From NCBI GenBank assembly GCA_029882975.1, contig JAOUJW010000003.1, forward strand, positions 1 to 64,000: a DNA stretch of 64,000 nt, written 5' to 3'. This document shows, one piece after another, positions 1 through 64,000 of this stretch. Numbering within the stretch: position 1 is the stretch's first letter; each line of letters opens with the position of its first letter. The notes beneath the pieces are model-generated. The model searched no databases and was not told where the DNA came from. It saw nothing but the letters and a program-made list of their open reading frames with translations. The position numbers and the translations under genes were made by a program. This DNA comes from Gammaproteobacteria bacterium. Lineage in GTDB: Bacteria > Pseudomonadota > Gammaproteobacteria > SZUA-152.

Positions 1-110
1 CCTCAGCGAGTCAAGAGCCCTCAGCGAGTCAAGAGCCCTCAGCGAGTCAAGAGCCCTCAGCGAGTCAAGAGCCCTCAGCGAGTCAAGAGCCCTCAGCGAA
101 TATAGAACAC
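1..110 (+). repeat. 18-bp tandem repeat encoding SASQEP hexapeptides
   Basis: Five exact copies of an 18-bp unit (CCTCAGCGAGTCAAGAGC) run from the first base, followed by a degenerate sixth copy. Read in the frame of the downstream DUF349 gene (first full codon at base 3), each copy encodes Ser-Ala-Ser-Gln-Glu-Pro; the sixth reads Ser-Ala-Asn-Ile-Glu-His. The array is cut by the window edge, so its copy number is unknown. The absence of frame-breaking change suggests it is a translated linker. Confidence 0.9.
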
Positions 111-818
111 CCCGTACCCGCGGAGCTTTCAGAGCGCACCTTACAGCAAAAGTTGAAGCAAGCGCAGCAACGTTGGCAAGAACTCCATTTGCCTAAAGGT
201 TACTCGCGAGCGACTGAGCTGAGTCGACGTTACGAGCAATTACGAAAACAGGTACAAAATCGCATTCGGCAAATACAACAGCAGCAGGTGCAACAACAAC
301 AGGCTCGTGAACAGGAACTGTGGCAGCTGTGTCAGCAACTGGAATCCCTGGTCTACGCATGTGTAACGGGTGTTGTCGGGGACGACAGTCGTCTTACTTT
401 GTCGAACTGCCAGGCGCGATGGCAGGAATTGATGGTGTCCGATTCCCGGCTTATTGCAATTTTGCAGCAACGGTATTCTATTGTAACGGATTTGTTAAAT
501 CGCATATTCAGCGATCCATCCGTAATTTCAGGTGATACTCTATATGAACGGGAGTCAGAAATAGCTGAAGCAAAAAAAATCCTTTGTTTGCGTATGGAAG
601 TATTAGCGGGGGTTGATTCTCCTGCTGAGGCAAAGCAGGATCGCATGGAATATCAAGTTGCGCAGCTGGCGGAAAAAATGAAACAAGGAGAGTTGCATGA
701 TTCCGGTGAAGAAACCATAGAAATTCTGCGGCAGTGGCACAACAGCGGATTGTTGTCGCCACAAGTTGCCGAACCTCTGGAGCAACGGTTTTGCCGGGCG
801 TATCAGGCCATTCTTTAA
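1..818 (+). CDS. DUF349 domain protein, C-terminal part (5' end outside window)
   Basis: The reading frame is open from the left edge, so the true start lies upstream. The product begins with the SASQEP repeat linker, then a charged coiled-coil-like section rich in Gln/Arg (WQELHLPKGYSRATELSRRYEQL) and a C-terminal segment with the RMEYQVAQLAEKM pattern and final ERF-type helix seen in proteobacterial DUF349 proteins. These are long helical proteins of poorly defined role. An internal ATG at 153 is only the first Met in this window and is not a credible start, because the same frame is clearly coding upstream of it. No neighbour in the window forms an operon with it. Confidence 0.8.
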   Translation, partial: SASQEPSASQEPSASQEPSASQEPSASQEPSANIEHPVPAELSERTLQQKLKQAQQRWQELHLPKGYSRATELSRRYEQLRKQVQNRIRQIQQQQVQQQQAREQELWQLCQQLESLVYACVTGVVGDDSRLTLSNCQARWQELMVSDSRLIAILQQRYSIVTDLLNRIFSDPSVISGDTLYERESEIAEAKKILCLRMEVLAGVDSPAEAKQDRMEYQVAQLAEKMKQGELHDSGEETIEILRQWHNSGLLSPQVAEPLEQRFCRAYQAIL

Positions 819-1096
819 TGTCTTACAAATAGTTAAGTGCGGGCAGTGCGGCGGTGACGGTTGTCATTGAAGGAATCAACAAGATTCTCCCTGATGAAAG
901 AAACAGTTGCTTAGCGAAGCGTTAAGTTGTAAATAATGCTTTATAATTGAGCAAATGGTTCTAAAATAATCGGTGAGCCTTGGTTTTGAGTAATAGGGCA
1001 CAGTTCCGGAATTGAGTCTGGATTATTTTGGCAGTGGAGGCTGGGCGTGCCGTTATCGGCATGAGCGCGCTTGCAGGGTATTGAGAGCGACTAAGA

Positions 1097-3199
1097 ATGA
1101 ATCTAAAAACCAATCGTGAACAAAGCCATTCCCCTCAAATTCTGGTTGTGGATGATGAGCGTGATGCCCGTTTATTAATTCGGAAGGAATTGGAGGCGGC
1201 TGGGTTTGGTGTTTATGAATCGCCTGATGGCGTTTCTGCTTTGACTGATATTACCCGCTATCAACCCGATCTGGTTTTGCTCGATGTTAAAATGCCGGGC
1301 ATGGATGGTATTTCCGTCTGCCAGTCCATTCGTGCGATGGAAGCGTTTAAAAAAATCCCCATTCTTATGTTAACCGGTGTGGATGGTTTGGAATATATCC
1401 GCCGGGCTTTTGACGCCGGTGCTACTGATTTTATTAATAAAACCACCAATCTGGGTTTTGTGTCTCAACGAATTCGTTATGTGTTGCGTAACATTGAACA
1501 ACAGGATGCACTGTTTACCAATCAACGCCAACTGGAAGAGGCACAACGGGTGGCTAAGTTGGGATACTGGAAATTCAGTGTAGATATCAGCAATTTTTCC
1601 TTGTCGGAACAGGCACGGAAAATATTGTGTATCAGTCCTACAGGATTTGATAACACACTAAACGGGTATCTCAATCTGATTCATATCAGTGACCGCGATA
1701 TGATGAAGTCTGCTATCGAATGCGCGTTATACGAAAAAGAGTCTTTCAGTATTGATTACCGCATTATCGATGTCACCGGCAAAAAAATTTATATCCATTC
1801 TCAAGGCGAAGTGGTGGAAGGGGTAGACGGTTCTGTGATAGCGATTTTGGCCACAGTTCAAGACATTTCTGAACGCAAAAAATCCGAGGCCACTTTTGAG
1901 CACATGGCGTTGTATGACGGCTTGACGGATTTATGCAATCGCAGCTTGTTTCAAAACCGCCTGGCCCATTCCATGGCCATGGCTCACCGCGAAGAGAAGC
2001 TGTTGGCTTTGTGTTTCCTGGATCTGGATAACTTTAAGCAGGTTAACGATACCTTGGGGCATGCGGTAGGTGACGAGTTACTAAAATCCGTGGCTAAACG
2101 CTTAAAATCCAGTATGCGCCAAGGGGATGTTATTGCCCGTTTGGGAGGGGATGAATTCGGTATTGTGGTCGAAGGTTTGAGCACTATAGACGAACTGGAA
2201 AAAATCGTCACGAAGTTGCGCAACCGTCTGGGGAAAATGCACCATATTCGTGGGCACGATTTACTGGTGAGCGCCAGCATTGGTGTCACTCTCTATCCTC
2301 TGGATAGTGCTGACAAAAATACTATCCTGGCTAATGCCGACGCTGCGATGTATAAGGCCAAGGAGTTAGGGGGTAATCGGTTTTGCTTTTACAGCCATGA
2401 TATGGACGATCGCTCCCATCGCCGTTTGGATATGGAGCAAAAACTGCGTAATGCGTTAAAAAATAACGAATTACGTGTTTATTACCAACCTCGGATGCAA
2501 TTGGACAGCGGCGATATTGTGGCGGTGGAAGCCTTATTGCGTTGGCAACATCCGGACTTTGGATTACTCCCGCCGTCCAAGTTTATCAAGATCGCTGAGG
2601 AAACCGGCCTCATTTACCCCATCGGCTTGTGGCTCTTAAAATCCGCATGCACTCAAATACTGAAGTGGAAGCGTCTGGGACTGGGGGATTTACATCTGGC
2701 CATCAATATGTCCGGACGGCAGTTTGCGCAGCAGGACATGATAAGGCACATGCAAAAAATTATGTTGGAAATAGGCTTTAATCCTCAGCATTTAATTATA
2801 GAAATTACCGAAAATGTCGCCATGCGCAATATTACCAGTGTCACCGAAACCCTGAGCCAGATAAAAGCCATGGGAGCGGTGGTTGCCATAGACGATTTCG
2901 GGGCAGGGCATTCCTCCATGAATCATTTGCAACGGTTACCTATCGATATGTTAAACATCGATCGATCCTTTATTATGAATGTAGCCGGGCGTGAGCGTGA
3001 CGGAGCCACCGCCAGAGCCATTATTGCCTTGGCTCATGGATTAGGTTTGAAAGTCATTGCAGAAGGTGTGGAAACGCAAACCCAAGTGGATTTCTTGCGG
3101 AAATACAAATGTGATGCGATGCAGGGCCATTTTATCAGCCCCCCGGTTCCTGCCGCCGAAGTGGTGCCTTTGCTTGAATCCCGAGAGCTGACAGTTTAA
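1097..3199 (+). CDS. Receiver–PAS–GGDEF–EAL cyclic-di-GMP signalling protein
   Basis: A 700-residue cytoplasmic protein. Residues ~15-130 are a response-regulator receiver (ILVVDDE acidic pair, phospho-acceptor in LLDVKMPGMDG, later Lys). A PAS-like segment spans ~150-265 and ends in the usual DISERKK linker. The GGDEF domain has an intact active site at ~350-354 (GGDEF) preceded by an RxxD inhibitory site (RQGD). The EAL domain starts with EAL at ~478-480 and keeps the NMS, EITE, DDFGAG and EGVE motifs. Both cyclase and phosphodiesterase therefore look catalytically competent, with activity presumably set by phosphorylation and c-di-GMP feedback. No cognate histidine kinase is adjacent. The ~280 bp upstream hold no gene. 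Confidence 0.93.
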   Translation: MNLKTNREQSHSPQILVVDDERDARLLIRKELEAAGFGVYESPDGVSALTDITRYQPDLVLLDVKMPGMDGISVCQSIRAMEAFKKIPILMLTGVDGLEYIRRAFDAGATDFINKTTNLGFVSQRIRYVLRNIEQQDALFTNQRQLEEAQRVAKLGYWKFSVDISNFSLSEQARKILCISPTGFDNTLNGYLNLIHISDRDMMKSAIECALYEKESFSIDYRIIDVTGKKIYIHSQGEVVEGVDGSVIAILATVQDISERKKSEATFEHMALYDGLTDLCNRSLFQNRLAHSMAMAHREEKLLALCFLDLDNFKQVNDTLGHAVGDELLKSVAKRLKSSMRQGDVIARLGGDEFGIVVEGLSTIDELEKIVTKLRNRLGKMHHIRGHDLLVSASIGVTLYPLDSADKNTILANADAAMYKAKELGGNRFCFYSHDMDDRSHRRLDMEQKLRNALKNNELRVYYQPRMQLDSGDIVAVEALLRWQHPDFGLLPPSKFIKIAEETGLIYPIGLWLLKSACTQILKWKRLGLGDLHLAINMSGRQFAQQDMIRHMQKIMLEIGFNPQHLIIEITENVAMRNITSVTETLSQIKAMGAVVAIDDFGAGHSSMNHLQRLPIDMLNIDRSFIMNVAGRERDGATARAIIALAHGLGLKVIAEGVETQTQVDFLRKYKCDAMQGHFISPPVPAAEVVPLLESRELTV

Positions 3200-3241
3200 G
3201 GTGTGTCCTTTTTCCCCTGATGTGTAATCGGCAGGATTGCC

Positions 3242-3272
3242 GCGTTACCCGAGGTTTTACTTTGGGTAACGC
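3242..3272 (+). terminator. Inverted repeat after the GGDEF-EAL gene
   Basis: Nine-base arms GCGTTACCC / GGGTAACGC separated by 13 bases lie 43 bases after the stop codon. There is no T-run after the stem, so this is either a weak terminator or an mRNA-stabilising hairpin rather than a classic intrinsic terminator. Confidence 0.45.
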
Positions 3273-3310
3273 CGGGGTGAGTTGGTGTCAATATTAGCAG
3301 TTCGGACAAT

Positions 3311-5323
3311 ATGGTTAACTTAAATCCACGCCAGCACGAGGCGATTCAATATATCGGCAGCCCTCTTTTGGTTTTGGCCGGCGCAGGCAGCGGCAAAACT
3401 CGGGTTATTACCCAAAAAATCGTGCACTTGATTCGTCAATGCGGCATATCGCCACGGCACATTACCGCAGTCACTTTCACCAACAAAGCCGCTCGTGAAA
3501 TGCAATCACGGGTACGGGAGTTGCTGAATAAGGGCGAAGGTAAAGGCCTGAGTGTGTCGACCTTTCATACTCTTGGGTTGAACATTATACGCCGGGAAGT
3601 TGCTGCGGCTGGATTAAAACCGGGTTTCTCTATTTATGATTCCCAGGACTGTCAAAGTTTGCTTAAGGACTTGATGCACAAAACGTTTGGTGGCGATGAC
3701 GATCTGGATTTTCACCAGCGCCATATTTCGCATTGGAAAAATGCCCAGATCAGCCCACAACAGGCGTTGACCGAAGCCGCGGGCAGCGATGCGGTGGTGA
3801 AACTAACGGCGACCGCCCGTTTGTACGAAGTCTATGATCGGCATATGAAGGCCTATAATGCCGTAGATTTTGACGATTTAATTCGTATTCCTGTGGAATT
3901 ACTGCAGAATGATGCGGCCGTCCGCGAAAAGTGGCAAAACCGGATTCGTTATCTGTTGGTAGACGAGTACCAGGACACCAATACCAGCCAATACCTGTTA
4001 GTGAAATTGTTGGTGGGTGCGCGAGGTGCCTTAACTGTGGTAGGTGACGATGATCAATCCATTTATGCCTGGCGTGGGGCGCAACCGGAAAACCTGGCTT
4101 TGTTACAAAAGGATTTTTTCGATTTAAAAGTGATAAAGTTGGAACAAAATTACCGGTCCACCGGATGTATACTCAAGGCCGCCAATCATTTGATTGCCAA
4201 CAATCCCCATGTATTCGAAAAATCGCTGTGGAGTGAGCTGGGGTTTGGTGAGACCATCAGAGTCATCAAAGCACGTAATGAGGAGCATGAAGCTCAGCGG
4301 GTGGTTTCAAGAATACTTCAGCACAAATTTCAAAGCCGTAAGGCGTTTAAGGACTATGCCATTTTGTACCGGGGGAATCATCAATCGCGCCTGTTGGAGC
4401 GGCACCTGCGGGAACATCAAATGCCTTATACCCTGACCGGGGGCACCTCGTTTTTCTCCTACGCAGAAGTAAAAGATGTCCTGTCTTATATTCGCCTGGT
4501 GGTGAACAATGATGATGACCACGCCTTTGTGCGCGTTGCCAATGTACCCCGGCGGGAAGTGGGGCCCGGTACGCTGGAGAAACTCGCCACTTACGCAACT
4601 CAGCGTGGTATTAGTATGTTTGATGCCAGTTATGAGTTGGGTCTGGAACAGCATATGGCACAACGTAGTGTGAGTAAGTTGCGGGCATTTACCGATTGGA
4701 TCGGTGGGTTCAGCCACAGGGCAGAACGCGGTGAAGTACGCACTTTGGTACGGGATCTGGTCCAGGAAATGGATTTCGAAACCTGGTTGCTCGACAGTAG
4801 TCGAGACCAGGCTGCGGCGGACAGAAAAATGGAAAACGTCGCGGAGTTACTGCAATGGGTGGACAAACTCATGTCCGGTCCGGATGCTGAGGATCTGGGT
4901 AAAGTGGTTTCACAATTACAATTAATGGATATTCTGGAGCGTCAGGAAAATGAGCAAGAACGTGATTGTATTAATCTGATGACCTTACACGCGGCTAAGG
5001 GGCTGGAGTTTCCATATGTCTATATTATTGGAATGGAAGAGGAACTGTTGCCGCATCACAGCAGCATTGATGAAGGTAATGTGGAAGAGGAACGACGCTT
5101 GGCCTATGTGGGCATTACCCGGGCTCAGCGTGAGCTGACTTTCAGCTATGCAGAAAAACGCAAACGTGCCGGTGAAATGGTGTCATCGGAGCCCAGTCGA
5201 TTCTTAAATGAACTGCCACAGGATACGGTACAATGGGAATCGGGCAACGAAGATCCGGAACAGCGTCAACAGCGCGGTCAGGCCCATTTGAGTAATTTGC
5301 GTGATATCTTAGGAAGCCTATGA
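3311..5323 (+). CDS. rep: ATP-dependent DNA helicase Rep (UvrD/PcrA family)
   Basis: Superfamily 1A 3'-5' helicase of 670 residues, close to the length of E. coli Rep (673), which helps forks pass bound proteins. The N-terminus LNPRQHEAI, Walker A LAGAGSGKT (~22-30), motif Ia AVTFTNKAAREM, motif II VDEYQDTN, motif III GDDDQSIYAWRGA, motif IV LEQNYRS, motif V NLMTLHAAKGLEFPYV and motif VI EERRLAYVGITRA are all present in order. The family and STFHTLGLNII signature favour Rep over UvrD. ATG start at 3311 has only a weak ribosome-binding site but matches the family N-terminus. It stands alone between two non-coding stretches. Confidence 0.96.
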   Translation: MVNLNPRQHEAIQYIGSPLLVLAGAGSGKTRVITQKIVHLIRQCGISPRHITAVTFTNKAAREMQSRVRELLNKGEGKGLSVSTFHTLGLNIIRREVAAAGLKPGFSIYDSQDCQSLLKDLMHKTFGGDDDLDFHQRHISHWKNAQISPQQALTEAAGSDAVVKLTATARLYEVYDRHMKAYNAVDFDDLIRIPVELLQNDAAVREKWQNRIRYLLVDEYQDTNTSQYLLVKLLVGARGALTVVGDDDQSIYAWRGAQPENLALLQKDFFDLKVIKLEQNYRSTGCILKAANHLIANNPHVFEKSLWSELGFGETIRVIKARNEEHEAQRVVSRILQHKFQSRKAFKDYAILYRGNHQSRLLERHLREHQMPYTLTGGTSFFSYAEVKDVLSYIRLVVNNDDDHAFVRVANVPRREVGPGTLEKLATYATQRGISMFDASYELGLEQHMAQRSVSKLRAFTDWIGGFSHRAERGEVRTLVRDLVQEMDFETWLLDSSRDQAAADRKMENVAELLQWVDKLMSGPDAEDLGKVVSQLQLMDILERQENEQERDCINLMTLHAAKGLEFPYVYIIGMEEELLPHHSSIDEGNVEEERRLAYVGITRAQRELTFSYAEKRKRAGEMVSSEPSRFLNELPQDTVQWESGNEDPEQRQQRGQAHLSNLRDILGSL

Positions 5324-5626
5324 TAACTTTCGTAAATGGCATATATGGGAACAGAATCGTCAATTGAGCCATTTGCTCTTAGGTCTGCTCATCCTGGAGT
5401 CTTTCAACGGCTCCCTGGAACTTCCCCTGCTGCGGTGGTCTCATCCGGCGTAGGCGATTGAAATAGTGACAACCGGGTTATTGCGCCGGGAGTTTACGAT
5501 TGTGATGCCGTTCCGGATTTGTTTTCCTCCAGGTATTAAAATCGGTCGCTTAAAGAATGGCTTATATAACATGGCGTTATAAGGCATGGGATGTAACAAG
5601 CGGTTTATAATGTTCAGGAGTGGTAG
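5324..5626. other. Intergenic stretch without a recognisable gene
   Basis: About 300 bases between rep and the thioredoxin gene. Short open frames on either strand show no family resemblance or ribosome-binding sites. The only point of note is a TATAAT hexamer at 5606-5611, which lies too close to the next start codon (5627) to be a convincing promoter. Confidence 0.5.
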
Positions 5627-6115
5627 ATGCGAACATTGGTATTTGCTGTCATTTTCAGTGTCATTCCCCTTACCTTGAAGGTTCCCCAGCTGATGGCTCA
5701 CGAAGCCGTTACACTGGCGATGGTGGATGATTTACAAGCGGTGTCCAGAACGGCCCAGTCTCAAAACTTACCCATACTGTTAGTGTATTCAGCGGAAGAT
5801 TGTGGTTACTGTAAACGTCTGGAAGCAGACGTACTCAACCCCATGATGAAAAATGGTGAATTTACCCAACGCATAATTGTACGTAAGGTCATGATAGACA
5901 GCATGGTGAAAATCAAAGACTTTACAGGTCAGCCGATGGAAGCGGGCGAATTTGCTTTTAAGCAGGGGGTGGATGTAACGCCGACTCTGCAGTTTGTTAA
6001 CGCTCACGGCAAACAGCTGGTACCGCGCATGGTGGGTTATCAGGGTACGGATTTTTTCCCGGCGTATTTGGAAGACGCTATCGGCAGCTCTTTGGAAGTG
6101 GTGCGGCGACGCTAG
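5627..6115 (+). CDS. Periplasmic thioredoxin-fold protein (SoxW-like)
   Basis: A 162-residue protein with an N-terminal signal peptide (hydrophobic stretch to ~LMAHEA) and a thioredoxin fold. The active site is CGYC (SAEDCGYCKRLE, ~residues 62-65) and the cis-proline appears in VTPTLQFV. This layout matches the periplasmic SoxW/DsbC-like thioredoxins that reduce disulfides or keep cytochrome and copper-site cysteines reduced. Start at 5627 is supported by CAGGAG five to six bases upstream. It is a single gene, facing the algR gene tail to tail. Exact substrate is not readable from the sequence; no sox catalytic genes are adjacent. Confidence 0.8.
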   Translation: MRTLVFAVIFSVIPLTLKVPQLMAHEAVTLAMVDDLQAVSRTAQSQNLPILLVYSAEDCGYCKRLEADVLNPMMKNGEFTQRIIVRKVMIDSMVKIKDFTGQPMEAGEFAFKQGVDVTPTLQFVNAHGKQLVPRMVGYQGTDFFPAYLEDAIGSSLEVVRRR

Positions 6116-6136
6116 ATCGGATCACTTCAGTCGCAG

Positions 6137-6877
6137 TTAACGCAATCTGGCTTCTTTCAACATTTTCCGCACTTGGGTCATATGACGACGGCTCACTTCC
6201 AGAGCATTATCGATTTCTCGCATTTTAATTACCCAGCTGCCACCGGCGGTTCGCTCCAACCCCTGCATAAACGCTTTGGCAACCAGTGCGTTGCGGTGTA
6301 TGCGTACAAAACGTTCCCCAAATTCCTCTTCCAGTGATTTCAGCGATTCGTCAATGATGACCTCCCCGTTGCGATAACGTACGGTGACGTATTTCTGGTC
6401 GGCTTGGAAATAGAAGATGTCTTCAATGGGGACTAACTTAATATTACCGCTGATTTGTGCGCTTAAGTGGGTGCGAGAGTGGTCCGTTGCGTCACTCTTA
6501 CCCAGTTCCACTAATTGCGCCCGGTTAATTTTTCTCACCCGGGACAAGGCCTGTTCCAGACGTTCCCGGCGTATCGGCTTGAGTAAATAATCCACGGCTT
6601 CTGCATCAAATGCCGCCAGGGCATGCTCACTAAAGGCGGTGGTGAAAATAATGGCAGGCGGGTTGTCCAAGTTGGATAAATGCATGGCCGTTTCCAGGCC
6701 ATCCATTCCCGGCATGCGAATATCCAAAAAAATCAAATCCGGTCGCAATTCTCCGCTTTTGAGTAGTACCTCCTTGCCATCTGCGGCCTCGCCCACAATG
6801 GTGTGGTCCATTTCTTCCACAATGCGCTTCAAACGGGAGCGGGCCAAAGGTTCATCATCTGCAATAAGAATATTCAT
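6137..6877 (-). CDS. algR: LytTR-family response regulator (AlgR-like)
   Basis: 246 residues: receiver domain with ADDE acidic pair, phospho-Asp in FLDIRMPGMDG and conserved Lys in LLKPIRRERL, then a C-terminal LytTR DNA-binding domain (residues ~140-246, IFYFQADQKYVTV and FVRIHRNALV). It follows the kinase gene by one base on the minus strand, so the two are surely co-transcribed. Gene order argH / algZ / algR is that seen in Pseudomonas, where AlgR controls type IV pili, alginate and virulence genes. The symbol is assigned by domain plus synteny; the regulon here is unknown. LytTR domains typically bind direct repeats spaced about two helical turns apart, as in the array upstream at 7987-8050. 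Confidence 0.88.
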   Translation of the reverse strand: MNILIADDEPLARSRLKRIVEEMDHTIVGEAADGKEVLLKSGELRPDLIFLDIRMPGMDGLETAMHLSNLDNPPAIIFTTAFSEHALAAFDAEAVDYLLKPIRRERLEQALSRVRKINRAQLVELGKSDATDHSRTHLSAQISGNIKLVPIEDIFYFQADQKYVTVRYRNGEVIIDESLKSLEEEFGERFVRIHRNALVAKAFMQGLERTAGGSWVIKMREIDNALEVSRRHMTQVRKMLKEARLR

Positions 6878-6878
6878 A

Positions 6879-7964
6879 TTAGGATTGTTTATAAGGAAAA
6901 CTCAAAGTTAATTGATAATGGGTGCCTTCTAGTTTAACGGCCAGTTTGCCGCGTTTTCCATAGCTGGCCTGCAAACGCAGGCGAGTGTTTTCCTGCGCCA
7001 TTTTGTTGCTGGTACGGCTTTGGATGGCAGTTGTGGCCGGTACCGGGTTGGTGATGGTAATACTGATCAAATCGTCTTCGATGGTTCCGGCAATCACTAT
7101 GGTACCCCCGTTTTCTACATGTTCTATGCCATGATAGATGGCGTTTTCCACCAACGGTTGTATGGTGAGTTGAGGCATTAGGGCGTTGCTGGGAATCGTG
7201 TCCACCGACCATTCGACTTGTAAGCGCTTACCCAGACGCAGCTTTTCTATGCGCAGATAACGTCGGGCCAGGTTCCATTCATCTTTGATAGGTACTTCAT
7301 TGCTGTCGGCCAAAGTGCCGCGGAATAAATCCGCCAGGTCCAGCGTGGCCTCTTCCGCCAGGTCCGGTTGAGTGCTGGCGAGGCTTGCAATGGTGTTGAG
7401 GCTGTTAAAAAGAAAATGTGGACGGATTCTGGATTGCAGGGCCTGGATACGTGCCTGAGACTTGGCTTGTAAATTTCTGATGTACTGATGTTGGATATAG
7501 AAATAGCGCAAAGCCACCGCGGACACGATGGCGCTGATACCGAGACTGCTAAGAAGGAAGTCCGTGTACCAGCTGCCTTTTACCGGATGGCTGATGAGCG
7601 ATTGGATGGTGTAGTAGGTCGCCTGACTCACCAGAGTGGTTGTAGTGAGTAACAATACATATGAGGCGGTGGCGGCTTTAGTGTCGGTGAGTTTGGCCAA
7701 CCAAGGGCGGGCGAGGCACAAGACCGCTGCGCTGATCAATGCAACCCATTGAATAAAAAGAGATATTATTCCAAGGTCTTCCCAGCGTTGGGCGCTGCGT
7801 TGGGTCGGGGCCAAAGAAAGTACAATGGCCAGCAATTCACCGATGACCACCACGGCGAAAACCATTCGCACATCACAGAAGTCCGGCAGGAAAAAATCGT
7901 CTCCCTTGTTGGTGTTTTCTGCCGTTTCACCTGGAACCGCATTAAGCTGATTTTTGTTCGACAT
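6879..7964 (-). CDS. algZ: LytS/YehU-type sensor histidine kinase (AlgZ/FimS-like)
   Basis: 361 residues. The N-terminus FFLPDFCDVRMVF followed by several hydrophobic segments (four or more transmembrane helices between ~30 and 165) matches AlgZ. The cytoplasmic part has the His_kinase family box with phospho-acceptor in RIRPHFLFNSLNTIASL and a HATPase segment with PLVENAIYHGIEH (N-box). The usual GxG region is short (ITNPVP). It is the partner of the adjacent LytTR regulator. Transcription starts leftward from the region shared with argH. Ligand is unknown. Confidence 0.87.
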   Translation of the reverse strand: MSNKNQLNAVPGETAENTNKGDDFFLPDFCDVRMVFAVVVIGELLAIVLSLAPTQRSAQRWEDLGIISLFIQWVALISAAVLCLARPWLAKLTDTKAATASYVLLLTTTTLVSQATYYTIQSLISHPVKGSWYTDFLLSSLGISAIVSAVALRYFYIQHQYIRNLQAKSQARIQALQSRIRPHFLFNSLNTIASLASTQPDLAEEATLDLADLFRGTLADSNEVPIKDEWNLARRYLRIEKLRLGKRLQVEWSVDTIPSNALMPQLTIQPLVENAIYHGIEHVENGGTIVIAGTIEDDLISITITNPVPATTAIQSRTSNKMAQENTRLRLQASYGKRGKLAVKLEGTHYQLTLSFPYKQS

Positions 7965-7986
7965 TAGGCTGTGTGGGTTTCCCTAT

Positions 7987-8050
7987 TGTTGCAAAAACTG
8001 GCAAGTGTGTCGTAAAAGACGGCAAGTGTGCCGCAAAATATCGCAAGTCA
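7987..8050. promoter_or_regulatory. 21-bp-phased direct repeat array between algZ and argH
   Basis: Two alternating motifs recur with exactly 21-bp period: TG(T/C)YG(C/T)AAAA starting at 7987, 8008 and 8029, and GGCAAGTG (third copy CGCAAGTC) starting at 8000, 8021 and 8042. The array fills the short divergent intergenic region. Its last copy sits where a -35 element would be for the TATACT at 8065. A 21-bp period places sites on one face of the helix, as for tandem LytTR-domain sites; the reverse complement ACACTTGCC loosely resembles LytTR boxes. Binding by the AlgR-like protein is inference. Confidence 0.7.
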
Positions 8051-8064
8051 TGGCTAATATCGAC

Positions 8065-8070
8065 TATACT
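8065..8070 (+). promoter_or_regulatory. Probable -10 element of argH promoter
   Basis: TATACT lies 44 bases before the argH start. No good -35 hexamer stands 17 bases upstream; instead that position is occupied by the last copy of the 21-bp repeat array, which suggests activator-dependent initiation. Confidence 0.5.
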
Positions 8071-8113
8071 GCGCCAAAACCTGAATCAATTCCAAGTTTA
8101 ATAGGTACATTAG

Positions 8114-9511
8114 ATGAAAAAAGATGACTCCACAATAAAGCCTTGGGGTGGCCGCTTTACCGAGCCCACCGACGTTTTTGTTGAGGCGTTTACCGCATCG
8201 GTAGAATTTGACAAACGTCTGTATGCTCATGATATTGCCGGTTCCACTGCGCATGCCCGAATGCTGGCAAAAGTGGGTGTACTGAGTAGTGAAGAGTTGG
8301 AAGCCATTGTTGAGGGGTTGCAGCAAATCAAGGATGAGATTGAACGGGGTGAATTTGAATGGAAGGTCTCCCTGGAAGACGTGCATATGAATATCGAAGC
8401 TCGCTTGATTGAACGCATTGGTGATGTGGGCAAGAAACTCCATACCGGCAGGTCGAGAAATGACCAGGTGGCTACGGATGTGCGTCTGTATTTGCGCGAG
8501 GAAATCGACCTGATTCAAGAAGAGTTGTTACGTCTGCAGGAAAACTTAGTGTCTCTGGCGGAGCAACACACAAAGACCATCATGCCCGGCTTTACCCATT
8601 TACAAACCGCGCAACCGGTGGTTTTTGGTCACCATTTGTTGGCATGGTATGAGATGTTAAAACGGGATTGGGAACGCCTGGCGGATTGCCGCTCCCGAGT
8701 TAATGTGTTACCACTGGGGGCGGCTGCCCTGGCGGGAACCAGTTATCCTATTGATCGAAATTATACCCAGGATATGTTGGGCTTCACTGCCATGGCACAG
8801 AATTCCCTGGATGCGGTAAGTGACCGGGATTTTGTTATAGAATTCCTCGCGGCAAGCGCTTTGATCATGACGCACCTTTCGCGTTTTTCGGAAGAAATTA
8901 TTTTATGGAGTTCAGCGCAATTTGACTTCATTGAATTGGGGGACAGTTTTTGCACCGGCTCCTCCATTATGCCGCAAAAAAAGAATCCGGACGTACCGGA
9001 ACTGGTGCGAGGCAAAACCGGTCGCATCAATGGCAATCTGGTGGCCATGTTAACGCTGATGAAAGGGCAACCGCTGGCATATAACAAGGACAATCAGGAA
9101 GACAAAGAGCCCTTATTCGACAGTGTGGATAACGTTAAAGCCAGTTTGCGAGTGTTCGCAGATATGATTCCTCAATTCAAAGTGAAAGCAGACAATATGA
9201 AACAAGCGGCGCGGCGCGGGTTTTCCACCGCCACGGATTTAGCCGACTACCTGGTGCGCAAAGGGATTGCCTTTCGTGACGCCCATGAGATTGTGGGTAA
9301 GGCAGTACAGCGCGGTGTGGAAAAAGGTAAGGATTTAGCGGAAATGAGTCTGAAAGAATTACAGTCTTTCGGATCCCATATTGAAAAGGACGTTTTTGAA
9401 GTTTTGACTCTGGAAGGGTCGGTGAATGCCCGAAATCATGTGGGTGGTACAGCTCCGGCCCAGGTGTCCGCCGCTGTTCAACAGGCCAAAGTTTGGTTGT
9501 CGGAACGTTAA
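8114..9511 (+). CDS. argH: Argininosuccinate lyase
   Basis: 465 residues, the usual family length. Cleaves argininosuccinate to arginine and fumarate in the cytoplasm, last step of arginine synthesis. Family landmarks are WGGRF near the N-terminus, [23 protein letters not shown], the TH pair in [10 protein letters not shown] and the fumarase/aspartase superfamily signature [12 protein letters not shown] with the mobile-loop catalytic Ser. Start ATG at 8114 follows AGGTACATTAG. It is divergent from algZ; the shared 150-bp region carries the phased repeat array. Confidence 0.97.
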
Positions 9512-9525
9512 GGCAGCTTTAGAAA

Positions 9526-9543
9526 AAGCGATAGGAATCGCTT
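9526..9543 (+). terminator. Small hairpin after argH
   Basis: AAGCGAT / ATCGCTT arms with a four-base loop, 15 bases after the argH stop. It lacks a T-run, so it is a weak candidate for 3' end formation. Confidence 0.35.
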
Positions 9544-9592
9544 GTGTATTCCGCCAAATGCCCACAAGTACTTGCGGTATCTGACAACGGTT

Positions 9593-9991
9593 TTATGCCC
9601 CATTGGGGTTTAAAGGCTCAAACAAACCCACCGGGTTTTGGTCCGGATCACTGATTTGGGCATACCAGCCGTAATTGGGGATGGATTTTTTCGGCACCAA
9701 AACTTTGCTGTCCAGGTCTAAAGCCTGGCGCAGACTTGTTGCGATACTTGGTACCTGGATAAATACCAGGCAGTCATTTCCCGGTGCTACCCGTTCAGTT
9801 TGCAGTAAGCCCACGCAGGTGCCTTGTCCCGGTGTGTACAGCATGTAGTTATCACCAAACGTATCGAAGTGCCAGCCAAATAGCGCTTGGAAGAAAGACG
9901 CTGTTTTCTGTAAGTCCGTGCAGCGCCATTCCACATGGGAAACAAAGGGAGGGTGGGCGAGTACCGGGGGCGGGGAGTCAGAGATAGTCAT
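9593..9991 (-). CDS. VOC-superfamily (glyoxalase/bleomycin-resistance) protein
   Basis: About 132 residues with one vicinal-oxygen-chelate module pattern: VEWRCTDLQKTASFFQALFGWHFDTFGDNYMLY at the N-terminal half and ISDPDQNPVGLFEP at the end. Such proteins bind a metal and small substrates or act as carriers; the substrate here is unknown. The ATG at 9991 overlaps the stop of the upstream DUF3187 gene as ATGA, which argues for translational coupling and for this start over the GTG at 10000. Confidence 0.82.
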   Translation of the reverse strand: MTISDSPPPVLAHPPFVSHVEWRCTDLQKTASFFQALFGWHFDTFGDNYMLYTPGQGTCVGLLQTERVAPGNDCLVFIQVPSIATSLRQALDLDSKVLVPKKSIPNYGWYAQISDPDQNPVGLFEPLNPNGA

Positions 9992-11031
9992 AGTCGCCAC
10001 TCATAGCGCAAGTGAAACGTCACATCAGGACTCACGTCCAAAACCAAATCTTCTCCCACACTCAGATGAAGTTGTCCATTGCGATGGGTGTTGATCCGCC
10101 CCCCCAGGCTAAGCTGCACACCATAACCGCTTAAGTCATTGACCTCGGGGCCTGAGTACAGGGGCGTATGAATATCCAACTGAGAGATAAAAACCACATT
10201 CGGGGTGAGATGTACGCCGGCGCCCAAGTTGCCAAAACCGGCCCAGTGGTTGAGAAACTGGGGTAGAGTATCGCTGTCCTCGACATAATTGAGTCCTATG
10301 CCATAGAAATATCCGGCAGTCAGTTCATAGAATAAGGTCTCATTGTGATGTTGGATCCATACGGCGGCATCGGTGTAACCGTTACTTTGAAACTGTTGAC
10401 TGTCACCACTGGGCAGGTTTAGATTGAAGTTCACGGCCCAGGCTTCATGTTGAGACCGCTGAGTTTGCCAGGCGGCATTAATGCTAATATCACCTATGCC
10501 GCGGGAAGCCGTTTGGTGATTTAATAGCACCTGACCCGAGCGCTCATAACGGATTAACAGCCGATCGTTGGGTACCACGTTTCTGCCACCTTCGGCCAGA
10601 TCGAAAAATTCATGCCATTCATTGATAAATCCATCGAGGGTACCTCCGGTATAGCGGATGTATGGGATATCCAGCCCCACTTGCAGTCTTTGCGTGACGC
10701 CGTAACGCCAGGAGAAAACATAAGTGTATGTCTCACCATCCGCTTCAAATCGTTCCGAAGCAGATTTCTCTATAGCATAGAAACTGCTGACCTCGGTGGT
10801 GAGTGAATACTGTTGCTTTCCTGCGGGGACGAGACGCGCATTGCCCGGTCGGGGTATGCCATAAATGGAAAAGAGGGGGTTGTTGTTCCGCATTTCCAAG
10901 GCATAGACGGAATTTTTGCGGTATTCCAACTTAGGGTTCTCAGCCCCAAGCACGGTATGCGGTGGCAAGCTCATCAGGACTATAGGCAGTACAATTGCCA
11001 AGCGCGAATTGGTGGCCAAACGCAGCTTCAT
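9988..11031 (-). CDS. DUF3187 outer-membrane-like protein
   Basis: 347 residues with a signal peptide (hydrophobic stretch to VLGAENP). It has the DUF3187 landmarks NPLFSIYGIPRPGNARL, GLDIPYIRYTGGTLDGFINEWHEFF and RLLIRYERSG, and a run of alternating hydrophobic strands ending in an aromatic-rich C-terminus (FHLRYEWRL), as in outer-membrane beta-barrels. Function of the family is not established. Its stop overlaps the VOC gene start; ampE lies 22 bases upstream on the same strand, so ampD–ampE–DUF3187–VOC may be one transcript. Confidence 0.82.
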   Translation of the reverse strand: MKLRLATNSRLAIVLPIVLMSLPPHTVLGAENPKLEYRKNSVYALEMRNNNPLFSIYGIPRPGNARLVPAGKQQYSLTTEVSSFYAIEKSASERFEADGETYTYVFSWRYGVTQRLQVGLDIPYIRYTGGTLDGFINEWHEFFDLAEGGRNVVPNDRLLIRYERSGQVLLNHQTASRGIGDISINAAWQTQRSQHEAWAVNFNLNLPSGDSQQFQSNGYTDAAVWIQHHNETLFYELTAGYFYGIGLNYVEDSDTLPQFLNHWAGFGNLGAGVHLTPNVVFISQLDIHTPLYSGPEVNDLSGYGVQLSLGGRINTHRNGQLHLSVGEDLVLDVSPDVTFHLRYEWRL

Positions 11032-11053
11032 GGTAACTTTGGCGCTTAGAGAC

Positions 11054-11917
11054 TCAGGCGAGCGCTATTGTTACTATGGCCAGCAATACCACCCAGACAA
11101 AAATGCAGCGACGACATAACCCCAGAACATCGTGAACCGTTTGGCCATCAAAGATCTTGGTGTCGGCTTCAATGAGGATGGCGCCAAAGCCCGTGTCCAC
11201 CAGCATGTTATTTGCTGCTTCGGGAGTAAACTTGTCGTAGTTCCTGTGTATTTTCCATTGATGCATGGCGTCAACAAAACTACCGGTTAGGGCGTAGATC
11301 AAAGAGGTCAGATGCGCGGGTATCCAGTTGAGGATGGTAAACAGCAGCTGCAATGTTTGCATATATTCTTCGGATAAGGCGCTGTCTTTGGCTTTATGTC
11401 GCAGTAATACATCGCTAAATCGATACAGTAAAGCACCGATGGGGCCTAGCAGGGCAAACCAGAAAAACACGCCCAACAGCTGATTGTTTGTGGCGATCAA
11501 GGCGGTTTTATTAATCATCTTAATCATATCGGATTCGTTTTCCACCGGGTAACCGTTCAATATGACCTGTGACAGTTCCTTAGCCTCAATTTGATCACCG
11601 CGCTCGTGGGCTTCCAGGAATTTTTGAATTTTGTCCAACAAGCTTTTGGGGCCCATGCAATAAACCAGCACCAGGATATTAAACAAATAGCCTAGCAGTA
11701 TGTGAACATGGCTTAGATATTGGTAGGCAATGGCGACCAACAGTAGCGGTAGTAGAAAGGTGAGTACTACCAGGGCGGTGGGGTCTTTAATATGGGGCTT
11801 CAGGGGTTTCTGAATCCGCGGGGCGAGCTTAAGAAACCAGGAGTAGTTGCGCAGATTTTCCACGCCTTCCAGGAATTTTTCTATGCCAATACTAATCAAG
11901 ATAACGAGCAATGCCAT
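11054..11917 (-). CDS. ampE: AmpE-like inner membrane protein
   Basis: 287 residues (E. coli AmpE 284). Four to five membrane segments: residues ~1-10, ~50-90, ~150-170 and the C-terminal VWVVLLAIVTIAL. Between them lies a cytoplasmic part with the family pattern LSQVILNGYP, FWFALLGPIGALLYRFSDVL and LNWIPAHLTSLIYALTGSF. AmpE is a putative sensor linked to the AmpD/AmpC peptidoglycan-recycling pathway; its mechanism is not settled. It follows ampD on the same strand with a 160-base gap. No beta-lactamase gene is in the window. Confidence 0.88.
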   Translation of the reverse strand: MALLVILISIGIEKFLEGVENLRNYSWFLKLAPRIQKPLKPHIKDPTALVVLTFLLPLLLVAIAYQYLSHVHILLGYLFNILVLVYCMGPKSLLDKIQKFLEAHERGDQIEAKELSQVILNGYPVENESDMIKMINKTALIATNNQLLGVFFWFALLGPIGALLYRFSDVLLRHKAKDSALSEEYMQTLQLLFTILNWIPAHLTSLIYALTGSFVDAMHQWKIHRNYDKFTPEAANNMLVDTGFGAILIEADTKIFDGQTVHDVLGLCRRCIFVWVVLLAIVTIALA

Positions 11918-12077
11918 GAGGGGGATGAGACTCCTATAATTAACACGTGCCTGATTCTAACAAGCTGGCCGGGCCGAAACCGTAGATTTGTTGCGCAGTA
12001 TACCATTCTCCGCTGTTTTGGTAAGACTTAAGGTAAGTTATGACACCTTAACTTTTTGTGTAAAGTGTGAGCGATTT

Positions 12078-12635
12078 CTACGGGGACTGAGCCAGCAAAG
12101 CATGAAATTTTCCCCAATCAAAAAACGGACCCGGGTCGGTTTTGCGCTGCGGCGCGATATCGCTATGGCCGGTAATGTGTTGCGGCGTTAGGCTGGGGTA
12201 GGCGTTGAGCAGCGCTTTGACCAAAGCCGTCAGCTGTTCGTATTGGACTGATTCAAAGGCGACATGATCGCTGCCCTCCAGCTCGATGCCGATGGAGAAA
12301 TCGTTGCAGCGCTCCCTTCCCTGGTAAACCGATAAACCCGCATGCCAGGCTCGTTTGTGAAACGGTACATACTGTACAATCTCGCCATCACGGCGTATGA
12401 GGGCATGAGCGGAAACCTTGACCTGGTGGATTTGTTCAAAAAAAGGATGGGCGGCGGGGTCCAGCTGATTGCAAAACAAAGCATCGATCCAGGGCCCGCC
12501 AAACTCGTCGGGAGGCAGGCTGATGTTATGAATGACAATTAAATCGATGGCCGATTCCGCAGGACGTTCATCCCAGTTGGGTGAAACGACCTGTCTGGCC
12601 TGGTCCAGTAAACCCTTGTTTGCATCAATGATCAT
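12078..12635 (-). CDS. ampD: 1,6-anhydro-N-acetylmuramyl-L-alanine amidase AmpD
   Basis: 185-residue cytoplasmic zinc amidase (Amidase_2 family) that removes peptides from anhydro-muropeptides in cell-wall recycling. The zinc ligands are visible: His in LIVIHNISLPP, His in HITGHSDIAPQRKTDPGP and the Asp of KTDPGP. VSAHALIRRDGEIVQYVPFHKRAWHAG is the typical substrate-groove region. Length agrees with E. coli AmpD (183). It heads the leftward ampD–ampE unit and is divergent from the DUF2835 gene. Confidence 0.95.
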   Translation of the reverse strand: MIIDANKGLLDQARQVVSPNWDERPAESAIDLIVIHNISLPPDEFGGPWIDALFCNQLDPAAHPFFEQIHQVKVSAHALIRRDGEIVQYVPFHKRAWHAGLSVYQGRERCNDFSIGIELEGSDHVAFESVQYEQLTALVKALLNAYPSLTPQHITGHSDIAPQRKTDPGPFFDWGKFHALLAQSP

Positions 12636-12703
12636 AAGCTGTGTACAGTAACGGGAACGGTGGGCGGAGTAAAGTCAACACAGTCGACGTGGGAGGGGTT
12701 TGA

Positions 12704-12925
12704 TTGAAAACTCATCACTTTTCCATGGTTTTAACCTCGGAGCAGTTGCTTCACTATTATCGTGGTCGGGTGAAAAATGTGGTTGTCCAAAGTGATAATG
12801 GATTAAGCCTGCAAATTCCTTTAGTAGCGCTAAGACCCTTTGTCAGTCATAGTGGTATCGAAGGCTATTTTCGCTTAGTAACCGATAATAACAACAAACT
12901 ACAGAGTCTGGAAAAATTGTCCTAG
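12704..12925 (+). CDS. DUF2835 family small protein
   Basis: 73 residues matching DUF2835: FSMVLTSEQLLHYYRGRVKNVVVQ, then LQIPLVALRPFVSHSGIEGYFRL. Probably a small cytoplasmic beta-rich protein; function unknown. The start is a TTG at 12704, supported by GGGAGGGG five bases upstream and by the family N-terminus. The fructokinase gene follows after 18 bases, so the two are likely co-transcribed. Confidence 0.82.
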   Translation: MKTHHFSMVLTSEQLLHYYRGRVKNVVVQSDNGLSLQIPLVALRPFVSHSGIEGYFRLVTDNNNKLQSLEKLS

Positions 12926-12943
12926 AGACTCCGGTTTAAACGG

Positions 12944-13870
12944 ATGAATATGAGCAAACAACAGCCGGTGCGAATCGGAGTGGATTTGGGCGGTACTAAA
13001 ACAGAGATTATCGCCTTGTCGCCCGACGGGGAAATGCTTACTCGTAAGCGGGTGGCGTCACCTCAAGGGGATTATGAGGCAACGGTAAAAAACGTGGTGA
13101 ATTTGGTTCGCGGTGTGGAAGCCAAGCTGGGGCTGACACAAGAACACAGCTTAGTGGGTATAGGCACGCCCGGTGCAGTCTCTAAAGACAGCGGTCTTAT
13201 GAAAAATTCCAACTCAACCTGGTTAAACGGGCGAGCCTTAAAGCGGGATATCCAATTACATTTACAGCGACCGGTTCGGCTTGAAAACGATGCCAATTGT
13301 TTTGTCTTGTCGGAGGCCACTGACGGTGCGGCCAAGGGTGCGTCTGTGGTGTTTGGCGTTATTATGGGCACTGGCACGGGTGGGGGGCTGGTAGTTAATG
13401 GTCAGGTAGTTCGTGGTTGCAATCTGATTGCCGGAGAGTGGGGGCATAACCCTCTGCCCTGGCCGGGGCCGGATGAGCAGCCGGGGCCGTCGTGCTATTG
13501 CGGCAAGCAGGGCTGTATCGAAACTTTCCTGTCGGGGCCAGGCATGCAGGCGCAATACCGTCACGTCACCGGTACCGCGCTCAGTGCCCATGGGATAGTA
13601 GCGCAGGCGGCAGACGGTGATGAGTTGGCTGAGACGGTACTGCAAGATTATGAACGACGCTTGGCTAAAGCATTGGCATCCGTTATTAACGTTGTCGATC
13701 CTGATGTGATTGTGCTCGGTGGAGGTATGTCCAATATTGAACGGTTGTATACCCGGGTGCCCTTGCTGTGGGGGGAGTATGTGTTTTCCGATGTGGTTGC
13801 GACCGTACTTAAAGCTCCGATCCATGGTGATTCCAGCGGAGTTCGCGGAGCGGCTTGGTTGTGGGGGTAA
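12944..13870 (+). CDS. mak: ROK-family fructokinase (Mak-like)
   Basis: 308-residue sugar kinase. ATP motif IGVDLGGTKTEIIAL at the N-terminus, sugar-site Asp in ENDANCF, and the ROK zinc motif in AGEWGHNPLPW ... CYCGKQGCIETFLSGPG. Near end-to-end agreement with E. coli Mak (302 residues), including PDVIVLGGGMSNI and HGDSSGVRGAAWLW, favours fructokinase; a broader ROK hexokinase activity remains possible. Start ATG at 12944 (or 12950) lacks a strong ribosome-binding site, as expected if coupled to the gene 18 bases upstream. Confidence 0.9.
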   Translation: MNMSKQQPVRIGVDLGGTKTEIIALSPDGEMLTRKRVASPQGDYEATVKNVVNLVRGVEAKLGLTQEHSLVGIGTPGAVSKDSGLMKNSNSTWLNGRALKRDIQLHLQRPVRLENDANCFVLSEATDGAAKGASVVFGVIMGTGTGGGLVVNGQVVRGCNLIAGEWGHNPLPWPGPDEQPGPSCYCGKQGCIETFLSGPGMQAQYRHVTGTALSAHGIVAQAADGDELAETVLQDYERRLAKALASVINVVDPDVIVLGGGMSNIERLYTRVPLLWGEYVFSDVVATVLKAPIHGDSSGVRGAAWLWG

Positions 13871-13959
13871 GGTTGGTTGTTTTCTGTGCAGGGTCTGCCT
13901 GGAGCAAGTAGGTATCCTGAACTATTATTAATGAGTTCAAAAAAAGGAGAATGTTTATA

Positions 13960-15006
13960 ATGTCCGCAATGTTTGCTAGACAGCCTATTTTGTTATGGAG
14001 TTTCAGTCTTTTACTTTTGTTGAGCGCTTGTGGTGACAAGCAGGACACAAGCAAAGACATGGCTCAGGCCGGTTCGGAACCAACAACCGCAGAACCCCAG
14101 GCCGCAGCCGCGAGCCAACCGACACCGCAGGCACTCTCGTTTACGCGCCAGGCGTTATACCCCGAGGGAGTGGAATATGATGCGGCCAATAAGCGTTTTT
14201 TGGTGACCTCGTTGCGCGAAGGGATAGTAGGCACCGTGGCCATGGATGGAACCTATACGGAATTTGCCAAGGATCCCAATTTTGTCTCTGCCATCGGTAT
14301 TCGTGTGGATGCAACCCGCGATCGGTTTATGGTGTGTAACTCAGATCCCGGCGCCGGCGTCCAAACCAAAGAGGCCACTAAAGGCAAGTTGGCGGGTTTG
14401 GGTGTTTTTCGATTATCCACCGGCAAATTGATGAAATATATCGACTTGGGTAAGCAGGCAGAAGGCGGTCATTTTTGTAATGACATTGCCGTGGACGCCA
14501 ATGGCAATGTGTATGTGACCGATAGTTTTTCCCCCATTATTTATAAAGTGGATGCGGGTTTGAACGAATCCATTCTATTGAACCATGAGCGCTTTAAGGG
14601 GGAAGGATTTAATCTCAATGGTATCGTCCACAAGGACGGTTATCTATTGGTGACCAAGTACAACGAGGGTCTGTTGTTTAAAGTCCCGCTCAATGAACCG
14701 GATAAGTTTACTCAAGTCAGTCTCAAAGAAACTTTCCCCGGAGCCGATGGTTTGGCCTGGGCAGCGGACGGTTCCCTGATGTTAATCGCCAATTTACAAA
14801 CCAATAAAGTGGTTAAATTGAGCAGCGCGGATAACTGGGTCAGCGCCGAAGTGGTGAAAAGCACCGATACCGGTCCCGTGTTTGCTACAACGGGTGTAGT
14901 GAATGACGCCGGCTTCCAGGTGTTACACGCCCGTTTGAATGTGTTGTTTGATCCGAAAACCACGCAGCACGTGGACAGCTTTCAGATCGTAAACTATGGC
15001 ATGTAA
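13960..15006 (+). CDS. SMP-30/gluconolactonase-like periplasmic lipoprotein
   Basis: About 348 residues. A lipoprotein signal ends in LLLLSAC, so the mature protein is lipid-anchored at the Cys of SACGDKQ, followed by an Ala/Pro/Gln-rich linker. The rest reads as a six-bladed beta-propeller of the SMP-30 type: EGVEYDAANKRFLVTS, FCNDIAVDANGNVYVTDSFSPIIYKVD, LNGIVHKDGYLLVTKY and GADGLAWAADGSLMLIAN. I chose ATG 13960 rather than 13951 because GGAG ends at 13949, giving good spacing. Enzyme activity and substrate are unknown. Confidence 0.82.
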   Translation: MSAMFARQPILLWSFSLLLLLSACGDKQDTSKDMAQAGSEPTTAEPQAAAASQPTPQALSFTRQALYPEGVEYDAANKRFLVTSLREGIVGTVAMDGTYTEFAKDPNFVSAIGIRVDATRDRFMVCNSDPGAGVQTKEATKGKLAGLGVFRLSTGKLMKYIDLGKQAEGGHFCNDIAVDANGNVYVTDSFSPIIYKVDAGLNESILLNHERFKGEGFNLNGIVHKDGYLLVTKYNEGLLFKVPLNEPDKFTQVSLKETFPGADGLAWAADGSLMLIANLQTNKVVKLSSADNWVSAEVVKSTDTGPVFATTGVVNDAGFQVLHARLNVLFDPKTTQHVDSFQIVNYGM

Positions 15007-15123
15007 TCATTCCGGTTGTTTTCTTGTGGTTAAGGTGACGGTACGGTAATACCTAAAGTCCATACCGACTCGGCATTCGTCGGGTCGGTCTGTTTTCACT
15101 CACAGCAAAAATAAAGGATTGAC

Positions 15124-15327
15124 GATGGCGACAGGGTACTTGCTGGACCCATGGACGGCCGAGCACATTGGATAATGTGGGCACCTTGCCTGACCGGGCC
15201 TTAAACATAGCGGAGATTACCTCGCTGGAAGTACACGGGGCCTGAGTCCGAAGTGGAAAATCTGCGAGAACCCCTGACCGGCTTAAAGCCACAGTTTTTT
15301 ACCCTGGAGTATGGGTTTCGTCGTTAA
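15124..15327 (+). pseudogene. Possible frameshifted remnant of a small protein gene
   Basis: An ATG at 15124 with AAAGGATTGACG upstream opens a frame reading MATGYLLDPWTAEHIG before a stop. Protein-like text resumes in another frame (NVGTLPDRALNIAEITSLEVHG) and then returns to the first (PESEVENLREPLTGLKPQF, then FTLEYGFRR and a stop). The ordered fragments suggest one ~67-residue protein broken by two compensating indels. I do not recognise the family, and chance cannot be excluded. Confidence 0.35.
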
Positions 15328-15380
15328 GCCTTGGGCACCGGTTCCTACGTTGTGGGCCCAAATTTTTTTCGTTTAACCAT

Positions 15381-15414
15381 AAAAAAACCCCGGTGAAATC
15401 ACCGGGGTTTTTTT
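15381..15414. terminator. Bidirectional intrinsic terminator
   Basis: Nine-base perfect stem CCCCGGTGA / TCACCGGGG with a two-base loop, flanked by A7 on the left and T7 on the right. It can end transcripts from both the plus-strand region upstream and the minus-strand multihaem gene. Confidence 0.92.
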
Positions 15415-15434
15415 AACTGCCGTATCAGGACGAT

Positions 15435-18400
15435 TTAATCGTCATTATTGTTTCGCGGCGGTGGTGTGGGATCCAATGTTTGGATGTGAGTGATAATATC
15501 CACAACATTACGAGTGCTTAAGCCATTAACAATAGTGGAAGGCATAATGGAGCCCGGTTGTCCGAATCGGGCTTTATGCAATACTTCCCAGGGATTATTA
15601 ATGCCCACATCGGCCAGATACTCCGGATTGTTGTTGGTTCCGAAATTGATCTGACGCCCGTCCAGGCCATGACACAAGGAGCAGTTAGCTTTACCGGCAA
15701 ACTGACCGTCGAATGTGAACAATGTCTGTCCAGTTGTAGCGTTGCCATTAATGGGAGCACCGGTGTTTTCATCGATATAAAGCTTGGTATCAATCATTCC
15801 GTTTATACCGCCTTTGATGAATCTGGCCAGTGCTCGTATGGAGGCATCGCTCAGTACGGTACCAAAATTGTGCATCACGGTGCCGCTGTAGTCCTTTCCA
15901 TTTTTAATGTAGTTAAATATGGAATCTTCGGACCGCGTAGACAAAGCCACATCCAGAAGACCTTTAAAGCCGGTATAGTGGTCACTGGTCAGGTCATATT
16001 GACCGGCGTTACCTTCGTAATCCCAGCCGTGACACTCCTTACAACGCCAGGTGTCCGCTCCGGTGCGGGTATTGGAGTTTTGTAAGGCCCAAAGCGGGTT
16101 GTCGTTGCGTGGTGTACTGGCTTCGGTTTGCAGAATCCAGTTGTCATACAGCAAGCCGCCGAGTATCACATCGTCCTGCACATCGCCAATCGGAGTGCCG
16201 CCTGTTTGGGTTAATGTGCGAACGTGGACCAGGATGTCGCGCATGACGTTGCGACTGAGGCCCTCATCCACAAATGCCGGCATGGTGGGGTTGGAGCCCG
16301 GGTGTCCATAACGAATTTTATGCAACACTTCCCAGGGGTTGTCGTTACCCAAAGCACCCAGGGTGATGTTGTTGAGGTATAGAGTACCGTCCGTACCGTG
16401 ACATCGAGTACAGTTGTTTCCATATTCCGTTCGGCCGCGGTTCGGATCGCCCGTTACACTGCCGGTTGGGTCAATGTATTGGTCCATATCAATTTGACCC
16501 TTGTTGTCGCCTTCCAGGACAAACTTAGTTAACTGTAACACCGCTTGATCGGTCAGGTTGGAGTTACTTGGATTGAACTGGTGATCGGCATCGTTGGGAG
16601 TACCGGCGTAAATGGAGCAGAACACATCAATGGGTTGTTTGCCCAGTGCGCTTCGGATGCCGGGGAAGCCCGTGTAATGACTGTTAGTCCGATCCCCATA
16701 AGCACCGTCACGGCCCTTGTAATCCCAACCGTGGCATTCCTTACAACGCCAGGTGTCAGCGCCAAAACGGTTGTTGGTTCTTTGTTGTGCCCACAGAGGA
16801 TGATCCGTGGTGGGGCCGTTGTTGTAACCCAAGGCTGTCCACCATTTGTCGTACAAAGCGCCGCCCTGGGTTGCGGTTTCTCTGTTGTAGTCCCGAGACA
16901 CCAGGCCGGCTTTGTCCGTCAGACAGGTGTTGCGATCAATGGGTTGTGTTCCCACGTTGCCGGTCAAGGTTTGGGAATGAGCCAACACATTTTTCATATC
17001 GGCGTCGGTGAGTTCGTTATAGGTGCCGCGTAAGCCATCCTCAATAAAGGCGGGCATAACCGGACTGGAGCCCGGGTGGCCATAACGGATTTTGTGCAAT
17101 ACTTCCCACGGATTGCTTGAAGACAGCGCCCCCAGAGTGGTGGTACCCATGCTCAAATTGCCCTCAAGACCATGGCAGGCGTCGCAATTAGCCTTGGTCT
17201 CGTACACGGATCGGCCCAGATTTCTGTCGCCCAGAGCCAGTCTGCTGGTATCGCTGATAAAGGAACTCATGTTCACCATGCCGTTGCCATCGATGACATC
17301 CGGTTCGCGAATGAAGCGCACGATGTCCAGGATGTCAAAGTCAGACAAATTGGTGGTGTTGAACGCATGGCGTGAGTCCAATGTGGCTCCATTGGTTTTC
17401 ACGCCCTCACCGTCGCGGATGGCGCAGAATAAGTCCACAGCGCTACGGTTGCGAGTTCCCAAAATGCCTTGAAAGCCCGTGTAATGGCTATTGGTACGAT
17501 CGCCATAGGCGCCATCAACACCTTTATAATCCCAGCCGTGGCATTCCTTACAGCGCCAGGTCTCCGCACCGGTACGAGTGTTGATGGTGCTGGATCTGGT
17601 AATCCACAGGGGGTGGTTAGACGTTGGAGTGGTGGTGTTTCGTGTAACTGCCCAATTGTCATACAGTTTGCCGCCGTTTATTTCAGAGGCTTGGTTGTAA
17701 TTGTTGTTGACAAAATTTTGGTTATTAACGGCACATGCACCTTGATTTCCGGTGCCCGGATCCAGTGATGCGGCATAGGCCAGTACGTCACTGATTTGCT
17801 GGTTAGTCAATGGATTTCTGATTCTGTTACCCACATCCCTATAGCTGGTGACATAGGCGGGCATAATGGGATTGGATCCCGGATGACCATAGCGGATTTT
17901 ATGAATCACTTCCCAGGGATTTTCCGTTGATAATTGACCCAGAGTGCTGCCTCCTACTCTCAGTTCGCCATTGACGCCATGACAACGGACACAGTCCGCT
18001 ACGGTGCTGCCGTAAACGGTGCTGCCGGCGTTGACGTTGCCTAGTGGCTGGCCTGCTCTGGTTACAAAGGTATTTGTGGTGTTAATTACACCTGTATTGT
18101 CGTTTGCAGTGATAAACCGGGTCAGCTGCAATATTTCTGTATCACTCAAGGTGTTTGCAAACCGGTGTTGGGCGTTAATGCCTTCGCCACTGTAAATAGC
18201 GCAAAAGACTTCGGTGTTCGTTTTTAATCGGGCGTTATAGATACCCGGAAACCCGGTATAGTGAGTGCCGTTGGTGTCACCGTAGGCACCATTCACGCCT
18301 TGGTAATCCCAACCATGACACTCTTTACAGCGCCAAGTGGCAGAACCTTGTTGTGCATTGTTTGGGTTTGCAGTGCGGCTGGCCCAAACCGGATGATTAC

Positions 18401-18671
18401 CGCGAGGCGCTGTCTTGCCACCGGCTATCCACCAGTTGTCATAGAGGAGACCACCGTCCCAAGGGTCCACAGAATTGATGCTGCTGACGATGGACATGAG
18501 ACGGGAATCCGTACTGCAGCTATTATCTCCAATAGGTGTGCCGATATTACCACCGGCCGGATTGGAGTTGCCTACATCTTGCTCACAGGCCTGCAATAAT
18601 AGGGTTCCCAATAGTAACAAAGCCGCTGCCGATCGTTTGCTCGAGCAGCAAGAGACTAGTTGATTAAACAT
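15435..18671 (-). CDS. Octahaem c-type cytochrome lipoprotein built of four di-haem modules
   Basis: 1078 residues. A lipoprotein signal ends in LLLQAC. Eight CxxCH haem sites occur as four pairs: a conserved WRCKECHGWDY in each module plus CVRCH, CDACH, CTRCH and CSLCH. Each ~260-residue module repeats the same order: GG-LYDNW, HPLWA, CKECH, GAYGD, HYTGF-GI, second CxxCH, NPWEV-HKIRYGHPGS, then MP (likely Met ligand). This is clear internal fourfold duplication of a di-haem cytochrome. The mature protein should be anchored to a membrane facing the periplasm or cell surface and act as an electron wire. The unit ends at a strong terminator. It follows regA leftward after 254 bases, which hold no gene. 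Redox partner unknown. Confidence 0.9.
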   Translation of the reverse strand: MFNQLVSCCSSKRSAAALLLLGTLLLQACEQDVGNSNPAGGNIGTPIGDNSCSTDSRLMSIVSSINSVDPWDGGLLYDNWWIAGGKTAPRGNHPVWASRTANPNNAQQGSATWRCKECHGWDYQGVNGAYGDTNGTHYTGFPGIYNARLKTNTEVFCAIYSGEGINAQHRFANTLSDTEILQLTRFITANDNTGVINTTNTFVTRAGQPLGNVNAGSTVYGSTVADCVRCHGVNGELRVGGSTLGQLSTENPWEVIHKIRYGHPGSNPIMPAYVTSYRDVGNRIRNPLTNQQISDVLAYAASLDPGTGNQGACAVNNQNFVNNNYNQASEINGGKLYDNWAVTRNTTTPTSNHPLWITRSSTINTRTGAETWRCKECHGWDYKGVDGAYGDRTNSHYTGFQGILGTRNRSAVDLFCAIRDGEGVKTNGATLDSRHAFNTTNLSDFDILDIVRFIREPDVIDGNGMVNMSSFISDTSRLALGDRNLGRSVYETKANCDACHGLEGNLSMGTTTLGALSSSNPWEVLHKIRYGHPGSSPVMPAFIEDGLRGTYNELTDADMKNVLAHSQTLTGNVGTQPIDRNTCLTDKAGLVSRDYNRETATQGGALYDKWWTALGYNNGPTTDHPLWAQQRTNNRFGADTWRCKECHGWDYKGRDGAYGDRTNSHYTGFPGIRSALGKQPIDVFCSIYAGTPNDADHQFNPSNSNLTDQAVLQLTKFVLEGDNKGQIDMDQYIDPTGSVTGDPNRGRTEYGNNCTRCHGTDGTLYLNNITLGALGNDNPWEVLHKIRYGHPGSNPTMPAFVDEGLSRNVMRDILVHVRTLTQTGGTPIGDVQDDVILGGLLYDNWILQTEASTPRNDNPLWALQNSNTRTGADTWRCKECHGWDYEGNAGQYDLTSDHYTGFKGLLDVALSTRSEDSIFNYIKNGKDYSGTVMHNFGTVLSDASIRALARFIKGGINGMIDTKLYIDENTGAPINGNATTGQTLFTFDGQFAGKANCSLCHGLDGRQINFGTNNNPEYLADVGINNPWEVLHKARFGQPGSIMPSTIVNGLSTRNVVDIITHIQTLDPTPPPRNNNDD

Positions 18672-18925
18672 TTTTAACCCCCGAAGTATTGTGTTTTTGT
18701 CGATGCCCGCTCCACTTTTTTAATTTTTCAGCGGATGCGGGAGTATGGGGGTACTACAACATGTTTACACACCATTCCCGGCCTGTATTGATCGCCCCCC
18801 CTCATTTCCTAATTCCATTTATACAAGCTCCAGACTTAACAAAATATTAAAAAAGGAGACAAAAGGGAATAATTTTTCGCACTTATGTAGAAAAAAAACA
18901 AAAATGGTTAAATTTTGACCAATAG

Positions 18926-19486
18926 TTAGCGTTTAGCGGGTTTTTTTGCGAGCTTGCGTTGCAGCGTACGTCGGTGCATACCCAGAGTTCGGGCGGCTGC
19001 AGAAACATTACCGCCACAATCTGCCAGGACTTTTTGAATGTGTTCCCACTCCAATCGGTTGGGAGACATGGGTTGTTCGGCGATGCCGGCAGCACTATTG
19101 CCTTGGTCCTGACTCAAGGCTTGGATGATTTCCTGGGTATTGGCCGGTTTGGCCAGATACTGTACCGCTCCCAGTTTAATGGCTTCCACGGCCGTGTTAA
19201 TGCTGGCAAAACCGGTGAGGACGACGACCCGTATTTGTGGGAACAGCTTCACCAGTTTTTCCACCACTACTAAACCGGATTCGCCGGGTAAGCGCAAGTC
19301 CACAACGGCAAATTGAGGCGGGTTGCATTGAGCCACTTCTATGGCGGTGATTGCATCACTAGCACAGATGCAGTGAAAACCTTGCTTGCTTAGGGCGCGG
19401 GATAAAACCTGAAGAAACAACGCGTCATCATCGACCAATAAAAGGGTGTTGTCGTCATAGGCAGAATTTCCGTCAGCCACGTCCAT
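18926..19486 (-). CDS. regA: Redox response regulator of RegA/PrrA/ActR type
   Basis: 186 residues: receiver (LLVDDDALF, phospho-Asp in FAVVDLRLPGESGL, Lys in YLAKPANTQEI) followed by a short linker and a Fis-type helix-turn-helix (LADCGGNVSAAARTLGMHRRTLQRKLAKK), the signature of the RegA/PrrA global redox regulators. The gene starts two bases after the sensor gene, so the pair is one operon. In other proteobacteria such systems control respiratory oxidases and electron-transport genes. Here likely targets are the neighbouring SCO, PCuAC and octahaem genes, but that is inference. Confidence 0.92.
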   Translation of the reverse strand: MDVADGNSAYDDNTLLLVDDDALFLQVLSRALSKQGFHCICASDAITAIEVAQCNPPQFAVVDLRLPGESGLVVVEKLVKLFPQIRVVVLTGFASINTAVEAIKLGAVQYLAKPANTQEIIQALSQDQGNSAAGIAEQPMSPNRLEWEHIQKVLADCGGNVSAAARTLGMHRRTLQRKLAKKPAKR

Positions 19487-19488
19487 GT

Positions 19489-20766
19489 TTAACCGAAGCG
19501 GGGGTCTAGCTTGTCTAACGGTAGGTCAATGTGGGCTTGGGTGCCGCCTTGTGGCAGATTGTTCAACAGCAGATTACCACCCAGGCGTTTAATCACGGCC
19601 TCGCTCAGGAAAATACCCATACCGGGGCCATCGTGCTTGGTGGAATTGAGCGGCTCGGTAGTCAGGCTGAAGTCTTCCGGCAGTCCGCTGCCATCATCCA
19701 GCACTTCCAGCATCAGGCGCTGGTCGCGATACTTGGCTTTCATCTCAACGCCTTTGTTACAGGCGTCCGCGGCATTGTTGAGAATATTGCTGATGGCTTG
19801 TCGTAGTGTTTGGTCGCCAATAATAAAAGGTACTTCCTCGTCTTGCGTAGGTTCCCAAGTGTAGTCCAGACTGGTATCTGGGCGAATGTTTTTCCACTCG
19901 GTGACAATTTTTTCCAGGTACTGGTCTAAAGGCAAACGGTAGCCCCCTTCGGCCCGAATCTGGCCGGAGCGCGCAGACAATTCTGTCAGCGTGATTTTAC
20001 ACCGTTGGATTTGGCTTTGCAGCACGAGCAACTGCTGTTGCAAGTCTGGGTCGGAATCGTACTCGCAAAGTAAATCTTCTACGGTCAGGGACATGGTCGC
20101 CAACGGCGTACCCAAATCATGGGCGGCACCGGCTGCAAAGGTTCCCAGTGCGACCAGGCTGTCGTCACGCAGGGCTTGTTCCCGTATTTGAACCAGTTTG
20201 TTGTCCCGTTCCCGTAAGGATTCGGTCATGATCAATACAAAAAATATGATAATGACAACGGCCAGGACAAAGCTTAGCCACATGCCGAAAACATGTAAGT
20301 CAAACTCGGTTCCGTGTCCAACATGGTGGTGAGGTAGTGGGACGTAGAAGAACATGAGCAGGGTGTAGCAAACCACTGATAACAATGCCATTGCCGCCGC
20401 GAAACGGGTGGGCAATGTTGCCGCAATGATAATGATGGGCAACAGAAACAGGGAGACAAAAGGGTTGGTCGGGCCGCCACTGAAATACAACAAGGCAGTC
20501 AGACTGAGTACATCAACACCCAAGTGGGAGAAAAATTCGCGGTCTGTAGGATGGGTGGGGATTTTTTTAATGCGCCACCATGCCAGGATATTAAATAGAA
20601 ACTGCAGTCCAATGATGACGAGTATGGGAGTCACCGGCAGCTTCAGGTTGAACAAGTTCATGGCAGTAATCACTGCCAGGCACTCACAGGCGATGCCTAT
20701 AGCCCGTACGACTAGCAGGCGTTGAAATTGCTGCGTGTCCACTTTGTTGATTGCTGAGCTGAACAT
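19489..20766 (-). CDS. regB: Redox sensor histidine kinase of RegB/PrrB type
   Basis: About 425 residues with five to six N-terminal membrane helices. The quinone-site heptapeptide GGPTNPF of RegB is present, as is the highly conserved H-box AAGAAHDLGTPLATMSL. HATPase motifs follow (NILNNAADAC, DDGSGLPEDF, GMGIFLSEAV). I chose ATG 20766, which has GAGG six bases upstream, over the TTG at 20802. RegB-type kinases read quinone redox state. Operon order leftward: sco, PCuAC gene, regB, regA, with ~130 bases between the PCuAC gene and regB. Confidence 0.92.
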   Translation of the reverse strand: MFSSAINKVDTQQFQRLLVVRAIGIACECLAVITAMNLFNLKLPVTPILVIIGLQFLFNILAWWRIKKIPTHPTDREFFSHLGVDVLSLTALLYFSGGPTNPFVSLFLLPIIIIAATLPTRFAAAMALLSVVCYTLLMFFYVPLPHHHVGHGTEFDLHVFGMWLSFVLAVVIIIFFVLIMTESLRERDNKLVQIREQALRDDSLVALGTFAAGAAHDLGTPLATMSLTVEDLLCEYDSDPDLQQQLLVLQSQIQRCKITLTELSARSGQIRAEGGYRLPLDQYLEKIVTEWKNIRPDTSLDYTWEPTQDEEVPFIIGDQTLRQAISNILNNAADACNKGVEMKAKYRDQRLMLEVLDDGSGLPEDFSLTTEPLNSTKHDGPGMGIFLSEAVIKRLGGNLLLNNLPQGGTQAHIDLPLDKLDPRFG

Positions 20767-20893
20767 GACTGCCTCAGTGGTAAATGGCACAGTATATGAC
20801 AAACTTTCCTATTTTACCTTAACGTCTGCTTCTGTTTTTGCTTAAGCGGTGTGGGTGATTAGGTCGATTTGGTTAAAAAACACCCTGTTGTTT

Positions 20894-21394
20894 TTAGTGG
20901 TGTCCGTGTTCGTGTCTATCATGGCTATGATCCTGCCGGGAATCGCGTTTGTGGGTTTGATCGCCGCGCATATCGGTAACCACTAGGGTAATGTGCTGCG
21001 GTGGGTGTTTTTCGAAATGCAGGGTTAAGGAAATGGTTTCATCCACTTTCAAGGTTTGCTTGAGTCCCATGAGCATGAGATGCAAACCGTTAGGATTCAG
21101 TTCCACATTGCTGTGGGCCGGGATTCGCAAGCGGGGTCGATGTTCCATGCTCACCATGTCGCCGTGATTGACAGATTCATGGATTTCCACTTTATCCGCG
21201 GCCGGGCTTTGCAATGATACCAGTGTGAGGTCCTGTGCGGTGGGATTATGGATGGACAGGTAAGCCGCGGTCACTTTTAGGCCTGGAGGTGCTTGGCGAA
21301 CCTTGGCGGCGGATATTTGCAATGTATCTTGCGCCATCGCCGCCGGTAGCAGATAGATTAGGGTGAGGGAGAGAATCAGTTTGGAGGGTTTCAT
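20894..21394 (-). CDS. Periplasmic copper chaperone of PCu(A)C family
   Basis: 166 residues with a signal peptide ending near AMAQD. The copper motif of the family is visible: His in VEIHESVNHGDMVSM, Met residues, then GLHLMLMGLK. The C-terminal tail is strikingly His-rich (DHSHDRHEHGHH), adding potential metal ligands. PCuAC proteins deliver Cu(I) to the CuA or CuB sites of haem-copper oxidases, usually together with SCO. Its ATG overlaps the sco stop as ATGA, so both are translationally coupled. Confidence 0.92.
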   Translation of the reverse strand: MKPSKLILSLTLIYLLPAAMAQDTLQISAAKVRQAPPGLKVTAAYLSIHNPTAQDLTLVSLQSPAADKVEIHESVNHGDMVSMEHRPRLRIPAHSNVELNPNGLHLMLMGLKQTLKVDETISLTLHFEKHPPQHITLVVTDMRGDQTHKRDSRQDHSHDRHEHGHH

Positions 21395-22005
21395 ATACTG
21401 TAATCCTGTAATGTCAATGCCAGTTCCACCGCGTTTAAAACGCCGGCGGTACTGCTGTCATGGGGCAACAAGGTGTGGATACCGCCATGGGGGTTGATAA
21501 TATATACAAATGGGGTGTGTTCCACCTTGATAACCTCATCGGGCCGGTTTTGGGAATATTCCACGCGGTATTTCACTTGATAGAGGTCAGCCACTTGCTG
21601 TAATTCCTGTTGCGATCCGCTCAGACCGAGAATGCTGCTGTGAAAGTAGTGGGTGAATTTTTCCAGCCATTTCAAAGTGTCCCTCTGTGGGTCAATGCTG
21701 ATAAACAAACCTTGAACCCGGTCTTGGGCGGCCGGATCCAACGAGTCCAGGGCTTGAGCCCAAGTTTTTAAGGTGGTGGGGCAAATGTCCGGGCAGTGAC
21801 TAAAGCCAAAATACATTAATACGACTTTACCCCGGAAATTTTTCAGAGATACAGGACCGGCGCTGGAGTGGAGGGTGAAATCCCCGCCGACAGGGGTAAA
21901 TGCTGGGCCTGGACGGGGGGAATTCCACCAGGCCCAACTAATCGCCACCACAACCACAAGAGATAACAAGAGTCTGTTGAGGATAGTCCAGTTAGATTTG
22001 TGCAT
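21391..22005 (-). CDS. SCO1/SenC copper metallochaperone
   Basis: 204 residues anchored by an N-terminal membrane helix (LLLSLVVVVAISWAW). Thioredoxin-like SCO fold with the copper motif CPDICP (FGFSHCPDICPTTL) and the distal His in VEHTPFVYIIN. FISIDPQRDTLKWL is the standard SCO segment. Acts in assembly of CuA in cytochrome oxidase, or as a thiol reductant. First gene of the leftward sco–PCuAC pair upstream of regBA. It is one of three SCO genes in this window. Confidence 0.94.
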   Translation of the reverse strand: MHKSNWTILNRLLLSLVVVVAISWAWWNSPRPGPAFTPVGGDFTLHSSAGPVSLKNFRGKVVLMYFGFSHCPDICPTTLKTWAQALDSLDPAAQDRVQGLFISIDPQRDTLKWLEKFTHYFHSSILGLSGSQQELQQVADLYQVKYRVEYSQNRPDEVIKVEHTPFVYIINPHGGIHTLLPHDSSTAGVLNAVELALTLQDYSI

Positions 22006-22261
22006 TACCAGTGACAGCGATTTTCTTTACAACCGCAGTTAGTATAAGGAGGTGGAACTGGATTTGGAATGTGTCAAATTGTCGCACCTGATGGGGTATA
22101 GAGGGTAACTTGTTGATGTGTATAGGGCTTGTCTTTGCCAAGACAGTCCGGACTAAACTGTTGTAAGATGTTAGCTGATTTGGCAGGCCGATATACCAGG
22201 GTTTTTGCCGAACGCATTGATTATATAAGAAATAGTGAATCCAGCCAGGCAGTGGGTATTC

Positions 22262-23998
22262 ATGAACACAACACCAGATACAGGGTTGACGCAAATCGGC
22301 GTTAATCACAAGGGGCACGATCCGTTTACGCAATACCTCATCGATCATGAGCTGTTGAAACGATCCGACCTGGGTAAATTGTGCCAGATTCAAAGCGATT
22401 CCACGGATACATCGGCGGCGACACTGTTTCGACTTGGGTTGGTGTCAGCGCCGGATATCGCAGCGGCCTTATCTGCGATTACCACTTTGCCCATTGTGGC
22501 GGCGGATGAATGCCTGCCTGACGAGCAACCTAGAATGTCCCCGCGTTACTTACGGGCCAAAGCCGTAATCCCCTTGCGGGTGGAGGCAGGCCAAGTGGTG
22601 GTTGTCATGGGGGATCCGCGTGATACCGAAGCGGTCCAAGCTGTAGGGGTTGCCTATGGCAAACCGGTGCAGGTCCAACTCGGTTTGTTTTCTCATATCC
22701 ATGCCAGTCTGGAACGTTGTTTTTCTGATCAGGATCAGGCGGGCCAGGACAATTTATCCGCAAACATGCCGATTGCCGCCAATGACAGTGCTGACGTGGA
22801 GCATTTACGCGACCTGGCCAGCGAAGCACCGGTTATTCGCAGCGTGAACCAGATAATTCAGCAAGCGGTGGAGTTGGGAGCGTCGGATATTCATCTGGAA
22901 CCGTTTGAGGAACGCTTGCAACTGCGCTTTCGCGTTGATGGCGTATTAAGACAAATAGCACCGCCGGACTATGGTTTGACAGCGGCAATTGTTTCCCGCA
23001 TTAAAATAATGGCGCGTCTGGACATTGCCGAGCGTCGTTTGCCGCAGGATGGACGAATCCCGCTGAAAGTGTCTGGTAAGGACATCGACTTGCGTATTGC
23101 CACGGCTCCTACATTGTATGGGGAAAGTGTGGTCATTCGTTTATTGGACAAAGCCGGCGTTACCCTGGATTTTAGCGGATTAGGTTTTGATGGTGAGTTA
23201 CTGCGGGAATTTACCCGTTTGCTCACTAAGCCTCATGGTATCGTGCTGGTGACCGGGCCTACCGGCAGCGGTAAAACCACGACACTTTACGCAGCCTTGA
23301 GTAGCATCAACAGTGACGCGCGCAAAATCGTGTCAGTAGAAGACCCGGTGGAATACCAACTGGATGGAGTCAATCAAATTGCTGCCAAACCTCAAATCGG
23401 TTTGAGTTTTGCTAATGCGTTGCGTTCCATAGTGCGTCAGGATCCGGACATTATTATGATTGGTGAGATGCGTGATACGGAAACCGCGCGTATCGCCGTT
23501 CAATCAGCGCTAACGGGTCATTTGGTTTTGTCCACTTTGCACACCAATGATGCCGCCGGCGCGATCACCCGCTTGCTGGATATGGGGCTGGAAGAATATT
23601 TGCTCACATCAACCGTAAATGGTGTATTAGCGCAACGCCTGGTACGCACTTTGTGTCCCCATTGTCGCGACGCTTATACGCTGGCATCGGAAACAGTGCG
23701 CGAGCTGGGCTTGGAACAACGGGCGCAACAAAATCGTACTGGAGAACTTTTACTCTATAAAGCGGTGGGTTGTGGGCATTGCTCCGGTAGCGGCTATGTG
23801 GGGCGAACGGCGGTGCTGGAATTAATGAGCATGAGTGAATCGGTAAAAAAACAAATACTGTGTCGCGCCGACGCCGGTACGATTAAGCAAACCGCTGTGG
23901 CCCAAGGGATGCGCACTATGTTTGACAACGGTATTAATATGGCCATGGAGGGAATTACCTCATTGGAAGAGATACTACGGGTAACCCGAGATTTTTAG
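22262..23998 (+). CDS. gspE: Type II secretion ATPase GspE
   Basis: About 578 residues. N-terminal MshEN-type region, then the secretion ATPase core with Walker A GPTGSGKTTTLYA, Asp box EDPVEYQLDGV, Walker B DIIMIGEMRD, His box LSTLHTNDAAGAI, and the tetracysteine zinc module CPHC ... CGHC. Drives pseudopilus assembly on the cytoplasmic face. ATG 22262 is preferred to the GTG at 22235, though neither has a strong ribosome-binding site. First gene of the T2SS operon; gspF begins two bases after its stop. Confidence 0.95.
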   Translation: MNTTPDTGLTQIGVNHKGHDPFTQYLIDHELLKRSDLGKLCQIQSDSTDTSAATLFRLGLVSAPDIAAALSAITTLPIVAADECLPDEQPRMSPRYLRAKAVIPLRVEAGQVVVVMGDPRDTEAVQAVGVAYGKPVQVQLGLFSHIHASLERCFSDQDQAGQDNLSANMPIAANDSADVEHLRDLASEAPVIRSVNQIIQQAVELGASDIHLEPFEERLQLRFRVDGVLRQIAPPDYGLTAAIVSRIKIMARLDIAERRLPQDGRIPLKVSGKDIDLRIATAPTLYGESVVIRLLDKAGVTLDFSGLGFDGELLREFTRLLTKPHGIVLVTGPTGSGKTTTLYAALSSINSDARKIVSVEDPVEYQLDGVNQIAAKPQIGLSFANALRSIVRQDPDIIMIGEMRDTETARIAVQSALTGHLVLSTLHTNDAAGAITRLLDMGLEEYLLTSTVNGVLAQRLVRTLCPHCRDAYTLASETVRELGLEQRAQQNRTGELLLYKAVGCGHCSGSGYVGRTAVLELMSMSESVKKQILCRADAGTIKQTAVAQGMRTMFDNGINMAMEGITSLEEILRVTRDF

Positions 23999-24000
23999 CC

Positions 24001-25212
24001 ATGCCAGTGTTTTATTATAAGGCTGTCGACACCCAGGGTGCCAGCAAGCAGGGGGAGATGACAGCCGAGCAGGAGGCCGAAGTGGTGCGGCAGCTGCAGG
24101 ATTCCGGCCTGGTTCCCATTCAAGTGCAAACCAATCCTCTGGTGACCGCTTCAAAAACCTGGACGCTTAGGCGTAGGGTGGTTCATTCCCAGGATGTTAT
24201 CGATTTTACCCGTAATCTGGCGACCTTGCTCAATGCCGGTGTTGAACTGGATAGGGCTTTACAAATACAAGAGCAATTGTGTGAAAAGCCGGCTATGGCG
24301 ACAGTGGTGGCGGATGTGCGTAACCGGGTCCGTGAAGGCGCGGAATTCACTGCAGCGCTTCAGGCCCATACTAAAGTATTCCAGCCACTATACGTAAGTA
24401 TAGTGCGAGCCGGGGAGTTGGTTGGTAACCTTGGTCAAATAGTGAGTAAATTGGCGGACTATTTGGAGCGCAACAAACAGCTGCGGGACGACACTGTATC
24501 TGCGCTCATGTACCCGGCACTGTTGCTTGTGGTGACCTTGTTATCGGTTTTGGGCCTAATGCTGTTTGTGTTACCACAGTTTACCCAAATGTTCGAGGGG
24601 ATGGAGGCCGCACTGCCTTGGTCTACCCAGATCGTGGTATCCACTGGTGAGTGGTTACAGCAGTACATCTGGACAGTGCTGCCTGGGGGAATATTGTTGT
24701 TGGCCGGTTTTAAGATGGCGCTGGCGGATCCGAGGCGACGTTTGCAGTGGCATAAATGGTTGTTGACGTTACCTCTGGTGGGGACTTTGCTGGCAAAACT
24801 GGATGTGGCCAGGTTCAGCTATACCATGGGGCTGATGTTGAGCAATGGCGTGCCTTTACTTGCCGCACTGCGCAGTTCCACATCGGTAATGCGAAATGGC
24901 TATTTGCAGCATATTGCCAATACCGCTAAAACCAGTTTGGAACAAGGCAGTGGATTTGCAGAGACTCTACGAGCCAGTGGCGTGTTTCCCCTGTTGGCAA
25001 CGCATATGATCAGCGTGGGGGAAGAAACCGGGCAGTTGGGGGCAATGTTGCAACGCGTAGCAGACACTTATGATTCTCAGGTGCGTGTTAGTTTGCAGCG
25101 TCTTGTGGCCTTGCTGGAACCGATACTTATCGTGGGTTTGGGTTTGCTCGTAGCCGGGATAATTATCTCCATACTCATGGCCGTTCTGGGTATGAATGAC
25201 CTGGTGATGTGA
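24001..25212 (+). CDS. gspF: Type II secretion inner-membrane platform protein GspF
   Basis: 403 residues, normal for the family. Two homologous T2SSF domains (~70-195 and ~272-394), each ending in long hydrophobic helices (LLLVVTLLSVLGLMLFVLPQF and the C-terminal PILIVGLGLLVAG). FTRNLATLLNAGVELDRAL and FSYTMGLMLSNGVPLLAAL are the duplicated helix signatures. It forms the membrane platform that couples the ATPase to pseudopilin assembly. Confidence 0.95.
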   Translation: MPVFYYKAVDTQGASKQGEMTAEQEAEVVRQLQDSGLVPIQVQTNPLVTASKTWTLRRRVVHSQDVIDFTRNLATLLNAGVELDRALQIQEQLCEKPAMATVVADVRNRVREGAEFTAALQAHTKVFQPLYVSIVRAGELVGNLGQIVSKLADYLERNKQLRDDTVSALMYPALLLVVTLLSVLGLMLFVLPQFTQMFEGMEAALPWSTQIVVSTGEWLQQYIWTVLPGGILLLAGFKMALADPRRRLQWHKWLLTLPLVGTLLAKLDVARFSYTMGLMLSNGVPLLAALRSSTSVMRNGYLQHIANTAKTSLEQGSGFAETLRASGVFPLLATHMISVGEETGQLGAMLQRVADTYDSQVRVSLQRLVALLEPILIVGLGLLVAGIIISILMAVLGMNDLVM

Positions 25213-25276
25213 AGTCAGGCCAGCGTAAGGGATTACGTGGGTTGTAATGTTTTGCGTAGTGAGGGGCGGTTAGAAA

Positions 25277-25699
25277 ATGAAACGAAAGATTAAGCACGCC
25301 GGGTTCACCTTAATCGAATTATTGGTGGTTTTGAGTATTTTGGGCTTGCTGGCAGGTTTGGTAGGACCCCGAGTGATGCAATATGTGGGCAGTTCCAAGT
25401 CTAAGACCGCAAAAATACAAATTGAGGATATTGGCGCTGGGTTGGATTTGTATTTGTTGGATTTGGGGCAATACCCCAGTACCCAGGAAGGTTTGCTGGC
25501 TCTGGTTGAGGCGCCGGCCAATCAAGTCGCATGGAATGGGCCGTATTTAAAAAAGAAAACTCTGCCCAAAGACCCTTGGGGAGAACCGTATTATTTTAAA
25601 TCACCGGGTGAGCATGGAGACTACGATCTTTACTCGCTGGGTGCGGATAAAGCGCAGGGTGGTCAAGGGGAAGACCGGGATATCAATAACTGGGAGTAA
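25277..25699 (+). CDS. gspG: Major pseudopilin GspG
   Basis: 140 residues. Class III signal with cleavage before Phe in GFTLIELLVVLSILGLLAGLVGP, Glu at mature position 5. The C-terminal half has the GspG calcium-site pattern LPKDPWGEPYYFKSPGEHGDYDLYSLGADK. Main subunit of the T2SS pseudopilus; needs a prepilin peptidase (GspO/PilD), which is not encoded in this window. Confidence 0.96.
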   Translation: MKRKIKHAGFTLIELLVVLSILGLLAGLVGPRVMQYVGSSKSKTAKIQIEDIGAGLDLYLLDLGQYPSTQEGLLALVEAPANQVAWNGPYLKKKTLPKDPWGEPYYFKSPGEHGDYDLYSLGADKAQGGQGEDRDINNWE

Positions 25700-25702
25700 G
25701 CA

Positions 25703-26182
25703 ATGGCTTGGGGGAGGCGCAAGATTTTTAGAAATCCTGCCTGCGGGTTTACCTTATTGGAACTGTTATTGGTTTTGGTGTTGGTCTCAATTTTAGTTTT
25801 AGTCGTATCTCCCGCCTTAACTAAAAGCAAAGGGTTTCACCGCACTGACTTGAAAAAGACCGCCAGAGAACTGGTCAGTGCCTTACGTTATACCCGGTCA
25901 ACGGCTATTCGCAAGGCAAAAGCGGTTGAATTTAAACTAAATCCGCTGCAGAGCAAACTGTGGTATCCGGCTATGCAAGTGGGACAATGGCAGGTGCTAC
26001 CGCAAACCCAAGTGCTATTTACTACAGCTGGGTCCAGCGTTCGAGCTGATGGTAGCGGGGCTATTCGCTTTTTTGCGGATGGCAGTTCCAGTGGTGGGGA
26101 GATCCAGCTGAGCAGGGAAGGGCGGAGTTATACCATAGTAGTGAGTTGGTTGACCGGTAAGGTGAGTCTGCAGGAAGGATAG
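25703..26182 (+). CDS. gspH: Minor pseudopilin GspH
   Basis: 159 residues with prepilin signal GFTLLELLLVLVLVSILVLVV and Glu at mature position 5, followed by a GspH-like domain (LVSALRYTRSTAIRKAKAVEF ... IRFFADGSSSGGEIQL). Three bases separate it from gspG. Forms part of the pseudopilus with GspI, J and K. Confidence 0.92.
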   Translation: MAWGRRKIFRNPACGFTLLELLLVLVLVSILVLVVSPALTKSKGFHRTDLKKTARELVSALRYTRSTAIRKAKAVEFKLNPLQSKLWYPAMQVGQWQVLPQTQVLFTTAGSSVRADGSGAIRFFADGSSSGGEIQLSREGRSYTIVVSWLTGKVSLQEG

Positions 26183-26242
26183 ACAACGGGTCTTGTGAGT
26201 TAAGTGGTATGTAGCAATGACTGCAGTAAAAGGCAAAGTACA

Positions 26243-26620
26243 ATGAAATCTAGAAAAAACGCCGGATTCTCGCTTCTAGAAGTGATTGTTGCTTTTTCTA
26301 TTCTCGCCATGTCCATGGTGGTTATCGCCAATGCTTTCTCCAATGCCATTCGTGCTGCGCATATTAGCAGCGCTTATTTGCATGCAAGTACTTTGGCGCA
26401 GAACAAACTGGAACAATTGAAGTTTACCCGTTTAACCGAGGGTGTGTTGGACGGTGTGTTTGAGACGGGCGAGCGCTGGCGCGCTGTGATCAAACCGGCG
26501 GATTGGAGCCAAGCCGATTTACCCATATTGGCTTATGACATCAATGTGGAAGTCAGCTGGGGTGCCGAAGGTGGACGTACTGTACAACTGGATACTGTGC
26601 AACTGGTGCCCCGCTTATGA
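26243..26620 (+). CDS. gspI: Minor pseudopilin GspI
   Basis: About 125 residues. Signal GFSLLEVIVAFSILAMSMVVI, and the GspI pattern ASTLAQNKLEQLKF. An upstream in-frame start at 26204 is rejected: the prepilin signal fits ATG 26243 (basic leader MKSRKNAG). Its last bases overlap the gspJ start as ATGA. Confidence 0.9.
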   Translation: MKSRKNAGFSLLEVIVAFSILAMSMVVIANAFSNAIRAAHISSAYLHASTLAQNKLEQLKFTRLTEGVLDGVFETGERWRAVIKPADWSQADLPILAYDINVEVSWGAEGGRTVQLDTVQLVPRL

Positions 26621-27363
26621 AATCTGTAACGCAGCTTCGGTTACCGAAGCGGTTGGTATCAAACTCCGGGTTCACGCTCGTAGAAGTGATGCTGTCAATC
26701 AGTTTGTTGGCGACATTGCTGGTACTGGTGTTCGCCGGCATGCGTTTTGTTACCACCGCTTGGGATAAGGGGGTAAGGAAATACAATGGGCACAATGAGG
26801 TCTATATGGCGCAAAACTGGTTACGCCGCACATTTGCTGCAGTGCCGGCGCTGTTGCTGGACGCCGGCGGATCTCCCGTCGATTCGAGAGAGGTGCCGCA
26901 ATATGTAGCGTTCGAGGGCAGCGCACAGAAAATGCGGTTCGTGGCTACTTTGCCGCATCATTATGGCGGTGGAGGTTTGCATGTACTGGAGTTGGATGGG
27001 CAAGGCGGAGTGGACAAAGCTCAACTGTTGCTCAGCACTCGATTGTTACCGCTGGGCAGTAAGGGTTTATTCCAGTCAGTCAGCACTCCAGCCACTGAAT
27101 CGGAAGTGCTTTTGACAGACATTGTTGAAGCCAGGTTCAGCTATCTTGGTGAAGACGTCACGGGTCAATGGCGTTGGCAGGAAACCTGGAGCGGGCGAGA
27201 TATTTTGCCTTATCAAGTGCGCATCGACTTGCAGCTTAAATCAGGGGTTTCCTGGCCGGGGTTTGTGGCAACGTTACATAGCGACGGCAAACGCGGGCCG
27301 GCCCGAGTGCCGGGTTTGTCACTTGGATGCAGTGGTACTATAAGTGCTGGGTGGTATGGGTAG
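26617..27363 (+). CDS. gspJ: Minor pseudopilin GspJ
   Basis: 248 residues with a prepilin signal GFTLVEVMLSISLLATLLVLV. The globular part has the family-like QNWLRRTFAAVP and VRIDLQLKSGVSWPGFV strands. It overlaps gspI by four bases. With GspI and GspK it forms the pseudopilus tip. Confidence 0.88.
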   Translation: MKSVTQLRLPKRLVSNSGFTLVEVMLSISLLATLLVLVFAGMRFVTTAWDKGVRKYNGHNEVYMAQNWLRRTFAAVPALLLDAGGSPVDSREVPQYVAFEGSAQKMRFVATLPHHYGGGGLHVLELDGQGGVDKAQLLLSTRLLPLGSKGLFQSVSTPATESEVLLTDIVEARFSYLGEDVTGQWRWQETWSGRDILPYQVRIDLQLKSGVSWPGFVATLHSDGKRGPARVPGLSLGCSGTISAGWYG

Positions 27364-27408
27364 TATGGGGCAGCGGTATACAAATGGTTTGGGATCAGTG
27401 AGATCGTG

Positions 27409-28335
27409 ATGGGTCAAAAAGGTACGGCCTTGGTTATCGTATTGTGGGTGGTCGCTCTATTGTCCATGGTCTCGCTGGGTTTTAGTAAATCCATGAGCCT
27501 GGAAAGTCGGTCCACGGGCAACCTGCTGGCAGCAGCGCGGGACCAATATCACGCGGAGGCGGGGCTGAATCAGGCTTTATTGGTGTTATTGCAGATGCGA
27601 CAGGGGCAAATGCGACAGGTACAGGCACAGCATCAGTTCCCATGGCATGCGGATGGACAGGTTAGACAAATGCAGTATAAAGATTCGCAGCTGAGTGTGT
27701 CCGTGTTAGACGAGCGCGCCAGAATCGATCTTAATTATGCTCCGGTGGTGCTGTTGCAATCCTTATTGGTTAATGCCGGGGTATCGGAGGCAAAAAGTAC
27801 GGAATTGGCGCACGCTATTGCGGACTGGCGAGATTCGGACCACGTGGCTCACGCGCAGGGGGCGGAAGACGATGCTTACGCCGCTTCCGGGCTGGATTAC
27901 GGCGCTAAGGATGCTCCGTTTCAATCCGTTGCCGAGTTATTGTTGGTCCGCGGTATGACCACGCAAGTGTACCATTCTGTCCAAGATTCATTGACCGTTT
28001 ATTCAGGGCAAAGTATGGTCAGCAGTCAATATGCATCGGAACAAGTACGTCGAGCCATGCATTCCGTCGGTTTGAGCGTGAGCCAGGCGGCTGTTAAATC
28101 GCTTACAGCGACGAATGTAGTGTCCATAACGTCAGCATTGACTCAGCCGCACGCAGTCGAGCAATCAAGGAATGGTTCAAGTACCGGCACCATGGTGACG
28201 CGCGGAGGTATTAAAGCTGTGGTGCGCTTACACGGTGCGCCGCAGTGGTCCTATTCTGTTTTGGAGTGGCAACCGTTGGCAAAACCGTGTTTGATTATTG
28301 CGAACAGATTTAACTGTAATGAATATGAAAGCTGA
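27409..28335 (+). CDS. gspK: Pseudopilin GspK
   Basis: About 308 residues. N-terminal pseudopilin segment GTALVIVLWVVALLSMVSLGFSKS, in which the usual Glu5 is absent as in other GspK proteins. Saf-Nte/SAM-like region: DERARIDLNYAP and ELAHAIADWRDSDHVAHAQGAED, then PFQSVAELLLVRGMT. Large tip subunit of the pseudopilus. A GTG directly before the ATG at 27409 is the alternative start. The end overlaps gspL. Confidence 0.9.
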   Translation: MGQKGTALVIVLWVVALLSMVSLGFSKSMSLESRSTGNLLAAARDQYHAEAGLNQALLVLLQMRQGQMRQVQAQHQFPWHADGQVRQMQYKDSQLSVSVLDERARIDLNYAPVVLLQSLLVNAGVSEAKSTELAHAIADWRDSDHVAHAQGAEDDAYAASGLDYGAKDAPFQSVAELLLVRGMTTQVYHSVQDSLTVYSGQSMVSSQYASEQVRRAMHSVGLSVSQAAVKSLTATNVVSITSALTQPHAVEQSRNGSSTGTMVTRGGIKAVVRLHGAPQWSYSVLEWQPLAKPCLIIANRFNCNEYES

Positions 28336-29494
28336 ATCCATTCGAATGAGCTTAAACAGTTCCCGGCTTTGGGGGGAGCTTAGTCGTTTTTTCCGGTGGT
28401 GGCTCCAGGAACTGGAAGGAGTATTCGGATCCTTGCTGGGTGCCATAACGACATCAACACCCGGTATTGAAGTGCAACCTCAACACGACGGCTGGATTTT
28501 TGAGGTTCGCCGGGGCGTCACGCAGGGAGCTAAGCCCAATCTGTTTCTGGATTCCCTGCAATCGACAAGGAATCAGCAACAACTGCTGGATTGGATGGCC
28601 GAGCAAGGTATTGCTGCTGCGCCATCGGGTTCGAGCGGGTATTGCCTGCGCCCCTCGGCTGATCACTGTCTGGTGAAAAGCATTTCCTGGCCCGCTGCCG
28701 TGGCTCAAAATCTGGATCAAGTTATTAGCTATGAAATGGATCGGCATACCCCTTTTAGTGCTGATCAAGTTTATTACGATTATGTGGTATTGGATCAAAA
28801 CAAACCGACGCAGGCAGGTGCCGGGCAGGTACGGGTTTGTTTGGCGTTGGTGCCCAAGGCTTATCTCGATCCTCTTTTGGAGCAATTGCGGGTGCTGCCA
28901 GGGGAAGTATGCGCGGTTACGGTACCCCGATTCGACAATGTGGCGGAAGAAGTGGCGGTAGCGTTGCCGGGCTTGAATTTGTTGCCAACAAAGCCGCGCT
29001 CCAAACAACAAAGAAGCAGTCGTCGACTAGATGCCCTGCTGTTGTTGCTGGTTTCGGTTTTGCTGCTTAGTATTGTGGTGGTTCCCGGCATGCAACTGGA
29101 GCGTGCCAATACGGTTTTAAGTGATCGGTTACAAGCATTACGGGTACAAGTAAAAGAAATCAACCAAATGCGCCAGGACTTGCAGCACTATCAAACTGGC
29201 CTGCAGTTATTGGTGGAGCAAAAGCGCAATGAGGTGCATGTGTTGCAACTGATGACCGCGTTAAGCAAAGCATTACCGGATAATACCTGGCTGGAGGAGT
29301 TGTGGATCGAGAAGAACCAGGTGCAAATGCGGGGGCAGTCCGAAACGGCATCCTCTATACTCGCGGTGCTGGAATCGTCGGCATACTTCAGTCAAGTGCG
29401 CTTTGCCTCGCCACTAACGCAAAACAGTGCCAATCAGTACGAGCGTTTTCATATTGTAGCAACACGGGTTCCTAAAGGGGGTTCCGGTGGCTAA
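28319..29494 (+). CDS. gspL: GspL-like assembly protein with PilN-type C-terminus
   Basis: About 391 residues. The N-terminal cytoplasmic part is actin-like (VISYEMDRHTPFSADQVYYDYVVL), as in PilM/GspL. One membrane helix (LLLLLVSVLLLSIVVVPGM, ~245-265) is followed by a periplasmic PilN-like coiled coil and ferredoxin-like domain (LMTALSKALPDNTWLEELWI). It links the GspE ATPase to the platform. ATG 28319 lies inside the end of gspK, and fits better than a TTG 21 bases upstream. Confidence 0.87.
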   Translation: MNMKAESIRMSLNSSRLWGELSRFFRWWLQELEGVFGSLLGAITTSTPGIEVQPQHDGWIFEVRRGVTQGAKPNLFLDSLQSTRNQQQLLDWMAEQGIAAAPSGSSGYCLRPSADHCLVKSISWPAAVAQNLDQVISYEMDRHTPFSADQVYYDYVVLDQNKPTQAGAGQVRVCLALVPKAYLDPLLEQLRVLPGEVCAVTVPRFDNVAEEVAVALPGLNLLPTKPRSKQQRSSRRLDALLLLLVSVLLLSIVVVPGMQLERANTVLSDRLQALRVQVKEINQMRQDLQHYQTGLQLLVEQKRNEVHVLQLMTALSKALPDNTWLEELWIEKNQVQMRGQSETASSILAVLESSAYFSQVRFASPLTQNSANQYERFHIVATRVPKGGSGG

Positions 29495-30107
29495 GCTCAG
29501 TGTACCCGGTGACGCTGGACAAAGAAAATTCCTGGCGATGGCATTGCTTGGTATGTTTCTATCGGCTGTATACCTACTTCTGGTTTATCCTATGCAGGAG
29601 CAGTATACAGAATTGGAGCAGCGTCATGCTCGCTTATTACAGCAACTCGTCCGCTATGATCAAGCCTTGGCTATGCGTGAATCCTACCTGGAACAAATCA
29701 ATACACTCAATACCGATAAAGCGCTGCTGGAGTATTTCCTCGAAGAGAGTACGGCAGAACTGGCGTCGGCGTCCTTGCAGCAAAAAATAAAACAAATTAT
29801 TCAAAAAAATGAAGCTCGCCTCAACAGCAGTCAGATGCTTGTTTCCAATGCCACAGCCAAGCAGGCGTTGTCTCTATACCCGGTAACCTTAAAGGTGGTT
29901 ATGAAGGCGGATATGCGGGCGATGCAGCGTATTTTCTATGAACTGGTCAATGCCAGGCCGGTTTTGTTTGTTCATGATGTGAATATTAAAAGCCATGGAA
30001 ATCGACGTTTTCTGCAAACCACCGACGGAACGCAAATGCTGGATGTGGTGTTTCAATTAACGGCTTATATGCGACCGCCAATGCCGCAAGGGAAAGAGGA
30101 GAGCTAG
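29487..30107 (+). CDS. gspM: GspM/PilO-like inner-membrane protein
   Basis: 206 residues. One N-terminal membrane helix (FLAMALLGMFLSAVYLLLV), a coiled coil (residues ~35-100), then a ferredoxin-like domain (YPVTLKVVMKADMRAMQRIFYELVNARPVLFV). This is the PilO/GspMb layout, partner of GspL. GTG start at 29487 overlaps gspL by eight bases. Assigned by architecture and operon position. Confidence 0.82.
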   Translation: MAKLSVPGDAGQRKFLAMALLGMFLSAVYLLLVYPMQEQYTELEQRHARLLQQLVRYDQALAMRESYLEQINTLNTDKALLEYFLEESTAELASASLQQKIKQIIQKNEARLNSSQMLVSNATAKQALSLYPVTLKVVMKADMRAMQRIFYELVNARPVLFVHDVNIKSHGNRRFLQTTDGTQMLDVVFQLTAYMRPPMPQGKEES

Positions 30108-30109
30108 GT

Positions 30110-30688
30110 ATGTCTGTGCTCCGATCAGTATTGCTCATGACGATGGCGCTGTTACTGGCTGTTCTGTATTACCAGGTTCAGAAAACCGGCGTTATGTCAG
30201 AAGATGGTGTTTTGGTTGCGCAAGATCAGCTTTTGAGCGGGCAAAAAAAATCGAAAACTAAGATCGGTAACCATGGGGACGGTAATTATTCGGTGGGCAG
30301 TAAAGTGGGAAAACCGCAGCAGCGTATGTTGGGGGTGGCTTCCCCTATTTATGCTTATCGAGAAATGGTTGAAAGACCCTTGTTCAGCCAGAGTCGTCGA
30401 CCAGAGGCTCGCGTTGATGCATCGGTGTCGTCAAATGAACCACTAAAACCGGTGAATTTGGATGCTTTTCCCTGGCAGCTTAGCGGTATTTCCATTAAGG
30501 GTAAGAACAGAGCTGCTTTGATTTGGCACAAAAGTTTACGGCAGTCTTTTACGGTGAATGAAAGGGATAGTGAGCAGGGATGGACTATCAGGAAAATTTT
30601 AGCGGATTCGGTGGTGATGCAGGAAAGGGATAATGCAACCAATAAAGTAGAGTTATATTTGAGGGGGCCGGTACAGTTGGCAAAGTAG
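30110..30688 (+). CDS. GspC/GspN-like periplasmic component with HR-type domain
   Basis: 192 residues with an N-terminal membrane helix (LLMTMALLLAVLYY), a flexible basic linker, and a C-terminal beta domain: PLFSQSRRPEA, PWQLSGISIKGKNRAALIW, GWTIRKILADSVVMQ, ELYLRGP. This is the homology-region fold of GspC and short GspN proteins, which contacts the secretin N0 domain. There is no PDZ domain, and no other gspC in the operon, so this gene probably supplies the GspC role. Two bases separate it from gspM. Confidence 0.75.
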   Translation: MSVLRSVLLMTMALLLAVLYYQVQKTGVMSEDGVLVAQDQLLSGQKKSKTKIGNHGDGNYSVGSKVGKPQQRMLGVASPIYAYREMVERPLFSQSRRPEARVDASVSSNEPLKPVNLDAFPWQLSGISIKGKNRAALIWHKSLRQSFTVNERDSEQGWTIRKILADSVVMQERDNATNKVELYLRGPVQLAK

Positions 30689-30727
30689 CTGCGGAATAAC
30701 GTAGTGGTGGCTTTACCGCGATGTGTG

Positions 30728-33031
30728 ATGAAAATACAAAATCAATTGGGTTTATGGCGAAAAATTTATTTGAACAAAGCTTGGCCGGCCTGGGAGGGTT
30801 CCTTTGCTATTTTGCTAGTTTGGGGGTTGCAGGGTTGTGGTGTGACTGCGGGCGTAACATCGCCACTGCAAGCACTGCAACCACAACAACCGCAGGTGGG
30901 TATTTCCTTGGCGCAAGAAAACGCAAATCAAGAGCACATGCCGGGCGGCAGGCCGGATCAAAGTCGGTCGTTACAAGATAGTCTGATTTCAGGGACGGGC
31001 GTTTTTCTGAATTCGCAGTTCCGGGATGCTGGAAATTCCGTGCGCCACGGTAAAAAAGGTGGCGTGACACTGAATTTTGAAAAAGCGGATATTAGCAAAG
31101 TTGTGGACATGATGTTGGGGAATCTGCTCAAGGTGAATTATTTTGTCGACCCGGCAGTGCGGGGAAGTGTGACCCTGCAAACATCCCGCCCCATTCGCGA
31201 TGCCGATGTGCTGCCCATACTGGAGAATATTCTTAAAACCAATAATGCCAAACTACTGCATAGTAACGGTTTATATCAGATTGTTCCCGAAAAAAGTCAT
31301 ACTGTTGCCAGCGCCGGTCTGGGGAGGCGCGCAGTCGGTGCCGGTACCGGTTTGCACATTCTGCCTCTGCGTTATATCGGTGCAGAGCAGATGGCGGCAG
31401 TGTTGCAACCGTTGGCAGATAAAGGTGCCGCGGTTATCGTGGATAAAGACCGCAACTTGCTCATGTTGGAAGCTTCGGCGCAGGACTTGAGTGTTATGTT
31501 GGAACTGGCGGATATGTTTGATGTGGATTGGCTCCAGGGTATGTCGATTGCTTTGTTGCAGGTGAGGCACGCCAGTGCGGAGACTTTGGTTAAGGAGTTG
31601 GACGGTATCTTTCTGTCTCAAAGTAAACAATCTCCGCTCAATGGGGTTTTACGCTTTGTGCCAATAGAGCGACTCAACGCTATACTGGCAATCAGTACCC
31701 AAGGTCAGTACCTGGGGCGAGTGCAGGAGTGGCTGCAGCGTTTGGATGTGCCGGGTAGCGGCGAAGGCGAGCAATTGTTTGTCTATCCAGTGGAAAACGG
31801 AAACGCGGCCGATCTCGCCGGCACTTTGAACGAGTTGTTTGCCGATGTGGGTGCAGTGCCGGCGTCAGGGAAGAATGAATCCACTGCGGATTTGGCTCCA
31901 GGCCTGAAGCCCGTAACGTTGTCCAGTCTCGGAGAAACGGCTGCGGCTAAACCGCCAGCGGTCCCGGCATCGCAGCAGAGCAGCGCTCCGATGCAAGGAG
32001 CCGAAAAATCCGTCGGTGTGGTGGCTGCCGTAGGCGGTCACATCCGAATCATGGCGGCCAAGGATAACAATGTGTTGCTCATACTGGCCAGTCCGTCTGA
32101 TTATTCCCGCATTGAGACCGCCATCAAAAAACTGGATGTGGCGCCATTGCAGGTGTTGGTTGAGGCCTCAATCATTGATGTGCGCTTGAGCGGTGAGCTG
32201 AACTATGGAATGCAGTGGTTTTTCAACAACCGTTTGGGGAGCAACTACAGTGGCGACGGGTCTGTTGGGGGCGCGTTGTCCTTTTCACCCACGTTTAGTT
32301 ATAACGTGGTAAATCGTAGTGATCAGTTACGCAGCCTGTTAGGGTTGTTGGCCTCCGACGGTAAAGTCGATGTCTTATCATCCCCAAGCCTGATGGTACG
32401 TAACAATCAAACGGCCAATATTCGAGTAGGTGACCAACAGCCTGTTTCCACCGCCTTGGTGTCCGCAGAAGGTAAAGTCGTGGCGTCATCGGTTCAGTTC
32501 AAGGATACCGGGGTGCTGTTGGAGGTGACGCCGAGAGTGAATTCAGGTGGTATGGTTTCTTTGGATGTTATTCAGGAAGTGACCGACGTGGGCGATATTG
32601 ACGAAGCCACAGGACAGCGAGCTTTTCTGCGCCGTTCCATTCAAAGTACGGTGGCGGTGAACAGCGGTGAGACCGTAGTGCTGGGAGGCTTGATTCGGGA
32701 AAACAAGGTGCAAGGTAAAACCGGTGTACCGGTGTTGCGGGACATTCCTTTTTTAGGGTGGTTGTTTGGTAAAACCATTACCAGTACCAGTCGTACCGAG
32801 CTGTTGATTATGCTCACGCCCAAAGTTATTCGTAATAGCAGTGAAGCCAGACGTGTAACGGCAGAGTACCGCCAAAAATTGCGCTATATTGAATCCAGTT
32901 TACCGCCGCCATCAACAATAAACACCGGGGTTGCTCCTGCGGCTTTGCAACGGGATTCGAAAAATACCGCTATACAAGCTACGGATATACAGAGTGCGGA
33001 TAGGCAAAGCGAGAAAACGTTGGGGCAGTGA
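30728..33031 (+). CDS. gspD: Type II secretion secretin GspD
   Basis: About 767 residues. Lipoprotein-like signal ending LVWGLQGC, so the secretin may carry its own lipid anchor. N0/N1 domains begin at VTLNFEKADISKVVDMML, N2-N3 with LLMLEASAQDLSVMLELADM and PIERLNAILAIS, an Ala/Pro/Ser-rich insertion (~385-440), then the secretin core with VRNNQTANIRVGDQQPV, ETVVLGGLIRENK and PVLRDIPFLGWLFG. The C-terminus is a hydrophilic tail. Placement last in the operon is unusual compared with the classical gspC-D-E order. ATG 30728 is preferred over the upstream 30704 start. Confidence 0.92.
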   Translation: MKIQNQLGLWRKIYLNKAWPAWEGSFAILLVWGLQGCGVTAGVTSPLQALQPQQPQVGISLAQENANQEHMPGGRPDQSRSLQDSLISGTGVFLNSQFRDAGNSVRHGKKGGVTLNFEKADISKVVDMMLGNLLKVNYFVDPAVRGSVTLQTSRPIRDADVLPILENILKTNNAKLLHSNGLYQIVPEKSHTVASAGLGRRAVGAGTGLHILPLRYIGAEQMAAVLQPLADKGAAVIVDKDRNLLMLEASAQDLSVMLELADMFDVDWLQGMSIALLQVRHASAETLVKELDGIFLSQSKQSPLNGVLRFVPIERLNAILAISTQGQYLGRVQEWLQRLDVPGSGEGEQLFVYPVENGNAADLAGTLNELFADVGAVPASGKNESTADLAPGLKPVTLSSLGETAAAKPPAVPASQQSSAPMQGAEKSVGVVAAVGGHIRIMAAKDNNVLLILASPSDYSRIETAIKKLDVAPLQVLVEASIIDVRLSGELNYGMQWFFNNRLGSNYSGDGSVGGALSFSPTFSYNVVNRSDQLRSLLGLLASDGKVDVLSSPSLMVRNNQTANIRVGDQQPVSTALVSAEGKVVASSVQFKDTGVLLEVTPRVNSGGMVSLDVIQEVTDVGDIDEATGQRAFLRRSIQSTVAVNSGETVVLGGLIRENKVQGKTGVPVLRDIPFLGWLFGKTITSTSRTELLIMLTPKVIRNSSEARRVTAEYRQKLRYIESSLPPPSTINTGVAPAALQRDSKNTAIQATDIQSADRQSEKTLGQ

Positions 33032-33083
33032 CGAAGGTCTGCCTTATTAATGCGGTGATGGATGTTGCGCTGTTGCGACGGCT

Positions 33084-33725
33084 CTAAACGATTCCGTGCT
33101 GCTTGGCTGCCAGCGCGGCCTGAGTACGGTTGCGGACATGCAACTTAGCCAAAATGGAGCTGACATGAAATTTGACAGTGGTTTCGCTGATCAGTAGCTT
33201 TTTACTGATGTCGCGGTTACTGTTGCCAGTGGCCAGAAATCTTAAAATTTCTATTTCACGTTTGCTTAGAGGTTCTTCGCCGATAGGTTTCTTGGTGCCG
33301 GCACGCATATGTGCCGCCAGTTTGGCTGCAACGAGGGGGTCTAAATAAGTCCCTCCTTCTTGTACTACCCGAATGGCCTTGATTAATTCTCGATAATCGG
33401 ATTTTTTTAGCAAATACCCGCAAGCTCCTTGCTCCAAGGCGTTAACAATAGTTTTTTCATCTTCCAGTGTCGTGTAGACGATCACTTTGGGTTTTTGGGG
33501 TAATGAATGGAGGTTGGACACAGCCAGTAGATAGTTGGGGTTGGCTGCGTCCAAAATAACGACATCAGCCTCAAATTTCTTAGCGTGGCGGCTCAGTTCC
33601 ACAGCGCAAGGCGTCTGGGCAAGCACCGTAACGTCGGTTTCCTGCTCCAGCATATGTGTCAATCCATAACGAACAATGGAATGTTCGTCGCAAATAATGA
33701 TGCCTACTGTACCGTCTGTACTCAC
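33084..33725 (-). CDS. NarL/FixJ-family response regulator
   Basis: 213 residues: receiver domain (IIICDEHSIVRYGL, phospho-Asp in VVILDAANP, Thr and Lys in VYTTLEDE and GYLLKKSDY) and LuxR-type helix-turn-helix (LSKREIEILRFLATGNSNRDISKKLLISETTVKFHVSSILAKL). GTG start at 33725 with GAGGGGGAAAA upstream. No sensor kinase is adjacent, so it is an orphan. It is tail to tail with the T2SS operon and divergent from the giant oxidase gene across 740 bases, which makes it a candidate regulator of either; this is inference. Confidence 0.9.
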   Translation of the reverse strand: MSTDGTVGIIICDEHSIVRYGLTHMLEQETDVTVLAQTPCAVELSRHAKKFEADVVILDAANPNYLLAVSNLHSLPQKPKVIVYTTLEDEKTIVNALEQGACGYLLKKSDYRELIKAIRVVQEGGTYLDPLVAAKLAAHMRAGTKKPIGEEPLSKREIEILRFLATGNSNRDISKKLLISETTVKFHVSSILAKLHVRNRTQAALAAKQHGIV

Positions 33726-33890
33726 AGGTTTTCCCCCTCTATGAAACGCAAACCTGTTGGTATGCGGAAAACAAGTGATATGCTCAATGCGTTTGTTGTT
33801 GTACTCGCGTGACTCATAACTTTTGAGCAGCTGTTAGCTTTATTAACCGGACAGCTGGAGCCCTGACCGTGACTCTGGGGTCACTTTGGC

Positions 33891-33941
33891 GTTTGTGCTA
33901 ATTCGTTCTGCGATATATCGCAGTTAGCAAATTACACAAAC
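33891..33941. promoter_or_regulatory. Extended imperfect dyad with perfect 16-bp core
   Basis: Core CTGCGATATATCGCAG (33908-33923) is a perfect palindrome. The arms continue outward as GTTTGTG on the left and CACAAAC on the right, with related GCTAA/TTAGC segments between, giving about 51 bp of two-fold symmetry. It lies ~170 bp from the NarL-type regulator start and ~525 bp from the oxidase start. Likely an operator for a dimeric regulator; which one is unknown. Confidence 0.55.
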
Positions 33942-34390
33942 AGTTATTAAGCCTTGACGTAGCAAATTTTTTAGACTTTTCACAAGTTTTGTAGTACTCG
34001 CTACTGACGCGGTTTGCTGCCTGCATGTGGCAAAGTGCGTATCCTTGTTAAACTATACTCTTTTGTTTGGTTATATTTATTAAAACTAGCTTAAACCTTG
34101 ATAATTCACGCTTGTGCTCTCCTCTATGCCCGCTGGGTTTCTGGTTTATTTATTAAGAGGCGACTTAGTATCAGTATACATCATAACCAAGCTCTTACCT
34201 GCAAGCAATACGTTGGCATCAAAATACCTGATCGAAAGTATAGGCACCTACCGTTCGAAAGATACTTCAATATCCACCATTTGCTTAATGTTATCTTGAG
34301 TTGGCTCAAGTACTCTGGCTCCAGCTGTAAAAAGAAGAGATAACTGGAAACTATAGAAAGCTGAATCCGGATTTGTTGGGGGGAGAAATG

Positions 34391-34419
34391 AAACACCCGT
34401 GTGAGTGGGGCGTGTTTTT
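34391..34419 (+). terminator. Terminator-like hairpin in the oxidase leader
   Basis: AAACACCC and GGCGTGTTT can pair imperfectly (6 outer bases plus GC pairs) and are followed by TTTTT, 47 bases before the oxidase start. An in-frame ATG at 34388 preceded by GGGGGGAGAA would translate through the hairpin, so an attenuator-like arrangement is possible. Evidence is structural only. Confidence 0.35.
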
Positions 34420-34465
34420 CCACATTTCTTGGGTCAGCATTTCGCAAAGCTATTGGAGGGTAGTT

Positions 34466-37400
34466 ATGAATAGCGGCGTAGGAGGTAAACGCGCGTCAAA
34501 GCATTTGCTATTGACGGCAGCGTTAGGGGTGAATTTGTTCGCGGTGGCGGGAGTGGCGCAGTCCGCTGTCACCTGCGGGCGTACAGTGGTGGCAAATGTG
34601 GTGGCCATAGACCAACCGGTGATGTTTAACCGACTGGGGGCTTCCAACATCAACGGTATGATATACGCACTGGAGCGGGATGTGGTGCTTGCCGGGGGCG
34701 TGGAAATGTTACGCCCGGACAAACGTCCACGTCCTTTGGTGTTACGTGTTCGTACAGGCGATTGTTTGACTGTAAACCTGCGTAACGGTTTACGCGTAGC
34801 CAATCCCAATCAGCCGCCGATAAACATACCACCTTTGTTCAACACCTTGATAAACAATCAGGTGGCGGATCGGCATGTGAGCATGTTTGTAACCGGCATG
34901 CAATACATGAACGGCCCCGATGCGGATGACGGCGCATTTGTTGGCAACAATGCCGACAATACCGTACCGCAGGGTGGAACTAAAACCTATACCTTGTATG
35001 CCGAGAAAGAAGGCGCTTTTGCTATGCGAGGCATGGCCACAACGGTAGGCTCCGACGCCAACCAGGGCAACGCGGCCAACCTGCTGTTTGGCTCTGTTAT
35101 CGTGCAACCGAAAAATTCGGCTATTTACCGCAGCCAGATAACCCAAGAGGAAATGCGTTTGGCCTCTTTGGATTTGAACCCGGCTTCGCCCACTTGCGGT
35201 GCGCAAAACCAGACACCCGCCGGTCATCCTGTGATTGACTATGAAGCCCGTTATCCGGCGGCAAACTGCAACACCGTTGTGGCCGGTGGCACGGGCGCGA
35301 ATCTGGGAGCGGATGTGTGGGTGGCCGAAGGTAAAGCCGGCTTGCCCGTGGTCAATATGATCAATGTGGCAAACAGCGAAATCGTCCACTCGGAAATTAA
35401 CGCTTTTGTTGGTTACGGTCCCAGCGGTGCTCTGTCTGCTCCGAATACCGGTCCCCATGTGGGCCAGATGGGCCACTATCCACCGGACACCTATCCCTTG
35501 GAGTCTGTAGGTAAACGCAACCCTACCGTACCCAATCGTCTGGAGCCGTTCCGGGATTTTGCTTCCATCTTCCATGATGAGCCGGCAACCAAGCAGGCGT
35601 TCCCCGGTTTTTATGAACCCGGTGCAGTGGGCGGCAGTGATGTGTTTCGTTATGTACTGGCCGGAGTTAAAGACGGTTTTATGATTAACTACGGTTCCGG
35701 CGGTATTGGTTCGGAGATTCTGGCCAACCGATTGGGCGTTGGCCCCATGCACGATTGTTTGACCTGTGCCTATGAAGAATTTTTCTTAACTTCCTATACC
35801 GTGGGTGATCCGGCTATGTTGGTGGATATTCCCGCCAACTTTGGTCTGGAGGCGTGTAATCCGGCGGGTTTGGGCGGAGCCGCTTGTGCGGCTACCGGTC
35901 CTAAAGCCACTAAAGCGTTATATACGGAAGACCCTTCCAATGTACATCACAGTTACACCGGGGACTTTACCAAGTTCCGTAATGTGCACGTGGGTGCGGA
36001 ACAGCATGTGTTCCATTTGCACAACCACCAATGGTTGTACAACCCCAATGATGATAACTCCAACTATCTGGATGCCCAGGGCATAGGTCCCGGCGCCGGT
36101 TATACCTATGAAATCAACTTTGGCGGTTCCGGTAACCGTAACAAAACCTCCGGTGACGCCATATTCCACTGTCACTTCTACCCGCACTTTGCCCAGGGTA
36201 TGTGGTATCACTGGCGTAACCACGACACCTTCGAAGCGGGTACGGAACTGCAAACCAGTGTCACCGGCGGTGGTTTCCACGTACCGTTTACCCAAGACGG
36301 TTTAGGTTTGGGTGACGGTACGCCCGCGCCGGGTGCCCGAGCTTTACCGGATGCGGAAATCGTGGCCGGTGCGCCCATTCCTGCCCTGGTACCGCTGCCG
36401 GGTAAAGCTATGGCGCCCATGCCCGGTGCCGTATCCCTTAAACCCAATCCGCTGTTAGTCAACGTGATTGATCCCGGTACCGGTGCTGTCGTGGGCCAAC
36501 AAAATGCGGGTAGTTTGGCGGATGTGGCTCGACCTTTGACGGTAAACCCCGGATATCCTTTCTGGGTGGCGGGTATCGAAGATATCGTAGGGCAACGGCC
36601 GCCTACGCCACCGCTGGATATGGCCAGTGCAGCAGATGTGGCTGCGGCCAAAGCACAAAACCCCGGACTGTTCGCCAATTTGGTGGACACACAAGCCGGT
36701 GGTTGGGACGGCGGTCTGCCTCGCGCTGCCTTGCAGGGTTACGCGGCCGGTGGTGCGGATCTCGCCAATGTGATTTCTCCCATCGACTTCACCAAAGCCG
36801 TAGGTAAGGCTCAGGCGGTGTTTTATCCTGAAGCCGGTACCGACGTGGAACAACTGGCTATGGCAACTCACGGTAAACGTTGTCATGATACGTACATGGC
36901 AGATGGGTCTGCGGCTACCTGTGCCGATCCCGGCGCCAATGAAGGTGGCTTTATCCTTAACGGCCAACTGCCCGCAATCGGCGCTCCGTTTAACGAGCCC
37001 TGTGTGGATGACCTCGGTCAGCGTTTGGGGAACGGTTCCAATCCCATGTTCTTTAACGCAGCGTTGACGACAGCCGGTAGTGCGGCGGGAATGAGTTCTT
37101 TCGGTTCCAGTCCTTTTAATGCGGATAATCCCCGTATTTATAAAGGTGCGAACATTCAATACGACGCCGTCTTGAACAAAGTGGGTTACCACTATCCTCA
37201 GCAACGTATTATTGCTCTGTGGGAAGATGCGGTGCCCATTATCACCAAAGCCAAACCGGGTGAGCCCCTGGTTATGCGTCTGAATACTTTTGATTGTGCC
37301 GTATTCCAACACACCAACCTGGTACCGGAAGTGTATGAAGCGGACGATTATCAAGTGCGTACGCCTACCGACATTATCGGTCAGCACATTCACTTGCCTA

Positions 37401-40400
37401 AGTGGGATTTGACCACGGCTGACGGTTCCGCCAACGGTTGGAACTACGAAGACGGTACTTTGTCTCCCGGTGCGGTGCAGGAGCGTATCCATGCTCTGAA
37501 CTGTTTCGTGGATGCGGCTGATTGTCCCGCCGGTGTGGCCGGTGGCGGTGGAGCCCATTTGGTGGGTTCCGGTTCCGACGGTTTGACGGCGCCGACTCAC
37601 TTAAGTGCTAAAGCCCATCCGTATTTTGCCGGTGTCGCTCCGGCGCAGTTGGCTTCCCATTGGGTTGGAGCACGTACCACCTTGCAGCGTTGGTTTGCAG
37701 ACCCGGTGGTGAATACCGATGGCGAAGATCGCGGTCTGGGTATTATTTTTACCCACGACCACTACGGCCCATCCACCCATCAGCAAGTGGGATTGTACGC
37801 CACCGTATTGGTAGAGCCGGCCGGTTCTGCTTGGGCGCACAACGAAACCGGTGAGCCTTTGTATACCCGTCCTGACGGTGGTCCCACATCCTGGCAGGCG
37901 ACCGTCATTCCGCCCGCCAACAGTAACGTGGCACCTTTCCGTGAGTTCTACTTTGAATACGCCGACTTCCAGCATGCCTATGAAGCGGGTGTCTATGTGG
38001 GTGCAGGCCAACTGGGTGAGCAATTACCCGGTGTGGGTCCCGGAGCCGGTGTAAAAGTGGCTAACTTGGGTAATCCGGACTTTGATAACAATCCGATTAA
38101 TGCCTTCCGTTTTGCCATCAATCCTCCGGCGCGGGTACAGCACTTCCCGGTAATGCCGGATTTGGTATTGGAAGCGGCCGGTGGTCATCCCGATGCGCCC
38201 GGATGCCCGGTCCGTCCTTGTCCGCAGGCTATCGACGTTCAAGACCCGGGTATGATGGTGGTGAACTATCGTAACGAGCCTTTGGGTTTGCGTGTTTACG
38301 ATCCCAACAAGATCGGTCCGGATGGCAAGCCCGGAATGCAGGCGGATGGTCCTGAAGGTGATCTGGCTCTGGCTATGTTGTCCCGTACCGATCGCGTGAT
38401 TCCGCAGCTGAACGTGCAACCCGATGCCAACACGGTCATTAACGGTACCCGTTTCCCACCGCCCATTAACGCGGCCGGTGTCAATCCGGGTGATCCCTTC
38501 ACACCCATGGTTCGTGCTTATACCGGGGATGTGGTGCGAGTGAAAATGCAGGCCGGTGCTCATGAAGAAGAGCACAATGCCACCATTCACGGTTTGAAAT
38601 GGTTGCAGGCCGGTTCCGGCCACGGTCGTGCCGGTAACTCCGGTTGGCGCGGCGCCCAGGCCGGTGGCATTTCCGAGCAGTTTACCTTGGCTATCCCGCC
38701 GGTACCGGTACAGGGTAATCGCGGTAACAGCAATGATTACGCCTACAGCATGGATTACTCTCATGACGGTATGTGGAGTGGTATGTGGGGTATCCTACGC
38801 GCTTACAACAATGCTCAGGATGCTTTAGTCCAACTGCCCACCACGGTTACACCGGTCAAAATTGCCAATGCCGCCGACTTTGACGGGCCTTGCCCGATTA
38901 ATGCGCCGGTACGTAATTTTGATATCACTGCCTTGCTGGCTAACACCGCGCTGCCGGATAACCCTGACGTGGGTGTGAATGGCAATATCGTTGATCCGTC
39001 GCCTTTGAGTGCCGCCGGTCTGCCGACAGACCACGTCGGTACGGTGCCTTTGGATCCGGCGGGTGGCTCTTTGGTGTATAACAACCGTGCGGGTGCTTTG
39101 GGTCAAGGACCGATTCATGATCCGACGGCGATCCTGTACTTCCACTCCAGTGATTTGGTGCCCATTGATCCTACCGACAACAACTGTCTCGCAGGCAACG
39201 GCAACAATCGCGTGGTGGATGCCAATCAGATCAACTGTCCGGTACGCCTGGCGGCTGGTAAACCGGTCGAGCCTTTGGTTATTCGTGCAGCGGCCGGTGA
39301 GTGTATTGAAATCACCCTGCGCAATAAATTGCCGCCGTTAACTCGCGCGGTTAATTTTGCCACCGGTCGTGCCAGTGGTACGCCGGTCAATGCCGGGGTT
39401 CCCGATCTGGCCACCTTAAGCAGCTTGTTGGGTGTGGTGAAACGTGATCGCTTCAATCCTTTAGGGGCGACCACCTTCCAGACCAACTTGATTCGCGCTT
39501 CCGGCTATATCGGCCTGCATCCGCAAATGATGGCCTATGATGTGAGTCGTCATAACGGCGTGCAAGTGGGTGAAAATCCCAACTCCTTAACGGCGCCGGG
39601 TCAGGTGAGCCAACGTATTCGCTGGTATGCCGGGGATTTGTCTCACACTGCCGATGGCAATCAATTTACCTTGAATGCCACACCGGTGGAGTTTGGAGGT
39701 GCTAATATCCAGCCGGTCGACCCCATTAAGCAAGGGCAAAAAGCCCTGGTGGGTACCACGGTGGTTGAGCCGCAAGGCGCTACTTGGGTGGAAGACGTGG
39801 ATCTGGCTACATGCGGTCAACCGGGTGAACCGCGATGCACTCGCACCGGCGCTACGGTAAATAATAGTTACCGTGACTTCTCCCTGGTAATTTCCAAAGC
39901 GCTGACCCACTACTATGCCGACGGTACACCGGTGGAACACATCAACGGTGAAGGGATGGGTATACCGGAAGACAGCCAGGACGCCAGTGCCATGTCCATG
40001 AACTACGGCATTGAGCCTTTGTGGTTCCGCTTCGGTATTTTGCCCAACGTGGATTTTGGTAACGCCACGGCCTTGGGAACCTTTGGTGCACAAACCCAAT
40101 TTGACGTGTTCTCCAACGCCAAAGTGGGTGGTGATCCGGTGACTCCGGTATTTGTCGCCAATGCCGGTCAACCGACCCGTATTCGCGTGACCAACGCTTA
40201 CGGTACTTCGCGAGGATCTACGTTCTACCTGCACGGCCATGTGTGGCAGCGTGATCCCTACGTCTGTGCCGGGACCAAGGATAATATCCCCGGACGTTGT
40301 TCCACGACCGAGGTTGGATCAACCGCCATTGGCGACAACAAGCAGGCGTTCTATCAAGGTGCTCAGGAAAGTATTGCCCCTGGAACGCACTTTGATGTGG

Positions 40401-40510
40401 TCCTGCCCAGTGCCGGTGGCGCTAATGCCAAACCGGGTGATTACAAGTTTGGTGACTTTGCCGCTCCCGGTAATGCCTCCGGCTTGTGGGGTATTCTCCG
40501 CGTCAAGTAG
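34466..40510 (+). CDS. Giant exported multicopper oxidase (MnxG/McoA-like)
   Basis: About 2014 residues with signal peptide (LLLTAALGVNLFAVAGVAQSA). Start 34466 has GGAGG seven bases upstream. Repeated cupredoxin strands, such as TGDCLTVNLRN (~97), PGEPLVMRLN (~932), TGDVVRVKM (~1354), AGECIEITLRN (~1610) and AGQPTRIRVTN (~1902), indicate at least five to seven cupredoxin domains. Copper motifs: HVFHLHNHQW (His 514/517/519/521), the type-1/trinuclear motif HCHFYPHFAQGMW (His568, Cys569, His570, His574, Met579), HIH (~974), THDHYG (~1097), HEEEHNATIH (~1366) and HGHVW (~1923). Size and motif order resemble large Mn(II)-oxidising oxidases of Pseudomonas; substrate is not provable here. Visible preference for CGT, GGT, AAC, TTC and TAC codons suggests high expression. 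A terminator follows, so it is probably monocistronic. Confidence 0.88.
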   Translation: MNSGVGGKRASKHLLLTAALGVNLFAVAGVAQSAVTCGRTVVANVVAIDQPVMFNRLGASNINGMIYALERDVVLAGGVEMLRPDKRPRPLVLRVRTGDCLTVNLRNGLRVANPNQPPINIPPLFNTLINNQVADRHVSMFVTGMQYMNGPDADDGAFVGNNADNTVPQGGTKTYTLYAEKEGAFAMRGMATTVGSDANQGNAANLLFGSVIVQPKNSAIYRSQITQEEMRLASLDLNPASPTCGAQNQTPAGHPVIDYEARYPAANCNTVVAGGTGANLGADVWVAEGKAGLPVVNMINVANSEIVHSEINAFVGYGPSGALSAPNTGPHVGQMGHYPPDTYPLESVGKRNPTVPNRLEPFRDFASIFHDEPATKQAFPGFYEPGAVGGSDVFRYVLAGVKDGFMINYGSGGIGSEILANRLGVGPMHDCLTCAYEEFFLTSYTVGDPAMLVDIPANFGLEACNPAGLGGAACAATGPKATKALYTEDPSNVHHSYTGDFTKFRNVHVGAEQHVFHLHNHQWLYNPNDDNSNYLDAQGIGPGAGYTYEINFGGSGNRNKTSGDAIFHCHFYPHFAQGMWYHWRNHDTFEAGTELQTSVTGGGFHVPFTQDGLGLGDGTPAPGARALPDAEIVAGAPIPALVPLPGKAMAPMPGAVSLKPNPLLVNVIDPGTGAVVGQQNAGSLADVARPLTVNPGYPFWVAGIEDIVGQRPPTPPLDMASAADVAAAKAQNPGLFANLVDTQAGGWDGGLPRAALQGYAAGGADLANVISPIDFTKAVGKAQAVFYPEAGTDVEQLAMATHGKRCHDTYMADGSAATCADPGANEGGFILNGQLPAIGAPFNEPCVDDLGQRLGNGSNPMFFNAALTTAGSAAGMSSFGSSPFNADNPRIYKGANIQYDAVLNKVGYHYPQQRIIALWEDAVPIITKAKPGEPLVMRLNTFDCAVFQHTNLVPEVYEADDYQVRTPTDIIGQHIHLPKWDLTTADGSANGWNYEDGTLSPGAVQERIHALNCFVDAADCPAGVAGGGGAHLVGSGSDGLTAPTHLSAKAHPYFAGVAPAQLASHWVGARTTLQRWFADPVVNTDGEDRGLGIIFTHDHYGPSTHQQVGLYATVLVEPAGSAWAHNETGEPLYTRPDGGPTSWQATVIPPANSNVAPFREFYFEYADFQHAYEAGVYVGAGQLGEQLPGVGPGAGVKVANLGNPDFDNNPINAFRFAINPPARVQHFPVMPDLVLEAAGGHPDAPGCPVRPCPQAIDVQDPGMMVVNYRNEPLGLRVYDPNKIGPDGKPGMQADGPEGDLALAMLSRTDRVIPQLNVQPDANTVINGTRFPPPINAAGVNPGDPFTPMVRAYTGDVVRVKMQAGAHEEEHNATIHGLKWLQAGSGHGRAGNSGWRGAQAGGISEQFTLAIPPVPVQGNRGNSNDYAYSMDYSHDGMWSGMWGILRAYNNAQDALVQLPTTVTPVKIANAADFDGPCPINAPVRNFDITALLANTALPDNPDVGVNGNIVDPSPLSAAGLPTDHVGTVPLDPAGGSLVYNNRAGALGQGPIHDPTAILYFHSSDLVPIDPTDNNCLAGNGNNRVVDANQINCPVRLAAGKPVEPLVIRAAAGECIEITLRNKLPPLTRAVNFATGRASGTPVNAGVPDLATLSSLLGVVKRDRFNPLGATTFQTNLIRASGYIGLHPQMMAYDVSRHNGVQVGENPNSLTAPGQVSQRIRWYAGDLSHTADGNQFTLNATPVEFGGANIQPVDPIKQGQKALVGTTVVEPQGATWVEDVDLATCGQPGEPRCTRTGATVNNSYRDFSLVISKALTHYYADGTPVEHINGEGMGIPEDSQDASAMSMNYGIEPLWFRFGILPNVDFGNATALGTFGAQTQFDVFSNAKVGGDPVTPVFVANAGQPTRIRVTNAYGTSRGSTFYLHGHVWQRDPYVCAGTKDNIPGRCSTTEVGSTAIGDNKQAFYQGAQESIAPGTHFDVVLPSAGGANAKPGDYKFGDFAAPGNASGLWGILRVK

Positions 40511-40584
40511 AGCGTGAGAACAACGTTTGTCGAGAGCATACTGAGTTGAAATGAATCCGAAAAAACTCGGTTGAAGTACAACGG

Positions 40585-40621
40585 AAGACGCAGTTCCTTT
40601 GGGACTGCGTCTTTTGTTTTT
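40585..40621 (+). terminator. Strong intrinsic terminator after the oxidase gene
   Basis: Perfect ten-base stem AAGACGCAGT / ACTGCGTCTT, extended by TCC·GGG around a TTT loop, followed by a T-rich tract (TTTTGTTTTT). It separates the oxidase transcript from the operon starting at 40725. Confidence 0.92.
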
Positions 40622-40724
40622 CGGTTTCGGGTGTTGTACAAAATTAATACAAATTTGTGCGATAGTCTGATACAGTGGTACAGCAGTAATAAGAAGTATA
40701 TGCAGTATAGAAAGGGGGGAAATC

Positions 40725-42701
40725 ATGTCCAAGTTTGCGCATGCTGCCGGCTTGCTGAGTATGGCAGTGGTGCTGACCATCTCTGCTCAGTCCTTGGCAT
40801 CTGACAACGGTCCTGTTAAAGACCAGTTTACCAAGAAAGGCGTCAATATCGATTTTGAAATGGAGCCGTTACAAGCCAACACCCGGCTTATGGAGGGTGA
40901 GTCCGCCCGGGTGCGATTCCGTTTAAGTAGTAGCAGTAACGGCGATCCGGTGAAAGGTGTCACCCCAGGCGTGTGGATGGATATGGGTCAGCTCATACAG
41001 GGTAAGAAAGGCCAGCAAAAATCCTGCAAGGAAAAAATCGCGCTGTATTTAAAGGGCGTTGTGGGCATTCGCCCCATGTTGGATTTAAACAGTTACTTTG
41101 TGTTGGTGATGAATACCGAACCCAGCATTTCCGTGGTGGACCCTTTGGTTTCCATGGTAGGACAAACCAGCACCTTGACCAGCATTCGTTTGAAAGGCGT
41201 GCCCTCGGATTGGGTAAAATCCAAAGATGATAAACGTTTGTACGTGAGTATGCCCGGTACGGATATGGTGGCTTTGGTGGACACGGACAATTTCAAAGTG
41301 AGCACCAATATCAACGCCGGCTCGAATCCTACCCGCGTTATATTACAACCCGACGAGCGCTATTTGTGGGTGGGAAATGACGGTGATGGCAAAACCAGCG
41401 GCGTCACAGTGATCGATACACAGAGTAATAAACCGGTTAAAACCCTGCATACAGGCAGCGGTCACCATCAAATCGTTTTTTCCGGGGACAGCCGCTATGC
41501 TTTCGTCAGTAATCGCAACAACGGCTCAGTAACGGTTATCGACAGCCAGACCCTGAAAACGGTTAAAACCATAAAAACCGGTCCTTTACCCATTGCCATG
41601 GCCTACTCCTCTTTGGCTGATGTGGTGTATGTCTCCGACGGCAAATCGGGAGAGGTGGCGGTGATCGATCCCAACTCCCTGAAGATGAAACAGCACATCC
41701 AACTGAAGCCGGGGCTGGGGCCGATTAAGTTTTCTCAGGACGGGCGTTGGGCGATGGTGGTGAATCCTTCAGCGGAAACACTACACATTATTGATGCGGC
41801 CAATGCCCGAGCGGCACATCATGTGGACGTGCCGGGTAAGCCCTATCAAGTAACGTTCAGTCGCGCCTTCGCCTATGTGCGGGCTTTGGAAAGTGAACGG
41901 GTAACCATGATTAATCTAAGCAGTTTAGCGGACCGGGATCATCCCATTGTCCAGGGTTTCGCTGCCGGTTCCAAAGCGCCGGCTTTGGCAGGGCGGTTAC
42001 CTCTGGCGGATTCTATGATGGCAGCTACTACCGAAGCGGCTTTGTTTGTAGTGAATCCTACTGACAATACCACTTACTTCTATATGGAGGGCATGAACGC
42101 GCCGTCCAGTAACTACAAGGTGCGTGGTTCGCAAGCGCGAGCGGTTACGGTGATCGACCGAAGCTTGAAAGAGATACAACCGGGTCTGTATGAAACAGTG
42201 GTTAAACTGCCGGCATCCGGCCGCTACGATGTGGCCTTTCAATTGGAAACACCCAATGTGTTGCATTGTTTTTCCGCCGAGGTGGTGGAAAACCCGGCTA
42301 TAGAAAAACATCGAGTGGCCTTGGGAATTGAGTTTTTGTCAAACCGCCGAACGGTTCAAACCGGCGAAACTTTGCCCTTACGTTTCCGCTTGCAGGATGC
42401 CAAGTCCGGTAAACCCAAATCCGGTTTGAAGGATGTGACAGTGCTCATGTTCCGCGCTCCCGGTTCTGAGCGTGTCGAGTTGGTTGCAACACACAAGGGT
42501 GATGGAGTCTATGAGGTGATGCTGCCCATTCGCACCGCCGGTGCGTATTATATGCATGTGTCCAGTCGTTCCAGTGATGTCAATTACAATGATCTCCCGT
42601 ATTTTTCAGTGATTGCTCGTCCGGCTAAAACCGCGGGTAAGCAATCGGCTGTAACGGTACCGCATTTGGCTCAAGTAAGTTCAGACGCAGGGAGTCGGTG
42701 A
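40725..42701 (+). CDS. Periplasmic YncE-like beta-propeller protein with flanking Ig-like modules
   Basis: 658 residues, signal peptide ending near SLASDN. The N-terminal ~35-100 and C-terminal ~545-640 segments are related beta-sandwich modules (ARVRFRLSSSSNGDPV and LPLRFRLQDAKSGKP, FixH/YtkA-like). Between them a seven-bladed propeller is indicated by repeats such as VTVIDTQSNKPVKTL, VTVIDSQTLKTVKTI and VAVIDPNSLKMKQHI. A conserved Cys (KSCKEKI) and another (VLHCFSAE) could bind metal. There is no haem motif. GGGGGG precedes the ATG. First gene of a five-gene operon; probable partner or scaffold of the oxidase or cytochrome, not an enzyme that I recognise. Confidence 0.78.
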   Translation: MSKFAHAAGLLSMAVVLTISAQSLASDNGPVKDQFTKKGVNIDFEMEPLQANTRLMEGESARVRFRLSSSSNGDPVKGVTPGVWMDMGQLIQGKKGQQKSCKEKIALYLKGVVGIRPMLDLNSYFVLVMNTEPSISVVDPLVSMVGQTSTLTSIRLKGVPSDWVKSKDDKRLYVSMPGTDMVALVDTDNFKVSTNINAGSNPTRVILQPDERYLWVGNDGDGKTSGVTVIDTQSNKPVKTLHTGSGHHQIVFSGDSRYAFVSNRNNGSVTVIDSQTLKTVKTIKTGPLPIAMAYSSLADVVYVSDGKSGEVAVIDPNSLKMKQHIQLKPGLGPIKFSQDGRWAMVVNPSAETLHIIDAANARAAHHVDVPGKPYQVTFSRAFAYVRALESERVTMINLSSLADRDHPIVQGFAAGSKAPALAGRLPLADSMMAATTEAALFVVNPTDNTTYFYMEGMNAPSSNYKVRGSQARAVTVIDRSLKEIQPGLYETVVKLPASGRYDVAFQLETPNVLHCFSAEVVENPAIEKHRVALGIEFLSNRRTVQTGETLPLRFRLQDAKSGKPKSGLKDVTVLMFRAPGSERVELVATHKGDGVYEVMLPIRTAGAYYMHVSSRSSDVNYNDLPYFSVIARPAKTAGKQSAVTVPHLAQVSSDAGSR

Positions 42702-43681
42702 TGGCCTTGAAGATTTTCCGCAACTTAGTATCTCTAGGGTTGGCGGTCTCGCTTTTGGCGTCAACAAGCGTATCTGCCGATTCCGCGCTGGGGCTCGCGG
42801 CTAAGGTCAATGGTGTGGCTATTAGCGCGGCGTTGTTGGAGCGTAGTTTCGAGGAATACTTGCGGGACAATAACATTAACGTCGCTTCGATTCGCTATCC
42901 AAAACGTCTTAAAGAGTTTAAAAAAGAAGTGTTGGATTTGCTCATTGATGCTGAATTGCTGTGGCAGGAGGCCAACAAGACCGATACGGTGGTTACCGAC
43001 TCGGAGGTAGAAACAGCGGTGGCGCGAGTAAGACAGCAGTTTAAGTCCGATGATGATTTTGCCCGTAAGATATCTGCAGAAGGTTATACCAAGGAAAGCT
43101 ATTTTCACCATGTCAAACGAATGGTTACGGCACGAAGTTATCTGGATCGCATTCGCCAACAGGCTCAGGAACCGACTCAGGAGCAGGTGCATCAGTTTTA
43201 CGTGGATAATCCGGAAAAATTTAATATGCCACCCCTGGTCAGGGCTCGACATATATTGCTGCAAACCAATGCAACCATGGATGAAAAGCAATTGCAGCAA
43301 ATAAAAGCCAAGGCGACGGAACTGGCTGACAAAATCCGCAAGGGTGCCGATTTTGCTGCTTTGGCGCGGGAGCACAGTCAGGATAAAAGTGCTGCACAAG
43401 GTGGTGATTTGGGCTACTTCCCTCGCGGACAAATGGTGAAACCATTCGAAGATGCTGTATTTGCGTTGAAACCGGGGCAGGTGAGCGATGTAGTGAAGAC
43501 GCGCTATGGCTTGCACATTGTTAAGCTGGAGGAGACGCGAGACGCGGCCAAAGTCAGCGAAGCAGATGCGACGGATCAAATTCGTGCATTTCTCGGTGCG
43601 CAAAATCTTCGTTTGCAGGAGCAAAAGGAAATTCAGCGATTACGCGGACAAGCACAAATCGAGGTCTATACCGTTTTATGA
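42701..43681 (+). CDS. Periplasmic parvulin-type peptidyl-prolyl isomerase (SurA/PpiC-like)
   Basis: About 326 residues: signal peptide (LAVSLLASTSVSA), SurA-N-like helical chaperone region (~30-160) and a PpiC rotamase domain (~180-290) with VRARHILLQTN, SQDKSAAQGGDLGYFPRGQMVKPFEDAVF and TRYGLHIVKLEE. The ATG overlaps the stop of the propeller gene (GTGATG), showing tight coupling. Likely helps fold exported partners encoded by this cluster. Confidence 0.92.
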   Translation: MALKIFRNLVSLGLAVSLLASTSVSADSALGLAAKVNGVAISAALLERSFEEYLRDNNINVASIRYPKRLKEFKKEVLDLLIDAELLWQEANKTDTVVTDSEVETAVARVRQQFKSDDDFARKISAEGYTKESYFHHVKRMVTARSYLDRIRQQAQEPTQEQVHQFYVDNPEKFNMPPLVRARHILLQTNATMDEKQLQQIKAKATELADKIRKGADFAALAREHSQDKSAAQGGDLGYFPRGQMVKPFEDAVFALKPGQVSDVVKTRYGLHIVKLEETRDAAKVSEADATDQIRAFLGAQNLRLQEQKEIQRLRGQAQIEVYTVL

Positions 43682-44328
43682 AATGGCAGAGTTTTATATT
43701 CTTGACGGTGAGTTTGCTGCCCTCGACGACACTATTTTCTGCTGAGGGTGATCATGCGGCGCATGAAAATCACAGCCATCAACACCATAAGAGTCAGCTA
43801 CAAAAAACACCTGAGCCGTTGATGGGGGAGTCTATCGAGCTTCCGGTTACCCAGCTGCTGACCCAGGAAAACCAAAGTGTCATGTTCCCGCAGGAGGTGT
43901 TGGCGGATCGTTTGGTGGTCATGGATTTTGTTTATACCACGTGCACCACCGTGTGCCCGGTTCTATCCGCTATTATGATCCAGGTGCAGGATAAACTGGC
44001 ATCACGGGTGGGGCAGGACGTGTCGTTGATTTCACTGACGGTGGACCCGATTCGAGATACGCCGCAACGCCTGGCGGCTTATAGTAAAAAACTCAGCGCG
44101 GGGTCAGGGTGGACCTGGCTCACCGGCGACAAAAATAATGTTGATAGGGTGTTAATAAGTTTGGGTGCCTACACCCCGAATTTTCAGGATCATCCCTCCA
44201 TGGTTATTGTAGGCGACCCGGTATCAGGGCAATGGCAACGGTTTTTTGGTTTTCCTAACCCCGATGAAATTGTTGCCGCCGTCAATCGATTGAACGCCAA
44301 GCGTAAATTGAGTCACCGACACGAGTGA
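43678..44328 (+). CDS. SCO1/SenC-family copper chaperone (copy A)
   Basis: 216 residues with signal peptide and a His-rich start of the mature part (GDHAAHENHSHQHH). SCO fold: copper-type motif CTTVCP (VYTTCTTVCPVLS) and distal His in QDHPSMVIVG, with SLTVDPIRDTPQRL. Overlaps the isomerase stop as ATGA. Probably supplies or reduces copper for the oxidase made upstream. Confidence 0.9.
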   Translation: MKWQSFIFLTVSLLPSTTLFSAEGDHAAHENHSHQHHKSQLQKTPEPLMGESIELPVTQLLTQENQSVMFPQEVLADRLVVMDFVYTTCTTVCPVLSAIMIQVQDKLASRVGQDVSLISLTVDPIRDTPQRLAAYSKKLSAGSGWTWLTGDKNNVDRVLISLGAYTPNFQDHPSMVIVGDPVSGQWQRFFGFPNPDEIVAAVNRLNAKRKLSHRHE

Positions 44329-44388
44329 GCCCAAAGAGTGCCAATAAGGTCGGTATGTAAAAATAGAGTGGTAAAAAAGGTTGTTAGC

Positions 44389-45066
44389 ATGACACAGACA
44401 CGAATTTATACATCTGCATTGTTGCTGGTTTTGTCGGTGGTTCCGACTTTAAGTGCTCACGAAGGCGAAAAGCATCAGGCTGCGCCGGCGGCTCCTATCA
44501 GTGAGTTTTCCGCCCAATCATTGCAAGAAGCTAATCGCATTCAAGTTCAAAAGGTAATACCGCCGGCAGCGGAAGTGGAGCGCGCCCGCAGCTATTTTAC
44601 CGATATGACTTTAACTACCCATACCGGCGAGCGGGTGAAATTCTACAGTGATATGTTGCACGGTAAAGTGGTTCTGCTCAATGTGATGTACACCCGTTGC
44701 AAAGATGCTTGCCCGTTGGTGACCCAGCACCTGTCCAAAGTCAAAGCCCAGTTGGGACCTTTGTTTGGTAAGGAAGTCTTTTTTGTGTCCATCAGTAACG
44801 ATCCCGGCCGTGACACACCGGAGGCGTTGCAGCAATTTGCAAAAAAACACCAAGCAGATCATCCCGGTTGGACATTCTTAACCGGGAATGCGGAGATGGT
44901 GAAACAAGTGGTTTCCAAGTTTGGCTTATATCCTGACGACATCGAAGCGCACAATCCGCTGTTGCTGGCGGGGAATACTCGAACCCGACATTGGTCCAAA
45001 ATCATTCCCAATACGCCGGTTCCCACCATTGCCATGAAGCTTCGGAATCTACTCCGCGAAGGTTAA
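44389..45066 (+). CDS. SCO1/SenC-family copper chaperone (copy B)
   Basis: About 225 residues. Signal peptide ends near LSAHEGEKHQ. Motif CKDACP (YTRCKDACPLVTQ) and SISNDPGRDTPEAL mark the SCO fold; the distal His is in EAHNPLLLAG, a divergent context. ATG 44389 fits the signal peptide; the longer frame from 44338 does not. Copy A lies immediately upstream, so tandem duplication and specialisation are likely. Confidence 0.88.
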   Translation: MTQTRIYTSALLLVLSVVPTLSAHEGEKHQAAPAAPISEFSAQSLQEANRIQVQKVIPPAAEVERARSYFTDMTLTTHTGERVKFYSDMLHGKVVLLNVMYTRCKDACPLVTQHLSKVKAQLGPLFGKEVFFVSISNDPGRDTPEALQQFAKKHQADHPGWTFLTGNAEMVKQVVSKFGLYPDDIEAHNPLLLAGNTRTRHWSKIIPNTPVPTIAMKLRNLLREG

Positions 45067-45088
45067 GTTTCCTTCGCATGGTGGTTTA

Positions 45089-46648
45089 ATGTCAAAGCAA
45101 CTGGCTCAATGCGTTATTTTTCTGGGTACTTGGGGTGCTCTGGCCGTGTTGCATCCTTGCGCCGCTTTAGAATTGAGTGTGCTGGAGGCGCAGGGCAAAC
45201 AAATTTATACCAAAGGCACCAGTCCCTTTGGCAATGACATCAGTGCTAAAGTGGGTGCGACCTCTGTATCACTGCCCGCATCGACCATGCCTTGCAACAG
45301 TTGCCACGGGCGTGATGGACTGGGTCGCCCGGAAGGTGGGGTGATTCCTGCCAATATACAGTGGGCCAATCTCAGCAAATCCTATGGTGGCCAGTCGGCA
45401 TCGGGTCGACGTTTTCCACAATACACCAGTGAGTTTTTCTTTAGAGCAGTGACCCGCGGACTTGATCCGGGTGGTAACCGTCTGGATAGCACCATGCCGC
45501 GCTATGGTCTGCAAAAGAATGATGCGGACGCCCTGTTGGCCTATCTAAAGCGTATTCAGGATGAATCGGATCCGGGAGTGAGCCGCGACAATATTACACT
45601 GGGGACTGTGTTGCCAAAGGGACCGGGTGTGAGCGCTTTGGCAGAGGCGATAGAATCTGTGTTGCGTGCTTATGTGGCGGATGTAAACAAAAACGGCGGC
45701 CTGTTTGGTCGCAAACTGGTGCTGCGAATTGCTTATGCGGATTCGCAACAGGATGTGTTAACCAAGGTAGAGCAAATGTTGAGTTCGGAACAGGTGTTCG
45801 CCCTGCTCAATCCGTTTTCTGCGACAGTGGACGAGGAGTTGTCCCTGTTAGCGGAGTCCTACGCCACACCGGTGATTGCCCCCTATACCAATAAGCCGCA
45901 AATCAGTGGTCGGCGTCACACCTTTTATCTTTTCGGCGGTATGAGCACACAAAGTCGAGCGTTGGTATCGCAAGCGCAAAAACGCTTTGGAGCGAAGGCC
46001 GTTGCGGTGATGTTTGCGCAAACAAAAACACCGCAGCCGAATTTACAACAAGCTTTAGCGCCGGCAGGGGCTGCATCGTTGCAGTTGCCATATGATCCTG
46101 CGAGCCCTATGCCCGACGGCGCGGCCAAAACTTTACAGCAAGGCCGTATTTCTGCTGTGGTGTTTTTGGGCGCGGAGCCGCACTTGCGTCAATTTCTGCA
46201 AAGTGCGGAAAAATTGGCCTGGTTTCCCCATATGTATGTGCCTGGAGCTACGGTTGGTGCATCGGTGCTGGCGGCACCGCTGGGGTTTGATGCCAAGATC
46301 CATCTGGCATATCCCTTTCTTATCAGTGGGCATGATCCGGAAAACACGCAGGTATTCGCCGGATTTTACCAGCGTCATAAACTCAACCGTAACCATCTCA
46401 ATGCAAAAATACGCGCCTATGCCGCTTGTGCTTTGACGGTGGAAGCGTTAAAGCGCAGCGGTAAACGAGTTGGGCGGGAATCTTTTATAGATGCTCTGGA
46501 GCATATGGGGGAGTTTAAAACCGGGATGTTGCCACCCTTGAGCTTTGGTCCGGGTAAGCGTGTGGGGGCCCACGGTATCTACCTGCTTCAGGCGGATTTG
46601 GCTCAAAAGATGTTGCGTCCCGAGGCGGATTGGATTCAACTGAGGTAG
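45089..46648 (+). CDS. Cytochrome c fused to a type 1 periplasmic binding protein
   Basis: 519 residues. Signal peptide (to ~CAALELS), then a class I cytochrome c domain of ~100 residues with one haem site CNSCH (Cys69, Cys72, His73) and a likely Met ligand in STMPRYGL. From ~residue 150 the protein is a LivJ/LivK-like two-lobed binding domain (YVADVNKNGGLFGRKLVLRIAYADSQ, FALLNPFSA, VAVMFAQTKTP, AYAACALTVEALKRSG). No ABC permease or ATPase genes are adjacent, so it is unlikely to be a transporter subunit; a redox sensor or substrate-gated electron carrier is possible. Last gene of the propeller–isomerase–SCO operon. Confidence 0.85.
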   Translation: MSKQLAQCVIFLGTWGALAVLHPCAALELSVLEAQGKQIYTKGTSPFGNDISAKVGATSVSLPASTMPCNSCHGRDGLGRPEGGVIPANIQWANLSKSYGGQSASGRRFPQYTSEFFFRAVTRGLDPGGNRLDSTMPRYGLQKNDADALLAYLKRIQDESDPGVSRDNITLGTVLPKGPGVSALAEAIESVLRAYVADVNKNGGLFGRKLVLRIAYADSQQDVLTKVEQMLSSEQVFALLNPFSATVDEELSLLAESYATPVIAPYTNKPQISGRRHTFYLFGGMSTQSRALVSQAQKRFGAKAVAVMFAQTKTPQPNLQQALAPAGAASLQLPYDPASPMPDGAAKTLQQGRISAVVFLGAEPHLRQFLQSAEKLAWFPHMYVPGATVGASVLAAPLGFDAKIHLAYPFLISGHDPENTQVFAGFYQRHKLNRNHLNAKIRAYAACALTVEALKRSGKRVGRESFIDALEHMGEFKTGMLPPLSFGPGKRVGAHGIYLLQADLAQKMLRPEADWIQLR

Positions 46649-46825
46649 CTACTCCGGGGTTGATTGGGATTTTTTATACAGCCAAAACCCGGGAAGAATA
46701 TTATACACCACAGCAAAACCCATACTGATAAGCCAGCCAAATTCCATTAACAAATAGCCAAACACAATAAAGCCGCTTAATAACCATAATAAGATGAGGA
46801 CGGCTTTGGGTAAATCTTCCGGCAT
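46649..46825 (-). CDS. Small inner-membrane protein
   Basis: 58 residues with two hydrophobic helices (VLILLWLLSGFIVFGYLL and LISMGFAVVYNILPGFWL) and a short polar tail. AAGGAAAA upstream of ATG 46825 supports the start; longer versions of the frame do not have such a site. It directly abuts the end of the cytochrome fusion gene, tail to tail. No family recognised. Confidence 0.6.
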   Translation of the reverse strand: MPEDLPKAVLILLWLLSGFIVFGYLLMEFGWLISMGFAVVYNILPGFWLYKKSQSTPE

Positions 46826-47059
46826 GGCGTTTTCCTTAAGATAGATGCAGATTTGGTTTAGAAATATGCTTGAGCATACTGCCCAGTTGCCCATGGCTTG
46901 TCAACTAGGCACTCGAATGACCAGCGAAGATTCCATCCCGCAGGTTGTTATGGTGTATCGGGTAATCATTGGTTAGCCGGTACCGGTTCTTGTTGAAAGA
47001 AAGGTGCGTTGAATACTTTGCCCTAGTCCAGTCTTCAATTGTGCCAGTGGCGCTGTTGC

Positions 47060-48628
47060 TCATTTACCGCGCCACTGTATCTGATACAAGTCATGGCGCC
47101 GATCGCGCAGATTTTTCACCGTGCCGCTGTTTCGGGCGCTGGTCAGGGTGTCGGGTCGCAGGTCGGCGATGGCTACTGTCTCCACATTCGGCGTAGTGTC
47201 TGCGGCTATACCATCGCGGGCAAAAGGGAAATCACAAGGAGTAAGAATACAGCTTTGGGCATATTGAATATCCATATTAGCCACATTAGGCAGATTGCCC
47301 ACATTGCCTGACATCACCACATAGAGTTGGTTTTCAACCGCTCTGGCTTGACAGCAATAGCGTACCCGCAAATAGCTTTGGCGCTCATCAGTGCAAAAGG
47401 GTACAAACAAAATCTGTATCCCTTGGTCGGTAAGATGGCGTGCCAGCTCGGGAAATTCTGAGTCGTAACAGATCAAAACCCCGATGGGGCCGCAATCGGT
47501 TTGAATGGCTTTGAGTGTATGGCCGCCCTCAATATTCCACCAGTAAACTTCGTTGGGTGTGGGGTGAATCTTGGCTTGTTCGTGAATGGATCCGTCACGC
47601 AAAAAAATGTAAGAAATATTTTCCACTCGGCCATTGTCCATGCGGGTGGGGTGAGAACCGCCAATGATATTTATATTGTAGCGCAGCGCCATATCCCGCA
47701 TGGCTTCTTTGAAACGGGGTGTATACTTGGTTAACGCTTCGATGGACTCCGACGGTGACAGTTCCTGACTTTCGATAGAAAGCAATTGCAGGGTAAATAA
47801 TTCCGGGAAGACCACAAAGTCGCCTTTATAATCCGCTACCACATCGACAAAATACGCAGCAATTTCCATGAATTCCTCGAAGGAACGTACCCGGCGTTGT
47901 TTGTATTGAACCGTTCCTACTCGTATGGTGTCCGGTAAACGGCCGCCATAGTTTTTGTTGTTGGCATGGGATAGGGTGTCGGGGACTTTGGGGTTACGCC
48001 AGACCAAATGAACGCCATAGCCCTTGGATTCCACGTCCGCCGCCAGGTAGTTATTGATAATTCCGATAATCTCAAAACCATTGTGCAACTGGAATGACAA
48101 TACCGGATCACGGGCTTTTTTGTTTTTTATGGCTTCAATGTAGCTGTCTACGCTGCCGTATTTCTTAAGGCGCCTTGCCAGGGTGGGCAGACGTCCGGCA
48201 AAAACAATACCTTTTAGTCCCAGGGATTGGCACAATTTCTTGCGTTCATTGTATAAGCGTTGGCCCAGTCGGTAACCGCGATATTCCGGGTCTACGCACA
48301 CTTCCATTCCATAGAGCCAATCACCATTAGGGTCGTGCCGTGACGCATAGCCATTGCCGGTGATTTCCGCCCAGTGATGGGGTTTAAGTCCGACATTTTC
48401 CCCAATGCGAAAAGTGGCGCAGTAAGCCACCACTTTATCGTCTACGCTGATGATAAATTGTCCTTGAGCAAAGTTATTGATTTGCCCCGTCAGGGCCCCT
48501 TCGGGGTAACCGTGCATGCCGGTACCGGCGTAGACTCGTTCGGACAGGTCTGCAATTTGCTCCACATCACTGAGTTGGGCGTTCCGCAGTTTCAGTTTTG
48601 AAGATAGGTTGGAAAGTCTGGGGGTCAT
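47060..48628 (-). CDS. GNAT acetyltransferase – carbon-nitrogen hydrolase fusion
   Basis: 522 residues. The N-terminal ~210 residues form a GNAT domain (VCVDPEYRGYRLGQRLYNERKKL, acetyl-CoA loop). The C-terminal ~290 residues form a nitrilase-superfamily amidohydrolase with the catalytic triad Glu (VVFPELFTLQ), Lys (HEQAKIHPTP) and Cys (VLICYDSEFPE). This bifunctional architecture is widespread in bacteria; substrate unknown. It is divergent from the cupin gene. Confidence 0.92.
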   Translation of the reverse strand: MTPRLSNLSSKLKLRNAQLSDVEQIADLSERVYAGTGMHGYPEGALTGQINNFAQGQFIISVDDKVVAYCATFRIGENVGLKPHHWAEITGNGYASRHDPNGDWLYGMEVCVDPEYRGYRLGQRLYNERKKLCQSLGLKGIVFAGRLPTLARRLKKYGSVDSYIEAIKNKKARDPVLSFQLHNGFEIIGIINNYLAADVESKGYGVHLVWRNPKVPDTLSHANNKNYGGRLPDTIRVGTVQYKQRRVRSFEEFMEIAAYFVDVVADYKGDFVVFPELFTLQLLSIESQELSPSESIEALTKYTPRFKEAMRDMALRYNINIIGGSHPTRMDNGRVENISYIFLRDGSIHEQAKIHPTPNEVYWWNIEGGHTLKAIQTDCGPIGVLICYDSEFPELARHLTDQGIQILFVPFCTDERQSYLRVRYCCQARAVENQLYVVMSGNVGNLPNVANMDIQYAQSCILTPCDFPFARDGIAADTTPNVETVAIADLRPDTLTSARNSGTVKNLRDRRHDLYQIQWRGK

Positions 48629-48774
48629 CGGATTTGTTTGCCTTCTCTTAGTGGTGGTGGCTAATAAACCAGTGCCTATAGCTATTGCTGTACTTCGTAT
48701 TATGTTAGTGGACTATATTGTAGCCTATACTTAAGGCGTCTAGTTTAAAAACAATGTAATGGAAGGGCCGGGTT

Positions 48775-49170
48775 TTGACAAGTGATGAAGAGAATAGGGA
48801 GTTAGTTTGTGTGCGCCCGGAAAAGGAAATATTGACGGCACAAAAACTACCTTATTTTGTTGGGGTATCCGCTACTACAGCCGGTAGCCGAGGCTTGTCC
48901 ATGCATCTGGTGGTCATACCTCCGGGTGCGTCGGCGCAACCACATTCACACCGTGATTTCGAAACTGCAATTTACGTTTTGGAGGGTGAGGTGGAAACTC
49001 GCTATGGACCCGGGCTGAGCCGACGTGTCGTGAGCAAACCGGGGGAGTTTTTGTTTATTCCGCCGGGAGTGCCGCATCAGCCCTTTAATTTAAGCTTAAC
49101 CCAGGCTGCACGGGCGGTGGTGGCGCGCAATGATGCCAATGAGCAGGAAAATGTAGTGCCGTATCCCTAG
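48775..49170 (+). CDS. Single-domain cupin protein
   Basis: 131 residues. Cupin motif 1 PHSHRDFETAIYVLEGEVETRYG and motif 2 PGEFLFIPPGVPHQPFN give the His/Glu metal ligands of a mononuclear cupin. Start is TTG 48775 with GGAAGGG nearby. Role unknown; the N-terminal RPEKEILTAQKLPYFVGVS segment resembles small cupins linked to regulatory or detoxifying roles. Confidence 0.82.
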   Translation: MTSDEENRELVCVRPEKEILTAQKLPYFVGVSATTAGSRGLSMHLVVIPPGASAQPHSHRDFETAIYVLEGEVETRYGPGLSRRVVSKPGEFLFIPPGVPHQPFNLSLTQAARAVVARNDANEQENVVPYP

Positions 49171-49244
49171 CGTTGAATGTGTGAGCGTAAAATTGCAAAA
49201 GGTTTACGGGACGACTAAGTTAAAGTTATTGGAAATGAGAAACT

Positions 49245-49520
49245 ATGACCGCAATTGAACAACTGTGGCAAACACTAAACTCAACAACAAAACCGGTTTT
49301 GCTGCCGCAAAACATAGAGCAAACACGGCGGCAGGCGGAGGAATGCATACAGCAGTATTTGCGCCGCGGTGGTTTGAGCCGGAACATGCGTGCAACCTTA
49401 CAGCACTGCATTGAACAAATGCGTCAGTTTAACCCCACCTTGCAGGGAGAGGCTCAAGTGTATTTTGGTCTGTTATACCGGCTTTGTGATTTGCTGGATC
49501 AAAGTGTTGATGCGGTCTAG
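49245..49520 (+). CDS. Hypothetical helical protein
   Basis: 91 residues, Gln-rich and predicted all-helical (RRQAEECIQQYLRRGG, RATLQHCIEQMRQF, FGLLYRLCDLLDQ). No signal peptide or membrane segment. GGAAATGAGAAACT precedes the ATG. I do not recognise a family. It sits between the cupin and EamA genes on the same strand. Confidence 0.65.
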   Translation: MTAIEQLWQTLNSTTKPVLLPQNIEQTRRQAEECIQQYLRRGGLSRNMRATLQHCIEQMRQFNPTLQGEAQVYFGLLYRLCDLLDQSVDAV

Positions 49521-49556
49521 GCTCGCGGAAACTTTCTTCACGGCCATTGCCCTCAC

Positions 49557-50429
49557 GTGAATCCGGTAGCTCTGGGGAAAACCTTAAGTTATACCGCGCT
49601 GGCACTGGTGGCATTTGCGGCCAATTCGGTTTTGTGTCGTTTGGCCCTGGAACAGCACCATACCGATGCGCTGAGTTTTACCGTAATACGTTTGGTATCC
49701 GGCGCTGTAACTTTGGGGTTGTTGTTGCGTCTCGGTGGCGGCAGTCTCCGGCGCCCTTCACGCCGGGGGTGGCTTGCAGCGGCCTTGCTGTTTTTTTATG
49801 CTTTGAGTTTTTCCTTTGCCTACTTGAGTTTGGATACGGCAACCGGGGCTTTAATACTGTTTGGTTCGGTTCAGATTACCATGTTGGTGAAATCCATATG
49901 GGAGGGGGAACTGCTTAACGGCCAGGAATGGTTGGGAGCCAGTCTGGCTTTGTTTGGATTTGTGTATTTGGTGCTACCGGATTTACACACGCCTTCAGTT
50001 TCCGGCTTTACCCTGATGACGATATCAGGGATTGCCTGGGGGATTTATACTGCTATGGGCCGCAACAGTCGTGAGCCTTTCGCGGAGACGACATGCAATT
50101 TCATCGCGGCAATTCCTTTAGTTGTGGTGATTACAGGCTTGGGTTTTGTTTTCGGCGGGCTGTCCATTAATCAAACCGGCTTTCTGATTGCGTTGGCGTC
50201 GGGTGCGCTGGCATCGGGTGTAGGTTATGCCATTTGGTATAAGGTACTGCCGTTTCTAAGCAGTACCCAGGCTGCAGTCAGTCAATTAATGGTACCCATA
50301 CTCGCGGCATCCGGGGGGGTATTGTTTTTATCTGAAAGTTTGTCATCGCGTTTAGTCCAGTCGGCGGTTTTGTTGCTGGGAGGATTGGCCCTTATCTTTA
50401 TCGCGCGACGTCCTGCTGCAAGCCCGTAG
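49557..50429 (+). CDS. EamA/DMT-superfamily transporter
   Basis: 290 residues with about ten membrane helices in two EamA halves (~10-135 and ~150-285; VLCRLALEQHHTDALSFTVIRLVSG and LASGALASGVGYAIWYKVLPFL). Members export metabolites or amino acids; substrate unknown. GTG start at 49557 without a strong ribosome-binding site. Confidence 0.88.
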   Translation: MNPVALGKTLSYTALALVAFAANSVLCRLALEQHHTDALSFTVIRLVSGAVTLGLLLRLGGGSLRRPSRRGWLAAALLFFYALSFSFAYLSLDTATGALILFGSVQITMLVKSIWEGELLNGQEWLGASLALFGFVYLVLPDLHTPSVSGFTLMTISGIAWGIYTAMGRNSREPFAETTCNFIAAIPLVVVITGLGFVFGGLSINQTGFLIALASGALASGVGYAIWYKVLPFLSSTQAAVSQLMVPILAASGGVLFLSESLSSRLVQSAVLLLGGLALIFIARRPAASP

Positions 50430-50475
50430 CAGGATCGTTATGAAAAGCCAATGAGGCGTAAACAGGAGGTAGCCA

Positions 50476-50895
50476 TTGCTTGAATTTAAATTACACTCAC
50501 GGTTACAGCAAGATTGCTATTTGCTTGAGGAGTCAAGCGAGAGCCTGCTATTGCTAATGAATAATGCCCATTATCCCTGGTTTATTTTGGTGCCAAAGAC
50601 CGATAAAACCGAGCTGTATCAATTGGAGCAAAAAATGCAAACACACTTGTGGGAAGAAATAAATACCTTGTCGCATTTTTTGCAAGATTCAATGCAAATG
50701 CATAAGCTGAACATTGCCGCTATTGGTAATTTGGTCCCGCAATTACACGTCCATATCGTTGGCAGGCATCCTGAGGATCCTGCCTGGCCCGGTGTGGTAT
50801 GGGGGCATGCCTCTATTAAACGCTATGATGAAACTCAGGTTCAGCAATTCATGGCGAGGGTACGGCAATATCGACAAAAGGCAGGGAAAGTTTAA
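50476..50895 (+). CDS. HIT-domain nucleotide hydrolase-like protein
   Basis: 139 residues. HIT-type motif QLHVHIVGRHPEDPAWPGVVWG with the first two His present and the third replaced, as in a common proteobacterial subgroup. N-terminal FILVPKTDKTELYQL strand. Start is TTG 50476, well supported by AGGAGGT eight bases upstream. Probably acts on a dinucleotide or nucleoside-phosphoramidate; exact substrate unknown. Confidence 0.88.
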   Translation: MLEFKLHSRLQQDCYLLEESSESLLLLMNNAHYPWFILVPKTDKTELYQLEQKMQTHLWEEINTLSHFLQDSMQMHKLNIAAIGNLVPQLHVHIVGRHPEDPAWPGVVWGHASIKRYDETQVQQFMARVRQYRQKAGKV

Positions 50896-50943
50896 GCATA
50901 AGGAACCATAGGTCATGACCTTGTTGGAAATAACCTGAGTTTC

Positions 50944-51153
50944 CTACATTTTAAGTTTTTCTTTAAGGCGCAACAAACATGCCGGGCACAGGCAGCCGCT
51001 GAACTGTTTCGATAATGCGTTGCGCTGGGTTTCGCTTAACTTCACTATTTGACAGGCACAGGATTCGATGTGTCGTTCGCCACAAAAAAACTCTTTCTGG
51101 CAGTTAGGACAGTTTTTGCGAATTCTTGAGGAATGTTCTATGTCTTTGTCCAC
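50944..51153 (-). CDS. Cysteine-rich CWC-family protein
   Basis: 69 residues with seven cysteines in zinc-ribbon-like pairs: CPNCQKEFFCG, CAC and CLCPAC. This matches the small cysteine-rich CWC proteins of proteobacteria. Metal binding is likely; function unknown. Tail to tail with the HIT gene. Confidence 0.8.
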   Translation of the reverse strand: MDKDIEHSSRIRKNCPNCQKEFFCGERHIESCACQIVKLSETQRNALSKQFSGCLCPACLLRLKEKLKM

Positions 51154-51295
51154 TATTTTTTGAGGAAAGATTGCTTATGCAGTTTAAGGTTAGACGGTAC
51201 TGACTGGCAAGAGGAGTTAGCGTAGAATGTGCGACATTGCCTTGGATAGTATAGATAAACGCTGTGTTATTGCAGCATCATTTTTGGAGAGATTC

Positions 51296-52198
51296 ATGGA
51301 TAAATGGCTCCTATTGCTCCTGTTGTTTGCCCCGATGGGATTGTGTGCAGAAAACCTATCTCCAAGTGATACGGGTAATTCTGATGTGAGCGAAGAAGAA
51401 AAAGTGGTTTTGTGGGCAAAATCGGTTTGGGATTCTTTGGATCGGAAAACCGGTGTGGTTGAGTTGCCCAATGGTGTGGCCACTTTGAAAGTGCCCGATA
51501 CTTTTTACTATTTGAATCCAAGCGATGCCGAAAAGGTTCTGGTCGAGGTATGGGGTAATCCTCCCGGTTCCAAAACACTGGGAATGTTGTTTCCTTCTAT
51601 GGTGACGCCTTTTGATAACGGTGCTTGGGCCGTTACCATAGAGTATGAGGAAGACGGTTATGTCTCTGATGAGGATGCGGATAAATTGGACTACGATGAA
51701 TTGTTAGCCCAAATGCAAGACGATGCGGAACGGGCCAGTCGTGAACGAATCAATCAAGGTTATGATTCCCTGGAGTTGGTGGGGTGGGCCGCCAGCCCCT
51801 TTTACGATAAAGCAGAGCATAAATTGTTTTGGGCCAAAGAACTCAAGTTTGGTTCTCAAGCCGTAAATACTCTCAACTACAATATACGTATCCTGGGTCG
51901 TAAGGGCGTGTTGGTGCTCAATTTCATTGCCGGCATGGATCAAAAAGCCGTCATCGACAAGCAACTGGATACGGTCTTGGCTATGGCCGATTTCAAGCCG
52001 GGGCAACGTTATGAGGAATTTAACCCCGAACTCGATAAGGTGGCGGCTTACGGTATTGGTGCATTGGTGGCGGGTAATATGTTGGTCAAAACCGGATTGT
52101 TGGCCGCCGCTTTGATGTTCTTTAAAAAATTCGGAATTTTTCTAGTGATTGGGATCGGCCTGTTAATACCGAAGTTGTTCCGACGCAAAACAGTTTAA
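51296..52198 (+). CDS. DUF2167 membrane-anchored protein
   Basis: About 300 residues. Signal peptide (LLLLLLFAPMGLCAE), conserved DUF2167 body with VATLKVPDTFYYL, LGMLFPS, WAVTIEYEEDGYVSDEDADKLDY, AKELKFG and TLNYNIRILGRKGVLVLNFIAGM, then one or two C-terminal helices. Start 51296 follows GGAGAG; the upstream 51227 frame would spoil the signal peptide. Family function unknown. Confidence 0.9.
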   Translation: MDKWLLLLLLFAPMGLCAENLSPSDTGNSDVSEEEKVVLWAKSVWDSLDRKTGVVELPNGVATLKVPDTFYYLNPSDAEKVLVEVWGNPPGSKTLGMLFPSMVTPFDNGAWAVTIEYEEDGYVSDEDADKLDYDELLAQMQDDAERASRERINQGYDSLELVGWAASPFYDKAEHKLFWAKELKFGSQAVNTLNYNIRILGRKGVLVLNFIAGMDQKAVIDKQLDTVLAMADFKPGQRYEEFNPELDKVAAYGIGALVAGNMLVKTGLLAAALMFFKKFGIFLVIGIGLLIPKLFRRKTV

Positions 52199-52505
52199 AT
52201 TTTGTACACGCTACCGAGTGGTCCACGCCGGAACCAAAGCGCTTCCCCGTCGGTCATAGGTGGTAAGGTGTTGTGTTTATAAATCACTGATTTTGAATTT
52301 ATAATTAGAGCGAAGTGGTTTTGCGGCTGCGCGGGAGGAGTTTCAAGCCAGAGTTCTAACCTGGAGCAAAAAATGCATCCAAATGAACGGGTTGGAGGGG
52401 GTAGGGCTTATCGCTACAGCCTTTGATCACATAAAGGCTTTGCAGTTAAGGGGTTTTGAGTAAGCTCGAATTTTCTGCTTTTAGAGTGAGTTGACCAGTA
52501 TTGAC
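52199..52505. other. Intergenic stretch without recognisable features
   Basis: About 300 bases between the DUF2167 and sensor kinase genes. I see no gene, no strong terminator hairpin and no clear promoter, although the region must hold the start signals for the kinase gene. Confidence 0.5.
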
Positions 52506-53924
52506 ATGATGAAATATCTGCTTTCAATAATCGTATTCCTGCAATGCCAGCCCGTATTCGCTGCGGCTTTCAGGGTGAGGATGCAATTTAAAAACCCGGA
52601 CGGCTCCACCAACTGGCAACATGTGGCCAACTGGTCAGGCAGTATCCTGATACTGTTGCTGTCAGCGGCGGTCATTACTCTGTTTTTAACCCGCAAGAAA
52701 TTACGTAAATCCAATTTGGCGCTGGAACAGATACGGGGTGAGCTGGAGTTACGGGTTTTGGAGCGCACAGCGACACTGCAAGACACAGCGTCAAAACTGC
52801 ATGCTTCGGAATCTTTTATCAAAAATATTTTAGAATCCATGCCGCTGATGTTGGTAGGTGTCAACGCCGAAGGAAGAATCACTCAATGGAACAGACGCGC
52901 AGAGACTATTTCCGGTTTAGAGGCTGCTTCGGTGTTGGAGCAGAACCTTTGGGAAGCATACCCATCCATTACCGTGTCTCCGGACCAGGTGAATGAGGCT
53001 ATTAAGAACGAAGAGACCATCACCATTAAACACATCCAGCACGGTCAATACAGTTATGATATTACTATTTATCCACTTGAGGACCATGTTGAGCCCGGTG
53101 CGGTTATTCTAATTGATGACGTCACCAAAAAAATGATGGCGGAAAATATGTTGATCCAAAACGATAAGATTTCCTCAATGAGTGAACTCGCATCGTCCAT
53201 GGCGCATGACATCAATACACCGCTGGAGTCCATTTTGTTCGACTTGCGAACTTTTCAACATTTGCTTGCCAATAGTAGTCAATATGTGGACGAAGCCACC
53301 AGTACCGGTATGCCGGCGCGGCTCACCAGTTTATTAAGTCACGCCAATGCCACTGGTGAAAAAATGGCATCCATTGTAAAAAACTTACACAATTTTGCTC
53401 GTGGTCGCAGTGACCGAATAAAGTCGGCCAATATGGTGGACATTATGGAGCATACCTTGGAGTTGGCGGGTGATGTGCTGTCTGCGGCCACCGGATTGAA
53501 GTTTTTGGATATCAAGATAGAAAAGGACTTTGAAAAACACTTGCCCATGATACCTTGTTATGTGACTGAATTTCAGCAAGCTTTATTGAGTCTGTTTCGT
53601 CATTCTTACGATGCGCTGGGGCGGGTGGATGACCCCGCTCATGAAGCCGCTATCAAGATTCAAATGATTGTCAGTTACGACCATTTCTGGATAAGAATAC
53701 AACATAACGGGGTTGGGTTATCCAGCGATGAACAAATGTACTTGTTTGAGCCCTTTGTTAGAAAAGACAGTCCCGACGTAAGTTATGATGCCGGCAAGCG
53801 CCTATCGTTTGCCTATTTTATCATTACTGAGCAGCACCAGGGGCAAATCGCTGTGACATCGGATGTCACAGTTGGTACAACCTTCCATATTCAGTTACCG
53901 TTAAAGCAGGGTGCTCAGGCATGA
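52506..53924 (+). CDS. PAS sensor histidine kinase with degenerate ATP-binding site
   Basis: About 472 residues. N-terminal signal or membrane segment, a second helix (GSILILLLSAAVITLFLT), coiled coil, PAS domain (~100-215, VGVNAEGRITQWNRRAETISGL), and an HisKA box with His234 in SSMAHDINTPLESI. In the HATPase part the N-box reads QALLSLFRHSYDAL, so the usual Asn residues are Ser362 and His366, and the G1 box reads QHNGVG, with His400 in place of the adenine-binding Asp. FEPF and a GKRLSFAYFI remnant of the G2 box remain. ATP binding is doubtful. Start ATG 52506 or TTG 52491. No response regulator gene adjoins. Confidence 0.85.
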   Translation: MMKYLLSIIVFLQCQPVFAAAFRVRMQFKNPDGSTNWQHVANWSGSILILLLSAAVITLFLTRKKLRKSNLALEQIRGELELRVLERTATLQDTASKLHASESFIKNILESMPLMLVGVNAEGRITQWNRRAETISGLEAASVLEQNLWEAYPSITVSPDQVNEAIKNEETITIKHIQHGQYSYDITIYPLEDHVEPGAVILIDDVTKKMMAENMLIQNDKISSMSELASSMAHDINTPLESILFDLRTFQHLLANSSQYVDEATSTGMPARLTSLLSHANATGEKMASIVKNLHNFARGRSDRIKSANMVDIMEHTLELAGDVLSAATGLKFLDIKIEKDFEKHLPMIPCYVTEFQQALLSLFRHSYDALGRVDDPAHEAAIKIQMIVSYDHFWIRIQHNGVGLSSDEQMYLFEPFVRKDSPDVSYDAGKRLSFAYFIITEQHQGQIAVTSDVTVGTTFHIQLPLKQGAQA

Positions 53925-53977
53925 TATGTCGAACTCCAATACAGGGTTCCTGCGTTGTTCCAATGTTGTATCTCCGA

Positions 53978-54667
53978 TTACATACCCGGTAGCCAATGGC
54001 GAATGTCTTCCAGATGGGAGAACTGAGCCAGAATATAGTTCTTCAGTTCCCCCTGGCGTCGGTTGATGGTGTTCGTATTCAGGTGTTGCGTTAACCATAC
54101 GGGAGCCATGCCGCTGTGATGAGCGCCCTGGTGTTCATTACTGCCACCGTCACCAACAAATAAGCACGCTTGGGTGCTCACTCCCAGTTGTTTTGCTGTG
54201 TGGTGATAAATCTGCGGGTCCGGTTTTTTCAGCCCCACATCACAGCTAAAGATTGATAAGTCAAATAAAGGGCGCAGCGGGGAATCCGGCCAGGCGCTGA
54301 CTTCAGCTGTTGAGGCATTGGAAATCAGCGCCAGCCCATAGCCTCGGTGGCGCAACTGTTCCAAGGTATTAACAACAGCAGGGTGTACATGGTGGGTTAA
54401 GGCATAGTCAAAACGTGCCTGACGCTGGCGTGTTGCGTCTTCGATCACACCCAAGGGGATTTCCGGGTCCAATTGGTGTGCCAGGGTGCGTATAACGTCT
54501 ACATGATTTGTGGGTGAGCAAATCTCGTGATGTTCACTGAAGCAGGCGTGGTTCCAAGCGCGTGCATCCACGCCCAGGACATCTGCCGTCGTACGGCCCA
54601 CGCTCAGTGGTACGCTGCCCACGCTAACCAGCGTGTTAAATAAGTCAAAACAAATGGCGCGATACAT
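53978..54667 (-). CDS. HAD-superfamily hydrolase
   Basis: About 229 residues. Motif I FDLFNTL with nucleophile Asp right after the start, motif II LALISNASTAE, motif III Lys in GLKKPDPQIY, motif IV FVGDGGSNEHQGAHHSGM; helical cap between I and II. ATG 54667 is chosen because motif I then lies at residues 7-13, as usual; the longer frame from 54736 adds nothing family-like. Phosphatase substrate unknown. Confidence 0.87.
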   Translation of the reverse strand: MYRAICFDLFNTLVSVGSVPLSVGRTTADVLGVDARAWNHACFSEHHEICSPTNHVDVIRTLAHQLDPEIPLGVIEDATRQRQARFDYALTHHVHPAVVNTLEQLRHRGYGLALISNASTAEVSAWPDSPLRPLFDLSIFSCDVGLKKPDPQIYHHTAKQLGVSTQACLFVGDGGSNEHQGAHHSGMAPVWLTQHLNTNTINRRQGELKNYILAQFSHLEDIRHWLPGM

Positions 54668-54827
54668 CGTCAGGTACACGTATTTTTGGTTAAAAACGGG
54701 TTTAGCCGAAACAAACCAGTCGAGAATTTCAGGCAAGATTCAGGACCATATTATCTCAGCCCTTTTGAACAAACAAGCGGATGGATTTGGGTGTTAGGTA
54801 TAGATGAAGATCGGGTGGGTGTCGGAA

Positions 54828-54854
54828 AGGCGTAGCGCAGAATGCGCTACGCCT
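54828..54854 (-). terminator. Perfect 12-bp hairpin downstream of the SoxK-like gene
   Basis: AGGCGTAGCGCA / TGCGCTACGCCT with a three-base loop, 11 bases past the lipoprotein gene stop on its strand. Only a short T-run follows. It may be a terminator or a dispersed REP-like element. Confidence 0.6.
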
Positions 54855-54865
54855 CAGCAGAAGTT

Positions 54866-55201
54866 TTAGAATAAAGTGGGTCCGGCGCTCTTTTGGCTGT
54901 CAAATTGAGCTTTAGCCAGGACGGCTTCATCATACGCTTCTTTGGCGAGTTTTAGTGCTGCGTCTATTTCGTTTTTGGAGGCTTTGGTTTTTGCTTCCAC
55001 TATCATGTCTTCGGTATTGACCCAGGCGCCCCCTAATTGATCAACTGCTTTAAAGGCTGCTTCGGCTTGTGCGATCATGCTGCCAACTTGTGTCTGTGTA
55101 TCCGGTTCGCTTTGTACCGAGCTGGTGTTGGTAGTGGTGCCGCAGGCACTAAACAGTAATGTGGTGAGTGCAATGCCGATAAAAGCCTTGGCCGTGTTCA
55201 T
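54866..55201 (-). CDS. Small Ala-rich lipoprotein, SoxK-like
   Basis: 111 residues. Lipobox LLFSAC, then a helical region (AQAEAAFKAVDQLGGAWVNTEDMI ... AALKLAKEAYDEAVLAKAQF). The A-D-x-x-G-x-x-W-x-x-T pattern recalls the SoxXA-binding protein SoxK, a small partner of SoxXA. AGGAG nine bases upstream of ATG 55201 supports the start; the longer frame is rejected. No sox genes adjoin, so the SoxK link is tentative; another helical envelope lipoprotein is possible. Confidence 0.7.
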   Translation of the reverse strand: MNTAKAFIGIALTTLLFSACGTTTNTSSVQSEPDTQTQVGSMIAQAEAAFKAVDQLGGAWVNTEDMIVEAKTKASKNEIDAALKLAKEAYDEAVLAKAQFDSQKSAGPTLF

Positions 55202-55370
55202 TTGTGCTATCTCCTGTGTTGGTCCGACAAAGTCGAGGTGGGAATAAAATACTCGCAAAATCATGAATAAAGCCAGACGCTTTTTTGGATTGAAACGATT
55301 TAAAAAAGTGATTGTTAAGGGTGTCGATGTTTCACTTTTTGAAGCGATAGAAGCCATGAAAGGAGTCGGT

Positions 55371-55592
55371 ATGGAATTTCGGGTGGGTTCGGTAGAGGAT
55401 TTACGGTTAAGTGATACTGAATTGGTTCAGCTGTTGACTCGGGTATATGTAAATGAGAGTTATGTTGAGGCAGAAACGGCGCTTCATTTGTTTGATCCTT
55501 ATAGGGGATTTCAAAATAGGCCTGCGGGAGTTTCTTTTTTACGAGAGACGGTTACTTGGAGAGGAGTAGTGTCACCACAGGGGGTTCGGTAA
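55371..55592 (+). pseudogene. Truncated GNAT acetyltransferase remnant
   Basis: ATG 55371 has a good AAAGGAG site. The product starts like GNAT proteins (FRVGSVEDLRLSDTELVQLL, then TRVYVNESYVEAETALHLFDP) but ends after 73 residues, before the acetyl-CoA-binding core, with unrelated text (RETVTWRGVVSPQGVR). It is therefore probably a 3'-truncated gene. The frame extends upstream to 55263 without family features. Confidence 0.55.
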
Positions 55593-55683
55593 GTTAATTT
55601 TGGCTTCGATAGCTAAGTTTTCGATTAATACGATCAAAAAGATTCATTGTACAGTTTAATTGCGAGCTCTATAATATGCTTCA

Positions 55684-55699
55684 TCTACCCGGTCGGGTA
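55684..55699. promoter_or_regulatory. Compact palindrome upstream of the DUF2892 gene
   Basis: CTACCCGGTCGGGTAG has seven-base arms around a GT centre, about 95 bases before the DUF2892 start. The form is typical of TetR-type operators, but no regulator gene adjoins. Confidence 0.4.
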
Positions 55700-55792
55700 G
55701 AAGTGGGACAGCCCAAAGCGGTTTTCCTGTCGGTTCGTCTATAAGCCCCGCCCACCGTTTACACATCTACTATTTATGGAGTCCGTGTTTGT

Positions 55793-56344
55793 ATGAACAC
55801 ACAAACTGTAATTTTTGATACTAAAACTAATGTCGGTTCTATGGATCAATCCATTCGCTTTGCGCTTGGATTGGGATTAATTGCAGTACCTTTGAGTAAT
55901 CAGAGCGTTGATGCAGATGTTGCTGCATTGACAGCCTTATTGGCAATTCCTGTCATGTTTACTGCAATCAGCCGCTGGTGTCCGATATATGCTTTGTTGC
56001 GCATTCAAAGTGTTGGACATAAGTATCAGGCTGTGAAATTTTGGGGTCGGAATATGGGATTTATTGATGCGGCATTTCGTTATGTGCTGGGATCAGTCTT
56101 AATCTTAGTCGTGATGAGTCTAAGTTCGATAAGTTATCCGTGGTTGGCTTTGGTGGGTGCAACCCTGATATCCAGTGCCATCTTGCTGTGGGATCCTTTG
56201 TACGCTTTGTTTGAAACAGGCACTCAGCCCAGCGTTACTCCTAAGTTGGTGAGTCAAGGTGGCGCCGAAGTGATTCGTTTGGGTGACGTTCAACAGATAG
56301 TCGCCGGACTGCCCCGCAATGGCGGTGATGTAAAAGCCGCTTAA
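55793..56344 (+). CDS. Membrane protein with two DUF2892 modules
   Basis: 183 residues. Two related modules (VGSMDQSIRFALGLGLIAVPL and MGFIDAAFRYVLGSVLILVVM), each with two hydrophobic helices and a WxPxYALL/WDPLYALFE end, as in the DUF2892 (YgaP-type) membrane domain. The cytoplasmic C-terminus is a short polar tail. Duplication of the module is notable. Followed by a strong terminator. Confidence 0.82.
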   Translation: MNTQTVIFDTKTNVGSMDQSIRFALGLGLIAVPLSNQSVDADVAALTALLAIPVMFTAISRWCPIYALLRIQSVGHKYQAVKFWGRNMGFIDAAFRYVLGSVLILVVMSLSSISYPWLALVGATLISSAILLWDPLYALFETGTQPSVTPKLVSQGGAEVIRLGDVQQIVAGLPRNGGDVKAA

Positions 56345-56385
56345 TAGGCCGATTTTGTTCCTGCTTTATTTAGACATTCAGGGAT

Positions 56386-56413
56386 ACCCGTGGCGCCTGC
56401 CACGGGTTTTTTT
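56386..56413 (+). terminator. Intrinsic terminator
   Basis: Stem ACCCGTGGC / GCCACGGGT with a four-base loop and seven T residues. It ends the DUF2892 transcript and lies just before the end of the convergent protease gene. Confidence 0.92.
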
Positions 56414-56422
56414 ATTTAGAGT

Positions 56423-57604
56423 TTAACCTCGGTGTTCACGTCGTTGTTGCAGCGGTGGACGCTCGCCCACTTCAGCTTCCAGGCTCATTTTTTCTTTTAA
56501 GCGCAATATATCCACGCGAACCTTGCTTTTGGGGGGCTGTTTGGCAATGGAGTTCATCACATCTCGGCTGTCACGAACTGCTTGGCGATTAATTTCCAGA
56601 ATAATATCTCCCGGTTTTAGTCCCGCGGCAGCGGCAGGCCCATTGCGTAGTATGCCTGCGATAATAACACCTGCGGTGCTGCTTAACCCGAAGGATTCAG
56701 CTAGGGCTGGGGTGATGTCCTGCACTTCGATGCCAAGCCAGCCGCGGCTGACGTGGCCGGTTTCAATGATTTGTTGCATCACATCCACGGCGGAAGTCAC
56801 CGGAATGGCAAAGCCAATGCCCTGAGAGCCGCCGGATTTGGAGAAAATGGCGGTGTTGATCCCCACTAAATGACCAAAGGGGTTGATCAAAGCGCCGCCG
56901 GAGTTGCCCGGGTTGATGGCGGCGTCGGTTTGGATAAAGTTCTCAAAGGTGTTAATGCCCAGTCGGTCCCGGCCGGTGGCGCTGACAATGCCCATGGTGA
57001 CGGTTTGACCTACACCAAAAGGGTTACCGATGGCCAGCACAACATCGCCGACTCGTAAATCTTTACTGCTGGCAAAGGTAATACTGGGTAGTTTGTCCAG
57101 ATTGATTTTTAGCACGGCCAGATCCGACTCGGGATCGGCGCCAACCTGTTTGGCTTCGGCACTGCGCCCATCCCGTAAAGCCACCTGAATTTCATCGGCG
57201 CCGTCAATGACATGGAAATTGGTGAGTACATAACCATCTGCGCTGGCAATGACGCCGGACCCCAGGCTGCTTTCCATGCGTTTTCTTGGGGCAAGACGCT
57301 CGCCAAAGAAATACCTGAACAGGGGATCGTTGTATAGCGGATTGGCCCGTTCAGTAACAATTTTGGTGGTATAAATGTTGACGACTGCCGGTGCCGCAAT
57401 TTCCACCGCACTGGCGTAGGATACCGGGCCCGAAAGCGGTGAGCTGGAAAGGTTAAACCGTTGCGCATCACTGATTTCATTAATTTCCACTACTGTTTGG
57501 CTTTTGCTGAACATATCGGGGCGGAAAATAATAATGAGGAAAGCAACGACGAGTCCCAGGATGGAAGCTTTAACGATAAAATTTAGCGGGGTGGAGTTTC
57601 TCAT
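56423..57604 (-). CDS. degS: DegS/AlgW-type periplasmic serine protease
   Basis: 393 residues from ATG 57604: one N-terminal membrane anchor (ASILGLVVAFLIIIF), a trypsin-like domain with His (LTNFHVIDG), Asp (ESDLAVLKI) and Ser (NPGNSGGALI), and one PDZ domain (GWLGIEVQDITPALAESFGL ...). One PDZ plus an anchor is the DegS/AlgW layout, the site-1 protease that triggers the sigma-E response by cleaving RseA/MucA. The frame stays open upstream to 57859 through repeat-derived codons (QEAESDW..., 85 extra residues), but the family start is at 57604. Divergent from the NIF3 gene as in Pseudomonas. Confidence 0.9.
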   Translation of the reverse strand: MRNSTPLNFIVKASILGLVVAFLIIIFRPDMFSKSQTVVEINEISDAQRFNLSSSPLSGPVSYASAVEIAAPAVVNIYTTKIVTERANPLYNDPLFRYFFGERLAPRKRMESSLGSGVIASADGYVLTNFHVIDGADEIQVALRDGRSAEAKQVGADPESDLAVLKINLDKLPSITFASSKDLRVGDVVLAIGNPFGVGQTVTMGIVSATGRDRLGINTFENFIQTDAAINPGNSGGALINPFGHLVGINTAIFSKSGGSQGIGFAIPVTSAVDVMQQIIETGHVSRGWLGIEVQDITPALAESFGLSSTAGVIIAGILRNGPAAAAGLKPGDIILEINRQAVRDSRDVMNSIAKQPPKSKVRVDILRLKEKMSLEAEVGERPPLQQRREHRG

Positions 57605-57623
57605 GGGGTAAAATCTTAGCACG

Positions 57624-57971
57624 TGTGGCCTCTCTCGGCCATCCGTGGCCTTCGAGGCATAATGCCAATCGCTTTCGGCTTCCTGCCTTTCGCGATACTT
57701 GTACTCCTGTACATCGTCCGTGGCAAAAGCCTCTCTCGGCCAGTCGCTATCGGTATCCCTGCCTGACGCGACACGAGCTCGTCCATGAGCATCGTCCGTG
57801 GCCTTCGAGGCATAATACCAATCGCTTTCGGCTTCCTGCATAGAGCGATTTTTGTACATTGTTGCACTTCATTCATAGGCATCCACGGTCTTTGAGGTAT
57901 AATGCCAATCGCTTTCGGCTGCCTGCCTTTCGCGATACTTGTACTCCTGTGCATCGTCCGTGGCAAAAGCC
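57624..57971 (-). repeat. Mosaic direct repeats with protein-coding signature
   Basis: A ~91-bp unit at 57641-57731 recurs almost identically at 57881-57971, exactly 240 bp away; a shorter related copy lies at ~57795-57857, and a TCTCTCGGCCA segment is repeated near 57630 and 57731. On the minus strand the units encode DDxQEYKYRERQEAESDW and HYASKATD, continuing in frame into the degS-type gene; an in-frame TGA separates the outermost copy. No stop occurs inside the inner copies. The array ends ~20 bases before the NIF3 start. Confidence 0.85.
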
Positions 57972-57992
57972 CTAGATATAGGAACGATAATA

Positions 57993-58751
57993 ATGATTGA
58001 TTTGTATGAATTGCTTTTTTATACCGATGAGTTGCTGCGAATTGACCAATTTAAGGATTACTGTCCTAATGGTTTGCAAGTTGAAGGTAAATCTTCTATC
58101 CAAAAACTGGTTACCGGGGTCACGGCAAATCAAACGCTGATAGACGTGGCGGCTGATATGGAGGCTGATGCCATATTGGTGCATCATGGTATGTTTTGGA
58201 AGGGGGATAATCCCTGTATCACCGGTATCAAACACCGACGCTTACAGCGTTTGTTAATCGAGGATATCAGTCTCATTGCTTATCATTTACCTCTGGATGC
58301 GCATCCCAGTATGGGTAATAACACTCAATTGGCGGAAGTGTTGGATTTGCAAATCGAGGGAGAATACGGCCATCAGGGTGGGCCTGAAATCGCCATGTAC
58401 GGTGAAGTGGCTGCACCTTTGGTCCCGGAAGCCTTTGCTCAGCATATAAGTGAGCGTTTGGGACGGATGCCCTTGCACATTCCCGGAGCGGCCACCGAAT
58501 TGGAAAGCGTAGCCTGGTGCACCGGTGCGGCGGAGCATTATGTGGAAACTGCTATTCAAATGGGAGTGGACGCTTTTATTACCGGTGAAGCCTCAGAGAA
58601 AACCGTGCATTTAGCCAGGGAAAGCGGGATCCACTTCTACGCTGCCGGTCACCATGCCACAGAGCGCTATGGGGTGCAGGCCCTGGGTAAGCATTTGGCG
58701 GATAAATTCGGACTTATTCATGAGTTTGTGGATGTGGATAGCCCTCTATGA
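57993..58751 (+). CDS. NIF3/YbgI dinuclear metal-binding protein
   Basis: 252 residues. NIF3 family: CPNGLQVEG, the metal-site motif VHHGMFWK, YHLPLDAHP, NNTQLAEVL and the C-terminal TGEASEKTVHLARESGIHFYAAGHHATERYGVQALG with further His/Glu ligands. Members form toroidal hexamers with two metals per subunit; some act in GTP cyclohydrolase-like or tRNA-related roles, unproven. Start ATG 57993 with AGGA upstream; its upstream region is the repeat mosaic. Confidence 0.93.
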   Translation: MIDLYELLFYTDELLRIDQFKDYCPNGLQVEGKSSIQKLVTGVTANQTLIDVAADMEADAILVHHGMFWKGDNPCITGIKHRRLQRLLIEDISLIAYHLPLDAHPSMGNNTQLAEVLDLQIEGEYGHQGGPEIAMYGEVAAPLVPEAFAQHISERLGRMPLHIPGAATELESVAWCTGAAEHYVETAIQMGVDAFITGEASEKTVHLARESGIHFYAAGHHATERYGVQALGKHLADKFGLIHEFVDVDSPL

Positions 58752-58902
58752 GTGCTTGGGTAAAACTGTAACAATAATTTCACTCCTTCGGGCTAAAGAG
58801 TCGACAGGCTGGAGTCGATCTTTGAAAGGAAAAGCCGACTGTTAAGTAATGTTAAGTGTAAACAGTGGCTTGGCTTTGCCCTTAGCACACAAGGAGTTAA
58901 AA

Positions 58903-59244
58903 ATGTCCTTACCCGAAATCAAACATAATGATATGTATCAATTGCTGCGCGAGGAAAAAGTGCAGGAATTCAATGCTCGACGCGCTGGTGGTGAAACCTG
59001 TGACCTGACCCATTGCGATTTTCGAGGGTTGGATTTGCGTGGCCTGAACGCTCACGGTATTGATTTTACAGGAAGTTATTTCCGTCAAGCGGATTTACGG
59101 GGGATTAATTTTTCCGAAAGCCGCATGCAGGAGTGCAGTCTCAACGGCGCGAAAATTTCCGGCGTTTATTTCCCCCAGGAATTGAGTCCGGCGGAAATTG
59201 AAATGTCCCTGAATCACGGTACTCGAATGCGGTATTCTTCCTAA
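58903..59244 (+). CDS. Pentapeptide-repeat protein
   Basis: 113 residues. An N-terminal helix (YQLLREEKVQEFNARRAGG), then a quadrilateral helix of about nine pentapeptides (CDFRGLDLRGLNAHGIDFTG, FRQADLRGINFSES), ending in ELSPAEIEMSLNHGTRMRY. Such short proteins are conserved but unassigned. AAGGAG eight bases upstream fixes the ATG at 58903. Confidence 0.88.
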   Translation: MSLPEIKHNDMYQLLREEKVQEFNARRAGGETCDLTHCDFRGLDLRGLNAHGIDFTGSYFRQADLRGINFSESRMQECSLNGAKISGVYFPQELSPAEIEMSLNHGTRMRYSS

Positions 59245-59272
59245 ATTTCATGCGAATAGTTCTTGTTCTTGC

Positions 59273-59297
59273 CCGGTAAATCCAATAGAATTACCGG
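59273..59297 (+). terminator. Hairpin after the pentapeptide gene
   Basis: CCGGTAA / TTACCGG arms with an 11-base loop, followed by TCTTTC. Moderate candidate terminator between the pentapeptide gene and rpmE. Confidence 0.45.
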
Positions 59298-59371
59298 TCT
59301 TTCGCTGCCGGTGCGAGCACAGCAAGCGGCAAGGCAAGAATTATCAGACTTTTATTTAAAGGTTATAGAGC

Positions 59372-59572
59372 ATGAAAGCGGAATTACACCCAGATTACAA
59401 CGCCATCCAGGTCACATGCAGTTGTGGTAACACATTTGAAACCCGTTCTACCCTGGGTAAGGATCTGCATATTGACGTTTGTTCCGAATGTCACCCGTTT
59501 TATACCGGCAAACAGAAAATCGTCGATTCCGGTGGTCGGGTGGATAAATTTCGGCAGAAATACGGTAAATAG
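59372..59572 (+). CDS. rpmE: 50S ribosomal protein L31
   Basis: 66 residues. Zinc-binding (C+) form of bL31: Cys in TCSCGNTF and CSECHPFY provide the four ligands. [30 protein letters not shown] is the family signature. It has its own terminator 130 bases downstream. Confidence 0.97.
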
Positions 59573-59704
59573 TACGACGAGCAACAGTACAGCGAGAAGC
59601 ACGGACAAAACCCGGGGCCGCGTTTTAGCCTTGGGGAGCACTGGATACGGCTCAGGTCATTGCGGTACAGCTGGGTTAGCAAGGTATGTTGTACGGTTAC
59701 CAAG

Positions 59705-59730
59705 AGGCGCCTTTTTCAGGCGCCTTTTTT
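59705..59730 (+). terminator. Intrinsic terminator after rpmE
   Basis: AGGCGCC / GGCGCCT stem with a seven-base T-rich loop followed by six T residues. It sits just upstream of the nuclease gene, inside an in-frame extension of that reading frame. Confidence 0.88.
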
Positions 59731-59777
59731 ATTGCCTGTTGTGGGTCCAAGTATGGGGAGTTGACGCATCCGCGGCC

Positions 59778-60527
59778 ATGGTGCAAGACCGGGCCAAAGA
59801 CTGTCATTTTTCCGGTGAAACTGCTACTGAGACGGTGATCCAGGTTCTGGATGGCGATACGGTGCGCTTGCAGGGTGGCGCTTCGGTGCGCCTGATCGGT
59901 GTAAACAGTCCGGAGTTAGGCCATGATGGTCAACCGGATCAAGAATTGGCGCGTGAAGCCAAAGAGTTTTTGCAAGATCTATTACAGCTACCACAGCTTG
60001 TGCAGCTTCTTTCCGGACAAAAATCTCGGGATCATTATGGGCGTCGCTTGGCTCACATGGCCTTGTTGGACGGAAGCAATGTGCAGCAGTTACTATTGCA
60101 AGCGGGCTTGGCGTTTCATATCAGTTCACCTCCCAATTTGACATTTAACGATTGCTATGTCCGTGCGCAGCGTTTGGCGCGGCAAGCCGGTCTGGGTGTT
60201 TGGGCTTTACCCGTTTACGGTGCCATTGAGGCGCAAACTCTGGCGGCTGAACAAGCCGGATTTATGCGGGTTGTCGGTCGTGTCGGCCGCATTACCCGAA
60301 CCCAAAACTCTCTGTGGCTGCCCATGAGTAAGGAATTTTCGCTGCGTATCCAAAGTCGGGATTTGGTCTATTTTAATGATGCGGAACTTAAAAAAATGAT
60401 TGGGTCACGTTGGGAGGTCAGTGGTTGGGTGCGGCACGTGGGTTCGCAGTCGGTTATGTTGCTGCGTCACCCGTCGGTGATCGTTCAACCCAACAGAGCA
60501 GGGCAACAACACAAAATAACAAAATGA
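59778..60527 (+). CDS. Thermonuclease-fold (SNase-like) protein
   Basis: 249 residues from ATG 59778. Staphylococcal nuclease fold: [29 protein letters not shown] with the Asp/Arg active site, EFLQDLL, and [18 protein letters not shown] with the second Arg. The C-terminal ~100 residues are an extra OB-like region ([17 protein letters not shown] ... [11 protein letters not shown]). The open frame continues upstream through FYCLLWVQVWGVDASAA, which looks like a signal peptide but has no usable start codon before the rpmE terminator; export is therefore uncertain. Confidence 0.85.
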
Positions 60528-60585
60528 TTTGCAGCTAAACGATTGCAGTTTAACAATTGCAGTTAAAACAACAGGAACTAACTTT

Positions 60586-61857
60586 ATGAACGAAAAACTC
60601 AAGGCGAAAGAAAAACTAAAACAGGAGGCGTTGGACTATCACGCCAAAGGGCGTCCCGGCAAAATCGCTGTACAGCCCACCAAGCCTTGTGAAACTCAGG
60701 CGGAATTGTCCTTGGCTTACACACCGGGTGTGGCGGCACCTGTACGCGCCATCGCTGAGCACCCTGAGCTGGTTTATAAATACACGGGTAAAAGCAATCT
60801 CGTGGCCGTGATCAGTGATGGCACGGCGGTTTTGGGTTTGGGTAATACCGGTCCTTTGGCCAGCAAACCGGTGATGGAAGGTAAGGCTGTGCTGTTCAAA
60901 CAATTTGCCGATATCGATGTTTTTGACATTGAAGTCCAGGCCGCAAGTTCTGCGGAACTTATCCAGACAGTGATCAATATCGCCCCAACTTTCGGTGGAA
61001 TTAATCTGGAGGACATCGCCGCCCCGGCGTGTTTTGAAGTGGAAGCGGCTTTGGTTGAAAAACTGGATATTCCGGTATTTCACGATGATCAGCATGGCAC
61101 CGCGATTATTGTAGCGGCCGGGATGCTCAATGCGCTGGAAATTCAAGGTAAGACACTACAAGATGCACGTATTGTTTGTCTGGGTGCGGGGGCAGCAGGT
61201 ATTGCGTCCTTGCGACTGTTGCTGTCCTTGGGGGCACGTAAGGAAAATCTGTTTCTGATGGACCGGCAGGGGGTGGTGCATAGTCATCGACAGGACCTGA
61301 ATGTATATAAGCAAGAATTTTCCCTTGATACTCCTCTGCGTACCTTAGCGGAGGTGATGGATGGCGCCGACGTATTTCTTGGGTTGTCCGGTCCCAATCT
61401 ATTGCCGGCGGAGCTGCTGGGCACCATGGCGCCTAAGCCGGTGGTATTTGCACTGTCTAACCCGGATCCTGAAATCGACTATCATCTGGCCAAAGCCACG
61501 CGGGACGATTTGATTATTGCTACCGGCCGCAGTGATTTTCCTAATCAGGTGAATAATGTCTTAGGATTTCCGTTTATCTTTCGTGGAGCCCTGGATGTAC
61601 GAGCCCGGCTCATCAATGAGGCCATGAAAGTGGCTGCCGTCAAAGCGCTGGCGAAACTGGCTCATGAACCTGTGCCCGCGGAAGTGTTGCAGGCGTACCA
61701 ATTGGACGCGTTGGAATTTGGGCCGGATTATATTATTCCAAAGCCTTTTGATGCCCGGCTGCAAGATTATGTGCCACCGGCTGTGGCTCAGGCCGCTGTG
61801 GATAGTGGAGCGGCTTCGGTCTATCCGGCTCAGTACCCACCTGCGCCGCAATGCTAG
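60586..61857 (+). CDS. maeB: NADP-type malic enzyme, short form
   Basis: 423 residues. Oxidative decarboxylation of malate to pyruvate. Malic domain [45 protein letters not shown], then [18 protein letters not shown](P) fold [16 protein letters not shown] and LSNPDPEI. It ends with the malic-enzyme region and lacks the phosphotransacetylase-like domain of long MaeB. ATG 60586 follows CAGGAAC. Convergent with hemE. Confidence 0.93.
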
Positions 61858-61863
61858 CAAGGG

Positions 61864-61888
61864 TAGGCCCGCGAAATCTTGCGGGCCT
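61864..61888. terminator. Hairpin between the convergent maeB and hemE genes
   Basis: TAGGCCCGC / GCGGGCCTA perfect nine-base stem with a seven-base loop. T-runs are absent on both sides, so it is a probable transcript-end structure for both genes rather than a textbook terminator. Confidence 0.6.
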
Positions 61889-61904
61889 AAAACCGCCAGC
61901 CAGG

Positions 61905-62969
61905 TTATTTGGAGTGATATTGTCCGCTAAGTTCGTGTACGGAATTAATGAACATGGAGACGTGTTCCGGGTCCACTGTCGGGTGGATGCCGTGTCCCAG
62001 ATTAAATACATGACCGTCTCCGTTGCCGAAGCTGGCTAGGATAGAGCCCACTTCTTCACGAATACGCTCTGGCGAGGCGTACAAGATACACGGGTCCATA
62101 TTACCCTGCAGAGCCACCCGGTGCCCTACACGTTTTCTGGCTTCGCCAATATCCAGGGTCCAGTCTACCCCCAATGCATTGCATTTGCTCATGGCCATGT
62201 CTTCCAGCCAGGCTCCGCCGCCTTTGGTGAACAAGATGGAGGGAACGGGGCGGCCATCGTGGTGTTTAATCAGGCCGTCTACGATTTGAGTCATGTATTG
62301 TAAAGAAAACTCACGATAGTCCCGTGGGGTCAACACGCCGCCCCAGGTATCGAAAATCATCACAGCTTGTGCTCCGGCTTCGATCTGGGCATTTAAATAC
62401 GCGGTCACCGATTCGGCAAGGGTGTCCAGTAATTTATGCATGGTGTCGGGGTCGTCAAACATCATGCCTTTCACTTTGGCGTATTCTTTGCTCGAGCCAC
62501 CTTCGACCATGTAGGTGGCCAGGGTCCAGGGGCTACCGGAAAAGCCGATCAGAGGGACTCTACCTTGGAGTTCACGGCGAATCAGGCTTACCGCGTCCGT
62601 TACATAACTCAAGTCGGCCGGGTCCAGCACGCCCAGTGCCCGCACATCTCCCGGTGTGCGCAAGGGTTTGCTGAAGGTGGGGCCCTCGCCAACATTAAAT
62701 TCCAGGCCCAGGCCCATGGCATCCGGGATGGTGAGAATGTCGGAAAACAGGATGGCGGCGTCCAGTGCATAGCGCTCCAATGGCTGCAAGGTGACTTCGC
62801 AGGCCAATTCCGGAGACTGGCACAAATTCATGAAGTTGCCCGCTTTTTGTCGCGTTGCTCGGTATTCCGGTAGGTATCGCCCGGCCTGGCGCATCATCCA
62901 CACTGGAGTGAGGTCCACCGGTTCGCGCATGAGAGCTCTCAAAAAACGGTCATTCTTTAATTCGGTCAT
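61905..62969 (-). CDS. hemE: Uroporphyrinogen decarboxylase
   Basis: 354 residues. Converts uroporphyrinogen III to coproporphyrinogen III in haem synthesis. [57 protein letters not shown] and [13 protein letters not shown] are the family motifs, including active-site Arg and Asp. I chose ATG 62969 (MTELKND start as in E. coli) over GTG 62984. Confidence 0.96.
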
Positions 62970-63143
62970 TGTCGCTTTATCCACAGGTTGTTGTGATAAG
63001 AGCCTACAGATGATGATTTATCGACAGGCTCTATTTCTCCCGGACACAAGGTGCCGCCAAACGCGCTATTATATTACGTATCGTTGCGGGCCGGTAGTTT
63101 ATCTCCCATATTGGGTCTGCGGCGACGGGGAAGACCGGAAGAG

Positions 63144-63164
63144 TTGCCGGGAAATTGCCCCGGC
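63144..63164. terminator. Short hairpin between the cupin and hemE genes
   Basis: TGCCGGG / CCCGGCA with a seven-base loop, downstream of the minus-strand cupin gene. No T-run; weak candidate terminator. Confidence 0.4.
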
Positions 63165-63203
63165 AGCAGCACCGGGGGCGGGGTATCAGGGCAGGGCACT
63201 TCC

Positions 63204-63875
63204 CTAGAATTGTTTTACCCGTTGGGTGAAAAACTCCTCATTGTGTTGTGAGGATATGGGGAAATACCAGCAGGGTAAGGTTCTAGCGGTGACATCGTAA
63301 ATGGAAAGACGTAACACCACACAGCGCCCACTCAATGCAGTGATTTCGTGCACTGAATTGAACCCGGAGTGCAGTAGACAAAGCTGATGGCGTTCCAGAT
63401 TTTCGCACTCGTCGCGCCGTAACTTGACGATGGGGTAGTGGCTTTCTATGGGTGACGGGAGGATGGAGAAGTGCTGTACACGAGCTTGGCCGGATAAGAC
63501 AATAAAGGCTTCCACGCGGCGGGAGCGATCGTGAATCGGCGTAACGGCCTCGTTGAAATACACATTCAAGCTGACCTCCATGTGGCCGTCATTGAAAAGC
63601 TCTTGTCCCAGCCAGGGGTTATTGTTGCGGGGGCTGGTATTGATAGCGCGCACGTTTTCAGTGAATTCCGGAGTTTGTTGTAGTTGCGCGTAAAAACGCT
63701 GAATTTGTTGCTCGAGCTCAGTATAGGTATTCGCGTTATTGCGGCTGTGGGGGGTTTGCAGCGCCAATGCCCGCTTCAGGTGGTTCCAGCACAGCGGCCA
63801 GGATTCCGGTTCTACATTATAAGCAATATTTCTGTTTATGGCGGTGTATCCGGTTTGATCGAATAAAGGTTTCAT
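63204..63875 (-). CDS. Cysteine-dioxygenase-like cupin protein
   Basis: About 223 residues. N-terminal helices, then a cupin core with NVYFNEAVTPIHDRSRRVEAFIVLSGQARVQHF and HSGFNSVHEITALSGRCVVLRLSIYD. The single His in PIHD and the late HEI give possible metal ligands; spacing recalls cysteine dioxygenase-type cupins, but the identity is not firm. ATG 63875 (MKPLFDQ) is chosen; 63899 is the other possible start. The last ~100 bases of the window upstream hold no further gene. Confidence 0.65.
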   Translation of the reverse strand: MKPLFDQTGYTAINRNIAYNVEPESWPLCWNHLKRALALQTPHSRNNANTYTELEQQIQRFYAQLQQTPEFTENVRAINTSPRNNNPWLGQELFNDGHMEVSLNVYFNEAVTPIHDRSRRVEAFIVLSGQARVQHFSILPSPIESHYPIVKLRRDECENLERHQLCLLHSGFNSVHEITALSGRCVVLRLSIYDVTARTLPCWYFPISSQHNEEFFTQRVKQF

Positions 63876-64000
63876 AGTGGCATTACCTGTTATTAACATT
63901 TCTCTGGTGTTGATGTAGACACAAAGGTGTTGTAAAAGGTGTAGTGGTGTTTTTTCCGGAAATTGTCGGATAAAGTCTGAAGAAATAGTGTAAGTGTTTG

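Follow-up and report, generated by a model that had tools for sequence, protein, structure and literature searches.

The window analysed here (the whole stretch of DNA, 64,000 nucleotides) carries the gene of a giant multicopper oxidase (MCO) of the MnxG type, followed by five genes of a predicted mnx operon and preceded by a complete type II secretion system (T2SS) operon just 5' of mnxG (Table 1). As the earlier note had proposed, the giant open reading frame is real: it runs from ATG 34466 to a stop codon over 2014 codons (2014 aa), and an open frame of this length would arise by chance with a probability of ~2e-44 at the base composition of the window. In its longest extent (34373-40510) the same frame opens with TTG; ATG 34466 is the likely start, with a Shine-Dalgarno-like GGAGG immediately 5'. 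The signal peptide named in the same note could be recognised by eye as a Sec-type sequence covering approximately residues 1-33 (KR...LLLTAALGVNLFAVAGVAQSA).

Furthermore, CGT makes up 55% of the arginine codons of mnxG versus 25% in the other genes of the window (p 2e-8), and GGT makes up 60% of its glycine codons versus 35% (p 3e-15), an enrichment that bears out the codon choice previously pointed to and that fits strong expression. The last four gaps of the operon measure -4, -4, 9, and 22 bases, and mnxG is separated from the next gene by 214 bases; because this gap contains a terminator-like hairpin, transcript levels of mnxG may exceed those of the remaining operon genes, and its codon use agrees with this.

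In the vicinity of mnxG no MnxS/MnxR-like sigma-54 system was found, and the search for sigma-54 promoters upstream of the gene yielded no site, with fewer matches than expected by chance. Judging from these genes and promoters, regulation thus differs from that of Pseudomonas putida GB-1. Matches to sigma-70 promoters were at chance level. On the reverse strand, a PCu(A)C copper chaperone and a third SCO1 protein are encoded at 20894-22005, divergent from the T2SS operon.

Table 1. Genes, protein regions, and sequence elements of the mnxG locus (positions in the window).
Feature	Position	Strand	Basis or remarks
RegA/RegB-like two-component pair	18926..20802	-	RegA relatives (47-52%) adjoin mnxG in L036, L037, L040
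T2SS operon gspE-F-G-H-I-J-K-L-M-(N/C-like)-D, 11 tightly spaced ORFs	22235..33031	+	NCBIfam, Pfam, position
NarL/LuxR-type response regulator, between secretion operon and mnxG	33084..33725	-	Relatives (38-44%) at the same place in L029, L093, L097
mnxG-type MCO, 2014 aa, most likely six domains	34466..40510	+	NF041487 match 37-2013, 2183 bits
Predicted repeat 1 (residues 36-640): domains 1+2; domain 2 with putative type-1 copper and half of the trinuclear site	34571..36385	+	Limits approximate
HVFHLHNH (514-521): putative type-1 His514; trinuclear His517, His519	36005..36028	+	87/87; roles by MCO homology
HCHFYPHFAQGMW (568-580): putative trinuclear His568, His570; type-1 Cys569, His574, Met579	36167..36205	+	87/87
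Predicted repeat 2 (residues 880-1460): domains 3+4	37103..38845	+	Alignment to Bacillus MnxG 9bxa, repeats; limits approximate
HIH (974-976), putative trinuclear ligands	37385..37393	+	87/87; aligned to HIH of 9bxa
HDH (1097-1099), putative trinuclear ligands	37754..37762	+	87/87; aligned to HDH of 9bxa
Predicted repeat 3 (residues 1520-2014): domains 5+6, without conserved copper set	39023..40507	+	Repeat comparison; H1923 only 19/87
Terminator-like hairpin, 18 pairs, between mnxG and next gene	40580..40618	+	Consensus match only
YVTN beta-propeller with C-terminal YtkA/FixH-like domain	40725..42701	+	Near 77/86 relatives
SurA/PrsA-like periplasmic peptidyl-prolyl isomerase	42698..43681	+	Near 66/86 relatives
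SCO1/SenC copper chaperone, copy 1	43678..44328	+	Near 73/86 relatives
SCO1/SenC copper chaperone, copy 2	44338..45066	+	Near 65/86 relatives
Periplasmic ligand-binding protein (Peripla_BP_6) with one CxxCH cytochrome c segment	45089..46648	+	Near 74/86 relatives

Copper sites and domains of the giant oxidase

The 12 ligands of one type-1 copper and one trinuclear centre (H514, H517, H519, H568, C569, H570, H574, M579, H974, H976, H1097, and H1099) are all present and identical in 87/87 compared sequences, and they make up the motifs that define MCOs (HxxHxH, HCHxxxHxxxxM, and two more HxH motifs). By standard MCO homology, H514, C569, H574, and M579 would bind the type-1 copper, and the remaining eight histidines (H517, H519, H568, H570, H974, H976, H1097, and H1099) would form the trinuclear centre. 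The complete type-1/trinuclear motif that the earlier note had placed at residues 568-580 is exact and invariant in its ligands, and no part of the trinuclear set is missing from the sequence. As for the additional histidine clusters listed there, all the quoted residues were found; those at 514, 974, and 1097 are strictly conserved, but those at 1366 (HEEEH, 1366-1370, with H1366 in 67/87 sequences) and 1923 (HGH, 1923-1925, with H1923 in 19/87) are not, and are probably remnants, given this partial conservation. H574 is aligned with an alanine in the structure of Bacillus sp. PL-12 MnxG (PDB 9bxa), which is an H340A variant; from the entry title and the alignment, we infer that H574 is the counterpart of the deliberately mutated His340 of Bacillus MnxG.

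The protein most likely consists of six cupredoxin domains forming three two-domain repeats, since its alignment with Bacillus MnxG is collinear and repeats can be recognised within the sequence, in keeping with the five or more cupredoxin-type strands initially read from the sequence. Profile comparison of three parts of the protein supported homology of repeat 1 to repeat 3 and of repeat 2 to repeat 3 (98% each), the homology of repeat 1 to repeat 2 being weak (76% probability). Partial AlphaFold models of residues 36-1180 and 1000-2014, built on a 19-sequence alignment, were of low confidence (mean pLDDT 44 and 56), with 9bxa as top structural match for both and ceruloplasmin second for residues 1000-2014. 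No cupredoxin domain was recognised in the protein by Pfam, whose one hit was unrelated and below threshold. In prokaryotic six-domain MCOs, among which PputGB1_2447 of GB-1 was analysed, the trinuclear site lies between domains 2 and 3, and a mononuclear site is found only in domain 2 (PMC3600357). Motif order and the 9bxa alignment assign the window protein to this class, domain 2 having motifs of the C-terminal type and domains 3-4 those of the N-terminal type.

Family placement and known relatives

A single NCBIfam model matched the protein, MnxG (NF041487), from residue 37 to 2013 with 2183 bits, below the curated equivalog cut-off of 3100; two Pseudomonas relatives tested exceed this value (3871-3934 bits), and the nearest relatives, in L097 (Woeseiaceae OFTM88) and L036, are also under it (2312 and 2372 bits). 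Among solved structures, Bacillus MnxG 9bxa was the best match (E 7e-69), and its alignment is collinear over the length of the protein; two-domain laccases came next, with matches confined to the region around residues 496-580. When genome contigs were queried with the single sequence no relatives were obtained, and an alignment query returned 466, of which 79 were retained. A tree of 34 proteins groups the window MCO with that of OFTM88 (support 100) inside a seven-member clade with Burkholderiales (99), which is sister to a 17-member clade with Pseudomonas and Aromatoleum (union 100). Based on this sister position and the score under the cut-off, the protein is filed as MnxG-type, belonging in the tree to the sister clade of curated MnxG, and not as a member of NF041487. 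In another locus (L041 3538-15670), from a gammaproteobacterial MAG, two mnxG-like genes were observed in tandem.

Pseudomonas MnxG (PputGB1_2447 of GB-1) has ~1950 aa versus 2014 here and 48-50% blastp identity. Downstream of mnxG in GB-1 come genes for a YVTN propeller, two SCO1 proteins, a binding protein that has a cytochrome domain, and SurA (PMC11409713). All copper ligands and these five downstream genes are common to both, and gsp genes lie close by in many Pseudomonas strains; the window locus differs in its SurA gene, moved up in the operon, and in its complete T2SS operon on one side. The closest relative found, in OFTM88 (57% blastp identity, 63% over tree columns), has the operon order of the window (mnxG-propeller-SurA-SCO-SCO-cytochrome/binding protein) with a T2SS and a response regulator adjoining; a histidine kinase adjoins that regulator, whereas the window regulator has no adjacent kinase. 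Bacillus sp. PL-12 MnxG shares the six-domain order and has copper motifs at the same places; however, it is 20-24% identical, has ~1220 aa, and works with MnxE/MnxF in spores, without a T2SS. The McoA operon of P. putida, compared by operon content, differs from that of the window by its diguanylate cyclase and phosphonate-binding protein.

For the enzyme, the earlier note had offered two readings, a metal oxidase of the Mn(II) or Fe(II) type and a new copper enzyme. The full-length NF041487 match, the content of the six-gene operon, and the tree, which does not separate the protein from MnxG, support the MnxG branch of the former; the latter is not supported. This is a known enzyme type with known helper genes, not a new kind of enzyme, in a host that also has genes for carbon fixation and sulfur metabolism.

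Nevertheless, the presence of a mnxG-like gene does not prove Mn oxidation. An enzyme of the same architecture could have Fe(II), Cu(I), or an organic compound as its physiological substrate and oxidise little or no Mn(II), as the sequence fixes the copper sites and not the substrate; identity to relatives is only 48-63%, the score is below the MnxG cut-off, and the genome has an MtrAB-type set able to handle iron. The whole content of the mnx operon has been retained, arguing for a retained function, and we regard such a change of substrate as unlikely.

Secretion operon and proposed function

Within the T2SS operon, GspE, GspG, GspM, and GspD were above curated cut-offs, and the other genes were below them or recognised by Pfam or position only. 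Another GspD above the cut-off lies on contig C13 of the same genome, so that the system of the window is the second one of this genome. At least one gsp-like gene was present near mnxG in 55/58 relatives with at least 7 kb of flank on both sides, a sample that is Pseudomonas-heavy; the three without it were two alphaproteobacterial plasmid loci and Anaeromyxobacter. The window GspE is 48-62% identical to the mnxG-linked GspE of G033, Woeseiaceae, Indioceanicola, and G154, versus 47% to the other GspE of its own genome; branches in the GspE tree are long, and its finer topology departs from that of the MCO tree. P. putida GB-1 needs a Gsp-related pathway to secrete its Mn oxidase (De Vrind 2003, cited in PMC3056050, PMC3798386, and PMC4509608), and the linkage of mnxG with gsp genes therefore has a known meaning and is expected. 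This Xcm pathway of P. putida is likewise a second T2SS, required for export of the Mn-oxidising factor, although in the GspE tree the window protein stands across a long branch from the mnxG-linked GspE of Pseudomonas. In this context, the T2SS beside mnxG is apparently dedicated to export of the mnxG product. In a search that covered mostly papers outside subscription, no published description of synteny between mnxG and secretion genes was found.

Taken together, we consider it likely that mnxG, as first gene of a six-gene mnx operon, encodes a MnxG-type Mn(II) oxidase exported by the neighbouring T2SS; its substrate, copper loading by SCO proteins, export route, and surface location are what we infer from the genes present. 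The protein would cross the inner membrane by Sec, fold with the aid of the SurA-like isomerase, receive copper from the two SCO proteins, and reach the cell surface by way of the secretin. At the surface, Mn(II) would donate electrons singly to the type-1 copper (H514, C569, H574, M579), from which they would pass to the trinuclear centre (H517, H519, H568, and H570 of domain 2; H974, H976, H1097, and H1099 of domains 3-4), where O2 would be reduced to water, with Mn(III/IV) oxide forming extracellularly. Few enzymes are known to form Mn(IV) oxide, MnxG-type oxidases being among them.

Host genome and metabolic setting

The host genome has 5.18 Mb, and no 16S rRNA gene is present in the assembly. 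Its HemE is 70% identical to that of Pseudomonas and 61% to that of Woeseiaceae, whereas the MCO is closer to Woeseiaceae; this mismatch, from one marker, and the presence of a mnxG-type gene in only 1/24 genomes of the host's family suggest that the gene was horizontally acquired. Such a restricted occurrence would also suit an acquired remnant that is non-functional or unexpressed, a reading of vanishing probability against the intact frame, all ligands, whole operon, and strong codon bias.

Two genes for RuBisCO large subunits lie on different contigs (L137 6810-8234 and L138 6017-7510), with ATPase-type neighbours resembling CbbQ/CbbO, and dsrA is also present. A DmsE/MtrA-type decahaem cytochrome, a MtrB/PioB porin, and a PdsA-like dihaem cytochrome are encoded in a row (L139 10425-14264; G000:C3 ~74425-78264), ~28 kb after the mnx operon, with the only MtrB of the genome. 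The two RuBisCO genes, dsrA, and the porin with its decahaem and dihaem cytochromes suggest that the host is an autotrophic sulfur oxidiser. No match to methane/ammonia monooxygenase was obtained in the host genome, where the control was equally silent. An animal-type haem peroxidase of ~529 aa is encoded in L142 (G000:C10 27178-28656); MopA is much longer than this.

On the reverse strand of the window (15435-18671), a lipoprotein-like protein of 1078 aa contains repeated units (cytochrome c domains) that together carry eight CxxCH motifs. With this octahaem protein, the MtrAB-type genes, and the T2SS linkage at hand, the oxidase could instead be a copper protein at the cell surface that takes part in extracellular electron transfer together with the nearby multihaem proteins, comparable to the multicopper protein of Geobacter sulfurreducens, which is secreted by an atypical T2SS and serves metal reduction (Mehta 2006, as cited in PMC11708043). 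We find this exceedingly unlikely, as no relative of the octahaem protein occurs near mnxG in the 86 relatives examined, and the full copper set of an oxidase is there and, in this architecture, reduces O2.

A wider reading, for a host that looks autotrophic, would join the mnxG operon and its T2SS with the octahaem protein and the MtrAB-type genes into one metal-oxidation region passing electrons from Mn(II)/Fe(II) to CO2 fixation, and Mn oxidation would then belong to energy metabolism. However, MnxG-type enzymes hand electrons directly to O2, so that Mn oxidation by such an enzyme alone would not conserve energy; hence, we hold this coupling to be very doubtful.

The NF041487 cut-off of 3100 bits misses a sister clade (the window protein, L097, and L036) that retains the full operon, and secretion genes travel beside mnxG in several proteobacterial lineages, making the export step testable beyond Pseudomonas. 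Moreover, the locus extends the MnxG-type family to a genome in which RuBisCO and dsrA genes occur.
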